A DNA stretch of 64,000 nucleotides, taken from Pseudomonadota bacterium. GTDB taxonomy: Bacteria > Pseudomonadota > Alphaproteobacteria > SHVZ01. Each line of letters opens with the position of its first letter. Within the stretch, counting starts at the first letter, position 1. Both the position numbers and the translations under genes were made by a program. The notes under the pieces were generated by a model. The model searched no databases and had not been told where the DNA came from. It was given only the letters and a program-made list of their open reading frames with translations. Positions 1 through 64,000 of this stretch are shown here, one piece after another. The stretch covers positions 1-64,000 of the forward strand of contig JACQAG010000026.1 in the NCBI GenBank assembly GCA_016195085.1, written 5' to 3'.

Positions 1-1221
1 GAAATAGCTGGTGACCTCGGCGTTGGCGGCATATTTGACCGGCTCGCCCTTGAAGCCGCTCTCGCGCACGTGCAGGCAGACGAACCAGTCGCCCTGCTTC
101 AGGCCGGCCCGCGCCAGCATCTCCCAGCCGCGGAGGTAGTCTCGGGGCTTGAGGGCGATGAGCGGCGGGCGCGCTTGCTCGTCCCAGGCCTTCTGCACCT
201 CGGCCATCAGATGCTGGCACCACACCCGCCTGCCATTGGCTTCGACCATGGTCACGATCTTCGGATCGAGCACCTCGGCGTGCCCGGAGAGTTCCTGGAT
301 CTTCTGCGGATCTTCCACCAGCGTCAGATAGCGCCGCCAGTAGCTCAGGAACTCCCGGTTGAACGGACGGTCGCTCTCGGCCAGCACCAGGAGCTTGCGC
401 TCGCGGCGCCAGCCCAATTTGTGCAGCTTGATGAAGTAGTCGAGAAAGCCGACATGCCCGATGCTGAAAAGCAGGCCGGTCAGCACGATCTCGAAGTCGG
501 AATTGTCAGCGCCCATCGCCTGCCTACGCCGCTCCTGGGCATCCACCATGGCCGAATAGATCCGGTGCGCATCCTCGAAGCGGCCGACATCGCCCAAGGA
601 CACGCCGATCTGGAAAAGCAGGTCGACGTCGTGGCGGGCGATCGCGAGCGCCCGCAGGCCCACTTGCAGAAAACCGTGCAGGAACCCCAATGCGCCGTAG
701 GCGCTCTCGAACTGGTAGTGCAGGCCGCGGAGCACGCGCGCGAGCTGTTCCAAGGCGCGGGCATCGGCCGGCGCGTCGATCAATGTGCGCACGAGGTAGG
801 GAATGACGATGACCGCGCCGCCCTCGCTCTTGAGATGGGCTGCGACACGCGCAAGTGCTGCACCGATACGCGGTTCGATCGGTGAATCGAGGTCGCCGGT
901 CCAGGCTTGGCCGTCGCCTTTGGCGTCGAACTTGATCGTCCCGTGTATGAATTCGCGCAGGCCCGAGGCGAGCAGCGGCGGCATCGCGCCGCGGGCCGCA
1001 GCTCTGAGAGCCGCCTGCACGCCCTCGATCCGCCCGATGGCACGATCTAAGGGGCTGTCCGCCTCGACCGACCGACCGAGTTCCCGAAGCGCCTCGCCAT
1101 TCTCGAAAGGCGGCTCGCCGACCGCCATCATGCCACGGACGATCCCTGGCCAGGGCGGGGGCCCGAGGATGCCGTCGACCTCGGTCAGCAGCTCACTGGA
1201 ATCCTGAGGTGTTTCCGTCAT
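1..1221 (-). CDS. TPR-containing TIGR04372-type glycosyltransferase, partial (C-terminus off the left edge)
   Basis: The frame is open from an ATG at 1221 to the window edge, giving 407 visible residues. The N-terminal ~250 residues are helical and TPR-like. The C-terminal part begins the TIGR04372 domain, with a WFVCLHVRESGFKGE segment close to the edge; the HVRE(S/G)GF signature recurs in the four complete relatives in this window. It is most like the 604-residue protein at 5075-6889: both start with an ILGPxPWxGI.RG segment and share the SDRPFNREFL.YWRRY stretch. The family is annotated as putative glycosyltransferase; donor and acceptor are unknown. It lies 18 bp after the C-methyltransferase gene and is probably co-transcribed with it. 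The family call is solid, the activity is inferred. Confidence 0.8.
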   Translation of the reverse strand, partial: MTETPQDSSELLTEVDGILGPPPWPGIVRGMMAVGEPPFENGEALRELGRSVEADSPLDRAIGRIEGVQAALRAAARGAMPPLLASGLREFIHGTIKFDAKGDGQAWTGDLDSPIEPRIGAALARVAAHLKSEGGAVIVIPYLVRTLIDAPADARALEQLARVLRGLHYQFESAYGALGFLHGFLQVGLRALAIARHDVDLLFQIGVSLGDVGRFEDAHRIYSAMVDAQERRRQAMGADNSDFEIVLTGLLFSIGHVGFLDYFIKLHKLGWRRERKLLVLAESDRPFNREFLSYWRRYLTLVEDPQKIQELSGHAEVLDPKIVTMVEANGRRVWCQHLMAEVQKAWDEQARPPLIALKPRDYLRGWEMLARAGLKQGDWFVCLHVRESGFKGEPVKYAANAEVTSYF

Positions 1222-1239
1222 CGCAGAGAAGGTGAGGGG

Positions 1240-2502
1240 CTACCCGCCATGCACCGCGACATCGGGCAGCGGCACGATGAACTTGCCGCCGCCGGCGAGA
1301 TAGCGCGAATGCTTGGCCATGATCGGGTCTGCATAGCGCCAGGCGAAGATCACGACCGCGCCCGTCTTCTCAAGATCGAGCTCGCTCGGCCGGCGGATCG
1401 GCAGCCGGTATCCCGGCCCGATGAGGTGATCCCCCCGCCGCGGATCGTCGTCCATAAGGAAATCGATCTTTGCCGCAAGATCGAACTGCGCGATGAGCGT
1501 CGTCGTGCCGACGGAGACGCCGTATCCGGCGATGCCGCGTCCACGTTGGCGCTCTGCCTCGACCAGCTCGCCCAGTCTCGCCCTGAGCGAGGCCACGTGC
1601 TCGACCAGCGGTCGGTAGAAGGCCGGCTGGTCCATGCCTAGGCGGATTTCATCGGCGACCAACCTCGCAACCGACGATGCCACGCGCCGAGGGCCGCCGG
1701 CATGCTGGACGCCGAGGCGGATCGAACCGCCCTTGGTCCAGATGTTTTGGACGTCGATGAGCTCGAGCCCTGACGCAGCGAAGAAACGCTGCAGCGGCCG
1801 CACCATGAAATAGGAGAGGTGCTCGTGATAGACGGTGTCCAGCAGCGTCTTCGTGATCACATCGGCGCCGTATTGGGTCTCCATCACAAAGACGCCGTCG
1901 GAAGCCAGCAGCTCCTTCAGGCCGCTGACGAGATCGCTGAGGTCATCGATGTTGGCGAATACGTTGTTGGCGATAATGATCTGGGCAGGACCGTATTTCG
2001 CCCGGACCTCGCGGCCGAGCGCGCCGTTAAAGAAGCGCGGCCAGGTCTCGACCCCGCTTGCCGTGGCGCTCCGGGCGATCTCCTCGGCCGGATCGATGCC
2101 AAGCACGAGGTGGCCCGCTTCGGCAAAGCAGCGCAGGAGCGTGCCGTCATTCGAACCGATCTCGACAACGAGCGCCCCAGTCGCCGGTTTGACCGATTCC
2201 CGCACCTCCCCGGCATAGCGGGCGAAGTGCTCGGCCAGGCCGAGCGAGCCGGATGTACGATAAACGTAGTTGCGATAGGTGAGCTCAGGGCTGACGATGA
2301 CGCTGACCTGCAGCATGCCGCAGTCGCGGCAAAGATCGAGCCCGAGGGGTATCGCTTCGGTGAAGGCGGGGTGGTTCTGGTCGGCACCGGGCACAGCGAA
2401 GGTCGGCGTGGCGGCCGGGATGGCGCTGAGCGGCACCACGGTCTCCAAGCGCCTGGAACGGCACAAACGGCAATCCACTCGAGTCGCGAAGAGCGGCCGC
2501 AT
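1240..2502 (-). CDS. SAM-dependent sugar C-methyltransferase (TylCIII/NovU type)
   Basis: This 420-residue protein has the three-part layout of NDP-hexose C-methyltransferases. An N-terminal zinc-binding region carries CRLC near residue 15 and CRDC near residue 59. A SAM-binding Rossmann core follows, with VVEIGSNDGTLL near residue 110 and an LGIDPAEE acidic loop. A C-terminal domain begins around residue 300 (GYGVSVGTTTL). Enzymes of this family methylate C-3 or C-5 of NDP-4-keto-6-deoxy sugars. The gene diverges from the DegT aminotransferase across 112 bp, so both may act on the same nucleotide sugar. The window also holds a CDP-glucose 4,6-dehydratase that could supply a 4-keto substrate. 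Sugar and position are not determinable from sequence. Confidence 0.85.
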   Translation of the reverse strand: MRPLFATRVDCRLCRSRRLETVVPLSAIPAATPTFAVPGADQNHPAFTEAIPLGLDLCRDCGMLQVSVIVSPELTYRNYVYRTSGSLGLAEHFARYAGEVRESVKPATGALVVEIGSNDGTLLRCFAEAGHLVLGIDPAEEIARSATASGVETWPRFFNGALGREVRAKYGPAQIIIANNVFANIDDLSDLVSGLKELLASDGVFVMETQYGADVITKTLLDTVYHEHLSYFMVRPLQRFFAASGLELIDVQNIWTKGGSIRLGVQHAGGPRRVASSVARLVADEIRLGMDQPAFYRPLVEHVASLRARLGELVEAERQRGRGIAGYGVSVGTTTLIAQFDLAAKIDFLMDDDPRRGDHLIGPGYRLPIRRPSELDLEKTGAVVIFAWRYADPIMAKHSRYLAGGGKFIVPLPDVAVHGG

Positions 2503-2614
2503 CCGTGAGCTAACCCCTTGATCCCGGAGCCTAGAACGCCGGCGAAGCTAGCATGGAGAGCCGTCGCGTGATAGGTTAGTTCAATCTGCCGAGTGTGGTT
2601 TCCTGGAACGACAA

Positions 2615-3727
2615 GTGGCTGATTCGACGGGCTTTATAACGCCGCTGCGCGACATCCCGTGGTGGCGAACAGAGGTCGGCGAGGAGGAGGTCGCGCGGCT
2701 GCTAGCGGCCGTGCGCGGCGAGCGGATCAGCGCGGGCGCGCTCACCCTTGAGTTCGAGTCGGCGCTGGCGCTGGAGCTGGGCGTCGCCCATGCGGTTTGC
2801 ACCACCAGCGGCACCAGCGCGCTCCTGCTCTCCCTGATGGCGATCGGCGTCGGCCGCGGCGACGAAGTCATCGTGCCTGCCCGCACCTTCATCGCGACCG
2901 CGCATGCCGCCTACTGGCTCGGTGCGGAGGTGGTGCTGGCGGACTGCCTCCTGGACAGCCCCAATCTCGACACCGAAGCGCTGGACCGCCTGGTGACCCC
3001 TCGCACCAAGGTCATCATGCCGGTGCACCTGAACGGACGGGCGGTCGATATGGACCGATTGCTGGCCGTGGCCCGGCCGAGGGGCATCGCGGTCGTCGAG
3101 GACGCCGCGCAGGCGTTGTTCAGCCGCGATTCCATGGGACGGCATCTCGGCACCATCGGCGATGCCGGGTGCTACTCATTCGGCATGACCAAGCTCGTGT
3201 CGACCGGTCAGGGCGGTGCGGTGGTGACCAACCGCGCGGACCTCGCCAAACGCCTCAGACTCGCGCGCAACCATGGCGTGGAAGATCTGCAAACCCATGA
3301 ATACCTGGTGCCCGGGCTCAATTTCAAATTCACTGACTTGCAAGCTGCGGTCGGCCTAGGGCAGCTGGCGAGCCGTACCCAGAAGGTGGAGCGATCGCTT
3401 GCGATCTACCGCGCCTACGAGTCGGTGCTGCAGCGCTACGGTTTCGTGCGCATGGTGCCGGTGGATGTCGAGCATGGCGAGGTGCCGCTTTGGGTCGAGG
3501 TGGCCTCGCCCGTACGCGAGCGGTTGATGACCTATCTTGCCGAGAAGGGTGTGCAGACCCGCCGATTCCTGCCGTGCCTCGACACCGCCCCGCATTTCCG
3601 CAGCGACCGGCGCTTCGCGAACTCGGCACGCTTCCACCGCGAGGGCTTCATCCTGCCCTGTGGACCGGCGCAGCCCATTGGGAACGTTGCCAGAGTGGCA
3701 GAGATATTGCAGAGCTTTCCGGCATGA
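2615..3727 (+). CDS. DegT/DnrJ/EryC1/StrS family PLP-dependent sugar aminotransferase
   Basis: The 370-residue protein shows the full DegT fold: TTSGTSALLL (residues 63-72) for the cofactor phosphate, VEDAAQ with Asp163 contacting the pyridine nitrogen, and SFGMTK with Lys193 as the likely Schiff-base lysine. These enzymes transaminate keto-sugar nucleotides using glutamate or glutamine. The start is a GTG, chosen because the MADSTGF N-terminus gives a normal family length; no ATG lies upstream in frame. It is the first gene of a plus-strand operon with the 2OG oxygenase (13 bp gap) and the LIC12192-family gene. The lysine rules out the lysine-less RfbH/ColD dehydratase subclass. Product stereochemistry is unknown. 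Confidence 0.9.
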   Translation: MADSTGFITPLRDIPWWRTEVGEEEVARLLAAVRGERISAGALTLEFESALALELGVAHAVCTTSGTSALLLSLMAIGVGRGDEVIVPARTFIATAHAAYWLGAEVVLADCLLDSPNLDTEALDRLVTPRTKVIMPVHLNGRAVDMDRLLAVARPRGIAVVEDAAQALFSRDSMGRHLGTIGDAGCYSFGMTKLVSTGQGGAVVTNRADLAKRLRLARNHGVEDLQTHEYLVPGLNFKFTDLQAAVGLGQLASRTQKVERSLAIYRAYESVLQRYGFVRMVPVDVEHGEVPLWVEVASPVRERLMTYLAEKGVQTRRFLPCLDTAPHFRSDRRFANSARFHREGFILPCGPAQPIGNVARVAEILQSFPA

Positions 3728-3740
3728 CCCGGCACACGCC

Positions 3741-4586
3741 ATGACCGTCGTCGAGCGGGACGAGGCCTCGGCTGCACCGCCTGTCGGTGCGGCAGAGGGG
3801 CTCGAATCGATGCGTCGCAAGGGATATGCCGTTGTTTTGGCGGAAGATTTAGCGCCGCTGCGGCATATTCGCGACCTCGTCGTGGCGCAGGCCTCGGCAC
3901 GCCTCGGCGTGACGGCCAAGGACGCCGAAGGCTTCCTCAATCGTTTCCACGAGCACGGCCTCCGGGACGTGGAGATGAACGAATTCCGCGTCAACCTCAT
4001 CCAAAGCCTGTCCACCGGCACGAAGGTGGGCGAGGACATTTGGCAAGCCTTTCGCACCATGCTCATTGGATTGGTCGGACCGGACGTGCTGGTGCAGAAG
4101 GCGACCAATCTGGTCATCCAGCAACCCGGCAATAGCGACGGCACGCCGATTCACCGCGATGCCCCGCCGAATTCCGCCTTCGAGGTGGTTGTCTGGCTGC
4201 CGCTGGTCGACTGCTACGGGACGAAGGGAATGCGGGTTCTGGATATCGCCGAGACCCAGCGCGGGGTCGACCTGCAGTTGGCGGACGTCAAGTCGCAGAG
4301 AGCCCTCGAGGACTATGTGTGGTCCCACGGCGAGAACCCGGCCGTGCCGTTCGGCGCCGCGCTGTTCTTCTGGACCGGGCTGATCCACGCGGTGCCGGCC
4401 AACAGCGAAGCCGAGACGCGGTGGTCCCTCAATATTCGCTACAAGAACCTGTTCTCGCCGTTCGGCACCAAGGCGATGCCCGAGCATTTTCGTATCCTGG
4501 AGCTGTCGCCGCTGACCCGGATCGCCATGGATTGCAAGAAGCACCAGGTGCTCTCCAGCGCCTACGGCACGATCGGCCGGGGATGA
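3741..4586 (+). CDS. Fe(II)/2-oxoglutarate-dependent oxygenase, sporadic carbohydrate cluster type
   Basis: This 281-residue protein carries the 2-His-1-carboxylate facial triad of PhyH-like dioxygenases: His138 and Asp140 in PIHRDAPP, the distal His216 in LIHAVPA, and Arg227 or Arg233 in RWSLNIRYKN as the 2-oxoglutarate salt bridge. The ATG at 3741 is preferred, because the frame can be extended upstream only by running back into the aminotransferase gene. Its stop overlaps the next start in an ATGA, so the two are translationally coupled. The pairing with an LIC12192-family gene fits the 'sporadic carbohydrate cluster' families SpoChoClust_1 and _2. It probably hydroxylates or oxidises a sugar nucleotide or glycan; the substrate is unknown. 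Confidence 0.82.
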   Translation: MTVVERDEASAAPPVGAAEGLESMRRKGYAVVLAEDLAPLRHIRDLVVAQASARLGVTAKDAEGFLNRFHEHGLRDVEMNEFRVNLIQSLSTGTKVGEDIWQAFRTMLIGLVGPDVLVQKATNLVIQQPGNSDGTPIHRDAPPNSAFEVVVWLPLVDCYGTKGMRVLDIAETQRGVDLQLADVKSQRALEDYVWSHGENPAVPFGAALFFWTGLIHAVPANSEAETRWSLNIRYKNLFSPFGTKAMPEHFRILELSPLTRIAMDCKKHQVLSSAYGTIGRG

Positions 4587-5029
4587 AGAAGTTCTTCTCC
4601 GTGCTGGACACCGGCGTGATGAGCCTGGTGACGCAGCCGCTCCAGCACACGATCAATGTCGAGATGGCGCGCCGGGCGGGCGGCAAGATCATGTTCTATA
4701 CGGGCGAGCGCTTCGAGACCTTGGCGACGCACGCGGTTCTGAAATCCAAGCTGGGCGAACGTCCTGAAATTGACGGCTTCGTCTTCTTCCGCCTGAAGCA
4801 ATTCAATTACGGCCCCGACTTCAACTACGAATTCCTGCTCGACATTCTCGAGCATGGCTATGAGACCCACTTCTCGCGGGAGTCGTTTTCGCTGCGCTCG
4901 CCGGCCGAGCTCGATGCATTTCTGCCGACCTTGCTGACGCTCGAGCTCTTGGGTGATCCCGGACGCCAAGGGGCGCTGCGGCATTTTCTCGGCGCGGACT
5001 ACGAGAACCTATGGACGATCATCGACTAG
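4583..5029 (+). CDS. LIC12192-family sporadic carbohydrate cluster protein
   Basis: This small protein of 148 residues begins KKFFSVLDTGVMSLVTQPLQ and continues with MFYTGERFETL and GFVFFRLKQFNYG. This matches my recollection of the TIGR04323 (LIC12192) family, which appears patchily in bacterial surface-carbohydrate loci. It has no signal peptide or membrane segment, and no biochemical function is known to me. The start overlaps the stop of the 2OG oxygenase by four bases (ATGA), which supports a stable complex or consecutive steps. It ends 45 bp before the convergent end of the glycosyltransferase at 5075-6889. The family assignment rests on sequence memory plus the linked oxygenase. Confidence 0.75.
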   Translation: MKKFFSVLDTGVMSLVTQPLQHTINVEMARRAGGKIMFYTGERFETLATHAVLKSKLGERPEIDGFVFFRLKQFNYGPDFNYEFLLDILEHGYETHFSRESFSLRSPAELDAFLPTLLTLELLGDPGRQGALRHFLGADYENLWTIID

Positions 5030-5074
5030 CGAGGCGTCTCGACTGTCGGATGAGCGGATCCGTATGCCGGAAGA

Positions 5075-6889
5075 TCAGAGTAGGTCGCTGTGGCCTCGCA
5101 GGAAATCGCGGCCGATGCGGCTGTTGAGCCCGTAGCTCCCGTAGCGGCTGGCGTGGCTGACGGCGATGGCGTCGAACCGACGCTGAAGCTCCTGATCCTC
5201 GCCGGTTGCCTGGAACGACCCATCCAGGCGTTGCATCATCTCGGTGACGACGCCGAAGATCTCATCCTCGGTGTTGTCCACCAGCTCCACGCCCTGCGCG
5301 GCGAAGACGTTGGCGTTGTAGCACTGGCCGAGCGGCGGTTGCCAAGCCTCGGCGAAGCCGAGCAGGCGCTCATTGCGGCTCGAGCGATAAAGCTTGGGAA
5401 TGAACAGGTCGCGGCCGCCATAGGGTCTGGCGGAAATCGGCGTCCAATTGGTTGCGATTGAGGGGATGTGAAAGGCGAATGGGACGTGGATGAGGCCGGA
5501 GGAGGTGCCGAGGTAGAAGCGGCATTGGGCGCAGCAGAATATGTCCATCCACTCGCTGCGCAGCTCCGAGTTGGCGTAGTCGATGACCCCATCCATCTTC
5601 GGGAGCATGCTCATGGACGGATCGCCCATGCGCAGCACCCAGCCGCCGCGTTCGACAATGTGCCGCATTGCCGGCAGAAATGTCCCGATATCGGCATTGG
5701 CGGAGTAGCGGAGCTTCTCGTCTTTGAAGCCGCCCTCGCGCACATGCACGCAGACGAACCAGTCGCCGCGCTTTAGACCCACGCGCTCCAGCGCATCCCA
5801 GCCGCGGATGTAGTCGCTCGGCTTGAGGGCGATGAGCGGCGGCCGTCCTTCCTCCTCCCAGGCCTTCTGCGCATCCGCCATGATGTGATGGCACCACGCC
5901 CGTTTGCCCTTGGCTTCGATGACGGCGTTGATCTTCACATCGAGAATGTTCGCGTAGGGCTGCAGCGCGGCGATCTGCTGCGGTTCCTCCACCAGCGTCA
6001 CGTAGCGACGCCAATAGTCGAGGAATTCCCGATTGAATGGGCGATCGCTGTAGACGAGCACGACCAGCTTGCGCTCGGGGCGCCACCCCAGCTTCTGCAG
6101 CTTGATGTAATAGTCGAGATAGGCGATATGCCCGACGCCCAAGAGGAGGCCGTTGAGGAGGATCTCGATATTCTGATAGGTGTCTGGCGCAGTCGGGCGG
6201 CGCTTTTCCTGAGCATCCAGCGCGGCTGAATAGGCAAGGAACGCCTCGTCGAAGCGACCCATGTCGTTAAGCGCGACGCCCAGCTCGTAGTGAATGTCGA
6301 CCTCCCCGGGATCGAGGACACTCGCCCGCCGCCCGATCGACACGAAGGCGCGGAACAGCACCAGCGCGCCGGGCAGCGAGGCGACCTCCTGATAAAGGCC
6401 GCGAACCGCGAGGGCGAGCTTTCTGAGCTCGCTCGCGTCATCGGGCGTGTGCAGGAGCGATCGGACGAGATAGAGAACGAGGACGAGCACCGAGCCGTTT
6501 TCTTGCAGATGCGAGGCAATACGTCGAAGGGCCGGTGCCACGGGTGCAAAGGCTGTCGGCGCGGGATCGTCGCCCAGCGACTCCAAATACCTGCCGACGT
6601 GGACGGCGAAGCGCACGAACTCGCGGGCGTTGTTGGGGAAGCCGGGAGGGGCCTCGGCGCCAAAAGCCCCCGCCAGCGCCAGCCGCACCTCTTCGATCGA
6701 CTTGACGGCCCGGTCCAAAGGCGTGCCCATCACGGCGGCCCGGCCAAGTTGGCGAATGATGCTGCCGTCATCGAAGGGCGGGCTTGCGCGGCCCAGAAGC
6801 CCGCGGGCGATGCCTTCCCATGGCGACGGGCCGAGGATGCAATCGATCTTCGCGGTGAGTGCGTCTGCAGGCGCGCGCGCGTCAGCCAT
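5075..6889 (-). CDS. TPR-containing TIGR04372-type glycosyltransferase
   Basis: This complete 604-residue member has an N-terminal helical/TPR half (ELGVALNDMGRFDEAF near residue 205). The C-terminal TIGR04372 half runs from about residue 265 and shows WFVCVHVREGGFKDE, RGGWVLRMGDPSMSML, FYLGTSSGLIHVPFAF and a GLNSRIGRDFLR tail. The HxRE and GxxSG elements recall GT-B fucosyltransferase-like folds, but this is only a resemblance. It is the last gene of a minus-strand operon with the APH-like kinase and split transketolase (35 bp after the latter). It is probably the transferase for the unusual sugar made by this module. Confidence 0.85.
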   Translation of the reverse strand: MADARAPADALTAKIDCILGPSPWEGIARGLLGRASPPFDDGSIIRQLGRAAVMGTPLDRAVKSIEEVRLALAGAFGAEAPPGFPNNAREFVRFAVHVGRYLESLGDDPAPTAFAPVAPALRRIASHLQENGSVLVLVLYLVRSLLHTPDDASELRKLALAVRGLYQEVASLPGALVLFRAFVSIGRRASVLDPGEVDIHYELGVALNDMGRFDEAFLAYSAALDAQEKRRPTAPDTYQNIEILLNGLLLGVGHIAYLDYYIKLQKLGWRPERKLVVLVYSDRPFNREFLDYWRRYVTLVEEPQQIAALQPYANILDVKINAVIEAKGKRAWCHHIMADAQKAWEEEGRPPLIALKPSDYIRGWDALERVGLKRGDWFVCVHVREGGFKDEKLRYSANADIGTFLPAMRHIVERGGWVLRMGDPSMSMLPKMDGVIDYANSELRSEWMDIFCCAQCRFYLGTSSGLIHVPFAFHIPSIATNWTPISARPYGGRDLFIPKLYRSSRNERLLGFAEAWQPPLGQCYNANVFAAQGVELVDNTEDEIFGVVTEMMQRLDGSFQATGEDQELQRRFDAIAVSHASRYGSYGLNSRIGRDFLRGHSDLL

Positions 6890-6924
6890 CGCCTTAGGGC
6901 GCCCGGTTCGGCGCGCCGTTGCGC

Positions 6925-7851
6925 TCAGTGGCGGGCCGCGATCGCATCGCGGATCCGGCGCGCGATCTCCTGCGGGTGGAGTCCGGCGCGCTCGAGCAAA
7001 TGCTCCTGGCTGCCATAGTCGTCCGGGAACTCATCGGGAAGTGCCAGGCGCAAGGTCGGGACCGAGACGGCCTCGTCGGCGAAGAGTTCGACCACGGCGG
7101 CGCCGAGCCCGCCGATGCGGCTGTGCTCCTCGATGGTGACTACGAGACCGGCTTGGCGCGCGGCGTCGAGCACCGCAGCCTCGTCGAGCGGCTTGACGGT
7201 CGGCAGATGCAGGACCCCGAGATCGATGCCATCAGGCGCCAGCAGCTCCGCGGCCGCGAGCGCACGGTCGGCCATAACACCCGTGCACAAGGCCGCGGCT
7301 TGGCCTGCGCGCTTCAGCTCGATCGCGCGGCCGATGGCAAAGCCGTGCTCCGGCTTGGTCACCACCTTGTCGCCGCCCTTGGCGAGGCGAATGTAGATCG
7401 GGCCCGGCCAATCGAGGGTGGTCACCATGAAGCGGCGCATCTCTTCCGCATCGGCCGGCGCCACCACCGTCATGTTCGGCAGCGCCCGCATGATCGCAAT
7501 GTCCTCGATCGCCATGTGCGTCGGCCCCAGCGGCGCATATACGAGGCCGCCGCCATTGGCGATCAGGCGCACCGGCAGATTGTGGAGGCAGAGATCGACG
7601 GCCACCTGCTCATAGCAGCGCCGCGTGAGGAAGGTGGCGATGGTGCACACATAGGGGATGTAGCCGTCCATGGCGAGGCCGGCGGCCATGCCGATGATCG
7701 CCGCCTCGGAGACGCCTTCCATGAAGAAGCGGTCGGGCATCTCCTTGCGCATGGCGTCCAGAGTGCCGACACCGAGATCGGAGCCGATGAACACCACGCG
7801 CGGGTCACGCTTGGCCAGCTCGTGCACCATGCGCATGCTGGTCTCGCGCAT
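6925..7851 (-). CDS. Transketolase, C-terminal (pyrimidine-binding plus C) subunit
   Basis: The 308-residue protein contains the transketolase pyrimidine domain (FMEGVSEAAIIGMAAGLAM, residues ~41-59) and the C-terminal domain (PTVKPLDEA; VTIEEHSRIGGLG). It forms an active enzyme only with a separate N-terminal subunit, which the next gene upstream encodes. The start is the ATG at 7851, which shares one base with that gene's TAA stop (TAATG); a longer reading back to 7977 would overlap the upstream gene. A split transketolase in a glycan locus is likely to transfer a C2 ketol unit to make an unusual or branched sugar rather than to serve central metabolism, but this is inference from context. 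Confidence 0.9.
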   Translation of the reverse strand: MRETSMRMVHELAKRDPRVVFIGSDLGVGTLDAMRKEMPDRFFMEGVSEAAIIGMAAGLAMDGYIPYVCTIATFLTRRCYEQVAVDLCLHNLPVRLIANGGGLVYAPLGPTHMAIEDIAIMRALPNMTVVAPADAEEMRRFMVTTLDWPGPIYIRLAKGGDKVVTKPEHGFAIGRAIELKRAGQAAALCTGVMADRALAAAELLAPDGIDLGVLHLPTVKPLDEAAVLDAARQAGLVVTIEEHSRIGGLGAAVVELFADEAVSVPTLRLALPDEFPDDYGSQEHLLERAGLHPQEIARRIRDAIAARH

Positions 7852-8702
7852 TATGCCGGCCCGCTCTCGAGCGCTTGGCGCAAGGCTTCGGCCTGCTCCG
7901 GCGACAGCCTCGACTTGTGATGCCAAGCGGCATTGTGCTCGCATTCGGGGATGCCTCGACCCTTGACCGTATGGCAAATGACGGCGCTGGGGCGATCGTT
8001 GGCGAGCGGCAGCCTAGCGAAGGTCTTCCGGAGCTGGGCGACATCGTGGCCATCGGCCTCGGCCACTGCGAAGCCGAAGGCGCGCCATTTGTCGGCGATC
8101 GGCTCGAGCCCCAACACGTCGGCGACCCGGCCGTAGGACTGCATTTTGTTGTAGTCGATCACGGCGGTGAGATGCGTCAGCTTGTGCTTGGCGGCAGCCA
8201 ACGCCGCTTCCCACACCGAGCCTTCATCGGTCTCGCCGTCGCCCATGACCACGATTACCCGGCTCGGCCGGCGCTGCATGCGGGCGGCAAGAGCCAATCC
8301 GACGCCGATGCCGAGGCCATGTCCCAATGCCCCCGTCGAGGCTTCGACGCCCGGAGTCTTCACCTCGGGATGGCCGCCCAGCAAGGCTCCAGCCTTGCAT
8401 TGCTTCGACAGCTCCGCGATCGGAAAGAATCCTTTGTCGGCGAGCAGCGCATAGAGAGCGAGGCAGCCATGGCCCTTGCTCAAGAGGCAGCGGTCGCGAT
8501 CCGGCCAGCGCGGCTCGTGCGGGCGCACGCGAAGGACATCGTCGTAAAGAACACGAAGGATCTCGACGAGCGATAGCGCCGCGCCGACATGGCCGCGGCC
8601 CCCGCCGTAGAGCGCGTCGATGATGAGCCGGCGCAGCTGCCGCGATCTCTCGTCGAGGGGACTCTGTCGCGGAGCACCGGCAATCGAGGACGCTGAACTC
8701 AT
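7851..8702 (-). CDS. Transketolase, N-terminal (TPP diphosphate-binding) subunit
   Basis: The 283-residue protein has the thiamine-diphosphate motif GDGETDEG (residues 154-161) closing with the Mg ligand Asn185 in VIDYNKMQ. It also has the GHVGAALS and SKGHGCLALY segments typical of the transketolase PP domain, and SxGALGHGLGIGVG. Single-chain transketolases are about 660 residues; here the halves are two genes with a one-base overlap, which suggests 1:1 synthesis. It overlaps the APH-like kinase by four bases. The kinase may phosphorylate the transketolase product or its acceptor. Confidence 0.92.
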   Translation of the reverse strand: MSSASSIAGAPRQSPLDERSRQLRRLIIDALYGGGRGHVGAALSLVEILRVLYDDVLRVRPHEPRWPDRDRCLLSKGHGCLALYALLADKGFFPIAELSKQCKAGALLGGHPEVKTPGVEASTGALGHGLGIGVGLALAARMQRRPSRVIVVMGDGETDEGSVWEAALAAAKHKLTHLTAVIDYNKMQSYGRVADVLGLEPIADKWRAFGFAVAEADGHDVAQLRKTFARLPLANDRPSAVICHTVKGRGIPECEHNAAWHHKSRLSPEQAEALRQALESGPA

Positions 8703-9727
8703 TGGCTTGGGTGATAGCCCGCTACGATCGCCGTGTAAAGAACGCGGGCCTTGGCCAGCTGACGGGCCTTGGCCGCCTCCCAGTCGCCGTCACCGCCGGC
8801 ATGACGGCGACGGATCCAGCGCTCCGGCAGGAACTCGTTCAACACGATGAGGCACCAGCGTATGCCGATGAGAGGCAGGAACTGCGCCAGGCGTCGAGGA
8901 AACTCGCTGTCCTCGGCGAGCAGCGCCGCCATACGGTCGTTGAATCGCCTGCTTTCCTCGGGCGGTAAACACATCGCCGGATGCCAGGTGACGTCGGCAG
9001 CGAGCTTCGCTGGATCATCCCAACCGAAATACTCGAAATCGAGGAATACCCGGCTGCCATCGGGCCGGAGCAGCATGTTGTGGAAGCCGAAATCCGAGGG
9101 AGAGAGAACGCGCCGCTCGGGTGCCAGCTCGGCATCGGGATCGATCCCGGCAGCTGCATAGGAGCGGAGGGCGCGCGCGGCGAAGGCTTCCAGCAGGGGC
9201 TCGAGCTCGCCCGCGAGGAACTGCCGGAGGCTGGGATCCGGAGATTCGCGAAGCCGGGCGAGACGTCGATGGTTCTGCCGGATCAGCTCGGCGAGCGACA
9301 GACAAGCCTCGGAAGCCGACGGCAGTTCCTGCGCCAGGGGATCCGAGCGTAGGGGCAGGAGGCGGGCGACAAAGTCCAGCATGGCGTCGAGGTCTGCGGG
9401 CGAACCCGTCAAGAGCCGCCAGCCCTCGATCCATTCATAGGCCGCCCAGCCCGAGTCAGGGTCGGCCGCGACCGGCTGGGGCACGCTGCCGGGAAGCTTC
9501 GGGGCGACCAGCCTGAGGGCGTTGAACTCGTTGCCCAGGCGGTCCCGGGCATCACCGTCCCGGGTCGCGTAGTGCTTCAGGGCAAAGCGGGTGGAGCCTG
9601 CGGACACCAGATAGAGGCGGTTATTGCCGCCGCCGGCAATCCGTTCGACGGCGTCGACGGGCCCCCCGAGCAGTCGCTGGGCGATCCGCGCAATGTCTCC
9701 GGCGGCGGGCTCGCCATCATCGGTCAT
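8699..9727 (-). CDS. Aminoglycoside phosphotransferase-like (APH/choline kinase fold) sugar or small-molecule kinase
   Basis: In this 342-residue protein the nucleotide-binding N lobe holds AGGGNNRLYLV and FALKHYA, with the catalytic lysine in the latter. The catalytic loop reads LSPSDFGFHNMLL, equivalent to the family's HxDxxxxN, with Ser in place of the first His but the catalytic Asp and the Asn retained. VFLDFEYFGWDDP supplies the metal-binding DFE. The family phosphorylates hydroxyls on aminoglycosides, choline or sugars. It is the first gene of the minus-strand transketolase operon (ATGA overlap with the next gene) and diverges from the epimerase at 9792. The likely role is a kinase for a precursor in the same module; no substrate can be assigned. 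Confidence 0.78.
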   Translation of the reverse strand: MTDDGEPAAGDIARIAQRLLGGPVDAVERIAGGGNNRLYLVSAGSTRFALKHYATRDGDARDRLGNEFNALRLVAPKLPGSVPQPVAADPDSGWAAYEWIEGWRLLTGSPADLDAMLDFVARLLPLRSDPLAQELPSASEACLSLAELIRQNHRRLARLRESPDPSLRQFLAGELEPLLEAFAARALRSYAAAGIDPDAELAPERRVLSPSDFGFHNMLLRPDGSRVFLDFEYFGWDDPAKLAADVTWHPAMCLPPEESRRFNDRMAALLAEDSEFPRRLAQFLPLIGIRWCLIVLNEFLPERWIRRRHAGGDGDWEAAKARQLAKARVLYTAIVAGYHPSQ

Positions 9728-9791
9728 GGCAACAGTTTACCACGCCTCGTCTTCGTTGCGCTTCAAGGGGGTATCGATTAAACGTCTGACT

Positions 9792-10835
9792 ATGGGACAA
9801 GCAGCGGCCGGCGGCCGCGGGACCGACCTTGTTACCGGCGGGGCCGGATTTATCGGCAGCCATGTGGTCGACGCCCTGTTGCGTCGCGGCCGGCGCGTAC
9901 GGGTCGTCGATAACTTCGCCACCGGCCGGCCAGCGAATCTGGGTCAGCACCAAGGCAATCCGGCGCTCACGGTCATCGAGGCGGATGTGGCCGATATGGA
10001 GGCCATGCGCAAGGCCGCAGCCGGAACCGAGCGGGTATTTCACCTCGCGGCCCTGGCCGATATCGTGCCCTCGATCCAACGCCCGGAGGCGTATTTCCGG
10101 GCCAATGTCGATGGCACCTTCGCTGCCCTGGAGGCCTCCCGGGCCGCCGGTGTGAGGCGCTTCGTCTATACCGCCTCGTCCTCCTGCTATGGCCTTGCCG
10201 AGGTATTTCCCACGCCCGAAACGGCTCAGATCGATACGCGCTATCCCTATGCCTTGACCAAGTACCTGGGCGAACGGCTGGTCCTGCACTGGGCTTCGGT
10301 CTACGGGTTGCCGGCGCTGTCGTTGCGGCTCTTCAACGTCTATGGGCCCAGGGCCCGCACCTCGGGCACCTATGGCGCCGTCTTCGGCGTCTTTCTCGCC
10401 CAGAAGCTGGCCGGCAAACCCATGACCGTGGTCGGCGACGGCGAGCAGACGCGGGATTTCACCTTCGTCACCGACGTCGCCCGCGCTTTTCTCATGGCGG
10501 GCGAATCGGATCGCTCCGGAGAGGTGTATAATGTGGGTACGGGCCGGCCGCAGAGCGTCAACCGGCTGGTCGAGCTGTTGGGGGCGAGCGGGGTGGAGCA
10601 TCTTCCCAAACGACCGGGCGAGCCGGATTGCACCCATGCGGACACGCGGCGCATCGAGCGCGATTTGGGCTGGCGCGTGGAGGTCTCCTTCGAGGAGGGG
10701 GTCCAGCGCATGCTGGAGGTGATCGAGCATTGGCGCGAGGCGCCGGTGTGGTCGAAGGACAAGATCGCCGAGGCGACCACGGATTGGTTCAAATATCTGG
10801 GCGCCCCCGGGGCAGGCACCGGGCATGGCCGCTAA
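9792..10835 (+). CDS. NAD-dependent nucleotide-sugar epimerase/dehydratase (extended SDR)
   Basis: The 347-residue SDR has the dinucleotide motif VTGGAGFIGSH (residues ~14-24), the TASSSCYG serine region and the catalytic YxxxK in YPYALTK. RDFTFVTDVARAF and VYNVGTGRP complete the UDP-glucose-4-epimerase-like layout. The ATG at 9792 is preferred because the Rossmann motif follows within 15 residues; an open frame exists further upstream but would cover the promoter region of the divergent kinase. It overlaps the downstream nucleotidyltransferase-kinase gene by 11 bases. With that gene and the SIS isomerase it forms an NDP-heptose-like operon, where it may epimerise the activated sugar, as HldD does. 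Confidence 0.88.
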   Translation: MGQAAAGGRGTDLVTGGAGFIGSHVVDALLRRGRRVRVVDNFATGRPANLGQHQGNPALTVIEADVADMEAMRKAAAGTERVFHLAALADIVPSIQRPEAYFRANVDGTFAALEASRAAGVRRFVYTASSSCYGLAEVFPTPETAQIDTRYPYALTKYLGERLVLHWASVYGLPALSLRLFNVYGPRARTSGTYGAVFGVFLAQKLAGKPMTVVGDGEQTRDFTFVTDVARAFLMAGESDRSGEVYNVGTGRPQSVNRLVELLGASGVEHLPKRPGEPDCTHADTRRIERDLGWRVEVSFEEGVQRMLEVIEHWREAPVWSKDKIAEATTDWFKYLGAPGAGTGHGR

Positions 10836-12432
10836 CTCCCAAGCCAATGAGCGGCGCACCCCGCCGCCGGGGAGGCGGCGAGTGGACCAGGCCGAGCGCA
10901 CCCGGCCGGCGCGCTCGAAGATCCGCACCGTCGACGATCTGGCTCGGATCACCCAGGACGCAAGAGCCGCCGGCCAGAAGGTCGTCCTTGCCCACGGCGT
11001 CTTCGATCTCGTGCATTTGGGCCATGTGCGCCATCTCGAGGCCGCCCGCCGGCACGGCGACCTCCTGATCGTCTCGGTCACCGCCGACGCCTTCGTCAAC
11101 AAGGGGCCCGGACGACCGGCGTTCGCCGATTATCTCCGGGCCGAGGTGCTGGCCGCCCTCGAATATGTGGACTGGGTCTGCGTCAGCAACTCGACCGATG
11201 CGATCGAGGTGATCACCCGCATCAAGCCCGACTTCTATGCCAAAGGCTCGGACTATGCCGAACCCGCCGCCGACTTGACCGGCAAGATCACCGAGGAGCG
11301 GCAGGCGGTGGAGGCCCATGGCGGCCGGCTGGTGCTGACCGACGAGGTGACCTCAAGCTCGACCAAGCTCATCAACCGCTACCTCAATATCCTCGATCCG
11401 GCGTTGAGGGAATATCTCGAGCGGCTGCGCAGCGAGGTCAGCTTCGAGCAGATCCAGGAGCTTGTCGACGGCGTGCGCGACTATCGCGTGCTCATGGTCG
11501 GCGACGCCATCGTTGATGAGTATCAATACGTGGCGCCGATGGGCAAGGCGGCCAAGGAAAACATGATCGCGACCCTGTTCAAGGATCGCGAGCTCTTTGC
11601 CGGCGGCGTCATCGCTGCCGCCAACCACGTTTCCAACTTCTGCGCAGAGGTTGACGTCATCACCTGTGTCGGCAGCGAGGATAGCCAGGAGGAGCTGCTG
11701 TTCCGGGCCCGCAACGAGAACGTCAACCTGCGCCTCATCGAGCGGCCTGGAGCGCCCACCACGCGCAAGTGCCGGTTCGTGGATCCGGCCTATATGCGCA
11801 AGCTGTTCGAGGTCTACACGATGGAGGACACGCCGCTCGACCGCGAGCGGGAGCAAGAGCTGCAGAGCATGCTCAAGGAAAGTATCGCCGGCTATGACCT
11901 GGTGATCGTCACCGATTTCGGCCACGGCTTTATCGGTCCGTCCACGGTCAAGCTCCTCACCGAGACGGCGCCCTTCCTTGCCATCAACGCGCAATCGAAC
12001 AGCGCCAATATGGGCTTCAACCTCATCACCAAATATCCGCGCGCCGACTATCTCTGCATCGACGCGCCGGAGGCGCGATTGGCGACCGGCGACAAGTTCG
12101 CCGAAATCGAGGAGATTGCCACCAAGCGGCTGCCGGCCCTGATCGATTGCCAGCGCCTGATCCTGACCCATGGCGGGCTTGGCTGCTACACCTATGCGCG
12201 CAAGGAAGGGATGAACCGCATTCCGGCGATGACGCGCACGGTGGTCGACACCGTCGGCGCCGGCGATGCCTTCCTCGCCATCACTTCGCCTTTGGTCAAG
12301 GCCGGCGGCAACATGAAGGTCATCGGCTTCATCGGCAACGTGGTGGGCGCGCTCAAGGTCGGCATCGTCGGCCACCGCTCCTCGGTCGACAAGGCCTCGG
12401 TCTTGAAGTCGGTGAAGGCGCTCCTGCAATGA
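10825..12432 (+). CDS. Bifunctional nucleotidyltransferase-PfkB sugar kinase (HldE/RfaE-like, reversed domain order)
   Basis: In this 535-residue protein, residues ~50-185 form a cytidylyltransferase-type domain with HGVFDLVHLGH (57-67) and a TSSSTKLI segment. Residues ~205-530 form a PfkB ribokinase-like domain with FAGGVIAAANHV and the catalytic DTVGAGDAF (475-483). HldE carries both activities to make ADP-heptose, but with the kinase first; here the transferase is first. The first 45 residues are basic and probably disordered. It overlaps the epimerase by 11 bases and the isomerase by four, which points to a tightly coupled operon. It probably makes an NDP-heptose or a similar sugar. No dedicated GmhB phosphatase is adjacent. 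Confidence 0.87.
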   Translation: MAANSQANERRTPPPGRRRVDQAERTRPARSKIRTVDDLARITQDARAAGQKVVLAHGVFDLVHLGHVRHLEAARRHGDLLIVSVTADAFVNKGPGRPAFADYLRAEVLAALEYVDWVCVSNSTDAIEVITRIKPDFYAKGSDYAEPAADLTGKITEERQAVEAHGGRLVLTDEVTSSSTKLINRYLNILDPALREYLERLRSEVSFEQIQELVDGVRDYRVLMVGDAIVDEYQYVAPMGKAAKENMIATLFKDRELFAGGVIAAANHVSNFCAEVDVITCVGSEDSQEELLFRARNENVNLRLIERPGAPTTRKCRFVDPAYMRKLFEVYTMEDTPLDREREQELQSMLKESIAGYDLVIVTDFGHGFIGPSTVKLLTETAPFLAINAQSNSANMGFNLITKYPRADYLCIDAPEARLATGDKFAEIEEIATKRLPALIDCQRLILTHGGLGCYTYARKEGMNRIPAMTRTVVDTVGAGDAFLAITSPLVKAGGNMKVIGFIGNVVGALKVGIVGHRSSVDKASVLKSVKALLQ

Positions 12433-13055
12433 AGCCGGCCAAGAAGCCGCCGGCCCCGGGCGACCCCGGCACCGCCGATCGGTTGCGCCGTTACCTGGCG
12501 GTCTTGACCGGGGTCTTGGCCGAGGCGGAAGCGACCGCCGCTGACGGCAGTCCCATTTCCATGGGGGCGGCAACGGACTGGACCATCGCCACCGCGCGCG
12601 CCGCCCATGCCGCCGGCAACAAACTCATGTTCATCGGCAATGGCGGCTCGGCGGCGATCGCCAGCCACATGGCGAACGACTTCTCCAAGAATGGCGGCAT
12701 GCGCTCTCTTGCCTTCAATGACGGAGCGTTCCTCACCTGCCTCGGCAACGACTACGGCTATGAGCACGTCTTTGCCAAGCAGGTGGAGTTCCATGCCCGC
12801 GCCGGCGATCTCCTGGTGGCGATCAGCGCCTCGGGGCGCTCGCCCAACATCTTGAACGGCGTTCGGGCGGCCGCTGCGGCGGGCTGCAAAGTGCTCACCT
12901 TGAGCGGATTCGGTGCGGACAACCCATTGCGCCGCATGGGCGAGGTCAACGTCTATCTGCCCTCGAAGGAATATGGCTTCGTCGAATCGGGGCATCTGAC
13001 CCTGCTCGGCGGGATCCTCGATCTCGCCATGGGCTGGGGTGCTTCGAGGCAATGA
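12429..13055 (+). CDS. SIS-domain phosphosugar isomerase, GmhA-like
   Basis: The 208-residue protein has the SIS fold with LMFIGNGGSAAIASHMANDF (residues ~65-84), LVAISASGRSPNIL and a C-terminal VESGHLTLLGGIL. This is the layout of sedoheptulose-7-phosphate isomerase GmhA. The ATG at 12429 overlaps the preceding stop in an ATGA. The preceding fusion enzyme would act on the product of this isomerase, so a heptose-phosphate route is the simplest reading. An alternative is another ketose-aldose isomerase for a non-heptose sugar. Confidence 0.85.
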   Translation: MKPAKKPPAPGDPGTADRLRRYLAVLTGVLAEAEATAADGSPISMGAATDWTIATARAAHAAGNKLMFIGNGGSAAIASHMANDFSKNGGMRSLAFNDGAFLTCLGNDYGYEHVFAKQVEFHARAGDLLVAISASGRSPNILNGVRAAAAAGCKVLTLSGFGADNPLRRMGEVNVYLPSKEYGFVESGHLTLLGGILDLAMGWGASRQ

Positions 13056-13335
13056 AGAGGCGGATCGGGCGCTCTACGAGCGGCGGCCCCGTCCGATGCG
13101 CTGGATCCGACCGCTCCAGGAATCCGGCTGCTGAATAAATCGGAAGATGGCGACCATACATGTCGGGTCGGCCGACATGGGAGGAATCCAGTAAGCCGAC
13201 GTGCCGGATGATTCCGTCGGGAGCGGACCGCTATCGTCCGTTTCTTGAGGCTGGTTGTTGCATAGTCGCGCCTCGCCCATCATTCTCATTCTTTGTAGAT
13301 CCAATCTCCCGTGTCATGGAGACAATCGCGCGGGT
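13056..13335. other. Intergenic stretch between the SIS isomerase and the sulfotransferase-fold gene
   Basis: About 280 bp with no credible gene. It holds one clean inverted repeat at 13159-13179, listed separately. Several further GGAATCC/GGATTCC-like short repeats lie around 13115, 13183 and 13207. A promoter for the following gene is expected here, but I could not identify convincing -35 and -10 boxes. Confidence 0.5.
13159..13179. repeat. Inverted repeat, 8-bp arms and 5-bp spacer
   Basis: CATGTCGG at 13159-13166 and its exact reverse complement CCGACATG at 13172-13179 flank a 5-base spacer. It lies about 100 bp after the isomerase stop and 157 bp before the next start. There is no T-run after it, so an operator or weak hairpin is as likely as a terminator. 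Confidence 0.45.
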
Positions 13336-14637
13336 ATGAAACGTCAACATCGAATCATCGCGCTCGCGCTGCCGAGGGAACCCGAGCCGTCGAGCGCCGT
13401 CGTGCGGCAGCTTGCCGAATTCGTTCAGGCCTATGCGCGGACACAGTTGGTGTGTCTCTTGGACCTTGGCGGCGCCAGCGGCGTCTACCGAACGGCGCTC
13501 GGCGCCGAGCGCTGCATCTACGTCGATTGCAACTCCAGCTACCTGCAGCAGCATTGTCGCTGGGAGATTGTCGATCCCGGCCTGCTTTCCGGCGCCATTC
13601 GTTTCGTCGTGGTCCTGGCACCGCCGGCGACTTATCTGGCGGCGCTGCGCACGGTCTATGACCGCTTCCCGGGACGGCCCATCGTCATACTTCCCTTTGC
13701 CGGTCCCGGGCATGCGCCCGGCATGCTCCCTCCAGTCGCCACCGCACCGCTTGGAGATGATTCTCCCATCGTCTTTAGCCTCTATCCCGGTTGTGGCAGC
13801 AACCGGCTGCGCCCGGTCGTTCGCGGGCTGATGTTCTGGCTTGAGAAGCGTTTTGTTGCGGCGGTCGCACCCAATACGAATCGGCGGTTCCTCGCTTCGA
13901 TCGAAGCCCCCGCCCTGGGCTTCGGCGACTATCCAAAGCTCAGATGCGCGTTGGACGACGCCTGTCGCCGCTCCTTCGATCTATTGGACCTGGATTGCTG
14001 GAGCGAAGTCCACGACCATGTGTCGACCGACATGCTGGCCCAACTGGCGGGCTGCAAGGTGGTGGCGCTCTACCGCGATCCCAGGGACTACATCGTCTCG
14101 CTCTACCACTGGCTCTGCGACCGCATCCATCGCGATCGCTTCGAGACGTTGGCCAAGCTTGCGAAGGAAGACGGGCTGCTGACGCTGATCGACGGTTTGG
14201 CCAGCCGAACTGCGGCGGGGGATTCAGTATACCAGGTGCCGCCGTTGGCGAGTGTCGCTCGCGATTTTGCCGCGCTGCGGCGGCACCCGCATATTTTGGC
14301 CGTGAGCTACGAGGAGGCACGGCTCGATCCCCGCCCTCTGTATCGCCGCATGATCGCCTGGCTTGGGCTCGACGACGTGGCGTTCCATGACATTCCCGAC
14401 GAGGGACTCGACCACATGATCTCGCTCGGGGGGTTTGCCGCACAGTCCGGCGGCGTCTACACCGAAGGAACGGGGGACACCTATCACCGGTCCGCAACCT
14501 TGGGCGTAACTGGCCTGCGCAAGGGCATCGTCGGCGACTGGAAAAACCACTTCTCGCCGAAGCTCAAGGATCATGCCAAGGAGCTGATCGGAGAGTCGCT
14601 GATAGAGCTCGGCTACGAGAAGGATCTCAACTGGTAG
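13336..14637 (+). CDS. Sulfotransferase-fold protein with an extra N-terminal domain (paralog 1)
   Basis: The 433-residue protein has a C-terminal sulfotransferase fold. PGCGSNRLRP (151-160) sits where the 5'-phosphosulfate-binding loop (PxSGTxxL) belongs. VALYRDPRDYIVSLYHW (from residue 243) is the 3'-phosphate-binding motif, and the tail GLRKGIVGDWKNHF is typical of the family. Residues 1-140 are an added domain I do not recognise. The start MKRQHRII was chosen because the paralog at 29141-30454 aligns from the same residue. Family members transfer a group from a 3'-phosphonucleotide donor, normally PAPS. Because the window encodes a pathway to 3'-phospho-cytidine-diphosphoramidate, a PAPS look-alike, this could be a phosphoramidate transferase; sulfation is the default alternative. 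Confidence 0.8.
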   Translation: MKRQHRIIALALPREPEPSSAVVRQLAEFVQAYARTQLVCLLDLGGASGVYRTALGAERCIYVDCNSSYLQQHCRWEIVDPGLLSGAIRFVVVLAPPATYLAALRTVYDRFPGRPIVILPFAGPGHAPGMLPPVATAPLGDDSPIVFSLYPGCGSNRLRPVVRGLMFWLEKRFVAAVAPNTNRRFLASIEAPALGFGDYPKLRCALDDACRRSFDLLDLDCWSEVHDHVSTDMLAQLAGCKVVALYRDPRDYIVSLYHWLCDRIHRDRFETLAKLAKEDGLLTLIDGLASRTAAGDSVYQVPPLASVARDFAALRRHPHILAVSYEEARLDPRPLYRRMIAWLGLDDVAFHDIPDEGLDHMISLGGFAAQSGGVYTEGTGDTYHRSATLGVTGLRKGIVGDWKNHFSPKLKDHAKELIGESLIELGYEKDLNW

Positions 14638-14801
14638 TGCCTGGGGCGCGGTATCCAGCTCAATATGAAAAGAGTTCAAGGAAGCCGCGACCGGACCTGC
14701 TGGCAGGCGCGACGCGATCGCAATCCCGGCGGCGTCATCGGCCGGATGATCCGCATCGAAAGCTGTCGACCTCCCGCCGTCGTTACCGCCCGCGCCGATT
14801 T

Positions 14802-15608
14802 TCAGCCCGTTCCGTTCCTTGCTGCCCACGCGCGGGTGAGATACGGCGTAGCGATTTCCGGCACGTTCGCAAGTCGTTCGTCGAGCCAAGCAAGAAATCG
14901 AGCAAATCGTTCCGGACCAAGCTGCACGCGGATATCGTTCACCGAACGCCAAACGCCGATATAGGCCTCGCGGGAGCGGATCTCGACATGCCGCCCTTCG
15001 AGATAGACCACCGTGCTGAATCCGCCCTCCGTTCTGAGCCGATCGCCGAGCTGTTCGGTAACTCCAGAGCGGCCGGAGGAGATCCGCTCTATCTCCGGCC
15101 CAAGCCGGCCCAACTCCGCCTCGATTTCCGTCAGCAGCGGCGACTCCTCGATTTGCCGAGGGTTCCACAACGCGCAGCACCAACCGCCGGTCCTCAATAC
15201 ACGACGGAATTCGGCGGTCCCGCGGGCAAAATCCACCCAATGGAACGACGAGGCCATGGTCAGGAGATCGGCGCTGGCGTCTGCCAGGCCCGTGGCTTCA
15301 CCGCTGCCCTCGCGCCATGCAATCGACCGTGCCGCCGCCGTTCCAGCCGAACTGGCAGTGCCGGCGGCACGCATGGCGGCATTGGGTTCCACCGCAATGA
15401 TCGATCGAAAACCGGCCGCGGCCAGCATCCGCGTCCAAATGCCGGTGCCGGCACCGACGTCGACCGCATCGAGGCCGGTTGGCGGTGCCCCCAGGAGACC
15501 GATCAGCGCCGCGCGCACGTTCGCGTCATAGCCCGGACGATAGAGAGCATAGTCCGTCGCGAGTTCGGTGAAGTCGCCGTGCGTAACCGGTGGTTCCTTA
15601 ACCGTCAT
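14802..15608 (-). CDS. Class I SAM-dependent methyltransferase
   Basis: This ~268-residue protein has SAM motif I VDVGAGTGIWTRML (near residue 50), an acidic AVEPNAAMR loop and SSFHWVDFARGTAEFRRVLRTGG, the Methyltransf_11 layout. The ATG at 15608 is used; another ATG lies two codons upstream. The N-terminus (GDFTELATDYALYRPGY) has the same spacing as the truncated methyltransferase at 21066 (WDDTELTRHYASRPDY), so the two may be related. It is convergent with the sulfotransferase-fold gene and about 5 kb from the phosphoramidate cassette. It could be an O-methyltransferase for that modification, but this is speculative. Confidence 0.8.
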   Translation of the reverse strand: MTVKEPPVTHGDFTELATDYALYRPGYDANVRAALIGLLGAPPTGLDAVDVGAGTGIWTRMLAAAGFRSIIAVEPNAAMRAAGTASSAGTAAARSIAWREGSGEATGLADASADLLTMASSFHWVDFARGTAEFRRVLRTGGWCCALWNPRQIEESPLLTEIEAELGRLGPEIERISSGRSGVTEQLGDRLRTEGGFSTVVYLEGRHVEIRSREAYIGVWRSVNDIRVQLGPERFARFLAWLDERLANVPEIATPYLTRAWAARNGTG

Positions 15609-15909
15609 GGGCAAGCGGCCTTGCTGTGGCAGGGACCCTCGGGGAGACCGGGTTGCTCGGCTCGGACCGGCAAGCTCCCATGGAACACCGATACTTCCGC
15701 ATGCGACCCGGAAGGTGATGCCTCGACAATTCTAACACTCCGGTTGGGGTCGATACACTGTAGACTATGACGTCGATTGCCTTCGTTGCGCACCGTCTCT
15801 GTGTTAAAATTCAGCAGTCGATCCGAATCATCCGTTGGCGGTGGCGGCTTCGGATCGGCGTCCATTCGCGGCGGTTGCATTGAGGCGGGACAAATCCGAG
15901 TGGGGCGGC
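15609..15909. other. Divergent intergenic region between a methyltransferase and an epimerase
   Basis: Roughly 300 bp without a supported gene. An AT-richer patch near 15800-15820 (GTGTTAAAATTCAG) could contain a -10 element for the epimerase, but no well-spaced -35 is visible. An in-frame TTG at 15835 could extend the epimerase, but the added residues resemble nothing in the family. Confidence 0.4.
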
Positions 15910-16911
15910 ATGGCAATGCGTCGTTGGAACGTGATGGTGACCGGCGGTGCCGGCTATGTCGGCAGCGTGCTCGTGCCGAAGCTCCTGGCAGAGGGGCACG
16001 GCGTCACCGTGCTGGACCTCTACATCTACGGCCGCGATATCTTCGCCGATCTACGGCGCAATCCCGGGTTTCGGGAGGTGCGAGGCGATCTTCGCGACGC
16101 TAAGGCGGTCGAGGATGCGCTGCACGGCTGCGATGCGGTCATCCACCTCGCCTGTATCTCGAACGATCCGTCATTCGATCTCGATCCCGAGCTCGGCAAG
16201 TCGATCAACTACGATTGCTTCCGTCCGCTGGTGCAGGCGGCGAAACGGGCGGGCGTGGAGCGCTTCGTCTATGCGTCCTCGTCCAGCGTCTATGGCGTCA
16301 AGGATGTGCCGAACGTGACCGAGGATGAGCCTCTGGTGCCGATCACCGACTATGCCAAATACAAGGCCATGTGCGAGGACGTCCTCAAGGAAGAATACGC
16401 ACCGGGCTTCACCGCCCTGACCGTCAGGCCCGCGACCGTGTGCGGCTACGCTCCGCGCCTTCGGCTCGATCTCACCGTCAACATTTTGACCAGCCACGCC
16501 TACAACAAGCACCTGATCACCGTATTCGGTGGCGAGCAGAAACGCCCCAACCTCCACATCGAGGACATGGCCGAGCTTTATCTCGAGTCGCTACGCCAGC
16601 CCGCCGAGAAGATCGATCGCAACGTGTTCAATGTCGGCTTTGAAAATCACAAGGTAATCGAAATCGCCGACATGGTGCGCCGGGTGGTCGGCCCCGACGT
16701 CGAGGTGCGGGTGACGCCGTCCGACGACCACCGCTCCTATCATATCTCCTCGGAGAAGATCCGCCGCGAGCTGGGCTTCGTGCCCAAGCATTCCATCGGC
16801 CACGCGGCGGAGGGTCTGGCTCGGGCATTCCGCGACGGCAAGATTCCCGGATGGGATACCGATCCGCGCTACGTCAACATCAAGATGATGAAGCAGATCG
16901 ATCTCAGATGA
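15910..16911 (+). CDS. NAD-dependent nucleotide-sugar epimerase/dehydratase (extended SDR)
   Basis: The ~333-residue SDR has VTGGAGYVGSVLVPKLL (from residue ~8), YASSSSVYG, the catalytic YAKYK and the cofactor-lid segment RPATVCGYAPRLR. It ends RYVNIKMMKQIDLR. ATGs at 15910 and 15916 are both plausible. Such proteins are common in glycan loci next to FkbM methyltransferases, as here (34 bp to the next gene). A degraded second copy of the C-terminal half lies at 20198-20431, so the island once had two. The exact reaction is unknown. Confidence 0.87.
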   Translation: MAMRRWNVMVTGGAGYVGSVLVPKLLAEGHGVTVLDLYIYGRDIFADLRRNPGFREVRGDLRDAKAVEDALHGCDAVIHLACISNDPSFDLDPELGKSINYDCFRPLVQAAKRAGVERFVYASSSSVYGVKDVPNVTEDEPLVPITDYAKYKAMCEDVLKEEYAPGFTALTVRPATVCGYAPRLRLDLTVNILTSHAYNKHLITVFGGEQKRPNLHIEDMAELYLESLRQPAEKIDRNVFNVGFENHKVIEIADMVRRVVGPDVEVRVTPSDDHRSYHISSEKIRRELGFVPKHSIGHAAEGLARAFRDGKIPGWDTDPRYVNIKMMKQIDLR

Positions 16912-16945
16912 CCCCGCGACGGATCGCCGCTGCACGGAGGGCGCC

Positions 16946-18226
16946 TTGACCCAGCACCTTGACCCTGAGCGCCTCTACGTCCACCACGTCGGAGGGCGGC
17001 TGTCCAACATCGACGGCCAAGGCTTTCCCTTGCCCCTCGCCAAGCCGTTCTTGCCCGACGTCGACGTCTATCTTTACGAGGCCGATGCCAATTGCATCGA
17101 GCAGATCTACAACGTCAATCAACATCTGCCGGTAAAGCTCGAAGTCATCAACGGCGCGGTTGCCGCCGCCAGCGGCCGAACGAAGTTTCACCTTTGCCAC
17201 GATCGCTACGGCAGCTCCTTGATACCGCTGAATCCGCGCTATCGCACCTTATATTCCCTTGCCAACGCCTATGGCGACTTTACCTGCTGGGACTCCGGAC
17301 GAACGGTGGAGGAGATCGAAATCGATGCCGTCAGCATCGATGATCTCCGCCGTCGCCGCGGCTTTCTCGTAGACTTTCTCTCGACCGACGCCGAAGGCGC
17401 CGATTTCGATCTGCTTCAGGGAGCGCGCGAGACGCTGAAGGAGCACAGCATCGGCTTCTACTGCGAGGCACAGCTCATCGAGTACCGCAAGCCATCGCGG
17501 CATTTCGGGCACATCATCGATTTTGCCGACTCGATCGGCTATCGGCTGGTCCGTTACGACAACCACGGTGATCTTTTCTACTATCGCGGCCCGATCGGCG
17601 CGCGGGGCCAGGGTTCGAACATCTTCGGCGACGCGCTCTTTCTCAAGGAGATCGATGACGTCCTCGGCCGTCCGGAGCCCGGACGCCAGCTGAGGAAGCT
17701 CGCCTTCGTCGCCTTCTGCTTCGGGCAAGTGGAATATGCGATGGAAAGCCTGAAAGCGCTCGCGGGTCTTCCGGGCGAAGCGACCGTCCCTTCCGATCTG
17801 GTCTACAGAACGTTTCTCGACCGTGCGGCCGAAACCCACCGGTCGATGCCGGCGCTCTACCCGCCTCGCTATGTCGATTGCTACTCGGTCGCCGATGCGA
17901 AGGCCTTCAACGCCCCTGATGTCACCGCGCCATTGCCGCCGCATTCCGTTCATGCGGTGCGGGAGCGGTATTTCAGCTACACCGACAGAGCAGGCTTCCT
18001 TGCGGCGGTGCAGGCCCTTTCCGGCGCCGTCCATACGAGCTTCGAGCAGCTGCTTCTGGACCATGAAATGGCGCCGCTCGCGCGGCTAGTCCGCGAACGG
18101 CGGATAGCCGCACTCGGCAGGACCTTGCGTACTCTCGGCTACGCGAAAGACGTCGGCGGGCAGCTGCACCTCGATGTCGATGCGCTGCAGGCGAGCCTCG
18201 GGGAGTTCATAGGCAAAGCCACCTAG
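16946..18226 (+). CDS. FkbM-like SAM-dependent methyltransferase
   Basis: This 426-residue protein starts at a TTG preceded by CGGAGG at 16935-16940, a strong and well-placed ribosome binding site. The core YLYEADANC, FLSTDAEGADFDLLQGA and IGFYCEAQLIE segments match the FkbM fold, in which the DxExxDxxxLxG motif follows the SAM site. FkbM proteins usually O-methylate sugars or polyketides. The C-terminal ~190 residues form an additional helical region without a recognised domain. It follows the epimerase at short distance and precedes the TIGR04372 gene, so the three probably form one unit. Confidence 0.8.
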   Translation: MTQHLDPERLYVHHVGGRLSNIDGQGFPLPLAKPFLPDVDVYLYEADANCIEQIYNVNQHLPVKLEVINGAVAAASGRTKFHLCHDRYGSSLIPLNPRYRTLYSLANAYGDFTCWDSGRTVEEIEIDAVSIDDLRRRRGFLVDFLSTDAEGADFDLLQGARETLKEHSIGFYCEAQLIEYRKPSRHFGHIIDFADSIGYRLVRYDNHGDLFYYRGPIGARGQGSNIFGDALFLKEIDDVLGRPEPGRQLRKLAFVAFCFGQVEYAMESLKALAGLPGEATVPSDLVYRTFLDRAAETHRSMPALYPPRYVDCYSVADAKAFNAPDVTAPLPPHSVHAVRERYFSYTDRAGFLAAVQALSGAVHTSFEQLLLDHEMAPLARLVRERRIAALGRTLRTLGYAKDVGGQLHLDVDALQASLGEFIGKAT

Positions 18227-18269
18227 GGCGCCGATCGGAGCTTTTTATCGCGATGAAAAGCACGCGCCA

Positions 18270-19976
18270 TTGATCTCGATATCGGACAATGCCGTCGCAT
18301 CGAGTTCGGCCGACCGGTCCACGGCCGTTGCCGACGATCTGTTGCGCCGGGGAGAGCGACAAAAGGCGTTCCTCGCCTACCGTGACGTTCTGGCGGTGCA
18401 TCCGGACCATCCCCAGGCGCTGCTGGGAACGGCGCTGATCCTCAGCCTCTCCGGAAATCATCGGCAATCCTACAGGTTTACCCGCGCGGCCTTGGCCTCG
18501 GCGCCCGACATGCCAGGTGCCTGGCATCTGCTTTCGACGCTCGGGGTGGCGATGATTGACCCGCGTGCCGTTGCGCAGGCGGCTTGGCGCGCGGTAGCGA
18601 TCGATTCAAATTTCGCCGCTGGCCATATCAACCTGGGAAAGGCGCTGATCGCGCTCTACGAGACCAACCCCGACCTGCCGGGCGTCTTTGCTTTGCACGA
18701 GAAGGGCTTGGCCGCCTTGGACCGCGCGCTTCGGCTCGACCCGGATTGTCTCGGCTATTCCTATATGGCCGCGTTGCACGCGGCGGCAGGGAATCCCGAG
18801 ACCACACGGACGCTCTATGATGAGCACTTTCGGCGGACCGGTCTCCTCACCGAAACCGTGGTGCCCGGTGGTTTTCGCATCATCCCCCGGGAAGTAACCC
18901 GCGCCATCGGCAACCTCGCACTCATCGATTTCTACATCAAGATGCTTCTGCTCGGCTGGCGGCCGCCGCACACCGTAAAGGCGATCGCACCGCCGGGGAA
19001 GGTCGCCAACATGCATTACCTTCGTTGCTGGCGACGCTACCTGATCGTGATCGACGACCCCAAGGAAATCGCCGAAGTCGAGCCGCATTATCGCCGTGGC
19101 GATTGTGGCATAGGCGGTTTGGTCGTGCAGGGGAGGACGCGGCTGTTTCCCGAGGCTGCGGCAGCGGCGCAGGTCCAATGGGAGGCGGAGCGGCGTCCGC
19201 CGCTGCTCGATCTCGATGAGGAGGACGCGGTTCGTGGCGAGGCGGTGCTGCGGGAGATGGGTCTTGGCGCGAACGACTGGTTTGTCGGCCTGCATGTGCG
19301 CGAATCGGGCTTTCATCGCGATATCGGGCGCAATAGCCCGATGGTGTATCGCAATGCTTCCATCGATCGGTTCGGCCCCGCCATCGAGGCGATCGCAAAG
19401 CGCGGCGGCTGGGTGATCCGGATGGGCGATCCCAGCATGACGCCGCTCGGATCGCACGAGCGAGTGATCGACTACGCGGTCGGTCCCCGCAAGAGCGAAT
19501 GGATGGATGTGTTCCTATGCGCCCGCGGCCGCTTCTTCCTTGGGAGTGCCTCTGGCATGCACATGGTCCCGGCCACCTTCGGCGTGCCATGCGCCATCGC
19601 CAATGCGGCTCCCATGGGCTCGAGACCCGTTTTCGCGGCCGACATTTTCATTCCAAAACTGTATTGGTCAAAGCTCGAAGGTCGCTATCTCGGCTTCGTG
19701 GAGAGCACGGCGCCGCCGCTCGGGCATGCGGCTCATGCCGGATTGTTCGAAACGCGCGGGGTGGAGCTCGTGGAGAACACGCCGGAAGAAATCGAGGGTT
19801 TGGTTGCCGAGATGCTGGATCGCTTGGACGGGAGCGCCGGCTACAGTGCAGAGGATGAAATGCTGCAGGCGCGGTTCCGCGCGGAAACCGCCCCCTTTAG
19901 CGCCTGGGGCACCAACAGCCGGATCGGCCGGGATTTTCTGCGGTTTCATGCCGCGCTGCTGGAATCCCGACAATAG
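18270..19976 (+). CDS. TPR-containing TIGR04372-type glycosyltransferase
   Basis: The 568-residue protein has an N-terminal TPR region (DDLLRRGERQKAFLAYRDVL near residue 23) and a C-terminal TIGR04372 domain from ~220. Signatures are WFVGLHVRESGFH, RGGWVIRMGDPSMTPL, FFLGSASGMHMVPATFGVPC and GTNSRIGRDFLRFH. It is closest to the protein at 30720-32450, sharing ADIF(I/V)PKLYWSK and ESTAPPLGH. The start is a TTG with no strong ribosome binding site, so the N-terminus is uncertain by some tens of residues. It follows the FkbM gene by 43 bp. Confidence 0.83.
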   Translation: MISISDNAVASSSADRSTAVADDLLRRGERQKAFLAYRDVLAVHPDHPQALLGTALILSLSGNHRQSYRFTRAALASAPDMPGAWHLLSTLGVAMIDPRAVAQAAWRAVAIDSNFAAGHINLGKALIALYETNPDLPGVFALHEKGLAALDRALRLDPDCLGYSYMAALHAAAGNPETTRTLYDEHFRRTGLLTETVVPGGFRIIPREVTRAIGNLALIDFYIKMLLLGWRPPHTVKAIAPPGKVANMHYLRCWRRYLIVIDDPKEIAEVEPHYRRGDCGIGGLVVQGRTRLFPEAAAAAQVQWEAERRPPLLDLDEEDAVRGEAVLREMGLGANDWFVGLHVRESGFHRDIGRNSPMVYRNASIDRFGPAIEAIAKRGGWVIRMGDPSMTPLGSHERVIDYAVGPRKSEWMDVFLCARGRFFLGSASGMHMVPATFGVPCAIANAAPMGSRPVFAADIFIPKLYWSKLEGRYLGFVESTAPPLGHAAHAGLFETRGVELVENTPEEIEGLVAEMLDRLDGSAGYSAEDEMLQARFRAETAPFSAWGTNSRIGRDFLRFHAALLESRQ

Positions 19977-20197
19977 CTCGATGCACGGCTTCGTCGCCGC
20001 GTCTGCCGGCTTGCGGGCATGGGGGAGTTCTGAAATGTCATAACCAGGAAATTTCCACTGATAGCATAATAATTCAGTAGAAACGTTTTGAATTCGTGAC
20101 CATTATATTGAAGTAATTAGAGTCGATAACGAGAATAGTCCTGAATCAGGCGTTGCAAGGATTGCATCGCAGGCCCGGTGCTTGTTGCAATTTCTAA
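19977..20197. other. AT-rich intergenic stretch
   Basis: About 220 bp with no gene. Bases ~20041-20160 are strikingly AT-rich (by eye about one third GC) inside DNA that is otherwise about two thirds GC. The stretch leads directly into the epimerase remnant at 20198. It may hold the promoter for the phosphoramidate cassette, or mark an old recombination boundary. Confidence 0.5.
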
Positions 20198-20431
20198 ATG
20201 GAGATCGCCTTGGATGTTATAGGCGTAGAGCATTTCCGGTCATGGACCGACGATCGTCGCTCCTGTCACATCTCAACCGAAGAGATCCGTCGCAAGCCGG
20301 TTGTCGCGCCGGCGCGCACCGCCGCTGCGACCGGGGATTTGGCAGATCCATGGCGGCGCCCAGCTCCTGACTTGTGACACCATCCCCGCGGCGTCGCCAT
20401 CAAGATGATGAAGTGGTTCCTTCTCCGGTGA
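20198..20431 (+). pseudogene. Remnant of a nucleotide-sugar epimerase C-terminus
   Basis: From the ATG at 20198 the frame reads MEIALDVIGVEHFRSWTDDR and then RSCHISTEEIRR. This matches VEVRVTPSDDHRSYHIS and SEKIRRE in the intact epimerase at 15910-16911. After an in-frame TGA at 20375-20377 the same frame continues GVAIKMMK at ~20390-20416, matching the intact protein's RYVNIKMMK near its end, and stops at 20431. The distance between the two matching blocks is also conserved. The N-terminal Rossmann half is missing. This is a decayed fragment of a second SDR gene, not a functional gene. Confidence 0.78.
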
Positions 20432-20526
20432 TTCGCATCGAGCGCGGGCTTCGCGTCGCCGTCGAACCGAAATGGTGTTACACCTGAGCAACGCGTTGAT
20501 CGAACGACCCCGATGTGAATTGCGTC

Positions 20527-21069
20527 ATGGAAGAGAGTCGCAATGCGGCTGGGATGGTCTTCTGGATTACCGGCCTTTCCGGCGTCGGCAAGACCACCGT
20601 GGCGGCACGCCTCGTCGCTCGGTTGACGCCCATGGGGGTAAAGCCATTGCTGCTCGATGGCGACGTGCTGCGGGAGATCTTCGGCGGCGGCATCGGTCAC
20701 GGCGCCGAAGAGCGCCGTCGACTCGCCTTCTGCTATGGACGCCTCTGCCGGGAGCTGGCGCGCCAAGGCGCCACGGTGGTCTGCGCCACGATCTCCATGT
20801 TCGAGGCCGTGCGCGCATGGAACCGCACGAATATTCCCCGCTATACGGAAATCTACCTGCGCGCGAGCCTGGCCGAGCTGGCGGCTCAGGATGAAAAGGG
20901 TTTGTACCGACGCGCGCTTGCCGGCGAGCTTCGCGACGTGGTCGGCGTCGACATCGAGGCAGAAGAGCCTCGGGCCGCTGATTTCGTGTTCGACCGATCC
21001 GAAGGGCTGGCGCCCGATGAGATCGCCCGCCGCATTTTGGAGCAGACGGATATCCCGGTGACGGCATGA
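20527..21069 (+). CDS. APS-kinase-like kinase, probable cytidine diphosphoramidate kinase (Cj1415-like)
   Basis: The protein of 180 residues has a P-loop GLSGVGKTT (16-24) and LLLDGDVLREIF, the LDGDxxR site of adenylylsulfate (APS) kinases. ATISMFEAVRAWNR and YTEIYLRASLAEL are the usual later motifs. Taken alone this would be CysC, which phosphorylates APS. Its neighbours match the C. jejuni enzymes for cytidine diphosphoramidate, where the CysC homolog Cj1415 phosphorylates the 3'-OH of CDP-phosphoramidate. No ATP sulfurylase is present here. ATG 20527 is used; GTG 20515 is an alternative. Its stop overlaps the ATG at 21066. Confidence 0.82.
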   Translation: MEESRNAAGMVFWITGLSGVGKTTVAARLVARLTPMGVKPLLLDGDVLREIFGGGIGHGAEERRRLAFCYGRLCRELARQGATVVCATISMFEAVRAWNRTNIPRYTEIYLRASLAELAAQDEKGLYRRALAGELRDVVGVDIEAEEPRAADFVFDRSEGLAPDEIARRILEQTDIPVTA

Positions 21070-21245
21070 AGACCGACTGGGACGACACGGAGCTCACCCG
21101 GCACTATGCCAGCCGGCCTGACTATGCGCCGGGAGCGGTCGACACGCTCCTTGGCCGTTCCGGGATCGAGGCGTGGCGATCCCACGCAATTCTGGCGCGC
21201 CAGGCAACTGTCACACGAGGACGGATTGCGCCGCGTCGCCGCTAG
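21066..21245 (+). pseudogene. Truncated SAM-methyltransferase (N-terminus only)
   Basis: An ATG at 21066, overlapping the kinase stop by four bases, opens a 59-residue frame starting KTDWDDTELTRHYASRPDYA and then PGAVDTLLGRSG. That is the typical N-terminus of small class I methyltransferases found in glycan and O-methyl phosphoramidate loci. The SAM-binding core never follows: after about 35 residues the sequence loses similarity and stops at 21245, inside the next gene. The coupled start shows a full gene once stood here and that an internal deletion joined its 5' end to the glutamine-kinase gene. In C. jejuni, methyltransferases Cj1419 and Cj1420 sit beside the corresponding genes. Confidence 0.68.
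21217..21228 (+). promoter_or_regulatory. Ribosome binding site and TTG start of the glutamine-kinase-like gene
   Basis: GAGG at 21217-21220 is followed after five bases by TTG at 21226-21228. In-frame positions upstream are only open because they read through the methyltransferase remnant in another frame, and they encode nothing family-like. This site therefore decides the start of the 782-residue protein. Confidence 0.65.
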
Positions 21246-23574
21246 GCACAATCCGCAAGTTCGTCTCGGCACCAAGGCTGAGACCTTGGAGCGGCTTGCG
21301 CCGGTGGTCCGCTCCGCCCGAGTCTTGCCGCTCCGCCGGTTCACCGTCGCCGAATGGCAGGAGGATGCCGCCGTCGTGCTGGCGGCGCTCGCCTCCGAAC
21401 CCTGGGGCAAGGGGCGGCGCATCGTGCGCAGCAGCGCCCGAGCGGAGGACACGACCCTGTCCTCGGAAGCCGGTCGCTATCTTTCGGTTGACGACGTCGC
21501 CGACGAGGCCGGGCTCGCCGATGCGATCCGACGCGTGATCGCCTCCTATGGCGAGGCGCAGCCGGAAGACCAGGTCCTGGTGCAGCCCATGCTCGCCGGC
21601 GTCGGCGTGAGCGGCGTCGCCTTCAGCCGCGATCCCAACACCGGCAGCCCATATTTCGTCATCAATTATGACGATCGCGGCGACACCACGGCGGTAACCG
21701 GCGGTCGGGCGGACCGGCTGCAAACCTTCGTCTACTGGAAGCATGGCGGGGGTCGATGCCCGCCGGCCTTGGACGCGATCGTGGCCTTGCTGAGGGAGCT
21801 CGAAGGTCTGCTCGGCTCGGACTCCCTCGATGTCGAGTTCGCCTTCGACGAAGCCGGTCTCGTGCTGCTGCAGGCGCGTCCGCTGGTGGCGGGTCAACGG
21901 CCGGCGATCAAGCTCGAGACCCAGAAGCGCGCCGTTCGCGCCATCGCCGAGCGTGTGGAGATGGGCATCCGCCCGCACCCCTATCTCTCCGGCGAGCGCA
22001 GCCTTTACGGCGTGATGCCGGATTGGAATCCGGCGGAGATCATCGGCTTGCGGCCGCGGCCGCTGGCGCTCTCGCTCTACCGCGACCTGGTGACCGACTC
22101 GATCTGGGCCTATCAGCGCGACAACTATGGCTATCGCAACCTCCGCAGCTTCCCCTTGATGGTGCATTTCGAGGGGCTTCCCTACATCGATGTCCGTGTC
22201 AGCATGAACTCCTTCGTGCCGCGGGATCTCGACGAGGAGATCGCCGGCCGGCTGGTGAACTACTATTTGGACCGCCTTGCCAACGCGCCGGCGCTGCACG
22301 ACAAGGTCGAGTTCGAGATCGTCTTCTCCTGCTACACCTTCGATCTTCCGAGCCGTCTCGAGCAGCTTCGAGACCATGGCTTTTCCGCCGACGACCGCAC
22401 GGCCATTGCCGACAGCCTCAAGCGTCTGACCGAGCGGATCATCCATCGCGACAAGGGGCTGTGGGTGCAGGACAGCCGTAAGGTGCGCGTGCTCGAGGAG
22501 CGCCGACGGCGCATCCTGGAGGCCGATCTCGACACGGTCTCGCGCATTTATTGGCTGCTCGAGGACTGCAAGCGCTACGGCACCTTGCCCTTCGCCGGGT
22601 TGGCGCGGGCGGGCTTCATCGCGGTCCAGCTCCTGAATTCCCTGGTTGCCGTGGGCCAGCTGAGCCAGGCTGATCATGGCCGCTTCATGCTAGGCCTCAA
22701 GACCGTCGGCAGCCGCATGGCTGCGGATTTCCGTCGCCTGGATCGGGCGGTCTTTCTCGCTGAATACGGCCATCTCCGTCCGGGAACCTACGACATCCTT
22801 TCGCCTCGCTACGATGAAGCGCCCGAAATCTATTTCGACTGGTCTGCGCCGCGTCCGGCCACGCCTGAGGGCAGGGAACGCTTTGCCCTTTCCTTGCAGC
22901 AGATGCGGGGTATCGAGCGCTTCATCGCCGAGCTCGGCATCGATGCCAGCGTCATCGGCCTCTTCGATTTCCTGGAGACCGCGATCGAGGAGCGCGAATA
23001 TGCCAAGTTTGTCTTTTCGCGCAGCCTCAGCGACGCGCTCGTCCTGATGCGCCGGCTTGGCGAGGCTCATGGCTATTCGGCCGACGAGATGTCCTATGCG
23101 AACATCGGCGTTCTGCACGAGCTGATGGCCTCCAGCGCCGACACGGCCGAGCTGCTCGGCGCATCGATCGAGCGCGGGCGTGAGCGCTATGCGATGACAC
23201 GGAGCCTGTGGCTGCCGCCGCTGATCGCCGGGCCCGACGACGTCTATGCCTTCCATCTGCCGGCGACGCAACCGAACTTCATCGGCCAGAAAACGGTGCA
23301 AGCACCGGTCAAGGGTTGTGGCGACCCGGAGGCGATGCGCGGCGCCATCGTCGCCATCCCGAGTGCCGATCCAGGCTATGACTGGATCTTCACCCGAGGC
23401 ATCGCCGGTTTCGTCACCGCTTATGGCGGCGTCAACTCGCACATGGCGATCCGCGCCAACGAGCTGGGCTTGCCGGCGGTCATCGGCGCCGGCGAGGCCT
23501 TGTTCCAGCGCTGGTCGGCGGCGCGGGTGCTTCTGATCGACTGCGCCAATCAGCGGGTCGAGGTGCTGGGCTGA
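21226..23574 (+). CDS. PEP-synthase-like dikinase-fold enzyme, probable L-glutamine kinase (Cj1418-like)
   Basis: The 782-residue protein begins with an ATP-grasp PPDK_N-type domain (LGTKAETLERL near residue 16, IVRSSARAEDTTLSSEAG, LEVEFAF-type ligands). It ends with a swivelling phosphohistidine domain: YGGVNSHMAIRANELGLPA, His739 being the expected phosphorylated residue. There is no C-terminal PEP-binding barrel, so it is not PEP synthase or PPDK, in which the histidine lies mid-protein. This architecture matches Cj1418, which uses ATP to phosphorylate the amide nitrogen of L-glutamine, giving AMP and phosphate. Rifampin phosphotransferase has a similar layout but makes no sense with these neighbours. 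The hydrolase starts 8 bp after its stop. Confidence 0.85.
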   Translation: MRRVAARHNPQVRLGTKAETLERLAPVVRSARVLPLRRFTVAEWQEDAAVVLAALASEPWGKGRRIVRSSARAEDTTLSSEAGRYLSVDDVADEAGLADAIRRVIASYGEAQPEDQVLVQPMLAGVGVSGVAFSRDPNTGSPYFVINYDDRGDTTAVTGGRADRLQTFVYWKHGGGRCPPALDAIVALLRELEGLLGSDSLDVEFAFDEAGLVLLQARPLVAGQRPAIKLETQKRAVRAIAERVEMGIRPHPYLSGERSLYGVMPDWNPAEIIGLRPRPLALSLYRDLVTDSIWAYQRDNYGYRNLRSFPLMVHFEGLPYIDVRVSMNSFVPRDLDEEIAGRLVNYYLDRLANAPALHDKVEFEIVFSCYTFDLPSRLEQLRDHGFSADDRTAIADSLKRLTERIIHRDKGLWVQDSRKVRVLEERRRRILEADLDTVSRIYWLLEDCKRYGTLPFAGLARAGFIAVQLLNSLVAVGQLSQADHGRFMLGLKTVGSRMAADFRRLDRAVFLAEYGHLRPGTYDILSPRYDEAPEIYFDWSAPRPATPEGRERFALSLQQMRGIERFIAELGIDASVIGLFDFLETAIEEREYAKFVFSRSLSDALVLMRRLGEAHGYSADEMSYANIGVLHELMASSADTAELLGASIERGRERYAMTRSLWLPPLIAGPDDVYAFHLPATQPNFIGQKTVQAPVKGCGDPEAMRGAIVAIPSADPGYDWIFTRGIAGFVTAYGGVNSHMAIRANELGLPAVIGAGEALFQRWSAARVLLIDCANQRVEVLG

Positions 23575-23581
23575 GCGGCCT

Positions 23582-24187
23582 ATGCGCCCGGTCGCGATAA
23601 GCCAACGGGTCGACATCGTTCCGCGCCGAGGCGAGCGCCGCGACGCGTTGGATCAGCGGTGGGTCCGCCTGCTCGCGGCCTGCGGCTTGCTGGCCGTGCC
23701 GATGCCCAACGAGCCCGATCTGGCGGCAGAGCTGTTCCAAGACATGGAGGCGGCGGGGCTCGTGCTGACGGGTGGCAATGATCTCGTGCGCTATGGCGGC
23801 GACGCCCCCGAGCGCGACCGGACCGAGCAGCTGTTGCTCCGACTTGCCCGCAAACGAGCGCTGCCGATACTGGGCGTCTGTCGCGGCATGCAGGTGATCC
23901 AAGATTGTTTCGGCGTGACGCTCAAACCTGTCTCTGGGCATGTCGCGACGCGGCATGCAGTCGACGGGGCTGGGCTCAGTGGCGTCGTCAACAGCTACCA
24001 CGGCTACGGAGCCAGCGAGACCTCAGCGGAGCTCGGAATCTTGGCCCGTGCCGCCGATGGGGTGGTCGAAGCGATCGGCCACCGGGCCGAGCCGATTCTG
24101 GCTCAGATGTGGCACCCAGAACGGGAGACACCGTTCGATCCCGCAGATCTCGCGCGCATCCGCGGGCATTTTGGCATTGCGCCGTGA
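23582..24187 (+). CDS. Class I glutamine amidotransferase-fold hydrolase, probable gamma-glutamyl-CDP-amidate hydrolase (Cj1417-like)
   Basis: In this 201-residue protein the nucleophile elbow is GVCRGMQ with Cys100; His178 and Glu180 in MWHPE complete the triad. LTGGNDLVRYGG is typical of the peptidase C26 (gamma-glutamyl-GABA hydrolase) branch. In the C. jejuni pathway Cj1417 of this family removes glutamate from gamma-glutamyl-CDP-amidate to release cytidine diphosphoramidate. There is no synthetase domain nearby that would need ammonia channelling. It overlaps the next gene by GTGA and follows the kinase by 7 bases, so the three are coupled. Confidence 0.85.
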   Translation: MRPVAISQRVDIVPRRGERRDALDQRWVRLLAACGLLAVPMPNEPDLAAELFQDMEAAGLVLTGGNDLVRYGGDAPERDRTEQLLLRLARKRALPILGVCRGMQVIQDCFGVTLKPVSGHVATRHAVDGAGLSGVVNSYHGYGASETSAELGILARAADGVVEAIGHRAEPILAQMWHPERETPFDPADLARIRGHFGIAP

Positions 24188-24927
24188 GGGCGGTCATCCT
24201 CGCCGCAGGGCGCGGCAGCCGAATGGGAAACTTGACCGCCGATCGGCCGAAATGCCTGGTCGAGCTCGGTGGGCGGCCACTCATCGAGTGGCAGCTGGAC
24301 GCGCTGAGGAAGGCGGGCGTCGACGAGGTGGCGATCGTGCGCGGTTATCGGGGGGAGCGATTGGCGCCCTATGGCATGCATCATTTCGACAACCCACGCT
24401 GGGCCGAGACGAACATGGTCGTCTCGCTGACGGCTGCCGAGGCGTGGCTGTCGAAAAGCGCATGCATTGTGAGCTATGCCGACATCGTTTACGGCGCCAG
24501 TACGGTGAGGGCGATCTCTGACATGTCCACGGCGCCAATCGCCATCAGCTATGATCCGGATTGGCTCTGGCTGTGGCGCCAGCGCTTCCCCGATCCCTTG
24601 AGCGACGCTGAGAGCTTCCGCATAGCGGAAGGCTGGGTGACGGATATTGGCAGACGGGTTCAGCGGCTGGATGAGATCGAAGGCCAATATATGGGGCTGC
24701 TGCGCTTCGAGCCCGCGGGTTGGCGCGCCGTGCGTGAGCATCTCGCACGACAATCGGCCGAGGCAGTCAATCGCCTTGATATGACCTCTCTGCTTCGAGC
24801 GCTCATCGAGGCGGGCGTGACCATCCGCGCCATTGCGACACCAAGCCGATGGGGCGAGGTGGACAGCGTTGGGGACCTCGAGCTCTACGAGAGATTGCTC
24901 GCGACCGGTGCCTGGAGGCCGGAGTAG
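24184..24927 (+). CDS. NTP transferase, probable CTP:phosphoglutamine cytidylyltransferase (Cj1416-like)
   Basis: The 247-residue protein begins at a GTG overlapping the hydrolase stop. RAVILAAGRGSRMGNLT and DRPKCLVELGGRPLIEWQ form the nucleotide-binding signature of LicC/GlmU-type pyrophosphorylases. IVSYADIVYG supplies the metal-binding Asp, and WGEVDSVGDLELYE the C-terminal acidic site. LicC-like enzymes make CDP-choline; Cj1416 of the same family couples CTP to L-glutamine phosphate. With the glutamine-kinase-like and hydrolase genes directly upstream the latter is favoured. No choline kinase or LicD-type transferase is adjacent, which argues against phosphocholine. Confidence 0.85.
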   Translation: MRAVILAAGRGSRMGNLTADRPKCLVELGGRPLIEWQLDALRKAGVDEVAIVRGYRGERLAPYGMHHFDNPRWAETNMVVSLTAAEAWLSKSACIVSYADIVYGASTVRAISDMSTAPIAISYDPDWLWLWRQRFPDPLSDAESFRIAEGWVTDIGRRVQRLDEIEGQYMGLLRFEPAGWRAVREHLARQSAEAVNRLDMTSLLRALIEAGVTIRAIATPSRWGEVDSVGDLELYERLLATGAWRPE

Positions 24928-24942
24928 CGTCGGACAAGGTAG

Positions 24943-25995
24943 TCAGGTGGCCTGCGTCGCCAGGTGGCGACGCCAGATCTCCTCGATCAAGCGCAAATCC
25001 TCGATGCCGTCCCGCCCGTTGCCCAGCGGCAGGCGTTCGCCGCGAACGTCATCGAGAAACGCCTCCGCTTGTCGCTTGAACGCCCAGCTCCATTCGATGT
25101 GCGGTTCCACCATCTCGTGCTGGCCGCCCGCACGATCGAGCCTCACCCGTGCCGGCACGTTGCGCAGGAGCGGCGGTGGGAGCTCGACCACGAGCCGGCC
25201 GCGCTCGAAAATGAACTCGAGCCCCTCGTGCCAGCCCGGGAAATTGGTCTCGCCCAGCTCCATGACGCCGAGGCAAATGCCGAAGTCGAGCGTGATCAGG
25301 TGGCCATTCGGCCCACGGAGGCGGACGTCGAGCAGACGCGGCGTGCGACCCATGACATGCCGAAAGATATTTACGTCATGGACGTAGACGTTCACGAATT
25401 GCGCATACGGGCTGGTGAAGGCATCGGGCATCCAAGCCGGAGCGACGGGCCACACCTTGATGCCGTCGGGGCGCGGCTCCTTGGTCATCACGAAGCCATC
25501 GCAATTGCCGGAGAAATCGCCGGCAAAGCAGTAGCAACGCGCGAGCATGAGCCGGCCGAGCGCACCATTCTCGAGGAGCGTGTCCAACTGCTGTTTCGCA
25601 TAGACCAAGCCGGCGTCATGGCGCTTCATGAAGCCGACGGCATAGCGCAGGCCGCGCGCCTCGGCCGCCTCGACCAGTCGCGTTGCCTGGTCGACGGTAT
25701 GCGCCATGGGTTTTTCCGACAGCACGTGCTTGCCGGCCTCAAACGCATCGAGGACGACGGGTCCGGTGGCCGGACGGTTGGTTGCCACGACGACCGCTTG
25801 CACGTCAGGATCGGACAAGAGCTCGATATGTGTCGCATAGAGACGCGAGATGCCGAACCGCTCGCCGACAAGGCGGCGCAGCTCCGGGCGAAGGTCGGCG
25901 AGCGCTACGATCCGGCAGTTCTGAAACTGCCGAAAATTAGCGACATGCGCCACCTGCCCCACCATTCCCGTGCCGATGATCCCGATGCCAAGCAT
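24943..25995 (-). CDS. Gfo/Idh/MocA family NAD(P)-dependent oxidoreductase
   Basis: The ~350-residue protein has the N-terminal dinucleotide motif GIGIIGTGMVGQVAH, LLSDPDVQAVVVATN, and the conserved EKPMAHTVDQA of this family, where the Lys is catalytic. The ATG at 25995 follows a GGGGG stretch at good distance; an ATG four codons upstream is possible. Members oxidise or reduce sugars, inositols and nucleotide sugars, often at C-3. It is convergent with the cytidylyltransferase and divergent from the FkbM gene. The substrate is unknown; a keto-sugar for the aminotransferase at 2615 is one possibility. Confidence 0.87.
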   Translation of the reverse strand: MLGIGIIGTGMVGQVAHVANFRQFQNCRIVALADLRPELRRLVGERFGISRLYATHIELLSDPDVQAVVVATNRPATGPVVLDAFEAGKHVLSEKPMAHTVDQATRLVEAAEARGLRYAVGFMKRHDAGLVYAKQQLDTLLENGALGRLMLARCYCFAGDFSGNCDGFVMTKEPRPDGIKVWPVAPAWMPDAFTSPYAQFVNVYVHDVNIFRHVMGRTPRLLDVRLRGPNGHLITLDFGICLGVMELGETNFPGWHEGLEFIFERGRLVVELPPPLLRNVPARVRLDRAGGQHEMVEPHIEWSWAFKRQAEAFLDDVRGERLPLGNGRDGIEDLRLIEEIWRRHLATQAT

Positions 25996-26240
25996 GTGCC
26001 CCCGCATGGGTGGTTGGCGGTTTGCCGATGGCTAGCTCCGAAACAGCGACATTCGGTCCGCAGCTCCACACTCAGGCTGCAATATCCATGCTAACCTGAT
26101 AGAATGACAATAGATTTGTAGAAGTTTTGCTGCGATGACCGTGCATTGCGCGGTCGCAATCGCTAACCGCAATCCCCTAGCCGGCGACTGGAGCGAGGCA
26201 AGGCGAGCAAGACTATTCGTGCATTCAGAGGGTGGTGCGG

Positions 26241-27221
26241 ATGGCCCAAGGGCATCACGAAATCTTTGACCGATTCGCACGTACGGCGCAACAGTCCCAC
26301 GCCGATTGCGTCGAGAATTTCGTCGGCGCCAAGACGCGTCACGAATACGAAGCCGAGCTGCCGCCGACGTCGGCCGGACAGAAGATGCCTTTTAGCGTCA
26401 GCGGTCGCTCGCTTACGACCGACGAAGATCCGTCTTTGCCGGAAAGGCTGAGCGAGGACTATTTCGAGTGGATCGATATGCTCGAAGCCATCGACCAGGC
26501 CAAGGGGCAGTTCGTCATGGTGGAGCTCGGTGCGGGCTACGGTCGCTGGCTGGTCAACGCCGCCGCTGCGGTTCGGCGTCACAAGGTTCGACCGAACATC
26601 CCGGCGCGCTTCATCGGCGTCGAGGCGAGCCCCTTGCGCTTCCGCTGGCTCGTCCAGAACTTCAAGGACAACCAGATCGACGTCGCGACCAACAGGCTCG
26701 TTTGGGGCGCCGTCTCCGACGACGAGGAGCCGGGCTTCTTTCCGATCTATCACGCGCATTGGATCGGAAACCAAGGCCATACCTATGGCGCCCCCTTCGA
26801 GAAATCGGACGGGTCGCGCTTTCAGCGCGTCGATCTCAAGACGGACCTCAACAAGCTCTATCCTGACGTTGAATACTATGTGTGCAATGCCGCTCCGGGG
26901 CAGCTCTTCATAAAGGTCCCCAGCTTCTCGCTGGCGAGGCTCATCGCCGTTTGTCCGCGTGTCGATCTCATCGATATGGACGTCCAGGGCGCAGAGCTTG
27001 CGATCGTGCGCTCGGGCATGGCCGAGCTCAGCCGCAAGGTAAAACGCGTGCACATCGCCACCCATGGCGAGGACATCGAGCGTGAGATCGCCCAGACCTT
27101 TGCCGCGAGCGGTTGGCAGAACGTATGGTGCATGCCCTACAACAGAGTGCACGCAACGATCTATGGCGAGATGTATTTCTGCGATGGAATCCAGGGCTGG
27201 AAGAACCCGGCATTTTCCTAA
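26241..27221 (+). CDS. FkbM-like methyltransferase
   Basis: The 326-residue protein has SAM motif I VMVELGAGYGRWLV, then FIGVEASPLRFRWL, and VDLIDMDVQGAELAIVRSG, the FkbM DxDxQGxE motif. IATHGEDIEREI follows. The ATG at 26241 lies 8 bases after AGAGGG; GTG codons three codons upstream are alternatives but sit on the binding site. It is probably an O-methyltransferase acting on the glycan. It precedes a TIGR04372 glycosyltransferase by 54 bp, the same methyltransferase-glycosyltransferase pairing seen at 16946-19976. Confidence 0.8.
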   Translation: MAQGHHEIFDRFARTAQQSHADCVENFVGAKTRHEYEAELPPTSAGQKMPFSVSGRSLTTDEDPSLPERLSEDYFEWIDMLEAIDQAKGQFVMVELGAGYGRWLVNAAAAVRRHKVRPNIPARFIGVEASPLRFRWLVQNFKDNQIDVATNRLVWGAVSDDEEPGFFPIYHAHWIGNQGHTYGAPFEKSDGSRFQRVDLKTDLNKLYPDVEYYVCNAAPGQLFIKVPSFSLARLIAVCPRVDLIDMDVQGAELAIVRSGMAELSRKVKRVHIATHGEDIEREIAQTFAASGWQNVWCMPYNRVHATIYGEMYFCDGIQGWKNPAFS

Positions 27222-27275
27222 GCACGGTGTGCGACGACATCGTCGGCGCGTAGGCGCTGCTGACTGGAGGGCCGC

Positions 27276-28982
27276 GTGAGCGCTGCTGCGGATCCAGATC
27301 GTCTTGGCGCCGCGTTCGCACTGCATCGCGATGGTCGCTTGCAGGAGGCCGCCGAGCAGTATCGGGCGATCCTGGAGGCGGATCCAAATCGCGTCGACGC
27401 GCTACATCTCTACGGTGTTCTGTGCTTGCAAGGCGACAACGCCACGGAGGCAAAGAGGCTGGTCGAATTGGCAATATCCCGGCAGCCGCTGATGGCGGAG
27501 CTGCACAAGACGATGAGTGCCGTCGCCGAGGCGCTCGGCGACCGCGAGACGATGGTCGCCAGTCTCCACCGCTGCCTCACTCTCAATCCGGCAGCTGCGG
27601 AGGCATTTGTCACGCTGGCCAGGAACCATGAGCGACTGAGTCGGATGGGTGACGATTCAGAGTGGAACGCCGTTGCGCTCGCTCACGGTCTTGTTTGCTA
27701 TGATCGGGCCTTCGCCATCAGGCCGGACTCGATCAACCTGTGCGAGGTCGCAGGGTTCCACATCGAGTACGGGAATCGACGGCGCAGCCACAGACACTAC
27801 GATCTGTGGCATCAGCGGCGACGGCCCTCGCGAGACGTTGTTGAAGCATGCGGCTTCCAAGTGGTTCCCGAGGAGGTCGTGCGCGCCATTGGGCATATGG
27901 TCTGGCTCGACGGCTACCTGAAGATGATTCATCTCGGCTTTCGTCAGCGCCACGATCTCGTCGTCCTCGCTCCAGCTGCGAAGATCGCCAACGAGCATTA
28001 TCTCGACTACTGGCGCAACCATGTCGTCGTCGTGACGGATTCAGGCGACATCAAACGGCTCAAGCGCTTCAGAGACCACTCGGAGTACGGGTTTGGCAGC
28101 ATCTTCTCTGAAGGGCGTACCCAAGGGCTTACCGAGGCGGTGGCTCGTGCCCAACGCGCCTGGGAGGAGCAAGGTCGCGCGCCGCTCTTAAGCGTGCGCG
28201 AAGAAGATCGGCGGCGCGGCTGGGAAGCGCTGACGCGGCTCGGTATGCCGCCTGAGGCGTGGTTTGCCACAGTGCATATGCGCGAACCTGGCTTTGACCG
28301 GAATCGGCAGGCGATCGATCCTACGGTCGAGCGCATCTACGTCGACCAGCAGCATCGCAACGTCCACGTCGAAGCCTTCCTGCCGGCGATCCGGCTCATC
28401 GTCAGCCGCGGCGGATGGGTCGTTCGTCTGGGTGACGCGAGCATGACACCCTTGCCGCCGATGACCAACGTCATCGACTACGCGCTGAGCCCCGAGAAGA
28501 GCCCCTGGATGGACGTGTTTCTGCTCGGCAGCGCCCATTTCTATCTCGGGACCTCCTCGGGTCTTTGGTGCGTGCCGATTACCTTCGGCGTCCCGGCGGC
28601 GATCACGAACGTCGCGCCGCTCGCGACCAGGCCCTTGTCGACGAAGGATCTGTTCATGCCGAAGCTCGCCCGCGGCAAGCGCGAAGGGCGTCTGCTGAGC
28701 TTCGCGGAGTGCATGAACGAGCCGGTGGGCTATGCCTCGCACGCGGGCGTTCTGCTGCGCCACGGCCTCACCCTTATCGACAACACGGCCGAGGAAATCG
28801 AGGAGCTGACGGCGGAGATGCTCGACCGCTTGGACGGCACCGCCCGCTCCTCGGAAGAAGACGAGGCATTGCAGGCGCGGCACCTCGATTTGTCGCTGAC
28901 GCGAAGCAATTGGGGCACCAACAGCCGCATCGGTCGAGACTTCCTTAGGCGGCATGCCAATCTGCTGGAAGCGTCGCCCTAG
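27276..28982 (+). CDS. TPR-containing TIGR04372-type glycosyltransferase
   Basis: The 568-residue protein starts at GTG 27276 with GGAGG 7 bases upstream. TPR repeats occupy residues ~10-150 (ALHRDGRLQEAAEQYRAIL). The TIGR04372 domain shows WFATVHMREPGFD, RGGWVVRLGDASMTPL, FYLGTSSGLWCVPITFGVP and GTNSRIGRDFLRRH. The usual HVRE is HMRE here. It is the most divergent of the five copies, so it may use a different donor or acceptor. It follows the FkbM-like methyltransferase and is followed by palindromic repeats. Confidence 0.85.
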   Translation: MSAAADPDRLGAAFALHRDGRLQEAAEQYRAILEADPNRVDALHLYGVLCLQGDNATEAKRLVELAISRQPLMAELHKTMSAVAEALGDRETMVASLHRCLTLNPAAAEAFVTLARNHERLSRMGDDSEWNAVALAHGLVCYDRAFAIRPDSINLCEVAGFHIEYGNRRRSHRHYDLWHQRRRPSRDVVEACGFQVVPEEVVRAIGHMVWLDGYLKMIHLGFRQRHDLVVLAPAAKIANEHYLDYWRNHVVVVTDSGDIKRLKRFRDHSEYGFGSIFSEGRTQGLTEAVARAQRAWEEQGRAPLLSVREEDRRRGWEALTRLGMPPEAWFATVHMREPGFDRNRQAIDPTVERIYVDQQHRNVHVEAFLPAIRLIVSRGGWVVRLGDASMTPLPPMTNVIDYALSPEKSPWMDVFLLGSAHFYLGTSSGLWCVPITFGVPAAITNVAPLATRPLSTKDLFMPKLARGKREGRLLSFAECMNEPVGYASHAGVLLRHGLTLIDNTAEEIEELTAEMLDRLDGTARSSEEDEALQARHLDLSLTRSNWGTNSRIGRDFLRRHANLLEASP

Positions 28983-29140
28983 AGCGTATTCCGTTCAGAT
29001 GGAACCAACCCCCACCCTATCCCTCCCCCGCAAGGGGGTGGGAACTATGAAGCGCGCCCACGTTCTCCTTCTCCCTCCCCCCTTGACGGGGGAGGGAAGG
29101 GGAGGGGGGGCTTCGAGCTGCACCGGACGCGCTCCAGCCG
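28983..29140. repeat. Intergenic palindromic, G/C-homopolymer-rich repeats between convergent genes
   Basis: Two hairpins occur. TCCCCC-GCAA-GGGGG lies near 29023-29038, and CCCTCCCCCC-TTGAC-GGGGGAGGG near 29074-29098, with further G-rich sequence to about 29109. The stretch starts with TAGAGCG, part of a short element also found at 32449-32474. The two flanking genes converge here, so the hairpins may act as a bidirectional terminator; their sequence type also looks like an interspersed repeat. No coding sequence is evident. Confidence 0.6.
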
Positions 29141-30454
29141 CTACCAGCTCAGATCCTTTTCATAGCCGAGCTCGATCAGCGCCTCGCCGACGAGCTCCTT
29201 GGCCCGGTCCTTCACCTTCGGGGTAAAATGGTTCTTCCAATCGCCGACGACGCCCTTGCGCAGCCCGGTCACGCCTAAGGTTGTGGAGCGATGGTAGGTG
29301 TCGCCCTTACCTTCAAGGTAGGTGCCGCCGGATTGCGCCGAAAATCCCCCGAAAGAAATTAAATGGTCGAGCACCTCATCGGAGATGCCCTTGAACACCA
29401 CGTCGTCGAGTCCGAGCCAGGCGATCATGCGGCGATAGAGGGGGCGAGGATCGAGACGAGCCTCCTCGTAGCTGACTCCGAGGATATGCGGGTGCTTGCG
29501 CAGCCCGGCGAAGTCGCGCGCCGTGGTCGCCAGCGGCGGCACTTGATAGACGCTGTCGCCCGCAGCGGTTCGACTGGCCAGGCCCTCGAACAGCGTCAGC
29601 AGACCCTCCTCCTTCGGGAGCGTGGCGAGCGCGGTGAAACGATCGCCATGGATCCCATCGCAGAGCCAATGGTAGAGCGACACGATGTAGTCCCTGGGAT
29701 CTCGGTACAGCGCAACGACCTTGCAATGCGTCAGCTGCGCCAGCATGTCGGTCGAGACGTGGTCGTGGACGTCGCAATAGCGATCGAAGTCCAATAGATC
29801 GAAGGAGCGGCGATAGGCGTCGTCCAGCGCGCTTCTGAGTTTTGGATAGTCGCCAAAACCCAAGCTGGGTGCCTCGATCGAGCTTAGGAATCGCCGGTGC
29901 GAATTTGGCGCTACCGCCTGGACGAACGGCTTCTCCAGCCATCCCAATAGCGCCCGCACCACCGGGCGCAGCCGGTTGGAGCCGCAACTGGGAGGGAGGC
30001 TGAAGACTATGGGAGAATCGTCCCCGAGAGGCACGGTCCCCATTGGCGGTGGCGCGCCGGGCGGCTGATCGCTCTCGGCGTAAGGCAGAACCACGGGAGG
30101 CCTTCCGGGGAACCGCTCATACACGGTGCGCAGAGCTCCCAGATAGCAATCCGGCGTCGCTACTACCACCACAAGGCGGATGGCGCCGGAAAGCCGACCA
30201 TGGTCGATGATTTCCAAACGGCAGTGCTGCTGCAGATAGCTTGGGCTGCAGTCGTAGTAGATGCAACGTTCGACGCCGAGGGCGGCCTCGATCGCCTGCC
30301 GGAGCGCCGCACCGCTGCCCGCGAGATCCAAGAGACAGACAATCCCCTGGCCGGCATGGATCCGCAGGAACTTGACCAGCTGTTCAGCAACGACGCTCGT
30401 CTGGTCCGGCGCCAGCGCCAGCGAGAGGGGGATGATCCGGTGTTGTCGCTTCAC
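29141..30454 (-). CDS. Sulfotransferase-fold protein with an extra N-terminal domain (paralog 2)
   Basis: This 437-residue protein is a close paralog of 13336-14637 along its whole length, including PSCGSNRLRP in the 5' loop, VALYRDPRDYIVSLYHW as the 3'-phosphate site, and GLRKGVVGDWKNHF. The GTG start at 30454 gives the N-terminus (V)KRQHRII that aligns with MKRQHRII in the paralog; the open frame upstream of it does not align. The N-terminal halves differ more than the C-terminal halves, which suggests a shared donor and different acceptors. It diverges from the TIGR04372 gene at 30720 across a region containing the 75-bp repeat. Confidence 0.8.
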   Translation of the reverse strand: MKRQHRIIPLSLALAPDQTSVVAEQLVKFLRIHAGQGIVCLLDLAGSGAALRQAIEAALGVERCIYYDCSPSYLQQHCRLEIIDHGRLSGAIRLVVVVATPDCYLGALRTVYERFPGRPPVVLPYAESDQPPGAPPPMGTVPLGDDSPIVFSLPPSCGSNRLRPVVRALLGWLEKPFVQAVAPNSHRRFLSSIEAPSLGFGDYPKLRSALDDAYRRSFDLLDFDRYCDVHDHVSTDMLAQLTHCKVVALYRDPRDYIVSLYHWLCDGIHGDRFTALATLPKEEGLLTLFEGLASRTAAGDSVYQVPPLATTARDFAGLRKHPHILGVSYEEARLDPRPLYRRMIAWLGLDDVVFKGISDEVLDHLISFGGFSAQSGGTYLEGKGDTYHRSTTLGVTGLRKGVVGDWKNHFTPKVKDRAKELVGEALIELGYEKDLSW

Positions 30455-30559
30455 TGCGCGGCGATCTTGCGGATGGAGTCTGGGGCTGTCAAACGCCGGG
30501 AGCGTCGGTATGGCTCGTCGGCGGCAGGGTGCAGCGTTGTCGTCTTCGGCTAGGTTTAT

Positions 30560-30634
30560 GCGTTGGACAACGTCGAATCGACGCCCCGACCGAATCGGCC
30601 ATGGGCGTGTTGCCGATGGGGTGCATCTGCTATA
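30560..30634 (+). repeat. 75-bp repeat, copy A, with promoter-like end
   Basis: This segment is nearly identical to 39527-39600 (about nine tenths over the first 55 bases, by hand alignment). It includes the invariant block GAATCGGCCATGGGCGTGTT. Both copies end just upstream of a plus-strand glycosyltransferase gene. A TTGCCG at 30610-30615 and TATAAC at 30631-30636, 15 bases apart, could form a promoter; the spacing is short. It lies in the divergent region between 30454 and 30720, which otherwise shows no gene. Confidence 0.65.
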
Positions 30635-30719
30635 ACTCCGACGCCGATAGGGCGCCGGCAGAAGAGCGCCTCGGCAAGATTGGTCGTACGAGATGCTCGA
30701 TCGGCTCGAAAGGCAGTCT

Positions 30720-32450
30720 ATGACGAGCACGACTGACCCTAAGCCGCCATCCCAGGCACCGGAGATGGATCCGGCCGGCCGCCTTGCAACGCTGCTGCGC
30801 GCCGCGGACGAGCTCGCGCATCGAAACGAGCTGCAGGCAGCGCTTCAACGCTATGGCAGCGTTCTTGCGGCCGTGCCGGCCCATCCGCACGCCTTGCTAG
30901 GGGCGGCGTTCGTCCTCTACAGCAGCGAAAACCTCACGCTCGCATCGAAATATCTGCGCCGCGCCTTGGCGGCGGCACCGGCAGTCGCTGGGGCATGGAC
31001 GCTGATGGCGAGCCTTCGCCGCAAGTGGGCCGAGACCGCGGGAGCGGCGATTGCGGCTTGGCGTGCCGTCGCTCTCGATCCCGGCTCGGTCCCGCGCCTG
31101 GCTGCGCTCGGCGAGGCGCTCATCGGCGCCTATGAGGCCGACCCCAAGGCGGCCGGCGGCTTCGCGCTCTATGAGAAGGCCCTGGCCTTCCTCGACCGTG
31201 CGAACGCCCTCGATCCCAATGCGGTGAACCAAGTGCTCATGGCTGGATACCATGTCGCCATCGGCGATCTCGATGGCGCCTTGTCCTATTACGACGCGTA
31301 TTGCCGCAAGAGCGGCTTGCTCGATGACCGCGGCGGACCCGAAGCCTATCGCCTGGTACCGCGTGCCACCGCCCAGGCGATCGGCCATACGGCGGCCCTC
31401 GATGTCTATGTGAAGATGCGAACCCTGGGCTGGCGCCCGCCCCATGAGATGAAGCTCGTGGCTGCCCAGGGATACGTCGCCAACCGGCATTATGTCGACT
31501 ATTGGCGACCGTATGTCACCATCGTCGACGATCCCGCGGAGATCGCTCTGTTGGAAGCCTCGCGGCAACCCAGCGATTGCGCGATCGGCGGCTTGGTGGT
31601 GCGCGGAAAGACCGGCCTGCTATCGAAGATGGCCGCCGCCGCTCATGCGCAGTGGGAGCGCGAAGGACGGCCGCCCTTGCTCCAGGTGAGCGAGGAGGAC
31701 CGCAAGCGCGGCCGCTCGGTTCTTCGCGCCTGGGGCATGGGCGATGAGGATTGGTTCGTCGGGTTGCACGTGCGCGAATCCGGTTTCCATGAAAGCGGCG
31801 GTCGTGCCGATCCCCACATCCACCGCAATGCCTCGATCGCCTCGTTCGACGCGGCGATCGACAACATCCTCGCGCGCGGCGGCTGGATCATCCGCCTGGG
31901 CGATCCCAGCATGACGCCGATAAGGCCGCGCGACCGGGTGATCGACTATGCCTTGGGCTCCAAGAAGAGCGAATGGATGGACGTGTTTCTGTGCGGGAGC
32001 TGCCGCTTTTTCCTCGGCGGTGCCTCCGGCTTGCAGCTCGTGCCCTATACCTTCGGCGTGCCCTGCGCGGTGGCGAACGCCTCGCCCATGGGCCAGCGGC
32101 CAGTCGCCAGCGCCGACATCTTCGTTCCGAAGCTCTATTGGTCCAAGCGCGAGACGCGCCAGCTGACCTTTGCCGAGAGCACCGCCCCACCCCTCGGCCA
32201 TACCTCCCAAGTCGGCGTGTTCGAGGCGCGGGGCATCGAGCTCATCGAGAATACGCCGGAGGACATCGCCGCGCTTGTCGAGGAGATGCTGGACCGCCTC
32301 GAGGGCACGTTGGCCTACACGGAGGAGGACGAGCGTCTACAAGCGCAATTCCGCACCGAAACCGGCCCCCACAGCGCCTGGGGCACGAATAGCCGCATTG
32401 GCCGGAGTTTCCTGCGTCGGCACGCGAACCTACTGAAAGTTCACACCTAG
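30720..32450 (+). CDS. TPR-containing TIGR04372-type glycosyltransferase
   Basis: The 576-residue protein starts at the ATG at 30720 (AAAGG about 7 bases before); an ATG 9 codons upstream is possible. TPR units occupy ~20-130 (ADELAHRNELQAALQRYGSV). The C-terminal domain shows WFVGLHVRESGFH, RGGWIIRLGDPSMTPI, FFLGGASGLQLVPYTFGVPC and GTNSRIGRSFLRRH. It is the close relative of 18270-19976; the pair probably arose by duplication. It follows repeat copy A and ends at another short repeat. Confidence 0.85.
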   Translation: MTSTTDPKPPSQAPEMDPAGRLATLLRAADELAHRNELQAALQRYGSVLAAVPAHPHALLGAAFVLYSSENLTLASKYLRRALAAAPAVAGAWTLMASLRRKWAETAGAAIAAWRAVALDPGSVPRLAALGEALIGAYEADPKAAGGFALYEKALAFLDRANALDPNAVNQVLMAGYHVAIGDLDGALSYYDAYCRKSGLLDDRGGPEAYRLVPRATAQAIGHTAALDVYVKMRTLGWRPPHEMKLVAAQGYVANRHYVDYWRPYVTIVDDPAEIALLEASRQPSDCAIGGLVVRGKTGLLSKMAAAAHAQWEREGRPPLLQVSEEDRKRGRSVLRAWGMGDEDWFVGLHVRESGFHESGGRADPHIHRNASIASFDAAIDNILARGGWIIRLGDPSMTPIRPRDRVIDYALGSKKSEWMDVFLCGSCRFFLGGASGLQLVPYTFGVPCAVANASPMGQRPVASADIFVPKLYWSKRETRQLTFAESTAPPLGHTSQVGVFEARGIELIENTPEDIAALVEEMLDRLEGTLAYTEEDERLQAQFRTETGPHSAWGTNSRIGRSFLRRHANLLKVHT

Positions 32451-32474
32451 AGCGCGTTCCGTGCAGCTTGAATC
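32449..32474. repeat. Short TAGAGCG element, second copy
   Basis: TAGAGCG followed by a TTCCGTNCAG...GAA core at 32449-32474 matches 28981-29006 with about six differences in 28 bases. Both copies begin at or next to the stop codon of a TIGR04372 gene. The TTCC...GGAA core is partly palindromic. It could be a small interspersed repeat or a piece carried along when the glycosyltransferase gene duplicated. Confidence 0.45.
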
Positions 32475-32541
32475 ACGCCCTCACTACACTTTCCGGTCGA
32501 GGGCGAGGGGGATGACCCGACGCCGGCGTTTCACGCGGGTT

Positions 32542-34218
32542 TCATAGTCCGGAAACCGCCTGGACGCCCGACGCGATGATCCAAAGCAGCAGCAGCCACG
32601 GGGCGAAGAAGGCGACCCAGAGCTGATCGGCGAGGCTATGCCGAATCGTGTAAGCCCAGATCTGCGGGGCTGGAGCCGCGAGCATGATCCAGAGGATAGC
32701 GGCCGCTACCGGTCCGCTCGCATAGCTCGTGTAGGCGATCCCCGTCGCAATCGAGGCGACGGTCGCCATCAGAACGGACTCGAAGGGTTGATCACGCCGC
32801 AGGCCGCGAAAAACGGCAGACAAGGCCTCGGCCAATGCCGTCAGCAGCGCATGCGGCTTGCAGATCGCATAGAGCCTGGGAAGCGATTGCCAATTCTTCC
32901 GCACATAGTCGAAAAACGCGAGACGGATGATCTGCTCATAGGTACGCCACCTGAAGTCCCATAGGTTCGAGTGGTAGGCGCTCAGCTCCGGTTTCAGCTG
33001 GGGAAACGCCACGCCAGCCCCAGGAGTCGACAGCAGCCAGTACTTGGCGGCGAAGATCCCGTTCAAATCCTGCGGGTGGTCGAACTGCCCGTCCTGCATG
33101 TTGCCTTTCCAGGTATCGGCATCCATCGTCAAGCCGAGATAGGCGCCGTGGTAGCGGGGATAGTGGTCGATCACCTCGTCCGTTCCATAGACCGGGCTGA
33201 GGCGTCGCTTGTATCCCCACGACAGGCCGACGAAGCAGAGGACCAGCGCGCCGACGAGCCAGACACCGCTCAAGCCAGCGGCCAACTCCGACAGGAGCTG
33301 ACCCCCGGATAGGTCGTGAACAGGCATCGACCCGCTCAGCAGAGCGGCGAGCACCTGAGTGAGCCGACCGATCCGATCGGAGTGGAGCACGAGCACCGAT
33401 AGGGTGGCGGCCGCAGTTGCGAATAGCACCCATGATGCGCCGTAGCGGATTCGCAGCGAGCGATACGCAACATAGATCTGGATCGCGCCTGTCGCGATCG
33501 CTGCCCATCCCAAATCCTGTAGAGACAGCACGCTTAAGATCACGTGAAAGCCGGGGACGACAGTCAGGGTGGAAAGAAAGTGATACGAATAGACGTAGTT
33601 CATTTTAGACTCATCGAATATCGTCAGATGCCGCTTGAGCCATCGCAGTGTCAGCAGCATCATGGCCAGGCTGCAGATTGCCGCCGGGTTCTCGTAGAAG
33701 GCGATGCAGAACGCGGCGGAGCTGATGCCCAAGATGGCGAAATAGAGATAGTAAAGCGCCTCGATCCGGAGACCGAACAGCCGGAATGCCGTGGCGGCGT
33801 AGTCGACATAGCCCAGGTCGAAGACGGGAATGTAGGAACCGGAAGCGAGGACGAGCGACCAAGGCAAGTTCGCCGCCGTTTTCAGCAAGAGATTGATCTG
33901 ATCCGGTTGCTTGTCCACACCTGTCTCGGGTGGCCAGGGTTGCAGACCGTGTTGCACGAGAAATTGCCGTATCACGGTCAGTCCCAGATAGTCGCTACCC
34001 CTGCGATAAGCGACGCGGGAAATTGCGACCATGATCGCGTCGAGATGTATGGCGAAGCGGCCGGTGAGCACGCCGCACTGTCCGAGACGGATGCCGTCCG
34101 CGTACATTCGGCAGAGCGCATAGAGGCATAAGAGGACGGCGAGCGCGGAAAGAAATGGATCTCTATTCTGATCGTTCAGCCAGCTTAGGGCTGCTATGCT
34201 TGGCATAATTCGAGCCAA
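32542..34218 (-). CDS. Polytopic membrane protein of unknown family (paralog 1)
   Basis: The 558-residue protein has about 10 hydrophobic segments, starting with FLSALAVLLCLYALCRMYA (21-39) and ending with two near the C-terminus (AAAILWIMLAAPAPQIWA; FAPWLLLLWIIASG). A soluble stretch of about 120 residues in the middle (~345-465) contains DEVIDHYPRYHGAYLGLTMD and YWLLSTPGAG. A full-length paralog is at 45140-46828. I do not recognise the family. Size, topology and context would fit a GT-C glycosyltransferase, polymerase or flippase, but no catalytic motif of those was found. It is divergent from the SDR at 34310. Confidence 0.75.
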   Translation of the reverse strand: MARIMPSIAALSWLNDQNRDPFLSALAVLLCLYALCRMYADGIRLGQCGVLTGRFAIHLDAIMVAISRVAYRRGSDYLGLTVIRQFLVQHGLQPWPPETGVDKQPDQINLLLKTAANLPWSLVLASGSYIPVFDLGYVDYAATAFRLFGLRIEALYYLYFAILGISSAAFCIAFYENPAAICSLAMMLLTLRWLKRHLTIFDESKMNYVYSYHFLSTLTVVPGFHVILSVLSLQDLGWAAIATGAIQIYVAYRSLRIRYGASWVLFATAAATLSVLVLHSDRIGRLTQVLAALLSGSMPVHDLSGGQLLSELAAGLSGVWLVGALVLCFVGLSWGYKRRLSPVYGTDEVIDHYPRYHGAYLGLTMDADTWKGNMQDGQFDHPQDLNGIFAAKYWLLSTPGAGVAFPQLKPELSAYHSNLWDFRWRTYEQIIRLAFFDYVRKNWQSLPRLYAICKPHALLTALAEALSAVFRGLRRDQPFESVLMATVASIATGIAYTSYASGPVAAAILWIMLAAPAPQIWAYTIRHSLADQLWVAFFAPWLLLLWIIASGVQAVSGL

Positions 34219-34309
34219 CGCCCCACGTGCGCAATATCTCTAATCGCTGATCGCTGCTGGCAATGATACGCTCAGCCCGATCATTCGAGCAACGGAGTCT
34301 GGCTGAGGC

Positions 34310-35251
34310 ATGAAGCGAGGCGCCACCATCCTAGCCGGCGCCAGCGGGATGCTCGGATCGGCGGTCCTCGAATCTCTCTTAGGAGAAGACGCCGAGGTCG
34401 TGGCCCTTTACCGGGCGAATCGCCCGCAGCGGCGCCGGCCGGACGCGCGGCCGAATCTCCGCGCGATCGAGGTGCCTTCCTTCGAGCTGGACATCTTGCG
34501 GCGCGCGCTCGCGGGCATCCGCGCCGAAGTCATCGTGAATTGCGCCGGATCCGGCGTCGACCCCAACGAGCGGGACCCCGGGAGCCTGTGGCAAGGCAAT
34601 GTGCGGCTCGTTGCGATGCTCCTCGATTTTGCCGCCGCGGCCAAGGTTCCGCGCGTCATTCACACTGGCTCAGAGGCGGAGTACGGGCGCGCTGCGCCGG
34701 GGGATCTCGTGACCGAAGGTCATCCGATTCTGCCATTCACGGAATATGGAGCGGCGAAGGCCGCCTCGGTCGCCTATGCCGCCGCCTCGGCGCAATCCCT
34801 CGGCATCGCGCTTCTGGTCTTGCGGCCATTCTACGTCTTTGGTTCTGGCGAACGGTCGCATAGATTGCTACCTTCGATCGCTGCTGCAGGACGGAATGGC
34901 CGACCGCTGCCGATGAGTAGAGGCGACCAACAGCGGGACTTTCTATGTGCGGAGGATGCGGCACGGGCGTATGTCGCTGCGATCGCCGCGCCATGGCCCG
35001 ATCGCGTGACGGTCTGCAATCTCTGCTCCGGCCAGGCGCGAACGATCCGCGAGGTTGGCGAGTTGGCTGCCCGAATGCTCGGTCTTTCGTCTGAGCTCTT
35101 GCAATGGGGGGCGGCGGCGTATCGGGAGACCGACACCCCTTGGCTCGTGGGCAATCCGTCGCGCATCGAGGCGGTCACGGGCTGGAGACCGGCGCTAACG
35201 CTGGAGCAGGGGATCGAGCGGTGGATGAGCGGACAAGAGCCGCCTCAGTGA
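34310..35251 (+). CDS. NAD-dependent epimerase/reductase (extended SDR)
   Basis: The 313-residue protein has the cofactor motif AGASGMLGSAVL (residues 9-20), HTGSEAEYG, the catalytic YGAAK and RDFLCAEDAARAYV. It begins the plus-strand operon that makes a CDP-hexose and, given its position next to RfbF and RfbG, may reduce or epimerise the CDP-4-keto-6-deoxyhexose, as AbeA/Prt/Tyv-type enzymes do. Its GTGA overlap with the following GT2 gene shows translational coupling. The specific reaction is unknown. Confidence 0.85.
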   Translation: MKRGATILAGASGMLGSAVLESLLGEDAEVVALYRANRPQRRRPDARPNLRAIEVPSFELDILRRALAGIRAEVIVNCAGSGVDPNERDPGSLWQGNVRLVAMLLDFAAAAKVPRVIHTGSEAEYGRAAPGDLVTEGHPILPFTEYGAAKAASVAYAAASAQSLGIALLVLRPFYVFGSGERSHRLLPSIAAAGRNGRPLPMSRGDQQRDFLCAEDAARAYVAAIAAPWPDRVTVCNLCSGQARTIREVGELAARMLGLSSELLQWGAAAYRETDTPWLVGNPSRIEAVTGWRPALTLEQGIERWMSGQEPPQ

Positions 35252-36267
35252 AGCGGCGAAAGATCTCGGTGGTGATCCCGGTGCTCGATGAAGCGGAGAA
35301 CATCGAGCCGGCTTATGGGCGTACGCGGTCGGTCCTCGCCACGATCGAGGATCGATATGACTGGGAGATCGTCTTCACCGACAACTGCAGTTCCGATGGC
35401 ACTTTCCAAAGGCTGACGAGCTTGGCCGAGCGCGATCCGCGCGTTCGGGTGTTCCGGTTCTCTCGAAACTTCGGCTTTCAAAATTCCGTTCTCGCCGGCT
35501 TCCTGCAAAGCCAGGGGGACGCGGCGATCCAGCTCGACTGCGATCTGCAGGATCCTCCGGAGATGATCGTCGATTTCCTGCGGTTGTGGGAGGGTGGCTA
35601 CAAGGTCGTCTACGGTATCCGTCGCCGCCGCATGGAATCTCCCTTGCTGAATGGGATGCGGCGAGCATTCTATCGCCTCATAGATTACCTGTCGGAAGAC
35701 CGGCTGCCGCATGACGCAGGCGATTTCCGATTGATCGACCGCACCATCATCGACCTTCTGGGCCAATTCGCCGGGCGGCAGCCCTATCTGCGCGGCACGA
35801 TCGCTCAGCTCGGGTTCCGGCAGATCGGGATCGAGTATGATCGTGCCGCCCGCGAACGCGGCGAAACCAAATTTTCCCTCGGACGCTATCTCCTGCTCGC
35901 CATCGACGGCATCACCAGCCATTCGATGGTGCCGCTCAGGGCCGCGAGCGCGTTCGGGCTCATCGCCTTCGCAATGAGCATGATCGCTAGCGTAGTCTAC
36001 CTCCTCATCTATTTCTTCACCGATCGATCGAGGTGGCCGACCGGCTTCATCAGCTTGGCGCTGTTGATGTTCATCTCGCTTGGCTTGAATTCCATCTTCC
36101 TCGGCATCCTCGGCGAGTATGTGGCGCGAATCTTCGTACATGTGAAGCCGCGGCCAATCGCGATCATCGAGACCGCGCTCAATGATCCGACGCCCTCAGG
36201 TGCTGTTGTGAGCGCCGGGGTGCGTCCGGTCGATGCGACCTCGAGCGGTCGGACATCGGCGTCATAG
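35248..36267 (+). CDS. GT2 glycosyltransferase, polyprenyl-phosphate hexose synthase type (GtrB/DPM-like)
   Basis: The 339-residue protein starts at a GTG overlapping the SDR stop. ISVVIPVLDEAENIEP, FTDNCSSDGT and IQLDCDLQDPPEMI are the GT-A motifs, the last holding the DxD-like metal site. Two C-terminal hydrophobic segments (ASAFGLIAFAMSMIASVVYL and ISLALLMFISLGLNSIFLGI) anchor it in the membrane, as in GtrB and ArnC. Such enzymes load a sugar onto undecaprenyl phosphate for use on the periplasmic side. The nearby membrane proteins could be partner transferases or flippases. Confidence 0.87.
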   Translation: MKRRKISVVIPVLDEAENIEPAYGRTRSVLATIEDRYDWEIVFTDNCSSDGTFQRLTSLAERDPRVRVFRFSRNFGFQNSVLAGFLQSQGDAAIQLDCDLQDPPEMIVDFLRLWEGGYKVVYGIRRRRMESPLLNGMRRAFYRLIDYLSEDRLPHDAGDFRLIDRTIIDLLGQFAGRQPYLRGTIAQLGFRQIGIEYDRAARERGETKFSLGRYLLLAIDGITSHSMVPLRAASAFGLIAFAMSMIASVVYLLIYFFTDRSRWPTGFISLALLMFISLGLNSIFLGILGEYVARIFVHVKPRPIAIIETALNDPTPSGAVVSAGVRPVDATSSGRTSAS

Positions 36268-36285
36268 AATGACGCCGACCGAAGC

Positions 36286-36300
36286 AGGATATCGACCATT
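36286..36300 (+). promoter_or_regulatory. Ribosome binding site in front of a putative ATT start codon
   Basis: AGGA at 36286-36289, an 8-base spacer and ATT at 36298-36300. There is no ATG, GTG or TTG in this frame between the stop at 36265-36267 and a TTG at 36337, which lies inside the nucleotide-binding loop. This makes ATT the likely start of RfbF unless a base is missing from the sequence. Confidence 0.45.
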
Positions 36301-37068
36301 CGCGCCGTAATCCTAGCGGGAGGTCTTGGCTCGCGCTTGAGCGAGGAGACGTCCCGCATCCCAAAGCCGATGGTCGAGATCGGCGGCAAGCCGATCATCT
36401 GGCACATCATGAAGATCTTCGCCCACCACGGCATCAACGACTTCATCGTTTGCCTTGGGTACAAAGGGCACTTGATCAAGCAGTATTTTGCCGAATATCG
36501 GCTCCATAGCGGCGACGTGACGATCGATCTCGCACGCGGCGAAGTCGAGCATCATCGGCATTCCTCCGAGCCTTGGCGCGTCACGCTGGTCGATACCGGC
36601 ATCGAAACCGGCACCGGCGGCCGCCTCAAGCAGATCGGCGAGCATCTAGGTTCGGACCGGTTCTGCATGACCTATGGCGACGGCTTGAGCGACGTCGACA
36701 TCTCCAAGCTCATCGAATTCCACGATCGGCACGGCAAACTGGCGACGATCACCGCGGTGTCGCCACCCGCTCGGTTCGGCTCACTCGAGATCGAGGACGA
36801 ATTCGTTGCCAAGTTTCAGGAGAAGCCCGCCGGCGCGAACGCCTGGATCAATGGCGGCTTCTTCGTGCTGGAGCGGGCGGCGCTCGACTACGTCGCCGGA
36901 CCCGCCATGATGTGGGAACAGGAGCCGCTGCGGAGACTATCCGAAGACCGTCAGTTGATGGCTTATCGTCATCGGGGATTCTGGCATCCGATGGACACGC
37001 TTCGTGAGAAGCAGATCCTCGATGCGTTGTGGCGGGACGGCGGAGCGCCATGGAAGGTATGGCGGTGA
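36298..37068 (+). CDS. rfbF: Glucose-1-phosphate cytidylyltransferase
   Basis: Read from ATT at 36298 the protein is 256 residues, the normal size of RfbF/DdhA, and begins (M)RAVILAGGLGSRLSEETS followed by PKPMVEIGGKPIIWHIMKI, the family signature. FCMTYGDGLSDVDI holds the metal site; HRGFWHPMDTLREK is typical of the C-terminus. It makes CDP-glucose from CTP and glucose-1-phosphate. A canonical start would begin only at 36337 and would delete the catalytic GG loop. Alternatively an ATG at 36269 in another frame was the original start and a one-base indel separates it. The gene precedes the CDP-glucose 4,6-dehydratase. Confidence 0.9.
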   Translation: MRAVILAGGLGSRLSEETSRIPKPMVEIGGKPIIWHIMKIFAHHGINDFIVCLGYKGHLIKQYFAEYRLHSGDVTIDLARGEVEHHRHSSEPWRVTLVDTGIETGTGGRLKQIGEHLGSDRFCMTYGDGLSDVDISKLIEFHDRHGKLATITAVSPPARFGSLEIEDEFVAKFQEKPAGANAWINGGFFVLERAALDYVAGPAMMWEQEPLRRLSEDRQLMAYRHRGFWHPMDTLREKQILDALWRDGGAPWKVWR

Positions 37069-37115
37069 GGCGGCGAGCGGCGGCGATGCGATGCGGCCGC
37101 CGGAGCGACAGCTAG

Positions 37116-38210
37116 GTGGAGAACGGGTTTTTCCCCACGCGCGCCTTCTGGGAAAAGCGCAGGGTATTCGTCACCGGGCATACCGGATTCAAAGGGGCGT
37201 GGCTGTGCATGTGGCTGAGAGAGCTCGGTGCCGTCGTCACCGGTTACGCGCTCGCGCCGTCGTCCCGTCCGAACATGTATGACGCGGTTCGCCTGGACAC
37301 AGGAGTAACGAGCCTGATCGGGGACATCCGCGCCCGCGGCACGCTCGAGCAGGCGTTGGAATCCGCCCGTCCGGAGATAGTCTTCCATCTGGCGGCGCAG
37401 CCTCTGGTGCGAGAAGCCTATGCGAGCCCGCTCGAGACGATCGAGGTCAACGTGCAGGGCACGGCCAACGTGCTCCATGCCTGTCGGACCCTTCCCGATC
37501 TTCGATCGGTGGTCGTCGTGACCAGCGACAAGTGCTACCGGGAAGGGTCGGATCCGCACCCATTCGCCGAAGACGATCCCCTCGGCGGACGCGATCCGTA
37601 CAGCGCCAGCAAGGCATGCGCTGAGATCGTGACGGCTGCGTTTCGAGCCTCGTTCTTCACACGGCGAAGCGGAAGCCGCAAAGCGGCTGCCGTGGCTTCT
37701 GCGCGGGCAGGGAATGTCATCGGTGGCGGCGATTGGGCCAAGGATCGTATCGTGCCTGACCTCGTTCGTGCAGCGATGCGGGATGGTGTTGCCGTCATTC
37801 GCAATCCCCAGGCGATCCGGCCCTGGCAGCATGTTCTCGATCCCCTTGCAGGGTATCTGATGCTGGCGAGAGCAGCCTCGAGCGACGGTGCCGTCTATTC
37901 GGAGAGCTTCAATTTTGGGCCGGGTTCCGCAGACGTTGCCACGGTCGATCGCCTCGTCGAGGAATTTTCGCGCCGGTGGAGCAGCCCGCTGCGCCGGGAA
38001 CACAGAGCCGAGCCTTCCGCACCCGAAGAGGCGCCGGTGCTCATTCTCGATGCCGGGAAAGCCCGCAAGCGCCTAGGATGGCACCCGCGGCTTGACCTCG
38101 CTCAGGCGATTGAGCTGACGGTGGCGTGGTACGAGGCCAGCCTCGCACGGCAGGACATGGCCGAGCATACGAGGCGCCAGATCGCGGGGTATACTGCGAG
38201 CGCGTCGTAG
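37116..38210 (+). CDS. rfbG: CDP-glucose 4,6-dehydratase
   Basis: The 364-residue SDR has VFVTGHTGFKGAWLCMWL (17-34), the GHTGFKG form specific to CDP-glucose 4,6-dehydratases, and FHLAAQPLVREAY. VTSDKCYRE and the catalytic YSASKACAE follow, then RAGNVIGGGDWAKDRIVPD. It converts CDP-glucose to CDP-4-keto-6-deoxyglucose, the entry to CDP-3,6-dideoxyhexoses and branched deoxysugars. GTG 37116 is the start, with CGGAG about 10 bases before. The E1 dehydratase RfbH, needed for 3,6-dideoxy sugars, is not in the window, so the product may be a C-methylated or plain 6-deoxy sugar. Confidence 0.92.
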   Translation: MENGFFPTRAFWEKRRVFVTGHTGFKGAWLCMWLRELGAVVTGYALAPSSRPNMYDAVRLDTGVTSLIGDIRARGTLEQALESARPEIVFHLAAQPLVREAYASPLETIEVNVQGTANVLHACRTLPDLRSVVVVTSDKCYREGSDPHPFAEDDPLGGRDPYSASKACAEIVTAAFRASFFTRRSGSRKAAAVASARAGNVIGGGDWAKDRIVPDLVRAAMRDGVAVIRNPQAIRPWQHVLDPLAGYLMLARAASSDGAVYSESFNFGPGSADVATVDRLVEEFSRRWSSPLRREHRAEPSAPEEAPVLILDAGKARKRLGWHPRLDLAQAIELTVAWYEASLARQDMAEHTRRQIAGYTASAS

Positions 38211-38236
38211 AGACAGGAGGGAGGAGAAGCGCAGAA

Positions 38237-38777
38237 ATGTCCAGTGCGGAGCAAGGTGGCTCGCGCGGAATGGCTGAAGGCTCCGCGCCGCTTCCTTACG
38301 GCGCCGACTTCTATCGCTACCTCGATGCCGGGTCGCTTTCCTCGGCACGGCCGATCGTGCCGCTGCTTAAGCGGCATTTGAATCCTCAAAGCGTCCTGGA
38401 TGTGGGCTGCGGACGCGGCGCCTGGCTGTCCGTCTGGCGCCGAACGGGGGTGTCAGATGTCTTCGGCGTCGACGGTGCGCACGTGGATTTGGACGCATTG
38501 CTCGTCCCGCGCCAAACCTTCGCGAGTCATGACCAACACGTTTCTTTTTGCAAGGGACGATGCCGCCGCCGTCCTGCCGCCCGCGGTCGCCGAGACCCTG
38601 ATCCCCCGCGGCGCCAAGGCGCGGGACTATGCCGATTGGCGTTGGCGGCTGCGTTGCCGTTTGCTGGCTCCGCTGCCGCCACGCCTGGTTACGCTGCTCT
38701 CGCGGGCGCATTTTTGGCTAATAATGGGCTTGCCGCTGCGACGGGCGAGTCGCGTGTCTCACCGTATCGGACCGTGA
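38237..38777 (+). pseudogene. Methyltransferase with internal deletion and frame change
   Basis: An ATG at 38237 with GGAGGAGAAG upstream opens a methyltransferase: YGADFYRYLDAGSL, then SVLDVGCGRGAWLSVW and VFGVDGAHVDLDALLVPRQ. At about 38530 this frame loses meaning. In another frame the sequence resumes with NTFLFARDDAAAVLPPAV and a basic C-terminus ending at the TGA at 38775-38777. In intact relatives I know, a stretch of about 100 residues containing the rest of the SAM domain separates the HD and NTFLF-type segments. Both ends are thus present and the middle is missing. The final GTGA overlap with the next gene is preserved. It is unlikely to be active. Confidence 0.66.
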
Positions 38778-39679
38778 AGCGAGCGGAAGGAGCGTCCGCC
38801 GGGTTTTCCGCGGCGCAGTATGCCGAGGCCTACTCGGAGGGCGTCGAGCGGCACTTCTGGAATGCCGCGCGCAACCGGATCATCGCATCCGAGCTCGGCA
38901 AGGTTGCGCGCGGTTCGGGCCCATTGGGCAAGATTCTGGAAATCGGCTGCGGTGCCGGAGTGGTGGTGCGTCATCTGCGGCAACGCGGCTTCGACTGCCA
39001 TGGCGCCGAATTGGCGGCCGCACCCATCGCCGCCGATCTGAAGCCGTTCATCGCAACGAACGTCGATGCAACGACCCTCGATCCATCATTTAGAGAATCG
39101 ATCGGCACGATCTTGCTCCTGGACGTCATCGAGCATGTCGAGGTCCCCGTTCAGTTCCTCCGCGGCATCCTCGCGGCATTCCCCATGGCGCGGCGCGTGC
39201 TCTTGACCGTGCCGGCGCGCCGGGAGCTCTGGTCCAACTATGACGAGCACTACGGCCACTATCGCCGCTACGATATGCGCTCGCTCCGGGCCTTCATTCG
39301 CGATGCTGATCTTCGCCTCGAGCGCGCTGCCTATCTATTCCACGCGCTCTACCCGGCGATGTTGCTGAACCGTCTCACCCGGCGCGCCCGTACCGTCGTG
39401 ATCGAGCCGCCGCGCCATGAGCGCGTTCATCGATTGCTGGCTGTCTTGTTTGCGTGGGAGGCGAGACTGCTTCCGGCAGCGCTTCCGGGAACCTCGATCC
39501 TTGCCGTCGCATGCCGCGGCGCCAGTGCGTTAGACAACGTCGAATCGACACCTCGTCCGAATCGGCCATGGGCGTGTTGCCGTATGGCCGCATCTGATAT
39601 GGTGGTTAGATGGATCTCTCCGTCGTCATCCCGATTTTCAACGAAGTTGAAAGCCTTCCCCCGCTCGCTGAAAAGTTGA
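38774..39679 (+). CDS. Class I SAM-dependent methyltransferase
   Basis: The protein of 301 residues starts at GTG 38774, coupled to the preceding remnant. Motif I is ILEIGCGAGVVVRHL; LLLDVIEHVEVPVQFLRG, LLTVPARRELWSNYDEHYGHYRRY and SILAVACRG follow, the Methyltransf_23 layout. The family-like part ends at about residue 255. The last ~45 residues are encoded by repeat copy B and by the first 70 bases of the next gene in another frame, so the C-terminus looks acquired by insertion of the repeat. A similar protein lies at 44335-45087. The substrate is unknown. Confidence 0.8.
   Translation: MKRAEGASAGFSAAQYAEAYSEGVERHFWNAARNRIIASELGKVARGSGPLGKILEIGCGAGVVVRHLRQRGFDCHGAELAAAPIAADLKPFIATNVDATTLDPSFRESIGTILLLDVIEHVEVPVQFLRGILAAFPMARRVLLTVPARRELWSNYDEHYGHYRRYDMRSLRAFIRDADLRLERAAYLFHALYPAMLLNRLTRRARTVVIEPPRHERVHRLLAVLFAWEARLLPAALPGTSILAVACRGASALDNVESTPRPNRPWACCRMAASDMVVRWISPSSSRFSTKLKAFPRSLKS
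39527..39600 (+). repeat. 75-bp repeat, copy B, overlapping a gene end
   Basis: Near-identical to 30560-30634. It overlaps the 3' end of the methyltransferase gene and ends 10 bases before the GT2 start at 39610. TTGCCG at 39577-39582 and TATGGT at 39598-39603, again 15 bases apart, occupy the positions of the promoter-like boxes of copy A. Confidence 0.65.
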
Positions 39680-40563
39680 GCAGCGCGCTCCGCGATCTGC
39701 GGAAGAGCTACGAGGTCATCTTCGTCGACGACGGCAGCACGGATGGAAGCGACAAGGCTCTGCGCCGGATCTGCGGTGCCGATCCAAATTTGAGGTTTAT
39801 CAGCCTGTCGCGCAACTTCGGACAGACTGCGGCGATATCTGCGGGCATCGATAGTGCGAAGGGCGACATTCTCGTGCTCATGGACGGCGATCTGCAGAAC
39901 GATCCCGCCGACATCGGTCTGCTGCTCAATGGAGTGGCAGAGGGGTTCGATGTCGTGTCTGGGTGGCGCAAGGATCGCAAGGATCCATTCTTGACGCGGC
40001 GATTGCCCAGTATCGTCGCCAATGCGTTGCTGTCCCGCCTCACCGGCCTGCGCCTGCATGACTTCGGCTGCACGCTCAAGGCCTATCGCCGGGAGGTTCT
40101 GGAGGGGGTGCGTCTCTACGGCGAGATGCACCGATTCATTCCCGTCTATGCGCATTGGCAGGGTGGACGCGTTACCGAAGTGGTCGTGACCCATCATCGG
40201 CGCCAGCAGGGCCGCTCGAAATACGGTCTCGAGCGGATCGGCAAGGTCGTGCTCGACGTCATCGTCATGACCTTTCTCGGGCATCACCTGGTGAAGCCGA
40301 TTTACACCTTTGGTTTCGCTGGGTTCCTGTTCTTGGCGTTGTCCGCCCTGATCGTGACGGCGATGATCGTGCTCAAGCTGTTCTTCGGCGTCTACATGAT
40401 CCAGACGCCGCTGCCCGTTCTGGCGGCGATGATGTTCATCACCGGCATCATCAACCTGCTTTTGGGCATCATCGCCGAGATCAATATCCGCACATACTTC
40501 GAGTCTCAGGGGAAGAAGACCTATTCCCTGCGCACGCGCGTCAACTCCGAAGACCGTGCTTGA
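39610..40563 (+). CDS. GT2 glycosyltransferase, polyprenyl-phosphate type (ArnC/GtrB-like)
   Basis: The 317-residue protein has LSVVIPIFNEVESLPPL, VIFVDDGSTDGS, LVLMDGDLQNDPADI and LHDFGCTLKAYRREVL, the standard DPM/ArnC motifs. Two C-terminal membrane helices follow (FAGFLFLALSALIVTAMIVL and LAAMMFITGIINLLLGII). It probably makes undecaprenyl-phosphate-linked sugar. It is the second such enzyme in this operon, so two lipid-linked sugars may be made. It shares one base with the asparagine-synthase-like gene (TGATG). Confidence 0.9.
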   Translation: MDLSVVIPIFNEVESLPPLAEKLSSALRDLRKSYEVIFVDDGSTDGSDKALRRICGADPNLRFISLSRNFGQTAAISAGIDSAKGDILVLMDGDLQNDPADIGLLLNGVAEGFDVVSGWRKDRKDPFLTRRLPSIVANALLSRLTGLRLHDFGCTLKAYRREVLEGVRLYGEMHRFIPVYAHWQGGRVTEVVVTHHRRQQGRSKYGLERIGKVVLDVIVMTFLGHHLVKPIYTFGFAGFLFLALSALIVTAMIVLKLFFGVYMIQTPLPVLAAMMFITGIINLLLGIIAEINIRTYFESQGKKTYSLRTRVNSEDRA

Positions 40564-42413
40564 TGTGCGGTATCGCGGGCTTCGTGGGCGAGGGCGAGGA
40601 GAGCGATCTCGCCCGGATGCTCCGGGCGCAAGCATACCGCGGTCCGGACGAGGAAGGATCCCGCGTCGATGGCGAGAGCCGTGTCTTCTTCGGCCATCTG
40701 CGTTTGGCGATCGTCGATCTCGCTGGCGGGCGGCAGCCGATGACCACACAGGATGGCCGGCTGTGGGTGACCTTCGGCGGCGAGATCTACAACCACATGG
40801 CCCTTCGTCGCGAGCTGGAAGCGGCGGGCCATCGCTTCCAGACCGATCACTCCGACACCGAAGTATTGCTCCACGGTTACCGTGAATGGGGCGAGGAGCT
40901 GCCGCGGCGCCTCAATGGCATGTTCGCCTTTGCCATTTATGATCGGGATCAAAAGCGGCTGTTTCTCGCTCGCGACCGATTTGGCGAGAAGCCGCTGTTC
41001 TATTTCGTCGGGCAGCACCTCTTCGCCTTCGCCTCCGAGATCAAGGCCCTAAGACGGCACCGGAGCATCGACACCGCGATCGACGGAGAGGCCGTTCGCA
41101 AGTTTCTCGCTTACGGCTTCATGCCGGCCCCTTACGGCCTCTATAAGAACATCTTCAAGCTGCCGCAGGGAAGCTGGCTCAGTCATGGCTTGGGCGACCG
41201 CGAGCCGCGTGTGGTCCGCTATTGGCGGTATCGAGTCGAGCCCGATCCCACCCTCGCACGCCGGAGCGTCGACGATCTCGCGGCCGAGCTCTCCGGCCTC
41301 CTGCGCGAGGCCGTGCGGAGCCGGCTCATGGCCGACGTGCCCTTGGGCATATTCCTCTCGGGCGGCTTGGATTCCACCGCCGTGCTGGCATTGGCCGCGG
41401 CGGCGCGGCCGGACAATGCAGTCAAATCCTTCAGCATCGGCTTCGCGGAGCCATCCTACGATGAAACGTCCTGGGCACGGCTCGCCAGCAGGGCGATCGG
41501 CAGCGAGCATTCCGAAGAGATGCTGTCGCTGGATGCGGCAAGAGGATTGATACCGCGCCTGCTGCCGAGCGTGAACGAACCGCTCGGCGATCCCTCGATC
41601 CTGCCGACGTATCTGGTCAGTGCCTTCGCCCGGCGATCGGTCAAGGTGGCGCTCAGCGGGGATGGCGGCGATGAGCTTTTCGCCGGATACGATCCCTTCC
41701 TGGCGTTGGCGCCGGCATCGCTCTACCGCGCCCTCGTCCCCCGGTCGCTGCATCGGGCGGTGCGCCTATGCGTGGAGCGATTACCGGTCGCGACCACGCG
41801 CATGAGCCTCTCGTTCCGTGTCCGCCAGACGCTCGCCGGGCTCACCTATCCGCCGAAGCTTTGGAATCCGGTTTGGCTGGCGCCAGGCGATCCGAACGGC
41901 CTTGCGGAGCTGCTGGCGGAACCAGTCGATATCGAAACCGTCTACAGCGAGGCGATCGAGTGCTGGGAGAGCGCGTCGAGCCCAGACCCTGTGGATCGAT
42001 CGTTGGAGTTCTATGGAAATTTTTATTTGCCGGAAGCGGTGCTCACCAAGACGGATCGGGCCTCGATGCAGGCCTCGCTCGAGGTGCGGGCGCCGTTCCT
42101 TGAGAACGATCTCGTCGATTTCGTGCGCCGCCTCCCAAGTCGTTTCAAGCTTCGAGGCGGGCAGCGCAAATATCTCTTTAGGAAGGCGATTGCCGGTTTG
42201 GTTCCAGAGCCGATCCTGAAGCGCGGCAAGCAGGGTTTCGGCATTCCCTTGGTCGCTTGGATGCGAAGCGAATTGAATGAGCCGCCGAGGCCGTGCGCTG
42301 GAGCGCTCGATGCGGCGGTCGTGAAGCGGATTTGGGGCCAGCACCGGACCGGCAAGCGCGACCATGCGCGGATGCTTTGGGCTCTGTTGGCGCTCGAACG
42401 GGCGACGGCTTAG
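40563..42413 (+). CDS. asnB: Glutamine-hydrolysing asparagine synthase-like amidotransferase
   Basis: The 616-residue protein begins MCGIAGF with the N-terminal nucleophile Cys2. The glutaminase domain (~1-210) has RGPDEEGS and FNGMFAFAIYD-like segments. The synthetase domain has FLSGGLDSTAVLALAA (Ser266-Ser271 being the PP-loop) and LSGDGGDELFAGYDP. AsnB homologs in glycan loci often amidate uronic acids or other carboxylated sugars instead of aspartate. The start gives the obligatory Cys2. It closes the plus-strand operon and converges with the minus-strand block at 42455. Confidence 0.9.
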   Translation: MCGIAGFVGEGEESDLARMLRAQAYRGPDEEGSRVDGESRVFFGHLRLAIVDLAGGRQPMTTQDGRLWVTFGGEIYNHMALRRELEAAGHRFQTDHSDTEVLLHGYREWGEELPRRLNGMFAFAIYDRDQKRLFLARDRFGEKPLFYFVGQHLFAFASEIKALRRHRSIDTAIDGEAVRKFLAYGFMPAPYGLYKNIFKLPQGSWLSHGLGDREPRVVRYWRYRVEPDPTLARRSVDDLAAELSGLLREAVRSRLMADVPLGIFLSGGLDSTAVLALAAAARPDNAVKSFSIGFAEPSYDETSWARLASRAIGSEHSEEMLSLDAARGLIPRLLPSVNEPLGDPSILPTYLVSAFARRSVKVALSGDGGDELFAGYDPFLALAPASLYRALVPRSLHRAVRLCVERLPVATTRMSLSFRVRQTLAGLTYPPKLWNPVWLAPGDPNGLAELLAEPVDIETVYSEAIECWESASSPDPVDRSLEFYGNFYLPEAVLTKTDRASMQASLEVRAPFLENDLVDFVRRLPSRFKLRGGQRKYLFRKAIAGLVPEPILKRGKQGFGIPLVAWMRSELNEPPRPCAGALDAAVVKRIWGQHRTGKRDHARMLWALLALERATA

Positions 42414-42454
42414 CCGGCGCCGTTGGCGTGACACCGTCGCCGACGGCCGTTCGA

Positions 42455-43375
42455 CTAGCGGCCTTGGGCCTCGCCAGGACCCGCATGTGCGTGGCCGAGG
42501 GCGATGAATAGGCTCGATGCGGAGGAGGTATGCCCCTCGATGATTGCCAAGGGGTAGCACAGCATTAGGCCGAAGATCGCAGGCCATCCGAAATTCGAGC
42601 GAGGCTTGGCGCCGCGACGCCACGCATGCCACAAGCTCTGCACCGATATTGCCCACCCGCCGGGATCGGACACGCCGCGTAGCTGCAGGACCCGCAAGCC
42701 GGCAACGCGCGCGAGCTCATGCACCGCCGGCCCGGTGAAAACCGTGACATGGCGCGGGGCATGCAAACCCGACCAATACCGCCCGAACAGCGTGTGGCCC
42801 ATGGACCGAGCGTTGGGCGTCAGCAGCAATATGCATCCATCCGCCGATAGGAACTCTCTGTAGCGCGTCAAGAGGGCTTTCGGCTCCAGCACGTGCTCGA
42901 GGACGTTGTTCACGACGAGCGCATCGATCCCATGGGTCGGCACGTAACGGGTCATATCGGCCTCAACGAGGTTTATGGCCTGGGATGCCTCGCGCATCGC
43001 CGGAGGGATCACCCAGTCGACCCCCGTTAGATTGCGATAGCCCATGCGGGCGAGGCCCCGCAGCAGATGTCCGCCGCCGCAGCCGAGTTCGAGGATTCGT
43101 TTGTCCAGGCCATGAATGTGTTTCTTCAGCATGCGTGCCAGCAGCGTGGCCTGTATGGACTTCAGCGCCCCGACGAGACCCGTCTGCTGCAGCGGTCGAT
43201 AGTCGAGCGAATAGAGCGTGGGGAGCGTCTCGGCGGAGGGCGGAGGAGCTTGAAACAACAGGCCGCACGCGGCGCACTCGCAATAGTTGGCCGTCAGTTG
43301 ACTTCCATGCTCAAAATCGGCGACGTCTGCGTAGACTTCTCGGACCGGCCCCCTATTGCAGATCGGGCAGGCCAT
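42455..43375 (-). CDS. SAM-dependent methyltransferase with N-terminal zinc-ribbon-like motif
   Basis: The 306-residue protein starts MACPICNRG and has CECAACGLLF near residue 33, giving a CxxC...CxxC zinc ribbon. The SAM core follows: ILELGCGGGHLLRGL (93-107), VVNNVLEHVLEP and LLLTPNARS. The C-terminal hydrophobic stretch near 265-285 (FGLMLCYPLAIIE) may associate with the membrane. It overlaps the Rieske oxygenase catalytic subunit gene by 23 bases and is the last gene of the minus-strand block. Confidence 0.85.
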   Translation of the reverse strand: MACPICNRGPVREVYADVADFEHGSQLTANYCECAACGLLFQAPPPSAETLPTLYSLDYRPLQQTGLVGALKSIQATLLARMLKKHIHGLDKRILELGCGGGHLLRGLARMGYRNLTGVDWVIPPAMREASQAINLVEADMTRYVPTHGIDALVVNNVLEHVLEPKALLTRYREFLSADGCILLLTPNARSMGHTLFGRYWSGLHAPRHVTVFTGPAVHELARVAGLRVLQLRGVSDPGGWAISVQSLWHAWRRGAKPRSNFGWPAIFGLMLCYPLAIIEGHTSSASSLFIALGHAHAGPGEAQGR

Positions 43376-44009
43376 AGCCCACTTCCTCGCTCTTGGCGAA
43401 GGGGCGGCGAATGCCCGTGGTCTTGATCTCCGTCAGCTTCGGGACCGGTAGCTGGATCGGATAGGGCCGCTCCGTATTGGGGCGCGCCGGAGCAGGCGTC
43501 TTCTTGTTCACGTAGTCGAGGCCAATGAAATCTTGGAAGCCCAACTGCCAGAGCTTCAGCCGGCGCAGCCGCATATCGACGTCCTCGACCCAGGTCGTCT
43601 GAAACCACTTTGCGGTCAATCGCGAGAAGAGGGGCTGCAGAAACTTCAGAACGGCCGGGACCTCGAGCTTGTTGACGACGGTGACGCGGCACGCATTCGG
43701 GCCCAAATCCTCGAAGTGGAATTCCTGCTGAAGCAGAAGCCCCGCGATCCCGGTGTGATACGACCGCATCAGGTTCTCGGACTCCAGGACCGAGAAGTGC
43801 TGCGCCTTCAATGCCAAGGGGATGAATGGCACCTTGGCGCTTCGTTCGGAGAAGCACCAGTTCGCCGCCTCGGCGTGAACTTTGACGTACTGGTAATGCT
43901 TGAAGTGCGTTCCGACGACGTGCTCATGGTCGAAGTAATTCCATATGATGATGCCTTTTGGGCAGTTCATCACCTGCTCGACTCTGGACGTCAGCTCGAC
44001 CATTTTCAA
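43353..44009 (-). CDS. Catalytic (SRPBCC-fold) subunit of a split Rieske non-heme iron oxygenase
   Basis: The 218-residue protein carries WNYFDHEHVVGTHFKHY, in which Asp27, His30 and His35 fit the D-x2-H-x4-H iron-bridging motif of Rieske oxygenase catalytic domains. EDVDMRLRR with Asp143 or Asp145 lies where the third iron ligand is expected. The middle (NKLEVPAVLKFLQPLF and surrounding beta-rich segments) suits the SRPBCC fold. There is no Rieske cluster in this protein; that is encoded by the immediately upstream gene, which overlaps it by four bases (ATGA). Normal alpha subunits are about 350-450 residues with both domains fused. Function is inferred from motif and partner; the substrate is probably a sugar or lipid carrier in the pathway. 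Confidence 0.62.
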   Translation of the reverse strand: MKMVELTSRVEQVMNCPKGIIIWNYFDHEHVVGTHFKHYQYVKVHAEAANWCFSERSAKVPFIPLALKAQHFSVLESENLMRSYHTGIAGLLLQQEFHFEDLGPNACRVTVVNKLEVPAVLKFLQPLFSRLTAKWFQTTWVEDVDMRLRRLKLWQLGFQDFIGLDYVNKKTPAPARPNTERPYPIQLPVPKLTEIKTTGIRRPFAKSEEVGYGLPDLQ

Positions 44010-44320
44010 TTCTCATCCAGTAGCACGTGAATTTCGGCGCCCTCTATCTTGATCTTATATTCTCTTAGCTTGAATTTCTGCACGCTTAAGCACTGGCCGT
44101 TCTCGGCGGAAAACTGCAAATTATGCCATAAGCACGTAAAGGTCCCATCTCGCATCCGATGATATCCGACCGGCCCGCCAAAATGCGGGCAAATATTGCT
44201 CAGCGCATGAATAGTCCCATTGTGGCGGAAAACAAGAATGTCATGGCCGCCGACCCAGCGGGAAAATTGTCCATGTTTCTCCAAGTCGGTCAACGTCCCG
44301 ATTATTGTATATTCCTTCAT
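44006..44320 (-). CDS. Rieske [2Fe-2S] protein, partner of the split oxygenase
   Basis: The 104-residue protein has ICPHFGGPVGYH and FTCLWHNLQF: Cys44, His46, Cys63 and His66 form C-x-H-x16-C-x2-H, the Rieske cluster motif. It is a lone Rieske domain without signal peptide. The ATG at 44320 is chosen, as it lies just after the stop of the preceding gene (44335-44337); an in-frame start further back would overlap that gene. Base composition is clearly more AT-rich than its neighbours, which suggests a separate origin. It may be the electron-transfer half of an oxygenase with the protein at 43353-44009. A stand-alone ferredoxin is the alternative. Confidence 0.85.
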   Translation of the reverse strand: MKEYTIIGTLTDLEKHGQFSRWVGGHDILVFRHNGTIHALSNICPHFGGPVGYHRMRDGTFTCLWHNLQFSAENGQCLSVQKFKLREYKIKIEGAEIHVLLDEN

Positions 44321-44334
44321 GATCGTCCTTTTAA

Positions 44335-45087
44335 CTATTCTGCCGATTCTATCTCCATAGCGTGGTCGCGGTTCGGTTTTCGACACACGGCCAGGATCGA
44401 GACGCCGAAGGGCGGGCGGATGAGCATGGCCGTGCGCACGTCGAAAAGGAACAGCCAGGTCAGCACGCGATTGAGCCAGGCCGTGTTGAGATCGCCCTCG
44501 CTCTGCGGACGGATGTTGAAAGCCCGCATCAAAACCCGGAGCAGCCAGATCGGCACGAAGAGGATGTAGTTGAAGTAACGGGCAAGGGAAACCGATAGGC
44601 CCGCTCCCTCAATGATCCTGACCAGCGGTCGTAGCCGATAGCGGCGATAGTGGCGACCAACTTCGTCCGAGATGCCCCACAGCGATGGAAAGGCCGGCAC
44701 CATGATCACCGCCGTGCCGCCCGGACGGAGCACCCGCGCAATCTCGCTGAGCGCCTGGTCGTCATCGTCAACATGCTCGATGACATCGGTCGCTAGAACG
44801 CAGTCGAAGCCTCCGTCGGCAAATGGGAGCGCCTTCGCATCGGCCACTTGCACCCGGCCCGCTATGTGGGCTTGGCAATAGGCGGCGGCGATCGGACTGC
44901 GATCGACGGCCCAAACCTGCTCGAATCCAATGCGGCTGAGCAGGCGAAGGTTGCTCCCGGTGCCGGCGCCGACGTCGAGTATGCGTGCCGAGGCCGCCAC
45001 GCCGCCGCGCCTGATCGTCGCCTCGATGAGGCTGCGCCGGCCGATGAACCACCAATGCGTCTCCTCGACCTCGGACTCGGGCGGCAT
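44335..45087 (-). CDS. Class I SAM-dependent methyltransferase
   Basis: Protein of ~250 residues from the ATG at 45087, with ETHWWFIGRRSLIEA at the N-terminus, as in relatives beginning with an HWWY.GRR motif. Motif I is ILDVGAGTGSNLRLL, then VWAVDRS, CVLATDVIEHVDDDD and LRPGGTAVIMVPAF. A hydrophobic C-terminal part (YFNYILFVPIWLLRVLM) is typical of this glycan-locus subfamily. The frame is open further upstream but would run into the membrane-protein gene. It lies 14 bases before the Rieske gene, in the same operon. Confidence 0.8.
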   Translation of the reverse strand: MPPESEVEETHWWFIGRRSLIEATIRRGGVAASARILDVGAGTGSNLRLLSRIGFEQVWAVDRSPIAAAYCQAHIAGRVQVADAKALPFADGGFDCVLATDVIEHVDDDDQALSEIARVLRPGGTAVIMVPAFPSLWGISDEVGRHYRRYRLRPLVRIIEGAGLSVSLARYFNYILFVPIWLLRVLMRAFNIRPQSEGDLNTAWLNRVLTWLFLFDVRTAMLIRPPFGVSILAVCRKPNRDHAMEIESAE

Positions 45088-45139
45088 AGGCGCTGGGCTG
45101 CATTTGTCCTTCCATGGCCCCCGTATCGAGAGCCCGTAT

Positions 45140-46828
45140 TCAGATGGCCAGCAATGCTGCGACTCCAACCACGGCGGCGAGGGCCAGCGCCCAAGGGCCG
45201 AAAAACGCCACCCAAGCCTGATCACCGATGCCGTGCATGGTCGTGTAGGCCCATATCTGTGGGGCCGGAGCTGCGAGCGTGAGCCATGCGAGCGCGCCGA
45301 CGACGGCTAGACTGCCGTCGTCGTAGCGGAATGAGAGCATGGCGAATATGGACACGATGAGGCCCAGCAACACCGACTCGAAGGGATGATCATCCTTCAA
45401 TCCTCGCAAGACCGGCAGCAGTGCGGTGGTCACCGCCCGCAGCAAGGCGCGCGGTTTGCGAATGAGGTATAGCCGCGGCATTGCCGCCAGATTTTTCCGG
45501 AAATAGTCGAGAAACGTTTCACGAATGATATGGTCGTAGATGCGCCATTTCATGTCGAACTTGTGCAGATGGAAATCAGCGAGCTCGGGGCGAAGGGCCC
45601 CGAACCGGGCGCCTGCGCCCGGGGTCGATAGCAGCCAATATTTGGCTCCGTAGACGCTGTTGAGATCTTCCAGGTAGTCGGATTGCCCGCGGCGCTTGTT
45701 GCGCTGCCAAGATTGCGGGTCCATCGCCAAGCCCAAATAGGCAGCATGCCAGCGGGGATAACTGTCCATGATCTCGTCGGTCTTGAAGACCGGGCTTAGC
45801 CGATGCCGGTAGCGCCAGGAGCAAATTGCAAATGTGAGGAGGAGCGTGAGGCCCGGCCACAGTCCCGCAAAATATGCCGGGAGATCTATCAGCGCCGAGA
45901 TCGCGGCAGTGGCGCCATCCGTAGTTTCGCCCTCGCGAACGAAATTGATGAGCGCGTCCAACAGCCGTGGCGCTTGTTGAAGATTGAGGATCAGCGACGT
46001 TGCGGTCGCGGCGATGATCGCCAGAAGCACCCAGGACGCTGCGTAGCGTATTCTCCATGAGACGTGGATGAGATAGCTCTGCACGAGACAAGCGAGGAGC
46101 GCCAGCAAGCCCGGCGGTTGCGAGGTGAGCGTCGCCAGCATCAAGTAAAATGCCGGAATGATTGCCAAGGTCGAGAGGAAATGGTGAGCGTAGACGTAGT
46201 TCAGCTCCCAGGTGTCGAATATGGTCAGATATAGCTTCGACCAACGCAGCGTCAGCAACATGATGCAAAGCGTCCAAAGTGCCGCGGGATGCGCGAAGAA
46301 CGTTGCGCACAAGATCGCGCCGCTGAGGCTGAGAGCGACGAAATACAGATAGTACAGAGCCTGGATCCTGAGGCCGAAGACCCGAAAAGCAAGGGTCGCA
46401 TAGTCCGCATAGCCGATGTCGAAAACCGGCGTGAAAGACTTTGAGCTGAGAACGATCGGCCATGGCAATGTAGCGGCATGCTGGAGCGCGTAGTTGACGA
46501 GCTCCGGTTGGCGACTGGCATAACTCGAGGTAGGCGAGTGCGTCACACCTCCACCCGTGAGCCACAGTCCCGCTGCGATCAGGACATCTCGAACGTGGGT
46601 CAGCCCGACATAGTTCTGGCCCAAGCGGTAGCGAATGCGGGAGATGGCGACGGCGATGCAATCGACGTGACAGGCGAGGTTTCCGGTCAGGACCCCGGAT
46701 TGGCCGAGCTTGATCCCGTCGAAGAACATCCGGACGATCGCGTAGATGGAGATCAGCACCGCCGCAGCGGAAAGCCACGTGTCTCTATGGGCTGCGACGA
46801 AATCGTATGGGTTCTCAGCGAAGAGCAT
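45140..46828 (-). CDS. Polytopic membrane protein of unknown family (paralog 2)
   Basis: This 562-residue protein is collinear with the one at 32542-34218. Shared segments include DGIKLGQSGVLTGNLA, PVFDIGYADYATLAFRVFGL, ALYYLYF, LRWSKLYLTIFDTWELNYVYAHHFLSTL-type regions, YWLLSTPGAGA and LAAPAPQIWAYT. The same pattern of about 10 membrane segments with a central soluble loop is present. The conserved soluble-loop positions (DEIMDSYPRWHAAYLGLAMD) suggest a functional site facing one side of the membrane. I know no family for it. The tandem of methyltransferase and this protein suggests a glycan assembly role. Confidence 0.75.
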   Translation of the reverse strand: MLFAENPYDFVAAHRDTWLSAAAVLISIYAIVRMFFDGIKLGQSGVLTGNLACHVDCIAVAISRIRYRLGQNYVGLTHVRDVLIAAGLWLTGGGVTHSPTSSYASRQPELVNYALQHAATLPWPIVLSSKSFTPVFDIGYADYATLAFRVFGLRIQALYYLYFVALSLSGAILCATFFAHPAALWTLCIMLLTLRWSKLYLTIFDTWELNYVYAHHFLSTLAIIPAFYLMLATLTSQPPGLLALLACLVQSYLIHVSWRIRYAASWVLLAIIAATATSLILNLQQAPRLLDALINFVREGETTDGATAAISALIDLPAYFAGLWPGLTLLLTFAICSWRYRHRLSPVFKTDEIMDSYPRWHAAYLGLAMDPQSWQRNKRRGQSDYLEDLNSVYGAKYWLLSTPGAGARFGALRPELADFHLHKFDMKWRIYDHIIRETFLDYFRKNLAAMPRLYLIRKPRALLRAVTTALLPVLRGLKDDHPFESVLLGLIVSIFAMLSFRYDDGSLAVVGALAWLTLAAPAPQIWAYTTMHGIGDQAWVAFFGPWALALAAVVGVAALLAI

Positions 46829-46872
46829 CCTGGGAGCGTCCAGAAATTTCTGTGAAGTCTCTATCGATTGCT

Positions 46873-46912
46873 GCCGACGCCAGTCCCACGTTTACTCGTT
46901 GCTGGCGTCGGC
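46873..46912. repeat. 11-bp perfect inverted repeat
   Basis: GCCGACGCCAG at 46873-46883 and its reverse complement at 46902-46912, 18 bases apart, lie in the 199-bp gap between two minus-strand genes (47028 and 46828). No T-run follows on the minus strand. It may terminate or attenuate transcription into the membrane-protein gene. The remainder of the gap shows no gene. Confidence 0.5.
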
Positions 46913-47027
46913 CGCTACAACGATGACGAAGAGCATCCGCTGGCTCACCCGAAAGCATTGCGCCGCGTGACGCAACCACGCCGGCTCCATGCGGTATCCG
47001 CGGCGGTGCGGCTCGAAGCCGTGGGGC

Positions 47028-47960
47028 TCACGCCGGTCGCGCCGCAACGCCGATCACCTGCAGGCCGAGCCGCGCGAGGGCGGGTTGCCGCACGACCCAA
47101 TCGTCGAACCGTGCAAACCCTTCGACCACGGCTCGGATCCCCGGAACGAATCGGAACAGCCGGTTGACGATGAGCACATCGCTATTCATGAAGAGGCAGA
47201 AGCCAATGAAGCCGGCCGGCCGCCAGCGCAGGTGGACGAGGCCCGCCTGCTCCAGCACCGGCACGGTCTCTCGCCACCTGAGCGGCTGCTCGGTCACGCT
47301 GTCGAGCGCGGGTGCAAGGCGGTAGACGAGGCTGCGCAGCCAGCGCCAAACCACGAAATCGCTCAATGGTTCGCGGTAGTAGAGGCGTCCGCCCGGCTTC
47401 AAGATCCGCGCAAACTCGGCGAAGAGCGCGGCTCGATCCGGCACATGGTGGATCCCGCCAAGGCAGAGAACGGTATCGGCGCAGGCATCGGCGAGGGGCG
47501 TCTTCGTCGCATCCGCCTGCAAATAGGTGAAGCCGCGCGACGCTTCGTTCTTTCTTGCCGATCGCAGCATCGCCAAGGAGACATCGATGCCGATGCAGCG
47601 CTTGATGCGGGCGCCCAACGCCCGGCGCGATTCGCCGCCCCCGCAACACGCTTCGACCACGACGCCCAAGTCTCTATCGCCAATCTCGGCGAGCAGGACA
47701 TCGTCCAGATAGCGCGTATAGGCGATCGTTTGTGGATAATTGAGATGCGCGACATAGGCGCTGCCTATGCCATCGAAAAGCTCTTGCTGCACGGCGGCGT
47801 CGGATGACCGGAACGCTCGGACGAATTGCGGAATACCGTGCTCGTCGATAGGGTAGCTCTGCTCGCCGTCCTTGGTCACGAGCCTGTCGCCGCGCTGCTC
47901 GAGGGGCTGACCAGATAGCGGGCAGCGCAGAATGGCAAGGTCGAGGATGTTTTCGCCCAT
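47028..47960 (-). CDS. SAM-dependent methyltransferase with N-terminal Trm112-like segment
   Basis: In this 310-residue protein residues ~8-50 (LAILRCPLSGQPLEQRGDRL and then a GIPQFV end) resemble a Trm112-type zinc-ribbon leader, here with one clear cysteine. The SAM core is VVVEACCGGGESRRAL, CIGIDVSLAMLRSA, VLCLGGIHHVPD and ILKPGGRLYYREP. It is the most upstream gene of the minus-strand block running to 42455, separated from the next by an inverted repeat. Substrate unknown. Confidence 0.82.
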   Translation of the reverse strand: MGENILDLAILRCPLSGQPLEQRGDRLVTKDGEQSYPIDEHGIPQFVRAFRSSDAAVQQELFDGIGSAYVAHLNYPQTIAYTRYLDDVLLAEIGDRDLGVVVEACCGGGESRRALGARIKRCIGIDVSLAMLRSARKNEASRGFTYLQADATKTPLADACADTVLCLGGIHHVPDRAALFAEFARILKPGGRLYYREPLSDFVVWRWLRSLVYRLAPALDSVTEQPLRWRETVPVLEQAGLVHLRWRPAGFIGFCLFMNSDVLIVNRLFRFVPGIRAVVEGFARFDDWVVRQPALARLGLQVIGVAARPA

Positions 47961-48310
47961 CGCTCACACTTCACTGCAACATTGTAGCATCGGTGAGCAT
48001 CTGATTGGGATCCGTTTGAGCTAAGCGATCAATGCGAACCGGGACGACAACGCCAAGGATGACACTTCGAATGGCGGCGCATCATAGAGATTTTTCTAGC
48101 CTCTCGGAAGTATGGGTCCCCATCCGACGGTGCGACGCGTGGGGCGACGATGATCGGAGGAGATTTCGACCTCCTCGTTGTCCGCAGGCATCGCGCGGCG
48201 ACCAACGACCGCACTCGCGGGGTGCTCGGAACGGGGCCATCGCAGCGGCTATTGCTTGACTGAAGGCCCTTGGCTCCGCGCGCAAACGACCGTGCGGATT
48301 GTCGGAAATC
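47961..48310. other. Intergenic stretch without gene
   Basis: About 350 bp upstream of the methyltransferase at 47028-47960. Short frames here have no family-like sequence. A small hairpin, GAGGAG-N8-CTCCTC at 48157-48176, is the only structure I can point to. The promoter for the minus-strand methyltransferase block should lie within it. Confidence 0.5.
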
Positions 48311-49525
48311 TCAAGACGCGACGTTGATTTCCCGAAGCGGCAGACACGGCGAAATGCTCGTGTCTTTGCGCAACCTTACCAAGGCCAGTGCCGTTGACAA
48401 CGCAGCGAGACCAATCAGCGTTGCCAGCCAGAAGCCACCGACCCGGAAGACGATGACGCTGGCGACCACCGGTGCGGCCGGTAGTCCGTACGCGGCGAGA
48501 GTTGCGATGATGGCAAGCTCAGCGGCGCCGAGTCCGGCGGGGAGGAAAGAGGCGGCGCCTGCCAGCGACCCTGCGGAATATGCCGTCAATGCCAGAGCAA
48601 GCGAGACGTCTTGTTCAGCGCTCGCCAGCACGAGGCTCAATCCAATGCACTGCACAACACGGGAGGCGATCGCGAGCAGGAGGGCGGGCATGAAGGCCGG
48701 ACGACGATAGAGCCGTGCCGTCCGGGCCAGTGTCAACGCCGCCACGCGGAGCAAGCCGGCACCCATCCGAAATCTTCCGCTTAACCGCACCCTCAATCCT
48801 CGTATCAGCGCTAACCATGGGCGCGGGAAACCCAGGACGCAGAGCGCGATCGTTGAGAAGATTCCGAATGGCAGCAGAACCTCGAAGCTCTGATTGATGA
48901 TGGCGAACCCCACGACACCGCAGACGACAACCGACGTGGTATCGGCCACCCGATCGAGAACAAACACCGGGAGCGAGCGGAGATATGAAACGCCGAAATG
49001 GCGACGATTGAACCACAGTCGGATCAGCTCGCCGGCTCTACCGGGCGTGGCGCTCATCGCATAGCCCGATACGTAGAACAGAGCTTGCACCGCGATCGGC
49101 CCGCGGCCGAGCTCGGTCCGCCACAAAACCAGCCACCGAGCAACGTTCAAGCTCATGGCAATGATGGTCGCTGTCGCCGCCGCCGCGATGCCGGAGGAGT
49201 GGAGTGCGGTATCCAAGGACTTCCAAGTCGGCGCATCGAGCAACGCTGCCGCAGCCACTGCGATCGCAAGGAGGAGCACAAGGTTCGCGAGGACCCAGCG
49301 CGCCGCCCGGCGAAATTGCGCACGGCCCAGGCCGAGGTCGCTTGCTTCACGAGCGCGATGACCGGCATCTTCTAGCGTCGAATGGCGCGGCGCCGCACCC
49401 TGCGCCATGGGAGACGCGCTGGCAATTGGACGATCGATCAATTGCCTGAGATGCACCGCGACAACCTCCTGCCGGCGAGGCTCTCGCCCATCGATAGGCC
49501 GGGGCAAGAGGCAAAACGCGGTCAT
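48311..49525 (-). CDS. LPG synthase TM/AglD-type flippase-like membrane protein
   Basis: In this protein of up to 404 residues a soluble N-terminus of ~75 residues is followed by about eight hydrophobic segments. The conserved SGYAMSATPGRAGELIRLWF and FLPAGLGAAELAIIATLAAYG elements are those of the LPG_synthase_TM (UPF0104, PF03706) family. PVFVLDRVADTTSV is also typical. These proteins are found with polyprenyl-linked glycan and lipid modification systems. The start is uncertain: ATG 49525 lies 16 bases after the previous gene, and ATG 49408 would give a shorter soluble part. It is probably co-transcribed with the radical SAM gene. Confidence 0.8.
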   Translation of the reverse strand: MTAFCLLPRPIDGREPRRQEVVAVHLRQLIDRPIASASPMAQGAAPRHSTLEDAGHRAREASDLGLGRAQFRRAARWVLANLVLLLAIAVAAAALLDAPTWKSLDTALHSSGIAAAATATIIAMSLNVARWLVLWRTELGRGPIAVQALFYVSGYAMSATPGRAGELIRLWFNRRHFGVSYLRSLPVFVLDRVADTTSVVVCGVVGFAIINQSFEVLLPFGIFSTIALCVLGFPRPWLALIRGLRVRLSGRFRMGAGLLRVAALTLARTARLYRRPAFMPALLLAIASRVVQCIGLSLVLASAEQDVSLALALTAYSAGSLAGAASFLPAGLGAAELAIIATLAAYGLPAAPVVASVIVFRVGGFWLATLIGLAALSTALALVRLRKDTSISPCLPLREINVAS

Positions 49526-49541
49526 CGATCGGTCGGGGCGG

Positions 49542-51602
49542 TCAGGAGGCCATCAAGACCGGCGCTTGGTTCGCCGGCGCATGCTCGTGCACGAACTTCC
49601 GATGCAGCACCTGCGCCGTGGTGCGGTGAATGAGATGGGCGAGGCCGTCGAAGGAGGCGCCGTATTGGGTGAAATACTCCCTGATGGTGCGGCGTTGCAC
49701 CTCGTCATGGGCGATGGTGACCGGCCGCGGCTCTTTCGTCCAGAGGGCGCGAGGGTCGACCAAGAAGTGTTGGTGCGACAAGGCGACGAAATCGAAGTGC
49801 AGGTCCATGGTGAAGACCCGATCGACCTCCAGCGGCGCCGATCGCAAGGCCGAGATCACTCGGCAGAGCTCAACGATGTATTGGCTGATTCGATGATCCT
49901 TGGCGATGACGCGGCCGAGCGCGTCCTCGACCGCCGATGAAGCGATCTCCAAGACCTCATCCAGCATGGTTGCTACGGCGAGGGTCCGATACTTGAAGAT
50001 CTGGTTCGCGCCATAGACGCCCGAGGCATAAGCCTCGCGACCTTCCGCGCTCAAGAGGAACTTGGTGAGGCTCTCCAGATCCGGCCACAGGTTGCGGATG
50101 TCGTCGGCGCGGAAATCCTCGTACAGTTGGAAGAGCGTGCTGCCGGGCTTCGTGGCCGTCACGTGCATGCGCAGGAGCAGATCGGATCGCTTCACGCCGA
50201 GGAGCGCGCAGAGCCGGTAGAGCTCATCCAGCGTGCTGCCGTTGTTGAAGATGGACAGCGTCAGATCCCACCAGCGGCAGTCCTTGTAGTCCTCATAGGA
50301 CATCGTGCTGTTGCCAACGCAAGTTTCCTGCACCTCGAAGACCGGGACGGCCTCGCCGTAGATGCGGTACTCGCCGAAACAGCGCGGCATCACGCGGAAG
50401 CGCCGCTCGTAGCGGAACTTGGCGCGCGTCGCCTGGTCGGCCGCCTCGGTCCCTGGCAGCAGGACGAACTGGTAGTTGTTCACGTCCTGGATGCCGGCAT
50501 CCATCATGTCGCAGGCGGATTTGATGTGCTTCTCCTTGGTGTCTCCGGGAAGGCCAAGGATGATCTCAGTGAAGCTGGTCGAGTTGGTCAATTTCGACTG
50601 CTTCGCCATGGCGACGATGGCGTCGATGCCGATGTTAGTGCGCTTGATGTTCGCCAGCACCTCGGCGTCGGTCGACTGGATCGATGCACCGATGATGACG
50701 CTGTCGCCCAGCTTCGCCGCCATCTCCAGCACGCGCTGCTTCTGGTTCTTCGCCGTGGCCGTGCCGACCAGGCGAGGCCATTGCTTTTCTTGCTTCATGC
50801 GCGCGAGCGTGGCCGCGGTTTCCAGGTCCTCCGGGAACATGCCCCAGTTGAGATCGGCAAGGGTGATGTTCGGCACGTTGACGCGCTCGAAGACGTATTC
50901 GAGCTCGGCATCGACCCGGGCCTGGCTGAAGCGCCGGGTCTTGCTCATATAGGCGATGCCATCGTGGCAGAAGGTGCAGGAATAAGGGCAGCCCCGCGAG
51001 GTCTGCATCATCGGCGTCAACTTGCCGTCGAAGAACTGGTCCATCAGTCCCATGAGGTAGGGCGAGGGCAGGACCTCATCCAGCGCCAAGGTGCGCGGCT
51101 TCATCTCCAGGCGCACGAAACGTCCGGTGTCGAGAAAGCGCAGATTGGGGAGGTCGCGGCGCTGGGCCTTGATCTGCTCGGCGTCGAAGTCGGCGTCGAT
51201 CAGAGCCTGCAACAGCGCGATGAAAGCCTCTTCGCCCTCGCCGTCGACGTAGAAGTCGACTTCGGGGTGCAGGCGGAGCCAGTCTTCCTGCTCCTTCGGG
51301 TCGATCGGGAAATTGGGCCCGCCGAACACGGTCACCGTCTCTGGGTGGCGGCGCTTGATGGCGCAGGCGTAAGCGAGCTGCAGCTCGGCGTTCCACATGT
51401 AGTAGGAGAACGCGGCCACCGTCGGAGTGCTCTTGTCCAGATAGTCGGACAAAATGTCGGGGTACTTGAAGATCTGACACTCGACTTGGCTGCCCAAGGC
51501 CTTCGAGGTGGCGGCCGCAATGTAGGCGATCCCCAGCGGAAAGTTGTTGGCCGCGATGCCTTGTTCCGTATGGGTCAGGTCGACGAAGGCGATTGCTACC
51601 AT
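49542..51602 (-). CDS. B12-binding-domain-type radical SAM protein
   Basis: In this 686-residue protein residues ~1-130 form a Rossmann-type B12-binding-like domain (FPLGIAYIAAATSKALG; VFGGPNFP; GEGEEAFIALL) but lack the DxHxxG cobalamin-ligand motif. The radical SAM core has SRGCPYSCTFCHDG with Cys205, Cys209 and Cys212 binding the 4Fe-4S cluster, and EIILGLPGDTKEKH. The ~250-residue C-terminal part is helical and unassigned. Members methylate or rearrange unactivated carbons on lipids, sugars and antibiotics. Here it is next to a flippase-like membrane protein and a sugar O-methyltransferase, so a glycan or lipid-carrier substrate is plausible. Confidence 0.85.
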   Translation of the reverse strand: MVAIAFVDLTHTEQGIAANNFPLGIAYIAAATSKALGSQVECQIFKYPDILSDYLDKSTPTVAAFSYYMWNAELQLAYACAIKRRHPETVTVFGGPNFPIDPKEQEDWLRLHPEVDFYVDGEGEEAFIALLQALIDADFDAEQIKAQRRDLPNLRFLDTGRFVRLEMKPRTLALDEVLPSPYLMGLMDQFFDGKLTPMMQTSRGCPYSCTFCHDGIAYMSKTRRFSQARVDAELEYVFERVNVPNITLADLNWGMFPEDLETAATLARMKQEKQWPRLVGTATAKNQKQRVLEMAAKLGDSVIIGASIQSTDAEVLANIKRTNIGIDAIVAMAKQSKLTNSTSFTEIILGLPGDTKEKHIKSACDMMDAGIQDVNNYQFVLLPGTEAADQATRAKFRYERRFRVMPRCFGEYRIYGEAVPVFEVQETCVGNSTMSYEDYKDCRWWDLTLSIFNNGSTLDELYRLCALLGVKRSDLLLRMHVTATKPGSTLFQLYEDFRADDIRNLWPDLESLTKFLLSAEGREAYASGVYGANQIFKYRTLAVATMLDEVLEIASSAVEDALGRVIAKDHRISQYIVELCRVISALRSAPLEVDRVFTMDLHFDFVALSHQHFLVDPRALWTKEPRPVTIAHDEVQRRTIREYFTQYGASFDGLAHLIHRTTAQVLHRKFVHEHAPANQAPVLMAS

Positions 51603-52155
51603 GGCGCGCGCTCCCGATACGGACCGATGAACCGTGCCGGCATCAGACTCACCGAAGAAGATCGGAAACGCGCAATTCCACTACGCTGCCGAGAGGGCAC
51701 GCGAGGGAAACGCAGCGGTGACCCCGCTAGGGTCTGGGTCATGTAGACACGGTCCATTCTGTCCAGGTCCACATCACGGGCGAGACCGGAACGGCTCACC
51801 CTCGGTGTCGTCCTTTTGACGACCGGTGCAATCCTAGCACTCTTCAGCGGGAGGTGATAGCGGATTGCCATACCCGACCAAGGGACGTTTTGGAGGGTGG
51901 GTTGAGGGTCTGGAACCTGCGGCATGGCGGCGGCTTTCGGCACACATTGATGCCGTGCCGGCATGCAGGATGTGTACCAAATTAGGTAAATGGCTGTTGA
52001 ACGGGGCTTATTCGGAGCGGCGCGGACCAACAGAGCCGTCCGGGTCGCGAGGATCGGCCCGGCCCGTCCGGCGCGATCAGTGGTCAAGGGTAAGGGTCTG
52101 TGCTGCCTATGCTTTTTGCCCTTCCCTGGCGGGCATGGCAGAGCGATCGGGCGGC
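51603..52155. other. Long intergenic stretch (553 bp)
   Basis: No coding sequence with family-like content was found on either strand. The region is upstream of the radical SAM gene and downstream of the O-methyltransferase, both on the minus strand, so it should hold the radical SAM promoter. A short hairpin GTCGTC-CTTTT-GACGAC near 51806-51822 is the only clear structure. GGTAAGGG and CCCTTCCC near 52090-52130 could pair at long distance. Confidence 0.45.
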
Positions 52156-53331
52156 TCAGCTCGAGGCCCCTTGCGGCCGGATCGGCAAGGGCCGATTCGA
52201 CCACAGGCTGGCCGGCGCCATGCCGCGATGAGGCGGGTCGGTCTCAGGCAGCGGGCCGCCTTCAGGGAAGATATTGCCGAGGATCGTCTTCACGTCCCGA
52301 TCGGTGGTTCTCGACGTGCCGTTCTGTTCGTAGAGGAGCCCCTCATCTCCGATGACCGCGCGGGCGAGCTCGGCGTAATGCGCGATCTGCGCATCGGACA
52401 TCTCCTGCATGGAGCGGAAGTTGAGCATGGCGTCGACGGGTTTAAGCTCGTCCAGCACGCGTTCGGCCAGAAAGTTGGCGACGAAGACGGCGCCAAAATC
52501 CTCGGGCAGGCGCGGGCCGAGCTCACCCGTGCTGACCGACAGATACCCCCCCGGCACGGCGAGGTAGTTCGGTCGGTCGTCCCATAGCGCCGCGAGATAG
52601 ATTGCAGCGAAGATCAGGGAATCCGGCAGGTCGACCGCGACGAAGCGCAGCCCTTTCGCCGGCAGCGCGCGGCCGAGCTGGTATCCAAAGCCGCCGAAGC
52701 CGGAGCCGATATCGGCGATGGTCACCGCCCCCTTGGCCGCAGCGCGCTCGCGCAAATACCGCAGCGCGCCCGAACCGAAGAGGCCGTTCATCTGGGTTTG
52801 CAGGCTCCAGGCATCATAGCCGGCGAGCACGCCGTCGATCACCAGTCCGACCTCGCCGAACACCGGCGGCAGGCGCACCCGAGCGTATTCCGGCAGACGA
52901 CGCCGATCGGAGATCAGCGTGGTGGAATGGATAGTGAGGTTCTGGTTCTTGGCGTGAAGCTGCCCTTCGAGGTCGGCCGGCAGCGACTCCGGGCTGACGC
53001 CGTGGATGTCGCCCCGGATCGGGTCGAATCCGGTGAAGGGCTGGCAATAAAGACGCAAATGCTCGATGTCGCGTCGGCTCTTGCCGTAGAGCGGATGCCA
53101 GGTCGCGGCAAGACTCGCCCAATTGTTTGCCGGATTGGCGACGGCGGCATCGAGTGCCAGGCGCTCGATCGTCTCTGGCGCCGCCGCCTTGAGCTCGGCC
53201 ACGCGGTCGGCGAGCCAGCACGCCGTCTCGTACTCGCTGTCCGCCAGACGTCGGTTGCGCGCGGGCGTCATCAGCCCATCGAGGCGCATGCTCAGCTTCT
53301 GGCCCGCAAAGTCGACGGTGATCATCGGCAT
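52156..53331 (-). CDS. Putative sugar O-methyltransferase (TIGR04371/NanM type)
   Basis: The protein of 391 residues has an N-terminal helical domain, then NLTIHSTTLISDRRRLPE and VFGEVGLVIDGVLAGYD. The SAM site TIADIGSGFGGFGYQLGRAL (near residue 225) and FVAVDLPDSLIFAAIYL follow. MLNFRSMQEMSDAQIAHYAE matches the 'putative sugar O-methyltransferase' family. ATG codons at 53331 and 53325 are both possible; a TTG at 53358 would add nine residues. It is isolated from the next minus-strand gene by a strong hairpin. Confidence 0.8.
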   Translation of the reverse strand: MPMITVDFAGQKLSMRLDGLMTPARNRRLADSEYETACWLADRVAELKAAAPETIERLALDAAVANPANNWASLAATWHPLYGKSRRDIEHLRLYCQPFTGFDPIRGDIHGVSPESLPADLEGQLHAKNQNLTIHSTTLISDRRRLPEYARVRLPPVFGEVGLVIDGVLAGYDAWSLQTQMNGLFGSGALRYLRERAAAKGAVTIADIGSGFGGFGYQLGRALPAKGLRFVAVDLPDSLIFAAIYLAALWDDRPNYLAVPGGYLSVSTGELGPRLPEDFGAVFVANFLAERVLDELKPVDAMLNFRSMQEMSDAQIAHYAELARAVIGDEGLLYEQNGTSRTTDRDVKTILGNIFPEGGPLPETDPPHRGMAPASLWSNRPLPIRPQGASS

Positions 53332-53554
53332 CGGGGTGTGTAGTACCGGGATTCGCAAATCCGCGAAACTCCCCGCCCTGACGCCGTCGTCGCATTGCCG
53401 GGCGGCTCACACGGGTCCTTGCGACGGTTCGACCCCGGATCGTCGTCGGCGGCCGCATAGAAGGAGATAATTGTTTATTAACAATGCTTTATTTCTGAGA
53501 TGCAGGAACGTCCCGGTGTCCCAGTCCCGGGCTCACCCACCCTGGGACACCCAT

Positions 53555-53612
53555 GCACCCGGGGAGGGTTGGGGAGGGGGTGGTTCCACCCCCTCCCCAA
53601 CCCTCCCCGGGT
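53555..53612. repeat. 58-bp perfect hairpin, 28-bp arms, 2-base centre
   Basis: Positions 53555-53582 and 53585-53612 are exact reverse complements, C/G-homopolymer rich (GGGGAGGG type), separated by TT. Wobble pairs could extend it on both sides. It lies between two minus-strand genes (53663-55831 and 52156-53331). It is likely a strong terminator of the upstream glycosyltransferase gene, or a mobile palindromic repeat; the G-rich hairpins at 28983-29140 share its GGGGAGGG type. The rest of 53332-53662 shows no gene. Confidence 0.75.
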
Positions 53613-53662
53613 GTGAGGCACGGGATTAGGGAGACAGACCGCGGTCCCATGCGGACCCTGCT

Positions 53663-55831
53663 CTAGCCGCGCTGGCCGAGCCAGCCTCGCAAATGCTCCC
53701 GCATCGTCCGCGCATAGGCCGGCCGGCCGTAAGCTTCGATCGCGTGGGCCTGCAGCCGCGCGATCTGTTTCGAGAGCTCCGCCTCGGGCATGGCATGGGC
53801 CCTCGCCATCGCGGCGCCGATCGCATCTTCGGTGCAGGTTTCGAGATAGAGGCCGCAGCCCTCGGGCAGGTCGACCCCGGTCTCGCGGCTGATGATCGGG
53901 TAGAGACCGAGCGAAAGACAGGTGGCGACCGCGTTCGACATGCCTTCGGACGCGCTGGGTGCGACGAAGCAAAACGAGCGTCGGCAAACGATGGCGAGAT
54001 CGGGCGAGTTGCCGATGAGATGGCCGTGGAGGCGGATCCGGGGGTGTCGATGGAGCTCTTGGTCGTAAGCGCGCTCGAAGTCCGGCTCGTGGCCCACCAT
54101 GCCGACGACATTGAGCCGCCAAACGTCCTGCCGGGCGACGACGTCGAGCAGCAGATCCAGCCCCTTGAGCACCGCGCCCAGGCCGAAATACCACAGGAAC
54201 TCGCGCTCCTTCGGCACGTAGTCGCCGGGCGCCTTGACCGATCCGAGGCGCGAGGCCGAGACCCGCATCGGCGTCACCTTCCGCCGGTGCTCTGGGGCAT
54301 AGGTCGCCCGCGTGACCTCGTTGCCGATGAGGATGCAATGGTCGGCAAGCTCGATCGAGGCCAGCACCTCGGCCGGATCGGCCGCCACGCGCTTCGGCTG
54401 GTAGGGACTGCCCCGCCGCCGCTCGAAGGCCTGGGCCCGCTCCGCCTCGCGGCGGTTCTGGAACTCGGGCGCGCTGCCGGTCCGATGCAGGATGCGCAGC
54501 GCCGCTGGGGGGAGGCGGGTGAGCCCGCCATCGGCCGCAAACACCACGCCGTAGGCCGGCGCATCCTTCGGCGCGGCACCGCCCATGTCGATGACATCGA
54601 CCCGATAGCCCAATTCCAGAAAGATGCGCGCGATCTCGCGGGACTCCCAGATGACGCTGCTGGCGTAGAGGTCGTCCGCTTCGTCGTCGAGCAAGAGCGC
54701 GCGGCGAAAGAAGCTCACCAGCACGTCTCCTTTGACCGTGGTCCCGAGCGGACAAAGGCGGGTCACGTCCGCGCGCGCCTCAAAGGCGACCGGGCCGACG
54801 CCGGGAACGACGAGACGGCCGACGGCAGCGCCGGCAACCGCCTGACGGGCCCGCCACAGGCGCTGGCGCGGCTCGTCGGCATGCGGGCTCGCCTGAATCG
54901 CCGCCCGGTAGAGCGCGACGGCCTCCTCTAGGCGCCCGGCGCCGGCCAAGCCGTCGGCGCGCGCGATCGCTGCCTGCGTCTCCTCAGCGGCGGCTGCGAT
55001 GAGACGGCGTACGGCTTGGCGCGCAGAGGCGTGACCCGGCGCAAGCGCCAAGGCCCGGCGATGGAGCGCAAGCGCTGCCGGCCGGTTGCCACCGGCGCTC
55101 AAGCGCTCGGCTTCTTGGTTCATGGCTTGGGTCACGCCGTCCAGCGCGAGGCGAGGATCGCTTGGCCCGGGATCCCGCTTCAATTGCCATTGCCGGAGCG
55201 CGGAGGCACGCTCGAAGCGCTTCTTCTCCAGGCTCAGGGCGACGGCGTGGTCCATGAGCTGCGCTGCCGCCCGGCGGAGGCCGTCGACGAGCGCCGGCGG
55301 ATCCAGGCCAAGGGCGACGAGCCGCTGCAGGGACGCGCTCGCGGCGTCCGCGTCATCGGCTTGCAGGCGCTGGGCCGCTTCCATCTCGGACTGGATGACC
55401 CAAGCGCGGAGCTCGCCGAAATGCTCGGCGCGCGGCGCCTCGGCTGCCCCATCGCCGAGCCTTCGCCGCGCCATATGAAGGATCGCGCCGGCGCAATCCG
55501 GGACGATGCGGCTGAGCGCGCCCAGGATGTGGGCGGCCTCGCCCAGCTTGCCCTCGGCTTCAAGCGCGCTCGCCCGCACCCGCGCCCGGTCGACGAGATG
55601 GTGGCGATAGACCAGGGCCCGGTCGGAATCGAGTTCGCCCGCCTTGCCGTAGCTGTCATAGGCATCGAGGAAACATCCGGCGGCCTCGGCAAGGATGCCG
55701 TGGAGGAGCCAGGTCTCACCGTGATCGGGCCACACCGCCAGCACCAGGCGCAACAGTCCGGCGGCCGCCTCGTAGCGCCCCGCTTTGGCGTGGATGAGGG
55801 CGCCCTGATAGACTTCGTAGACGGCGAGCAT
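53663..55831 (-). CDS. TPR-containing GT-B-type glycosyltransferase
   Basis: The protein of 722 residues starts at the ATG at 55831; the open frame upstream overlaps the opposite-strand phosphatase and encodes nothing family-like. Residues ~1-330 carry TPR repeats (GRYEAAAGLLRLVLAVWPDHGE type). The C-terminal half has a GT-B glycosyltransferase look: FLWYFGLGAVLKGLDLLLDV (donor-side GxxxKGxD), and SFCFVAPSASEGMSNAVATC with the ExG(M)S acidic site. This is GT4-like, different from the TIGR04372 enzymes. TPR-glycosyltransferase fusions occur in flagellin and other protein O-glycosylation in bacteria. It diverges from the HAD gene at 55913. Confidence 0.78.
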   Translation of the reverse strand: MLAVYEVYQGALIHAKAGRYEAAAGLLRLVLAVWPDHGETWLLHGILAEAAGCFLDAYDSYGKAGELDSDRALVYRHHLVDRARVRASALEAEGKLGEAAHILGALSRIVPDCAGAILHMARRRLGDGAAEAPRAEHFGELRAWVIQSEMEAAQRLQADDADAASASLQRLVALGLDPPALVDGLRRAAAQLMDHAVALSLEKKRFERASALRQWQLKRDPGPSDPRLALDGVTQAMNQEAERLSAGGNRPAALALHRRALALAPGHASARQAVRRLIAAAAEETQAAIARADGLAGAGRLEEAVALYRAAIQASPHADEPRQRLWRARQAVAGAAVGRLVVPGVGPVAFEARADVTRLCPLGTTVKGDVLVSFFRRALLLDDEADDLYASSVIWESREIARIFLELGYRVDVIDMGGAAPKDAPAYGVVFAADGGLTRLPPAALRILHRTGSAPEFQNRREAERAQAFERRRGSPYQPKRVAADPAEVLASIELADHCILIGNEVTRATYAPEHRRKVTPMRVSASRLGSVKAPGDYVPKEREFLWYFGLGAVLKGLDLLLDVVARQDVWRLNVVGMVGHEPDFERAYDQELHRHPRIRLHGHLIGNSPDLAIVCRRSFCFVAPSASEGMSNAVATCLSLGLYPIISRETGVDLPEGCGLYLETCTEDAIGAAMARAHAMPEAELSKQIARLQAHAIEAYGRPAYARTMREHLRGWLGQRG

Positions 55832-55912
55832 GGGGCGGAGCGTGATGGAATCGTTGTGGGGCGAGCGACTTGAGACCCGTCCGATACTATCAGGCCGGTT
55901 CCAGGGCCCGCT

Positions 55913-56587
55913 ATGCGCCCGGCCTCGTGTCGCGGTTTTCTTCCTTTGAGCCGGATGCAGCCCGAAGCGGGGAGGGCGGCTTCGCCGAAGCCCCGCCTTG
56001 TCGGCATCGACTTCGACAATACTCTCGTCGACTATGCCGAGGCCTTCCGCGTCGTCGGCATCGCCATGGGGCTCCTGCCGGACGGTTTCGTCGGCGACCG
56101 GGTGAGCCTGCGCGCGTTGGTGCGCGCGAGCGCCGCCGGCGAGCAGGGTTGGCAGCGCCTGCAGGCCCGGGTCTACGGGCCCGATATCGACCTTGCGCGG
56201 CCCATGGCGGGTATCGGGGGCTTTCTCGCGCATGCCCGGCGGGCCGGGACGACAGTGGCGGTGATCAGCCATAAGACGCGCTATGCCGAGCAGGATCCGG
56301 AGGGTGTCGATCTGAGGATGGCGGCCGCGGCCTGGCTCGCCCGCAGCGGTCTCGGCTTGGCGCCGGATCGCGTCTTCTTTGAGAACACCCGCAAGGCGAA
56401 GCTCGCCCGCATTGCGATGCTCGCCTGCAGCCATTTCATCGACGATCTGCCGGAAGTGCTGGCCGACCCGGAATTCCCAGCCGGAGTCGAACGAATCCTG
56501 TTCATGGCCGACGGCGCCTCCCAGCACGGCGCCTATGCCGTGCATCGGAGCTGGGAGGACATCACCCACGCCCTATTTGGCGCCTAG
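55913..56587 (+). CDS. HAD-superfamily phosphatase-like protein
   Basis: The protein of up to 224 residues has motif I IDFDNTLVDY (DxDxT), motif II VISHKT and a motif IV FIDDLPE, complete for a HAD phosphatase. The first ~28 residues are low-complexity; ATG 55955 may be the true start. Phosphosugar or nucleotide-sugar-related hydrolysis is the most likely role, and it could substitute for the missing GmhB in the heptose route, though there is no direct evidence. It lies between the glycosyltransferase and the flagellar operon. Confidence 0.72.
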   Translation: MRPASCRGFLPLSRMQPEAGRAASPKPRLVGIDFDNTLVDYAEAFRVVGIAMGLLPDGFVGDRVSLRALVRASAAGEQGWQRLQARVYGPDIDLARPMAGIGGFLAHARRAGTTVAVISHKTRYAEQDPEGVDLRMAAAAWLARSGLGLAPDRVFFENTRKAKLARIAMLACSHFIDDLPEVLADPEFPAGVERILFMADGASQHGAYAVHRSWEDITHALFGA

Positions 56588-56735
56588 CGCCGGCTGTCCG
56601 ACCGCCTCGGCGGCCTAGTCCTTTCAAATGTGCGGGAAAAGATTTATCTTAGAGAACAGTTGCGGAACCATGGATGCTGCCCCAGCGAGGCTTCGCGTGG
56701 GCCGCTCCTAGGTCCGCCTCATCCCGGAGCAACGC

Positions 56736-57263
56736 ATGGCGGCCGAGGCAACTGAAGACCTAGGCGAAGGCGCAGCAGGCGCACCGGAAACGAAGCGGTT
56801 TGCCGGTAAAAAACTTATTCTTTTCATTGTATTGCCTCTGCTTTTGCTGATCGGCGGGGCGGCCGGGGTGTTCTTCTCCGGCATTCTCGGCGGCGGGGCG
56901 AAGAAGGCCGAGCATGAGGCGACCCACGAGGAAGCGGCGCCGAAGCCGGCGGCAAAGCAGACGGTGTTCTTCGATCTGCCCGACATCGTGGTGAATCTCA
57001 ACGCCACCAACCGGCGGACCAACTTCCTCAAGATCAGCGTCAGCCTGGAGCTGGAGCAGTCCGGCGACATCGAAGTCATCACCCAGAACATGCCGCGCAT
57101 CATCGACAACTTCCAAGTCTACCTGCGCGAGCTCAGAATCGACGATCTGCAGGGTTCGGCCGGGCTGTACCGCTTGCGCGAAGAGCTGTTGCGCCGGGTC
57201 AACCTCGCCGCGAGACCGGTTCGGGTCCGCGATGTCTTGTTCAAAGAGATGCTGGTGCAATAG
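56736..57263 (+). CDS. fliL: Flagellar basal body-associated protein FliL
   Basis: The 175-residue protein has one N-terminal membrane helix (ILFIVLPLLLLIGGAAGVFF, ~28-47) and a periplasmic FliL domain with VFFDLPDIVVNLNATNRRT and the C-terminal VRDVLFKEMLVQ. FliL associates with the stator around the basal body and tunes motor torque. It starts the flagellar operon, 12 bases before fliM. The 148-bp region upstream, AT-richer around 56632-56660, should contain the promoter. Confidence 0.93.
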   Translation: MAAEATEDLGEGAAGAPETKRFAGKKLILFIVLPLLLLIGGAAGVFFSGILGGGAKKAEHEATHEEAAPKPAAKQTVFFDLPDIVVNLNATNRRTNFLKISVSLELEQSGDIEVITQNMPRIIDNFQVYLRELRIDDLQGSAGLYRLREELLRRVNLAARPVRVRDVLFKEMLVQ

Positions 57264-57275
57264 GAACAGCGAGCC

Positions 57276-58343
57276 ATGGCGGACAAGGACAAAGGCGGGG
57301 ACGATCTCGCCGCCCAGTGGGAAGCCGAAATGGGCGCTGGCGCGGCAGCTGGCGGCGGTGGCGGCGGCGACTCCCAGGCGCGGGTGCTGAACCAGGACGA
57401 GATCGACAGCCTGTTGGGCTTCGATGCCGAGACCGACCGCGCCACCGACAATTCCGGCATCCAGGCGATCGTCAATTCCTCGCTCGTCTCCTACGAGCGC
57501 CTGCCCATGCTGGAGGTGGTGTTCGACCGCCTGGTGCGCATGATGTCGACCTCGCTGCGCAACTTTACCTCGGACAACGTCGAGGTCAGCCTCGACAACA
57601 TCACCTCGATCCGCTTCGGCGACTATCTGAACTCGATCCCGTTGCCGGCCATGCCCTCGGTGTTCAAGGCGGAGGAATGGGATAATTACGGCCTCCTGGT
57701 CGTCGACTCGGCGCTCATCTATTCGGTCGTCGACGTGCTCTTGGGCGGCCGCCGCGGCACCGCGGCGATGCGCATCGAAGGCCGGCCCTACACCACCATC
57801 GAGCGCAACCTGGTCGAGCGCATGGTCTCGGTGGTCTTGAGCGATCTTTCGGCCGCCTTCGATCCCTTGAGCCCGGTCACCTTCCGCTTCGATCGCCTGG
57901 AGACCAATCCGCGCTTTGCCACCATCGCTAGGCCGGCCAACGCCGCCATTCTGGCCCGCCTCAGGATCGACATGGAGGATCGCGGCGGGCGGCTGGAGCT
58001 GATGCTGCCCTACGCCACCCTCGAGCCGGTGCGCGAGCTCTTGCTGCAGATGTTCATGGGCGAGAAGTTCGGCCGCGACTCAATTTGGGAAGGCCACCTT
58101 GCAGGCGAGCTCTGGCACACCGATGTTGACCTGACCGCGGTGCTGGACGAGCTGGTGGTGTCGTTGAACGATGTCATCAACTGGAAGGTCGGCAGCCGCA
58201 TCGTGCTCAACTCGACGCCGCGCTCGACCATTGAGATGCGCTGCGGCGATGTGCCTCTGTTCAAGGGCACCATGGGCCGCAAGGGCGGCTCGATCGCAGT
58301 CAAGATCGACAAGCGCGTGCGCCGGCCGCCGGTCGCCGGCTGA
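57276..58343 (+). CDS. fliM: Flagellar motor switch protein FliM
   Basis: The 355-residue protein shows the CheY-phosphate-binding N-terminal motif VLNQDEIDSLLGF (37-49), LEVVFDRLVRMMSTSLRNF, the FliM middle domain, and a C-terminal SpoA domain (VGSRIVLNSTPRSTIEMRCG). It is in the C-ring of the flagellar motor and controls rotation direction. A glycine-rich linker (GGGGGG near 26-31) precedes the CheY site. Operon position after fliL is the classical one. Confidence 0.95.
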   Translation: MADKDKGGDDLAAQWEAEMGAGAAAGGGGGGDSQARVLNQDEIDSLLGFDAETDRATDNSGIQAIVNSSLVSYERLPMLEVVFDRLVRMMSTSLRNFTSDNVEVSLDNITSIRFGDYLNSIPLPAMPSVFKAEEWDNYGLLVVDSALIYSVVDVLLGGRRGTAAMRIEGRPYTTIERNLVERMVSVVLSDLSAAFDPLSPVTFRFDRLETNPRFATIARPANAAILARLRIDMEDRGGRLELMLPYATLEPVRELLLQMFMGEKFGRDSIWEGHLAGELWHTDVDLTAVLDELVVSLNDVINWKVGSRIVLNSTPRSTIEMRCGDVPLFKGTMGRKGGSIAVKIDKRVRRPPVAG

Positions 58344-58364
58344 ACGCTGGGAGCCTTGGGGGTC

Positions 58365-58958
58365 ATGCCGATCGCGCTCATCCTTGATGGTCTGGTCGCG
58401 GTGCTGCTGGTGGCGACGATCGTGTACGCCTGGCTGCTCAACCGGCGCTTGGGCGGCTTGCGGGCGCATCGCGACGAGCTGCAAACCACCATCAACCAGT
58501 TCACCGAGGCGACCAAGCGCGCCGAGGTCTCGATCCAAACCCTGCGCGCCATCGCCGAACAGAGCGCCAAGGCCTTGCAGGGGCCGGTCGACCGCGCCCA
58601 GGCGTTGCGCGACGAGCTCAGCTTCATGATCGGACGGGCCGACGATCTTGCCGGGCGGATCGGGGTGAGCCCGTCGGCGCCGCCGCTCCGCGCCGAGGCG
58701 CCGAGGCCGAAAGCCGCCGATCCCCGCGCCGCCGAGCCGGCGTCCCGTCCAGCCGCTGCTCCCGCTGGCCAGGGAGCGCAAACGCCGCGGCCCTCGACCG
58801 GCATCCCGTCCTCGGCCAAGGCGGCCGCCACGGCGGCCAATATCGCCCCGGCCCCGGCCCCGGCACAATCGGCTGCTCCCGCGGTCGAGGAGGAGGCTGC
58901 CGGCGGGCGCTCCAAGGCCGAGCGGGAACTCCTCAAGGCGCTCCGCGAGCTAAGATGA
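58365..58958 (+). CDS. DUF6468-type membrane-anchored protein
   Basis: The protein of 197 residues has one N-terminal hydrophobic helix (PIALILDGLVAVLLVATIVYA), a coiled-coil region (LRAHRDELQTTINQFTEATK) and a disordered Pro/Ala-rich C-terminus with a short conserved SKAERELLKALRELR. I recognise it as the DUF6468 protein commonly found between fliM and motE-like genes in Rhodospirillales. The ATG at 58365 is preceded by GGGGG; a TTG three codons upstream is an alternative. Function is unknown; position suggests a motor accessory. Confidence 0.75.
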   Translation: MPIALILDGLVAVLLVATIVYAWLLNRRLGGLRAHRDELQTTINQFTEATKRAEVSIQTLRAIAEQSAKALQGPVDRAQALRDELSFMIGRADDLAGRIGVSPSAPPLRAEAPRPKAADPRAAEPASRPAAAPAGQGAQTPRPSTGIPSSAKAAATAANIAPAPAPAQSAAPAVEEEAAGGRSKAERELLKALRELR

Positions 58959-58968
58959 TAGGCCCTCA

Positions 58969-59769
58969 ATGACCAGCCAGATTCGCATTCTGCCCGTCAC
59001 CATTTTCTTCGCGGCGCTGTTGCTTTCGGTCAAGGTGAGCGATGTTTGGCGCGGCCTCGCCAGCGTCAATACGACGGTGGCGGTGAGCGAGAGCCGGGCC
59101 CAAACCGCGCCCCCGGCGCAGCCGACCCAGCCGGTCCAAGCGCAACAGACCGCGCAGCCGCAACCCATCGGCCAGGTGGCGCCGGGGCAGGCGGGTGCCG
59201 CCGCCCAGGCGCAGCCGGCCGCACCGGCGGGGGCAGTGGGCCAGGCAAGACCGGCAGCACCGGCCACGGCGGCTCAGCCGGGCGCTCCCGCCATGGCGCC
59301 GGGCCAGAAGACGGCCGCCGTCGGCAGCGACAAGCCGCTCGATCCGATCCTGTTCAGCCAGTCGGAGATCGAGCTGCTGCAGAACCTCTCCGCCCGGCGC
59401 AAGGAGATCGACCAGCGCGAGCAGGAGGTGAAGGCCCGCGAGGTATTGCTGGCCGCGACCGAGAAGCGGTTGGAGGGCAAGATCGGCGAGCTCAAGGAGG
59501 TCAAGGGGCAGATCGAGGAGCTGATCCGCAAGTACAACACTCAGCAGGAAGCCGAGATCAAGCGCCTGGTCACCATCTATGAGGCGATGAAGCCGAAGGA
59601 GGCCGCGCGGGTCTTCGATACCCTCGACATCAAGGTCCTGCTTGGCATCATCGAGCGCATGCGCGAGGCAAAATCCTCGCCGATCATCGCCCAGATGGCG
59701 CCCGAGCGCGCCAAAGAGATCACCACGCTCATTGCTCGGCGTCGCGAGATGCCGTCGCTCAATCAGTAG
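58969..59769 (+). CDS. motE: MotE-like flagellar protein (MgtE N-terminal domain)
   Basis: The 266-residue protein has an N-terminal membrane/signal helix (ILPVTIFFAALLLSVKV) and a long Ala/Pro/Gln-rich linker (~45-120). A coiled coil (QREQEVKAREVLLAATEKRL) is followed by a MgtE_N-like C-terminus (YEAMKPKEAARVFDTLDIKV; MAPERAKEITTLIA). This is the layout of MotE, the periplasmic chaperone for MotC in rhizobia. MotC is not in the window, so the gene symbol is by similarity only. Confidence 0.8.
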   Translation: MTSQIRILPVTIFFAALLLSVKVSDVWRGLASVNTTVAVSESRAQTAPPAQPTQPVQAQQTAQPQPIGQVAPGQAGAAAQAQPAAPAGAVGQARPAAPATAAQPGAPAMAPGQKTAAVGSDKPLDPILFSQSEIELLQNLSARRKEIDQREQEVKAREVLLAATEKRLEGKIGELKEVKGQIEELIRKYNTQQEAEIKRLVTIYEAMKPKEAARVFDTLDIKVLLGIIERMREAKSSPIIAQMAPERAKEITTLIARRREMPSLNQ

Positions 59770-59875
59770 CGCGCCGCCGCTTCGCGCGCGCCACCGGCGG
59801 AAACGCGTCTCTCACGAGTGATTCTGGGGGTCTTTGGCCCGATTCTCGCATGCGGCTCTATGAAATGTGCCGCAA

Positions 59876-60637
59876 ATGCCTGATAATGCAAGGAGGCTGC
59901 GAGGACCGAAGGCGGTTCCCGGCTGGTTTGACGAGCTCCTCGCAATGATCCAGCGCCCAGGTCCGATCCGGCCGCAGATTGACGCGCATGACGACCATGC
60001 CGCAGCCGATGCGTATTTGCCGGTACGGGCGTTTCTCAGCCTGTATTTGGTGCTCATTGCCTTTTTCATCCTGTTGACGGCGGTGTCGTCGTTCAACGGC
60101 AGCAAGGCCGAGCAGGCGATGGCGAGCGTGCGAGCGGCCTTCCCCTCCAAGCTTGGCTTCGGGGTGCCGGAAGACCACACGACCAGCCTGTTCGTCGAGG
60201 CGCAGCGCTCCTACGCCGAGCAGGTCGGCCGTCTCTTAGCGGCGGCGCTGCCGACCGCCAGCCTCGAGCGCCCGCAACGGGGCAATCAGATCGAGGCTTC
60301 GGTCCCGCTGGAGGTGCTCTTCCAGCCCGGCTCCGCCGAAATCACCGGTGCCGCCGACGGCCTGCTGCAACAGCTCGTACCCATTCTTGCGGCCAAGAGC
60401 GAAGCCGGAACCCTCAGTCTCGAGTGGCTGCTGCCGGACCCGGGGGCCGGCACCGAGCCCGCCAGTCGGCTGATGCTCGGCCGCGCCTCCACCCTTGCCC
60501 GTCGCTTGGTGGCGCTGGGCGCGCCGCAGCCGGCGATTGCCGTCGGGCTCGACCCGAAGGCGGGCGACCGGGCGCGGCTATTGTTCTACGCGCGTCCTGC
60601 CGACGCGCCGCGGCTCGACTTCAAGGGCCTGTCATGA
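59876..60637 (+). CDS. Degenerate MotB-like protein (no plug-region aspartate)
   Basis: The protein of ~253 residues has a single membrane segment VRAFLSLYLVLIAFFILLTAV in MotB-like context, followed by SSFNGSKAEQAMASVRAAF and an OmpA-like C-terminus. The Asp normally needed in the MotB helix is absent (VRAFLSL where FxDTLS is expected), and the OmpA domain lacks the peptidoglycan-binding HTD. It may be a structural paralog of the next gene and overlaps it by ATGA. Start alternatives are GTG 59867 and ATG 59945. Confidence 0.7.
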   Translation: MPDNARRLRGPKAVPGWFDELLAMIQRPGPIRPQIDAHDDHAAADAYLPVRAFLSLYLVLIAFFILLTAVSSFNGSKAEQAMASVRAAFPSKLGFGVPEDHTTSLFVEAQRSYAEQVGRLLAAALPTASLERPQRGNQIEASVPLEVLFQPGSAEITGAADGLLQQLVPILAAKSEAGTLSLEWLLPDPGAGTEPASRLMLGRASTLARRLVALGAPQPAIAVGLDPKAGDRARLLFYARPADAPRLDFKGLS

Positions 60638-61362
60638 TCGCCAGGCGAGATCGGGGGCTCGAGGCCCTGCTGGCGCCGCCAAAGAGTCGCCCGATTTGGA
60701 TGGTGAGCTTCATCGACACGCTGTCCTTGGTGCTGTCGTTTTTCATCTTGCTGTTTTCGATGGCGACCCCCGACGTCGAACGCTTTCGCCAGCTGACGGC
60801 GACGCTGACCCATAGCCTCGGCACCGCCGGTCTCAGGCTGGAGTCGGCGCCGAGCCCGGGCGTGATCGCGCCCACCGCCGAACGCACGCAGGCGCTCAAT
60901 CTCGACTACCTCGCGAGCCTGCTGCAGGCACAGGTGGCGCGGGAGCCGAGCTTGTCCCGCGTGGTCCTGCAGCGTCTTGCCGACCGTTTAGTGCTGACGC
61001 TACCGAGCGACGTGGTCTTCGCTTCCAATCAGGCGACGCTGACGCCGACCGCGGAGCGCGCGCTCTTCGAGCTGTGCGCGCTGCTCGCCCGGCTCGACAA
61101 TCGTATCGATGTCCAGGGACATACCGACCCGGCGCCGATCGCCGGTGGGCCTTACGGCGACAATTGGGAGTTGTCGATTGCCCGCGCGGTCGCCGTCCGC
61201 GACGTGCTCCGCCGTTCCGGCTATCAGCGTGCGCTCGTCGCGCAAGGACTCGCCGACACGCGCTTTGCGGAGATCAGCGGCGACATTCCCGCCGTGCTGC
61301 GTCGCCAACTCGCTCGCCGGGTCGATGTCGTCATCTATCCCGCGGCGGGCGCCCGATCATGA
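60634..61362 (+). CDS. MotB/OmpA-type flagellar stator-like protein
   Basis: The 242-residue protein has a single membrane helix FIDTLSLVLSFFILLFSMA with the MotB-type aspartate. The C-terminal OmpA domain includes DNRIDVQGHTDPAPI, GDNWELSIARAVAVRDVL and RRQLARRVDVVI. Peptidoglycan binding and proton conduction are therefore possible. The first membrane segment and plug fit PF13677 (MotB_plug). It overlaps both neighbours by four bases. No MotA is in the window. Confidence 0.82.
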   Translation: MIARRDRGLEALLAPPKSRPIWMVSFIDTLSLVLSFFILLFSMATPDVERFRQLTATLTHSLGTAGLRLESAPSPGVIAPTAERTQALNLDYLASLLQAQVAREPSLSRVVLQRLADRLVLTLPSDVVFASNQATLTPTAERALFELCALLARLDNRIDVQGHTDPAPIAGGPYGDNWELSIARAVAVRDVLRRSGYQRALVAQGLADTRFAEISGDIPAVLRRQLARRVDVVIYPAAGARS

Positions 61363-64000
61363 CCCGGCGCTCCTGCCTGGCGATTGCCCTTGTGCTCGCC
61401 TTAGCCGGACCGGCGCGGGCCGATCCGGTCAAGGTCACCGGCTCCCTCGATGCCACTGGCGCGCATCTTTCCTTCGAATGGCCTTCCCCCGTGCGCTACA
61501 CCGGCGAGATCATTGACGATCGGCTAATCTTGCGGTTCACCCGGCCCGTGGAGGCCTCATTCGAGGCGGCCTTGGCCGCGACCCAGCGTTACGTGCGCAG
61601 CGCCCGGATCGCGGGCGACGGGCGCACCGTCGTCATCGAGCTGGCGCAACCTTCGAGCATGCGGACCGATGCGAGCGATCGGCGCATCACCGTCGACCTC
61701 CTCGACAAGGCGACGGCCGCCGCCGCGCCCGCGGCAGCGGCGCGCGCGCCGCAGGCGCAGGCCAATGCCGGCCAAACGACACAACCGACGCCGGCGGCAC
61801 CGGCGGGCGCAGCGTCCCACGGCCCAACGCCTGGGCCGGTGCAGCCAGCCACCCCTGCCAAGCCAGGGCCGGCCCAGGCCCAAGCCGGGGCGGCGGCGGC
61901 AACGCCGCCGAAACCGGCGGACGCAGCGCACGCCCTGGCTCAGCCGCCTCCCGCTCCGGCCACCCGAGCCGCCACGGCTCAGCCACGCTCGCCGGAGCCG
62001 GCGCGGCCTGGTCAAGCGACCGCTTCGGCTCCGACTCTGGCGCCTCCCGCGCCTGCGCATGCCGCACGCTCGCCGCCGCCCAAGGCCGGGGAGGGCGGGG
62101 CTCCTGCCGTACCGCCGCGGCCGCCCGCAGGCGGCGAGGCGCCAGTGGCGGCGCCGACCGTCGCCGTCACCGCGGCGACCTCGGCCGACACGCCATTGCC
62201 GGTTCGCGCCGAAGCGCGTAGCGATGGCATGGCGGTCCGCATCGATTGGCCGGCGCAGGTCTCCGGTGCGGTCTTTCGGCGCGCGGGCTTTCTCTGGGCG
62301 GTATTCGATCAAGCGGCAAAGGCCGACATCAAGCCGATTGCCGATGTTCCCCAGCAGCTGATCGCCGGCTTGGAGCAGGTGCCGAGCGCCAGCGGCACGG
62401 CAATCCGCATGTCGATCCTGCCGGGGGTCAATCCGCGCATAGTCCGCGACGGCAATGCCTGGGTTCTGGAGCTGCGCGCCGGCGAGATCCGTCCGGATCT
62501 GGCGCTGACGGCGCAAATCCAGGCGACTGGCCCGCAGACCGCCCGCGTCTTCATTCCCGCGCAAGAGCCCTCCGACGCGATCTCCATCAAGGATCCGGAG
62601 GTCGGCGACGACATCGTCGTCGTGCCGATCGCCCAGCTCGGTCGGGGCATGGACGGGGATCGGGCCTACCCACAGTTCGCGCTTCTCGCCACCGCCCAAG
62701 GCCTGGCGGTGGTGCCCCGCTCTGATCGAATCGCGGTCAAATCCTTGCCCGATGGCGTGACGATCAGCGATGCCGAAGGCTTGTACATGACCCCGCCGGA
62801 GTCGCTCGCAGGTGCAGGCGAGGAAGGGGCTCCCGGCACCGCTCCATTGCCTGCGGGCCGCGTCTTCGACATGATCGGCTGGCGGCGCGGCGGCCCCACC
62901 GACTTCCTGCCGCGCAAGCAGGCTCTGCAGAACCGCATCGCCGAAGCGACCCGCATCACCCGCGGCCAGCCGCGCCTCGAACTGGCTCAGTTCTATTTTG
63001 GCAACGGACTTGCCGCCGAAGCGATCGGCTTGTTACGGACCATCGAGGTGGAGGATCCAGACCTCTCCGCCCGCCCGAGCGTGAAGGCGCTCTACGGCGC
63101 GTGCAAGTTCGCTCTCGGGCGCCATGTGGACGCGATGAAGGATCTCTCGGATCCGGCGTTGAACGGCCGCAGCGAGATCGAGCTTTGGCGCGCGGCAACC
63201 AGCGCCGCCCTGAGCGACTGGGAAACCGCCACCCAGCAATTCACCCGCGCCGGCACCATCCCGCCGGGCTATCCCCGCAATTTCGTGACCGAGATTGCGC
63301 TGCTCGGCGCCGACTCGGCGATCCGCAACAAGGATCTCAGGGCGGCCGGCGCCTTTCTGGACGCGGTCAATGACGCCGGTCCCGGTCCGGGCGAGCAGGC
63401 GCGGGTCGACTATTTCCGGGCCCGTGTGGTCTCTGCTGCGGGCGATTATGAGACCGCGCTCGAGACCTGGACGCGCCTGGCCGAGGGGCCGGATCGCTGG
63501 GCGCGCGTGCGTTCGGCCATGACGCTCATCGATGAAGGTCTCGCCCGCGGCAAGGTCACGCGAGCGGACGCGATCCAGAAGCTCGACAGTCTGCGCTTCG
63601 GCTGGCGCGGCGACAATGTCGAGCTCGAGCTCCTCCGCCGGCTGGGAACGCTCTATCTCGAGGAAGGCGACTATCGCAATGGGCTGACCGTGCTCAAGCA
63701 GGCCGCCTCCAGCTTCCCCGAGGGGCCGACGACGAGGCAAATCACCGAGACCATGACCGGGGCTTTCAAGAAGCTGTTCCTGGACGGCGCCGCCACCGCC
63801 TTGCCGCCGCTGGTGGCGCTGGCGCTTTATGACGACTTCCGCGAGCTGACGCCGCCGGGCAACGATGGCAACGAGATGATCCGCAAGCTCGCCGACCGTC
63901 TGGTTTCGGTCGAGCTCCTCGATCGGGCCGGCGGATTGCTGGACCGCCAGGTTCGTGTCCGGCTGCAAGGCGTCGACAAGGCCCGGGTCGGCGCGCAGCT
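61359..64000 (+). CDS. Secreted TPR-repeat protein of the flagellar operon, partial (C-terminus off the right edge)
   Basis: The ATG at 61359 overlaps the previous stop by four bases and the frame stays open to the window end, giving 880 visible residues. A signal peptide is apparent (CLAIALVLALAGPARADP). Residues ~120-270 are a low-complexity Ala/Pro/Gln-rich linker. The C-terminal part has repeated helical TPR-like units (LELAQFYFGNGLAAEAIGLL; LEEGDYRNGLTVLKQAASSF). It is likely a periplasmic scaffold or motor-associated protein. In related Rhodospirillales, as I recall, large TPR proteins occupy this position. Confidence 0.83.
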   Translation, partial: MTRRSCLAIALVLALAGPARADPVKVTGSLDATGAHLSFEWPSPVRYTGEIIDDRLILRFTRPVEASFEAALAATQRYVRSARIAGDGRTVVIELAQPSSMRTDASDRRITVDLLDKATAAAAPAAAARAPQAQANAGQTTQPTPAAPAGAASHGPTPGPVQPATPAKPGPAQAQAGAAAATPPKPADAAHALAQPPPAPATRAATAQPRSPEPARPGQATASAPTLAPPAPAHAARSPPPKAGEGGAPAVPPRPPAGGEAPVAAPTVAVTAATSADTPLPVRAEARSDGMAVRIDWPAQVSGAVFRRAGFLWAVFDQAAKADIKPIADVPQQLIAGLEQVPSASGTAIRMSILPGVNPRIVRDGNAWVLELRAGEIRPDLALTAQIQATGPQTARVFIPAQEPSDAISIKDPEVGDDIVVVPIAQLGRGMDGDRAYPQFALLATAQGLAVVPRSDRIAVKSLPDGVTISDAEGLYMTPPESLAGAGEEGAPGTAPLPAGRVFDMIGWRRGGPTDFLPRKQALQNRIAEATRITRGQPRLELAQFYFGNGLAAEAIGLLRTIEVEDPDLSARPSVKALYGACKFALGRHVDAMKDLSDPALNGRSEIELWRAATSAALSDWETATQQFTRAGTIPPGYPRNFVTEIALLGADSAIRNKDLRAAGAFLDAVNDAGPGPGEQARVDYFRARVVSAAGDYETALETWTRLAEGPDRWARVRSAMTLIDEGLARGKVTRADAIQKLDSLRFGWRGDNVELELLRRLGTLYLEEGDYRNGLTVLKQAASSFPEGPTTRQITETMTGAFKKLFLDGAATALPPLVALALYDDFRELTPPGNDGNEMIRKLADRLVSVELLDRAGGLLDRQVRVRLQGVDKARVGAQ

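Follow-up and report, generated by a model that had tools for sequence, protein, structure and literature searches.

The window analysed here, a stretch of 64,000 nucleotides from contig JACQAG010000026.1 of a 4.8 Mb alphaproteobacterial genome, carries at 20527-24927 on the forward strand the genes of a CysC-like kinase, a dikinase, a C26-type hydrolase and an NTP transferase, arranged in a head-to-tail row that we call the cassette. These genes and the neighbouring features relevant to their interpretation are the following:

13336..14637, + strand: S1, sulfotransferase-fold protein, candidate phosphoramidate transferase (Sulfotransfer_1, 2.6e-14)
14802..15614, - strand: type-A SAM methyltransferase, candidate phosphoramidate O-methyltransferase (Methyltransf_11; identity to cassette methyltransferases)
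20527..21069, + strand: CysC-like kinase, predicted cytidine-diphosphoramidate 3'-kinase, Cj1415-like (Pfam, NCBIfam, fusions)
21066..21245, + strand: remnant of a type-B SAM methyltransferase (three-frame reading; identity to intact methyltransferases)
21226..23574, + strand, in a frame open from ATG 21106: L-glutamine-kinase-like dikinase (NF004508/PRK05849; ATP-grasp, central and phosphohistidine domains)
23582..24187, + strand: C26-type amidohydrolase with C100/H178/E180, predicted gamma-glutamyl-CDP-amidate hydrolase, Cj1417-like (NF045546 as best model)
24184..24927, + strand: NTP transferase, predicted CTP:phosphoglutamine cytidylyltransferase, Cj1416-like (NTP_transf_3; cassette linkage)
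about 29141..30451 (start approximate), - strand: S2, sulfotransferase-fold protein, paralogue of S1 (Sulfotransfer_1, 7.6e-16)

An earlier note on this DNA had reported four adjacent genes at 20527-24927, which we confirm: in the ORF reading of the window all four frames are uninterrupted, and purifying selection acts on each of them, with dN/dS values of about 0.13-0.22 across the four genes (NG86, against family relatives). The translational coupling that it proposed stands in part. The C26 and NTP transferase genes overlap through a GTGA at 24184-24187, the latter starting with GTG, but the dikinase and C26 genes are separated by 7 nt, and the stop of the cysC gene overlaps (ATGA) the ORF of the methyltransferase remnant at 21066-21245 and not the dikinase gene. 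The full-length methyltransferase at 14802-15614 on the reverse strand and the two flanking sulfotransferase-domain genes had been missed in that reading.

The dikinase scores 961.1 bits in the NCBIfam model NF004508 (PRK05849, cut-off 501), against 43.6 bits in the PEP synthase model and 33.1 bits in that of the rifampin phosphotransferases (RPH, RIF_Ptrans_rph), far below the cut-off of 999 bits of the latter. Membership in either of these two families had been named as an outcome that would speak against a glutamine kinase; tested by sequence, it did not occur. The architecture described from the letters, a dikinase fold without PEP barrel and ending in a phosphohistidine domain, is borne out by Pfam, which assigns PPDK_N and PEP-utilizers domains and no barrel, and by a structural model (pLDDT 87.5) composed of ATP-grasp, helical central and phosphohistidine domains. 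Across 81 homologues the phospho-acceptor H779 (ORF numbering) never varies, and neither do more than 100 further positions. Searches of solved structures with the dikinase and with the hydrolase returned no close relative, and when the whole dikinase model was compared, rifampin phosphotransferase came out as the nearest solved fold (Z 18.6, rmsd 10.7, 572 aligned). Both proteins have the ATP-grasp, central substrate and phosphohistidine domains in the same order from end to end, but they share only 17-18% identity, and the dikinase, unlike the phosphotransferase, sits in a conserved cassette with a CTP transferase and an amidohydrolase; they represent a common machine layout in different sequence families. 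At the family level, the assignment of the dikinase as a putative L-glutamine kinase of the Cj1418 type is well supported. Its homologues at three loci (L059, L066, L078) are solitary, and since they lack the cassette, the enzyme may have other uses as well. The likeliest start is TTG 21226, which gives a protein of 782 aa, the length typical of the family. The first 40 residues of the frame opening at ATG 21106 were considered as a genuine domain and rejected: because the methyltransferase remnant occupies 21066-21245, they are an out-of-frame reading of it.

The hydrolase is assigned to Peptidase_C26/GATase by Pfam. Its best NCBIfam model is that of gamma-glutamyl-CDP-amidate hydrolase (NF045546), at 106.9 bits against 46.5 for the runner-up, a score that does not reach the equivalog cut-off of 250 bits. 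All 30 cassette hydrolase homologues compared match the same model (best E 6.4e-40), and all appear to fall below its cut-off. As its score lies under the curated threshold, we describe the enzyme as one that would work like Cj1417 and do not file it as an equivalog. C100, H178 and E180, the triad already pointed out in the earlier note, are at the positions given there; they form the triad of class-I amidotransferases and are invariant in 77 hydrolase homologues.

The NTP transferase matches NTP_transf_3 (Pfam, 2.1e-21), no dedicated family model existing for it; with its counterparts it shares 67-72% identity in family relatives and about 35-62% in most other cassettes. Its best solved-structure match in a phmmer search is LicC (1jyk), a CTP:phosphocholine cytidylyltransferase with which it shares the NTP-transferase fold and the N-terminal nucleotide-binding motif. 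This match, and the annotation of homologues as members of the phosphocholine cytidylyltransferase family, would fit a LicC-type chemistry in which the dikinase and the NTP transferase together activate another amine or a choline-like group, the product not being a glutamine-derived phosphoramidate. We consider such a chemistry very unlikely. Only residues 1-93 resemble LicC, the C-terminal half of the protein having no detectable match, and no choline kinase (LicA-like) gene was recognised beside the NTP transferase in the window, unlike in LicC systems. Moreover, the conserved C26 partner best fits a gamma-glutamyl-CDP-amidate hydrolase, which is sensible only for a glutamine-derived intermediate. 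Based on fold and linkage, we predict that the NTP transferase is of the Cj1416 type.

The CysC-like kinase matches APS_kinase in Pfam (1.7e-30) and is similar to solved APS kinases. With sulfotransferase-domain genes nearby, this raises the question of whether it is an ordinary APS kinase producing PAPS for those neighbours, in a glycan sulfation locus that unrelated genes have invaded. In NCBIfam, however, it stays under the cut-off of the apsK model TIGR00455 (114.4 bits vs 138.7) and scores best in a separate subfamily, NF004041, whose cut-off it exceeds (171.5 bits vs 127). It also has a TISMF...WNR motif where two CysN-CysC proteins encoded elsewhere in the host genome have an ISP motif; judging from their APS-kinase-type motifs, these two separate proteins supply APS kinase. 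Further evidence against an ordinary APS kinase comes from six loci (L004, L008, L009, L010, L015 and L018) at which CysC and dikinase form single ORFs of 955-1060 codons, fusions that tie the kinase to the glutamine-kinase step. We therefore regard the sulfation locus as highly improbable and favour a CysC subfamily that, as its sequence suggests, stands apart from APS kinase and is linked to glutamine kinase. In Azospirillum lipoferum, the CysC domain forms the C-terminal end of an 846-aa protein encoded directly before the methyltransferase, dikinase, C26 and NTP transferase genes. The N-terminal region of this protein looks sulfotransferase-like by eye; Pfam gives no match there.

Between the CysC-like kinase and the dikinase, the three-frame reading of 21066-21245 revealed a 59-codon frame that reads MKTDWDDTELTRHYASRPDYAPGAVDTLLGRSG then IEAWRSHAILARQA and ends at an early stop. 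MKTDWDDTELTRHYASRPDYAPGAVDTLLGRSG corresponds to the start and IEAWRSHAILARQA to a near-end piece of a type-B SAM methyltransferase, the middle of which is deleted. Over about 35 aa, the remnant is 36-55% (mostly 45-51%) identical to intact methyltransferases found at the equivalent position in many loci; by this comparison it sits where a cassette canonically has its methyltransferase, which has here been destroyed. The type-A gene at 14802-15614 (Methyltransf_11, Pfam, 4.3e-15) encodes a protein 55-61% identical to the methyltransferases that lie between CysC and dikinase in L001, L002, L013, L014 and others, an identity that marks it as a displaced cassette-family member, some 5 kb upstream and in the opposite orientation. 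The loss of most of the methyltransferase at the canonical position could be the sign of a cassette decaying in this host, making either no product or an unmethylated phosphoramidate only. Unmethylated phosphoramidates have a precedent in the lipopolysaccharides of Xanthomonas campestris and Shewanella (PMC3907429). With the four core genes intact at low dN/dS and a full-length methyltransferase of the cassette type 5 kb away, we judge decay to be unlikely.

To place the cassette among bacteria, 84,980 species genomes were scanned with short patterns, yielding 432 confirmed dikinase relatives; 80 of these loci were analysed. They include Alpha-, Beta- and Gammaproteobacteria, Acidobacteria, Planctomycetes, Verrucomicrobia, Nitrospira, Nitrospina, Clostridium and others, with Pseudomonas, Azospirillum, Magnetospirillum, Chitinibacter and Paenibacillus among the genera. 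Sequence of 4.5 kb or more on both sides is available for 59 loci; in 53 of them CysC, C26 and NTP transferase genes all lie near the dikinase gene, and in 51 of the 59 a methyltransferase gene is present too. Such an arrangement is not due to chance, because dozens of genomes far apart share the same gene set. Of 398 genomes sampled evenly from the window's phylum, 15 (about 4% of species) encode a dikinase above the cut-off; all 14 well-known control genomes lack it. A tblastn search also located a close homologue of the dikinase on three Azospirillum plasmids. No Campylobacter locus was present among the 80 dikinase loci or in the tblastn search of plasmids and phages. The cassette belongs to an already known type of system, here encountered far outside the group in which it was described and, by locus count, widespread. 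The modification was described as restricted to Campylobacter in a 2019 review (PMC6429109), and the kinase as specific to C. jejuni in a 2022 review (PMC9561416). The earlier proposal that the same pathway exists outside Campylobacterota is supported, each protein belonging to the expected family and the set being conserved at most of the 59 loci.

We propose that the cassette very probably follows the C. jejuni route to supply a surface glycan with an activated phosphoramidate. Taylor and Raushel reportedly worked on this route in 2017-2019. Its chemistry is described in PMC6429109 and PMC3907429. The correspondence with Cj1415-Cj1418 was drawn through family models and the published pathway rather than by direct alignment. 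Our starting point is what was observed at the loci, namely family-level gene identities, intactness, purifying selection, conserved linkage, fusions and neighbour enrichment, and every individual reaction would be as in C. jejuni, by analogy. The dikinase would catalyse the L-glutamine-kinase step, giving phosphoglutamine, which the NTP transferase would combine with CTP into CDP-L-glutamine. Glutamate would then be hydrolysed off by the C26 enzyme to leave cytidine diphosphoramidate, and phosphorylation of its 3'-OH by the CysC-like kinase would yield 3'-phospho-CDP-phosphoramidate. For the methyl step, the identity of the transferase and the recycling of the CysQ type, we infer the roles ourselves: O-methylation of the phosphoramidate is probably the task of the methyltransferase, encoded here by the displaced type-A gene, and the group would be moved to a sugar most likely by one or both of the flanking sulfotransferase-fold proteins, while in loci having a CysQ-like gene its product may recycle 3'-phospho-CMP.

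Compared with the O-methyl phosphoramidate (MeOPN) locus of C. jejuni (Cj1415-Cj1422), the four enzyme families are likewise encoded side by side in a surface-glycan island, and SAM methyltransferases accompany the cassette in the loci of relatives. The window differs by its gene order (CysC, methyltransferase remnant, dikinase, C26, NTP transferase), by transferase candidates that carry a sulfotransferase domain, and by its position far outside Campylobacterota. If the cassette works as predicted, surface glycans with P-N decorations would be widespread, and the transfer and methylation steps, as yet unsolved, could be studied in harmless culturable hosts. Many database names, such as PEP-utilizing enzyme, adenylyl-sulfate kinase and phosphocholine cytidylyltransferase, would also need correcting.

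The candidate transferases were examined through the genes surrounding the cassettes, comparing adjacent genes, which border the cassette directly or interrupt it (n = 130), with distant genes of these loci, at 4-9 kb from it (n = 113). Sulfotransfer_3 domains occur in 20 of the 130 adjacent genes and in at most 2 of the 113 distant ones (p about 1e-4 with this conservative bound); the corresponding counts are 12 and at most 2 for Sulfotransfer_1, and 10 and at most 2 for Inositol_P. A representative Inositol_P gene, inserted between the C26 and NTP transferase genes, reaches 227.6 bits against the CysQ model (cut-off 228.8). In the window, S1 and S2, which flank the cassette, are paralogues with 74% identity, and both have a homologue in L061 (E 4e-19 for S1 and 4e-23 for S2) that is encoded between CysC and dikinase.

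In C. jejuni, the last known nucleotide product of the cassette is 3'-phospho-CDP-phosphoramidate. Both sulfotransferases and CysQ work on nucleotides that carry a 3'-phosphate. We tentatively suggest, at slightly less than an even chance, that the sulfotransferase-fold neighbours transfer the phosphoramidate from 3'-phospho-CDP-(O-methyl)phosphoramidate in the manner of PAPS-dependent enzymes, and that the CysQ-like phosphatase clears the resulting 3'-phospho-CMP. These roles are the simplest reading of the neighbourhood because the C. jejuni product is itself a 3'-phosphorylated nucleotide. The parallel with sulfation systems built on PAPS, sulfotransferases and CysQ lies in the association of a CysC-like 3'-kinase, sulfotransferase-fold proteins and CysQ-like 3'-nucleotidases; the predicted cargo differs, being phosphoramidate on CDP instead of sulfate on AMP, and so does the fusion of CysC to a glutamine-kinase-like dikinase in the six loci. 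No ATP sulfurylase gene was recognised among the cassette neighbours, which speaks against a sulfation locus. At the genome level, nearly all of the 20 genomes with cassette-adjacent sulfotransferases have CysD or Sat, and ordinary sulfation keeps some room since most of them can probably also make APS. The absence of ATP sulfurylase had been considered as a test against the use of PAPS by the sulfotransferases and was discarded as uninformative for the same reason.

If phosphoramidate transfer by sulfotransferase-fold proteins is correct, a second economy of activated groups, built from the sulfation toolkit, would operate across many bacterial phyla, and the 3'-phosphate of the donor would be explained, 3'-phosphonucleotides being what sulfotransferase-fold transferases and CysQ recognise. 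The proposed link of the cassette to sulfotransferase-fold proteins and CysQ is the new element of this analysis. Glyphos_transf (TagF) domains, present in 6 of the 130 adjacent and at most 2 of the 113 distant genes, were not significantly enriched (p 0.19). Finally, a Pseudomonas neighbour protein (L053, 7448-8617) gave a confident GT-B model whose fold is tied between UDP-GlcNAc 2-epimerases, glycosyltransferases and TagF; a TagF-like transferase role for it would be a guess from this model.

The following genes of the surface-glycan island accompany the cassette predicted to direct CDP-phosphoramidate synthesis:

10825-13055, HldE-like bifunctional kinase/nucleotidyltransferase, then a SIS-domain (phosphoheptose isomerase-like) protein
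18270-19976, + strand, TPR protein (~570 aa) with a TIGR04372 glycosyltransferase domain (214.7 bits)
27276-28982, + strand, TPR protein (~570 aa)
30693-32450, + strand, TPR protein (~570 aa)
36337-39679, glucose-1-phosphate cytidylyltransferase, dehydratase-like protein and methyltransferase ORF

The HldE-like gene, whose product scores under the HldE cut-off, and the adjoining SIS-domain gene together suggest a heptose-type sugar in the island. The genes at 36337-39679, including the cytidylyltransferase (377.9 bits, over its cut-off), encode a CDP-sugar pathway neighbouring the cassette. The three TPR proteins are mutually related and flank the cassette on both sides.

The island is bordered by genes resembling FliL/FliM flagellar genes (56736-58343, likeness judged by eye), and flagellin-domain proteins are encoded close to the cassette in some loci other than the window. 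Thus, the glycan may be carried on flagella.

In Azospirillum isscasi (locus L061), the gene for a 549-aa sulfotransferase-like protein (8066-9712), homologous to the window's candidate phosphoramidate transferases S1 and S2, lies between those for CysC and the dikinase.

Dikinase homologues (~10001-12328 of loci L066 and L078, 47-49% identical) also occur in Clostridium guangxiense and C. hydrogenum, without CysC, C26 or NTP transferase genes and in neighbourhoods alike in both loci; these stand-alone enzymes possibly reflect another use of phosphoglutamine. A further dikinase (676-2994, 33% identical) is encoded on MT837632.1, an unverified contig of human faecal origin labelled 'Bacteriophage sp.', which may be bacterial DNA.
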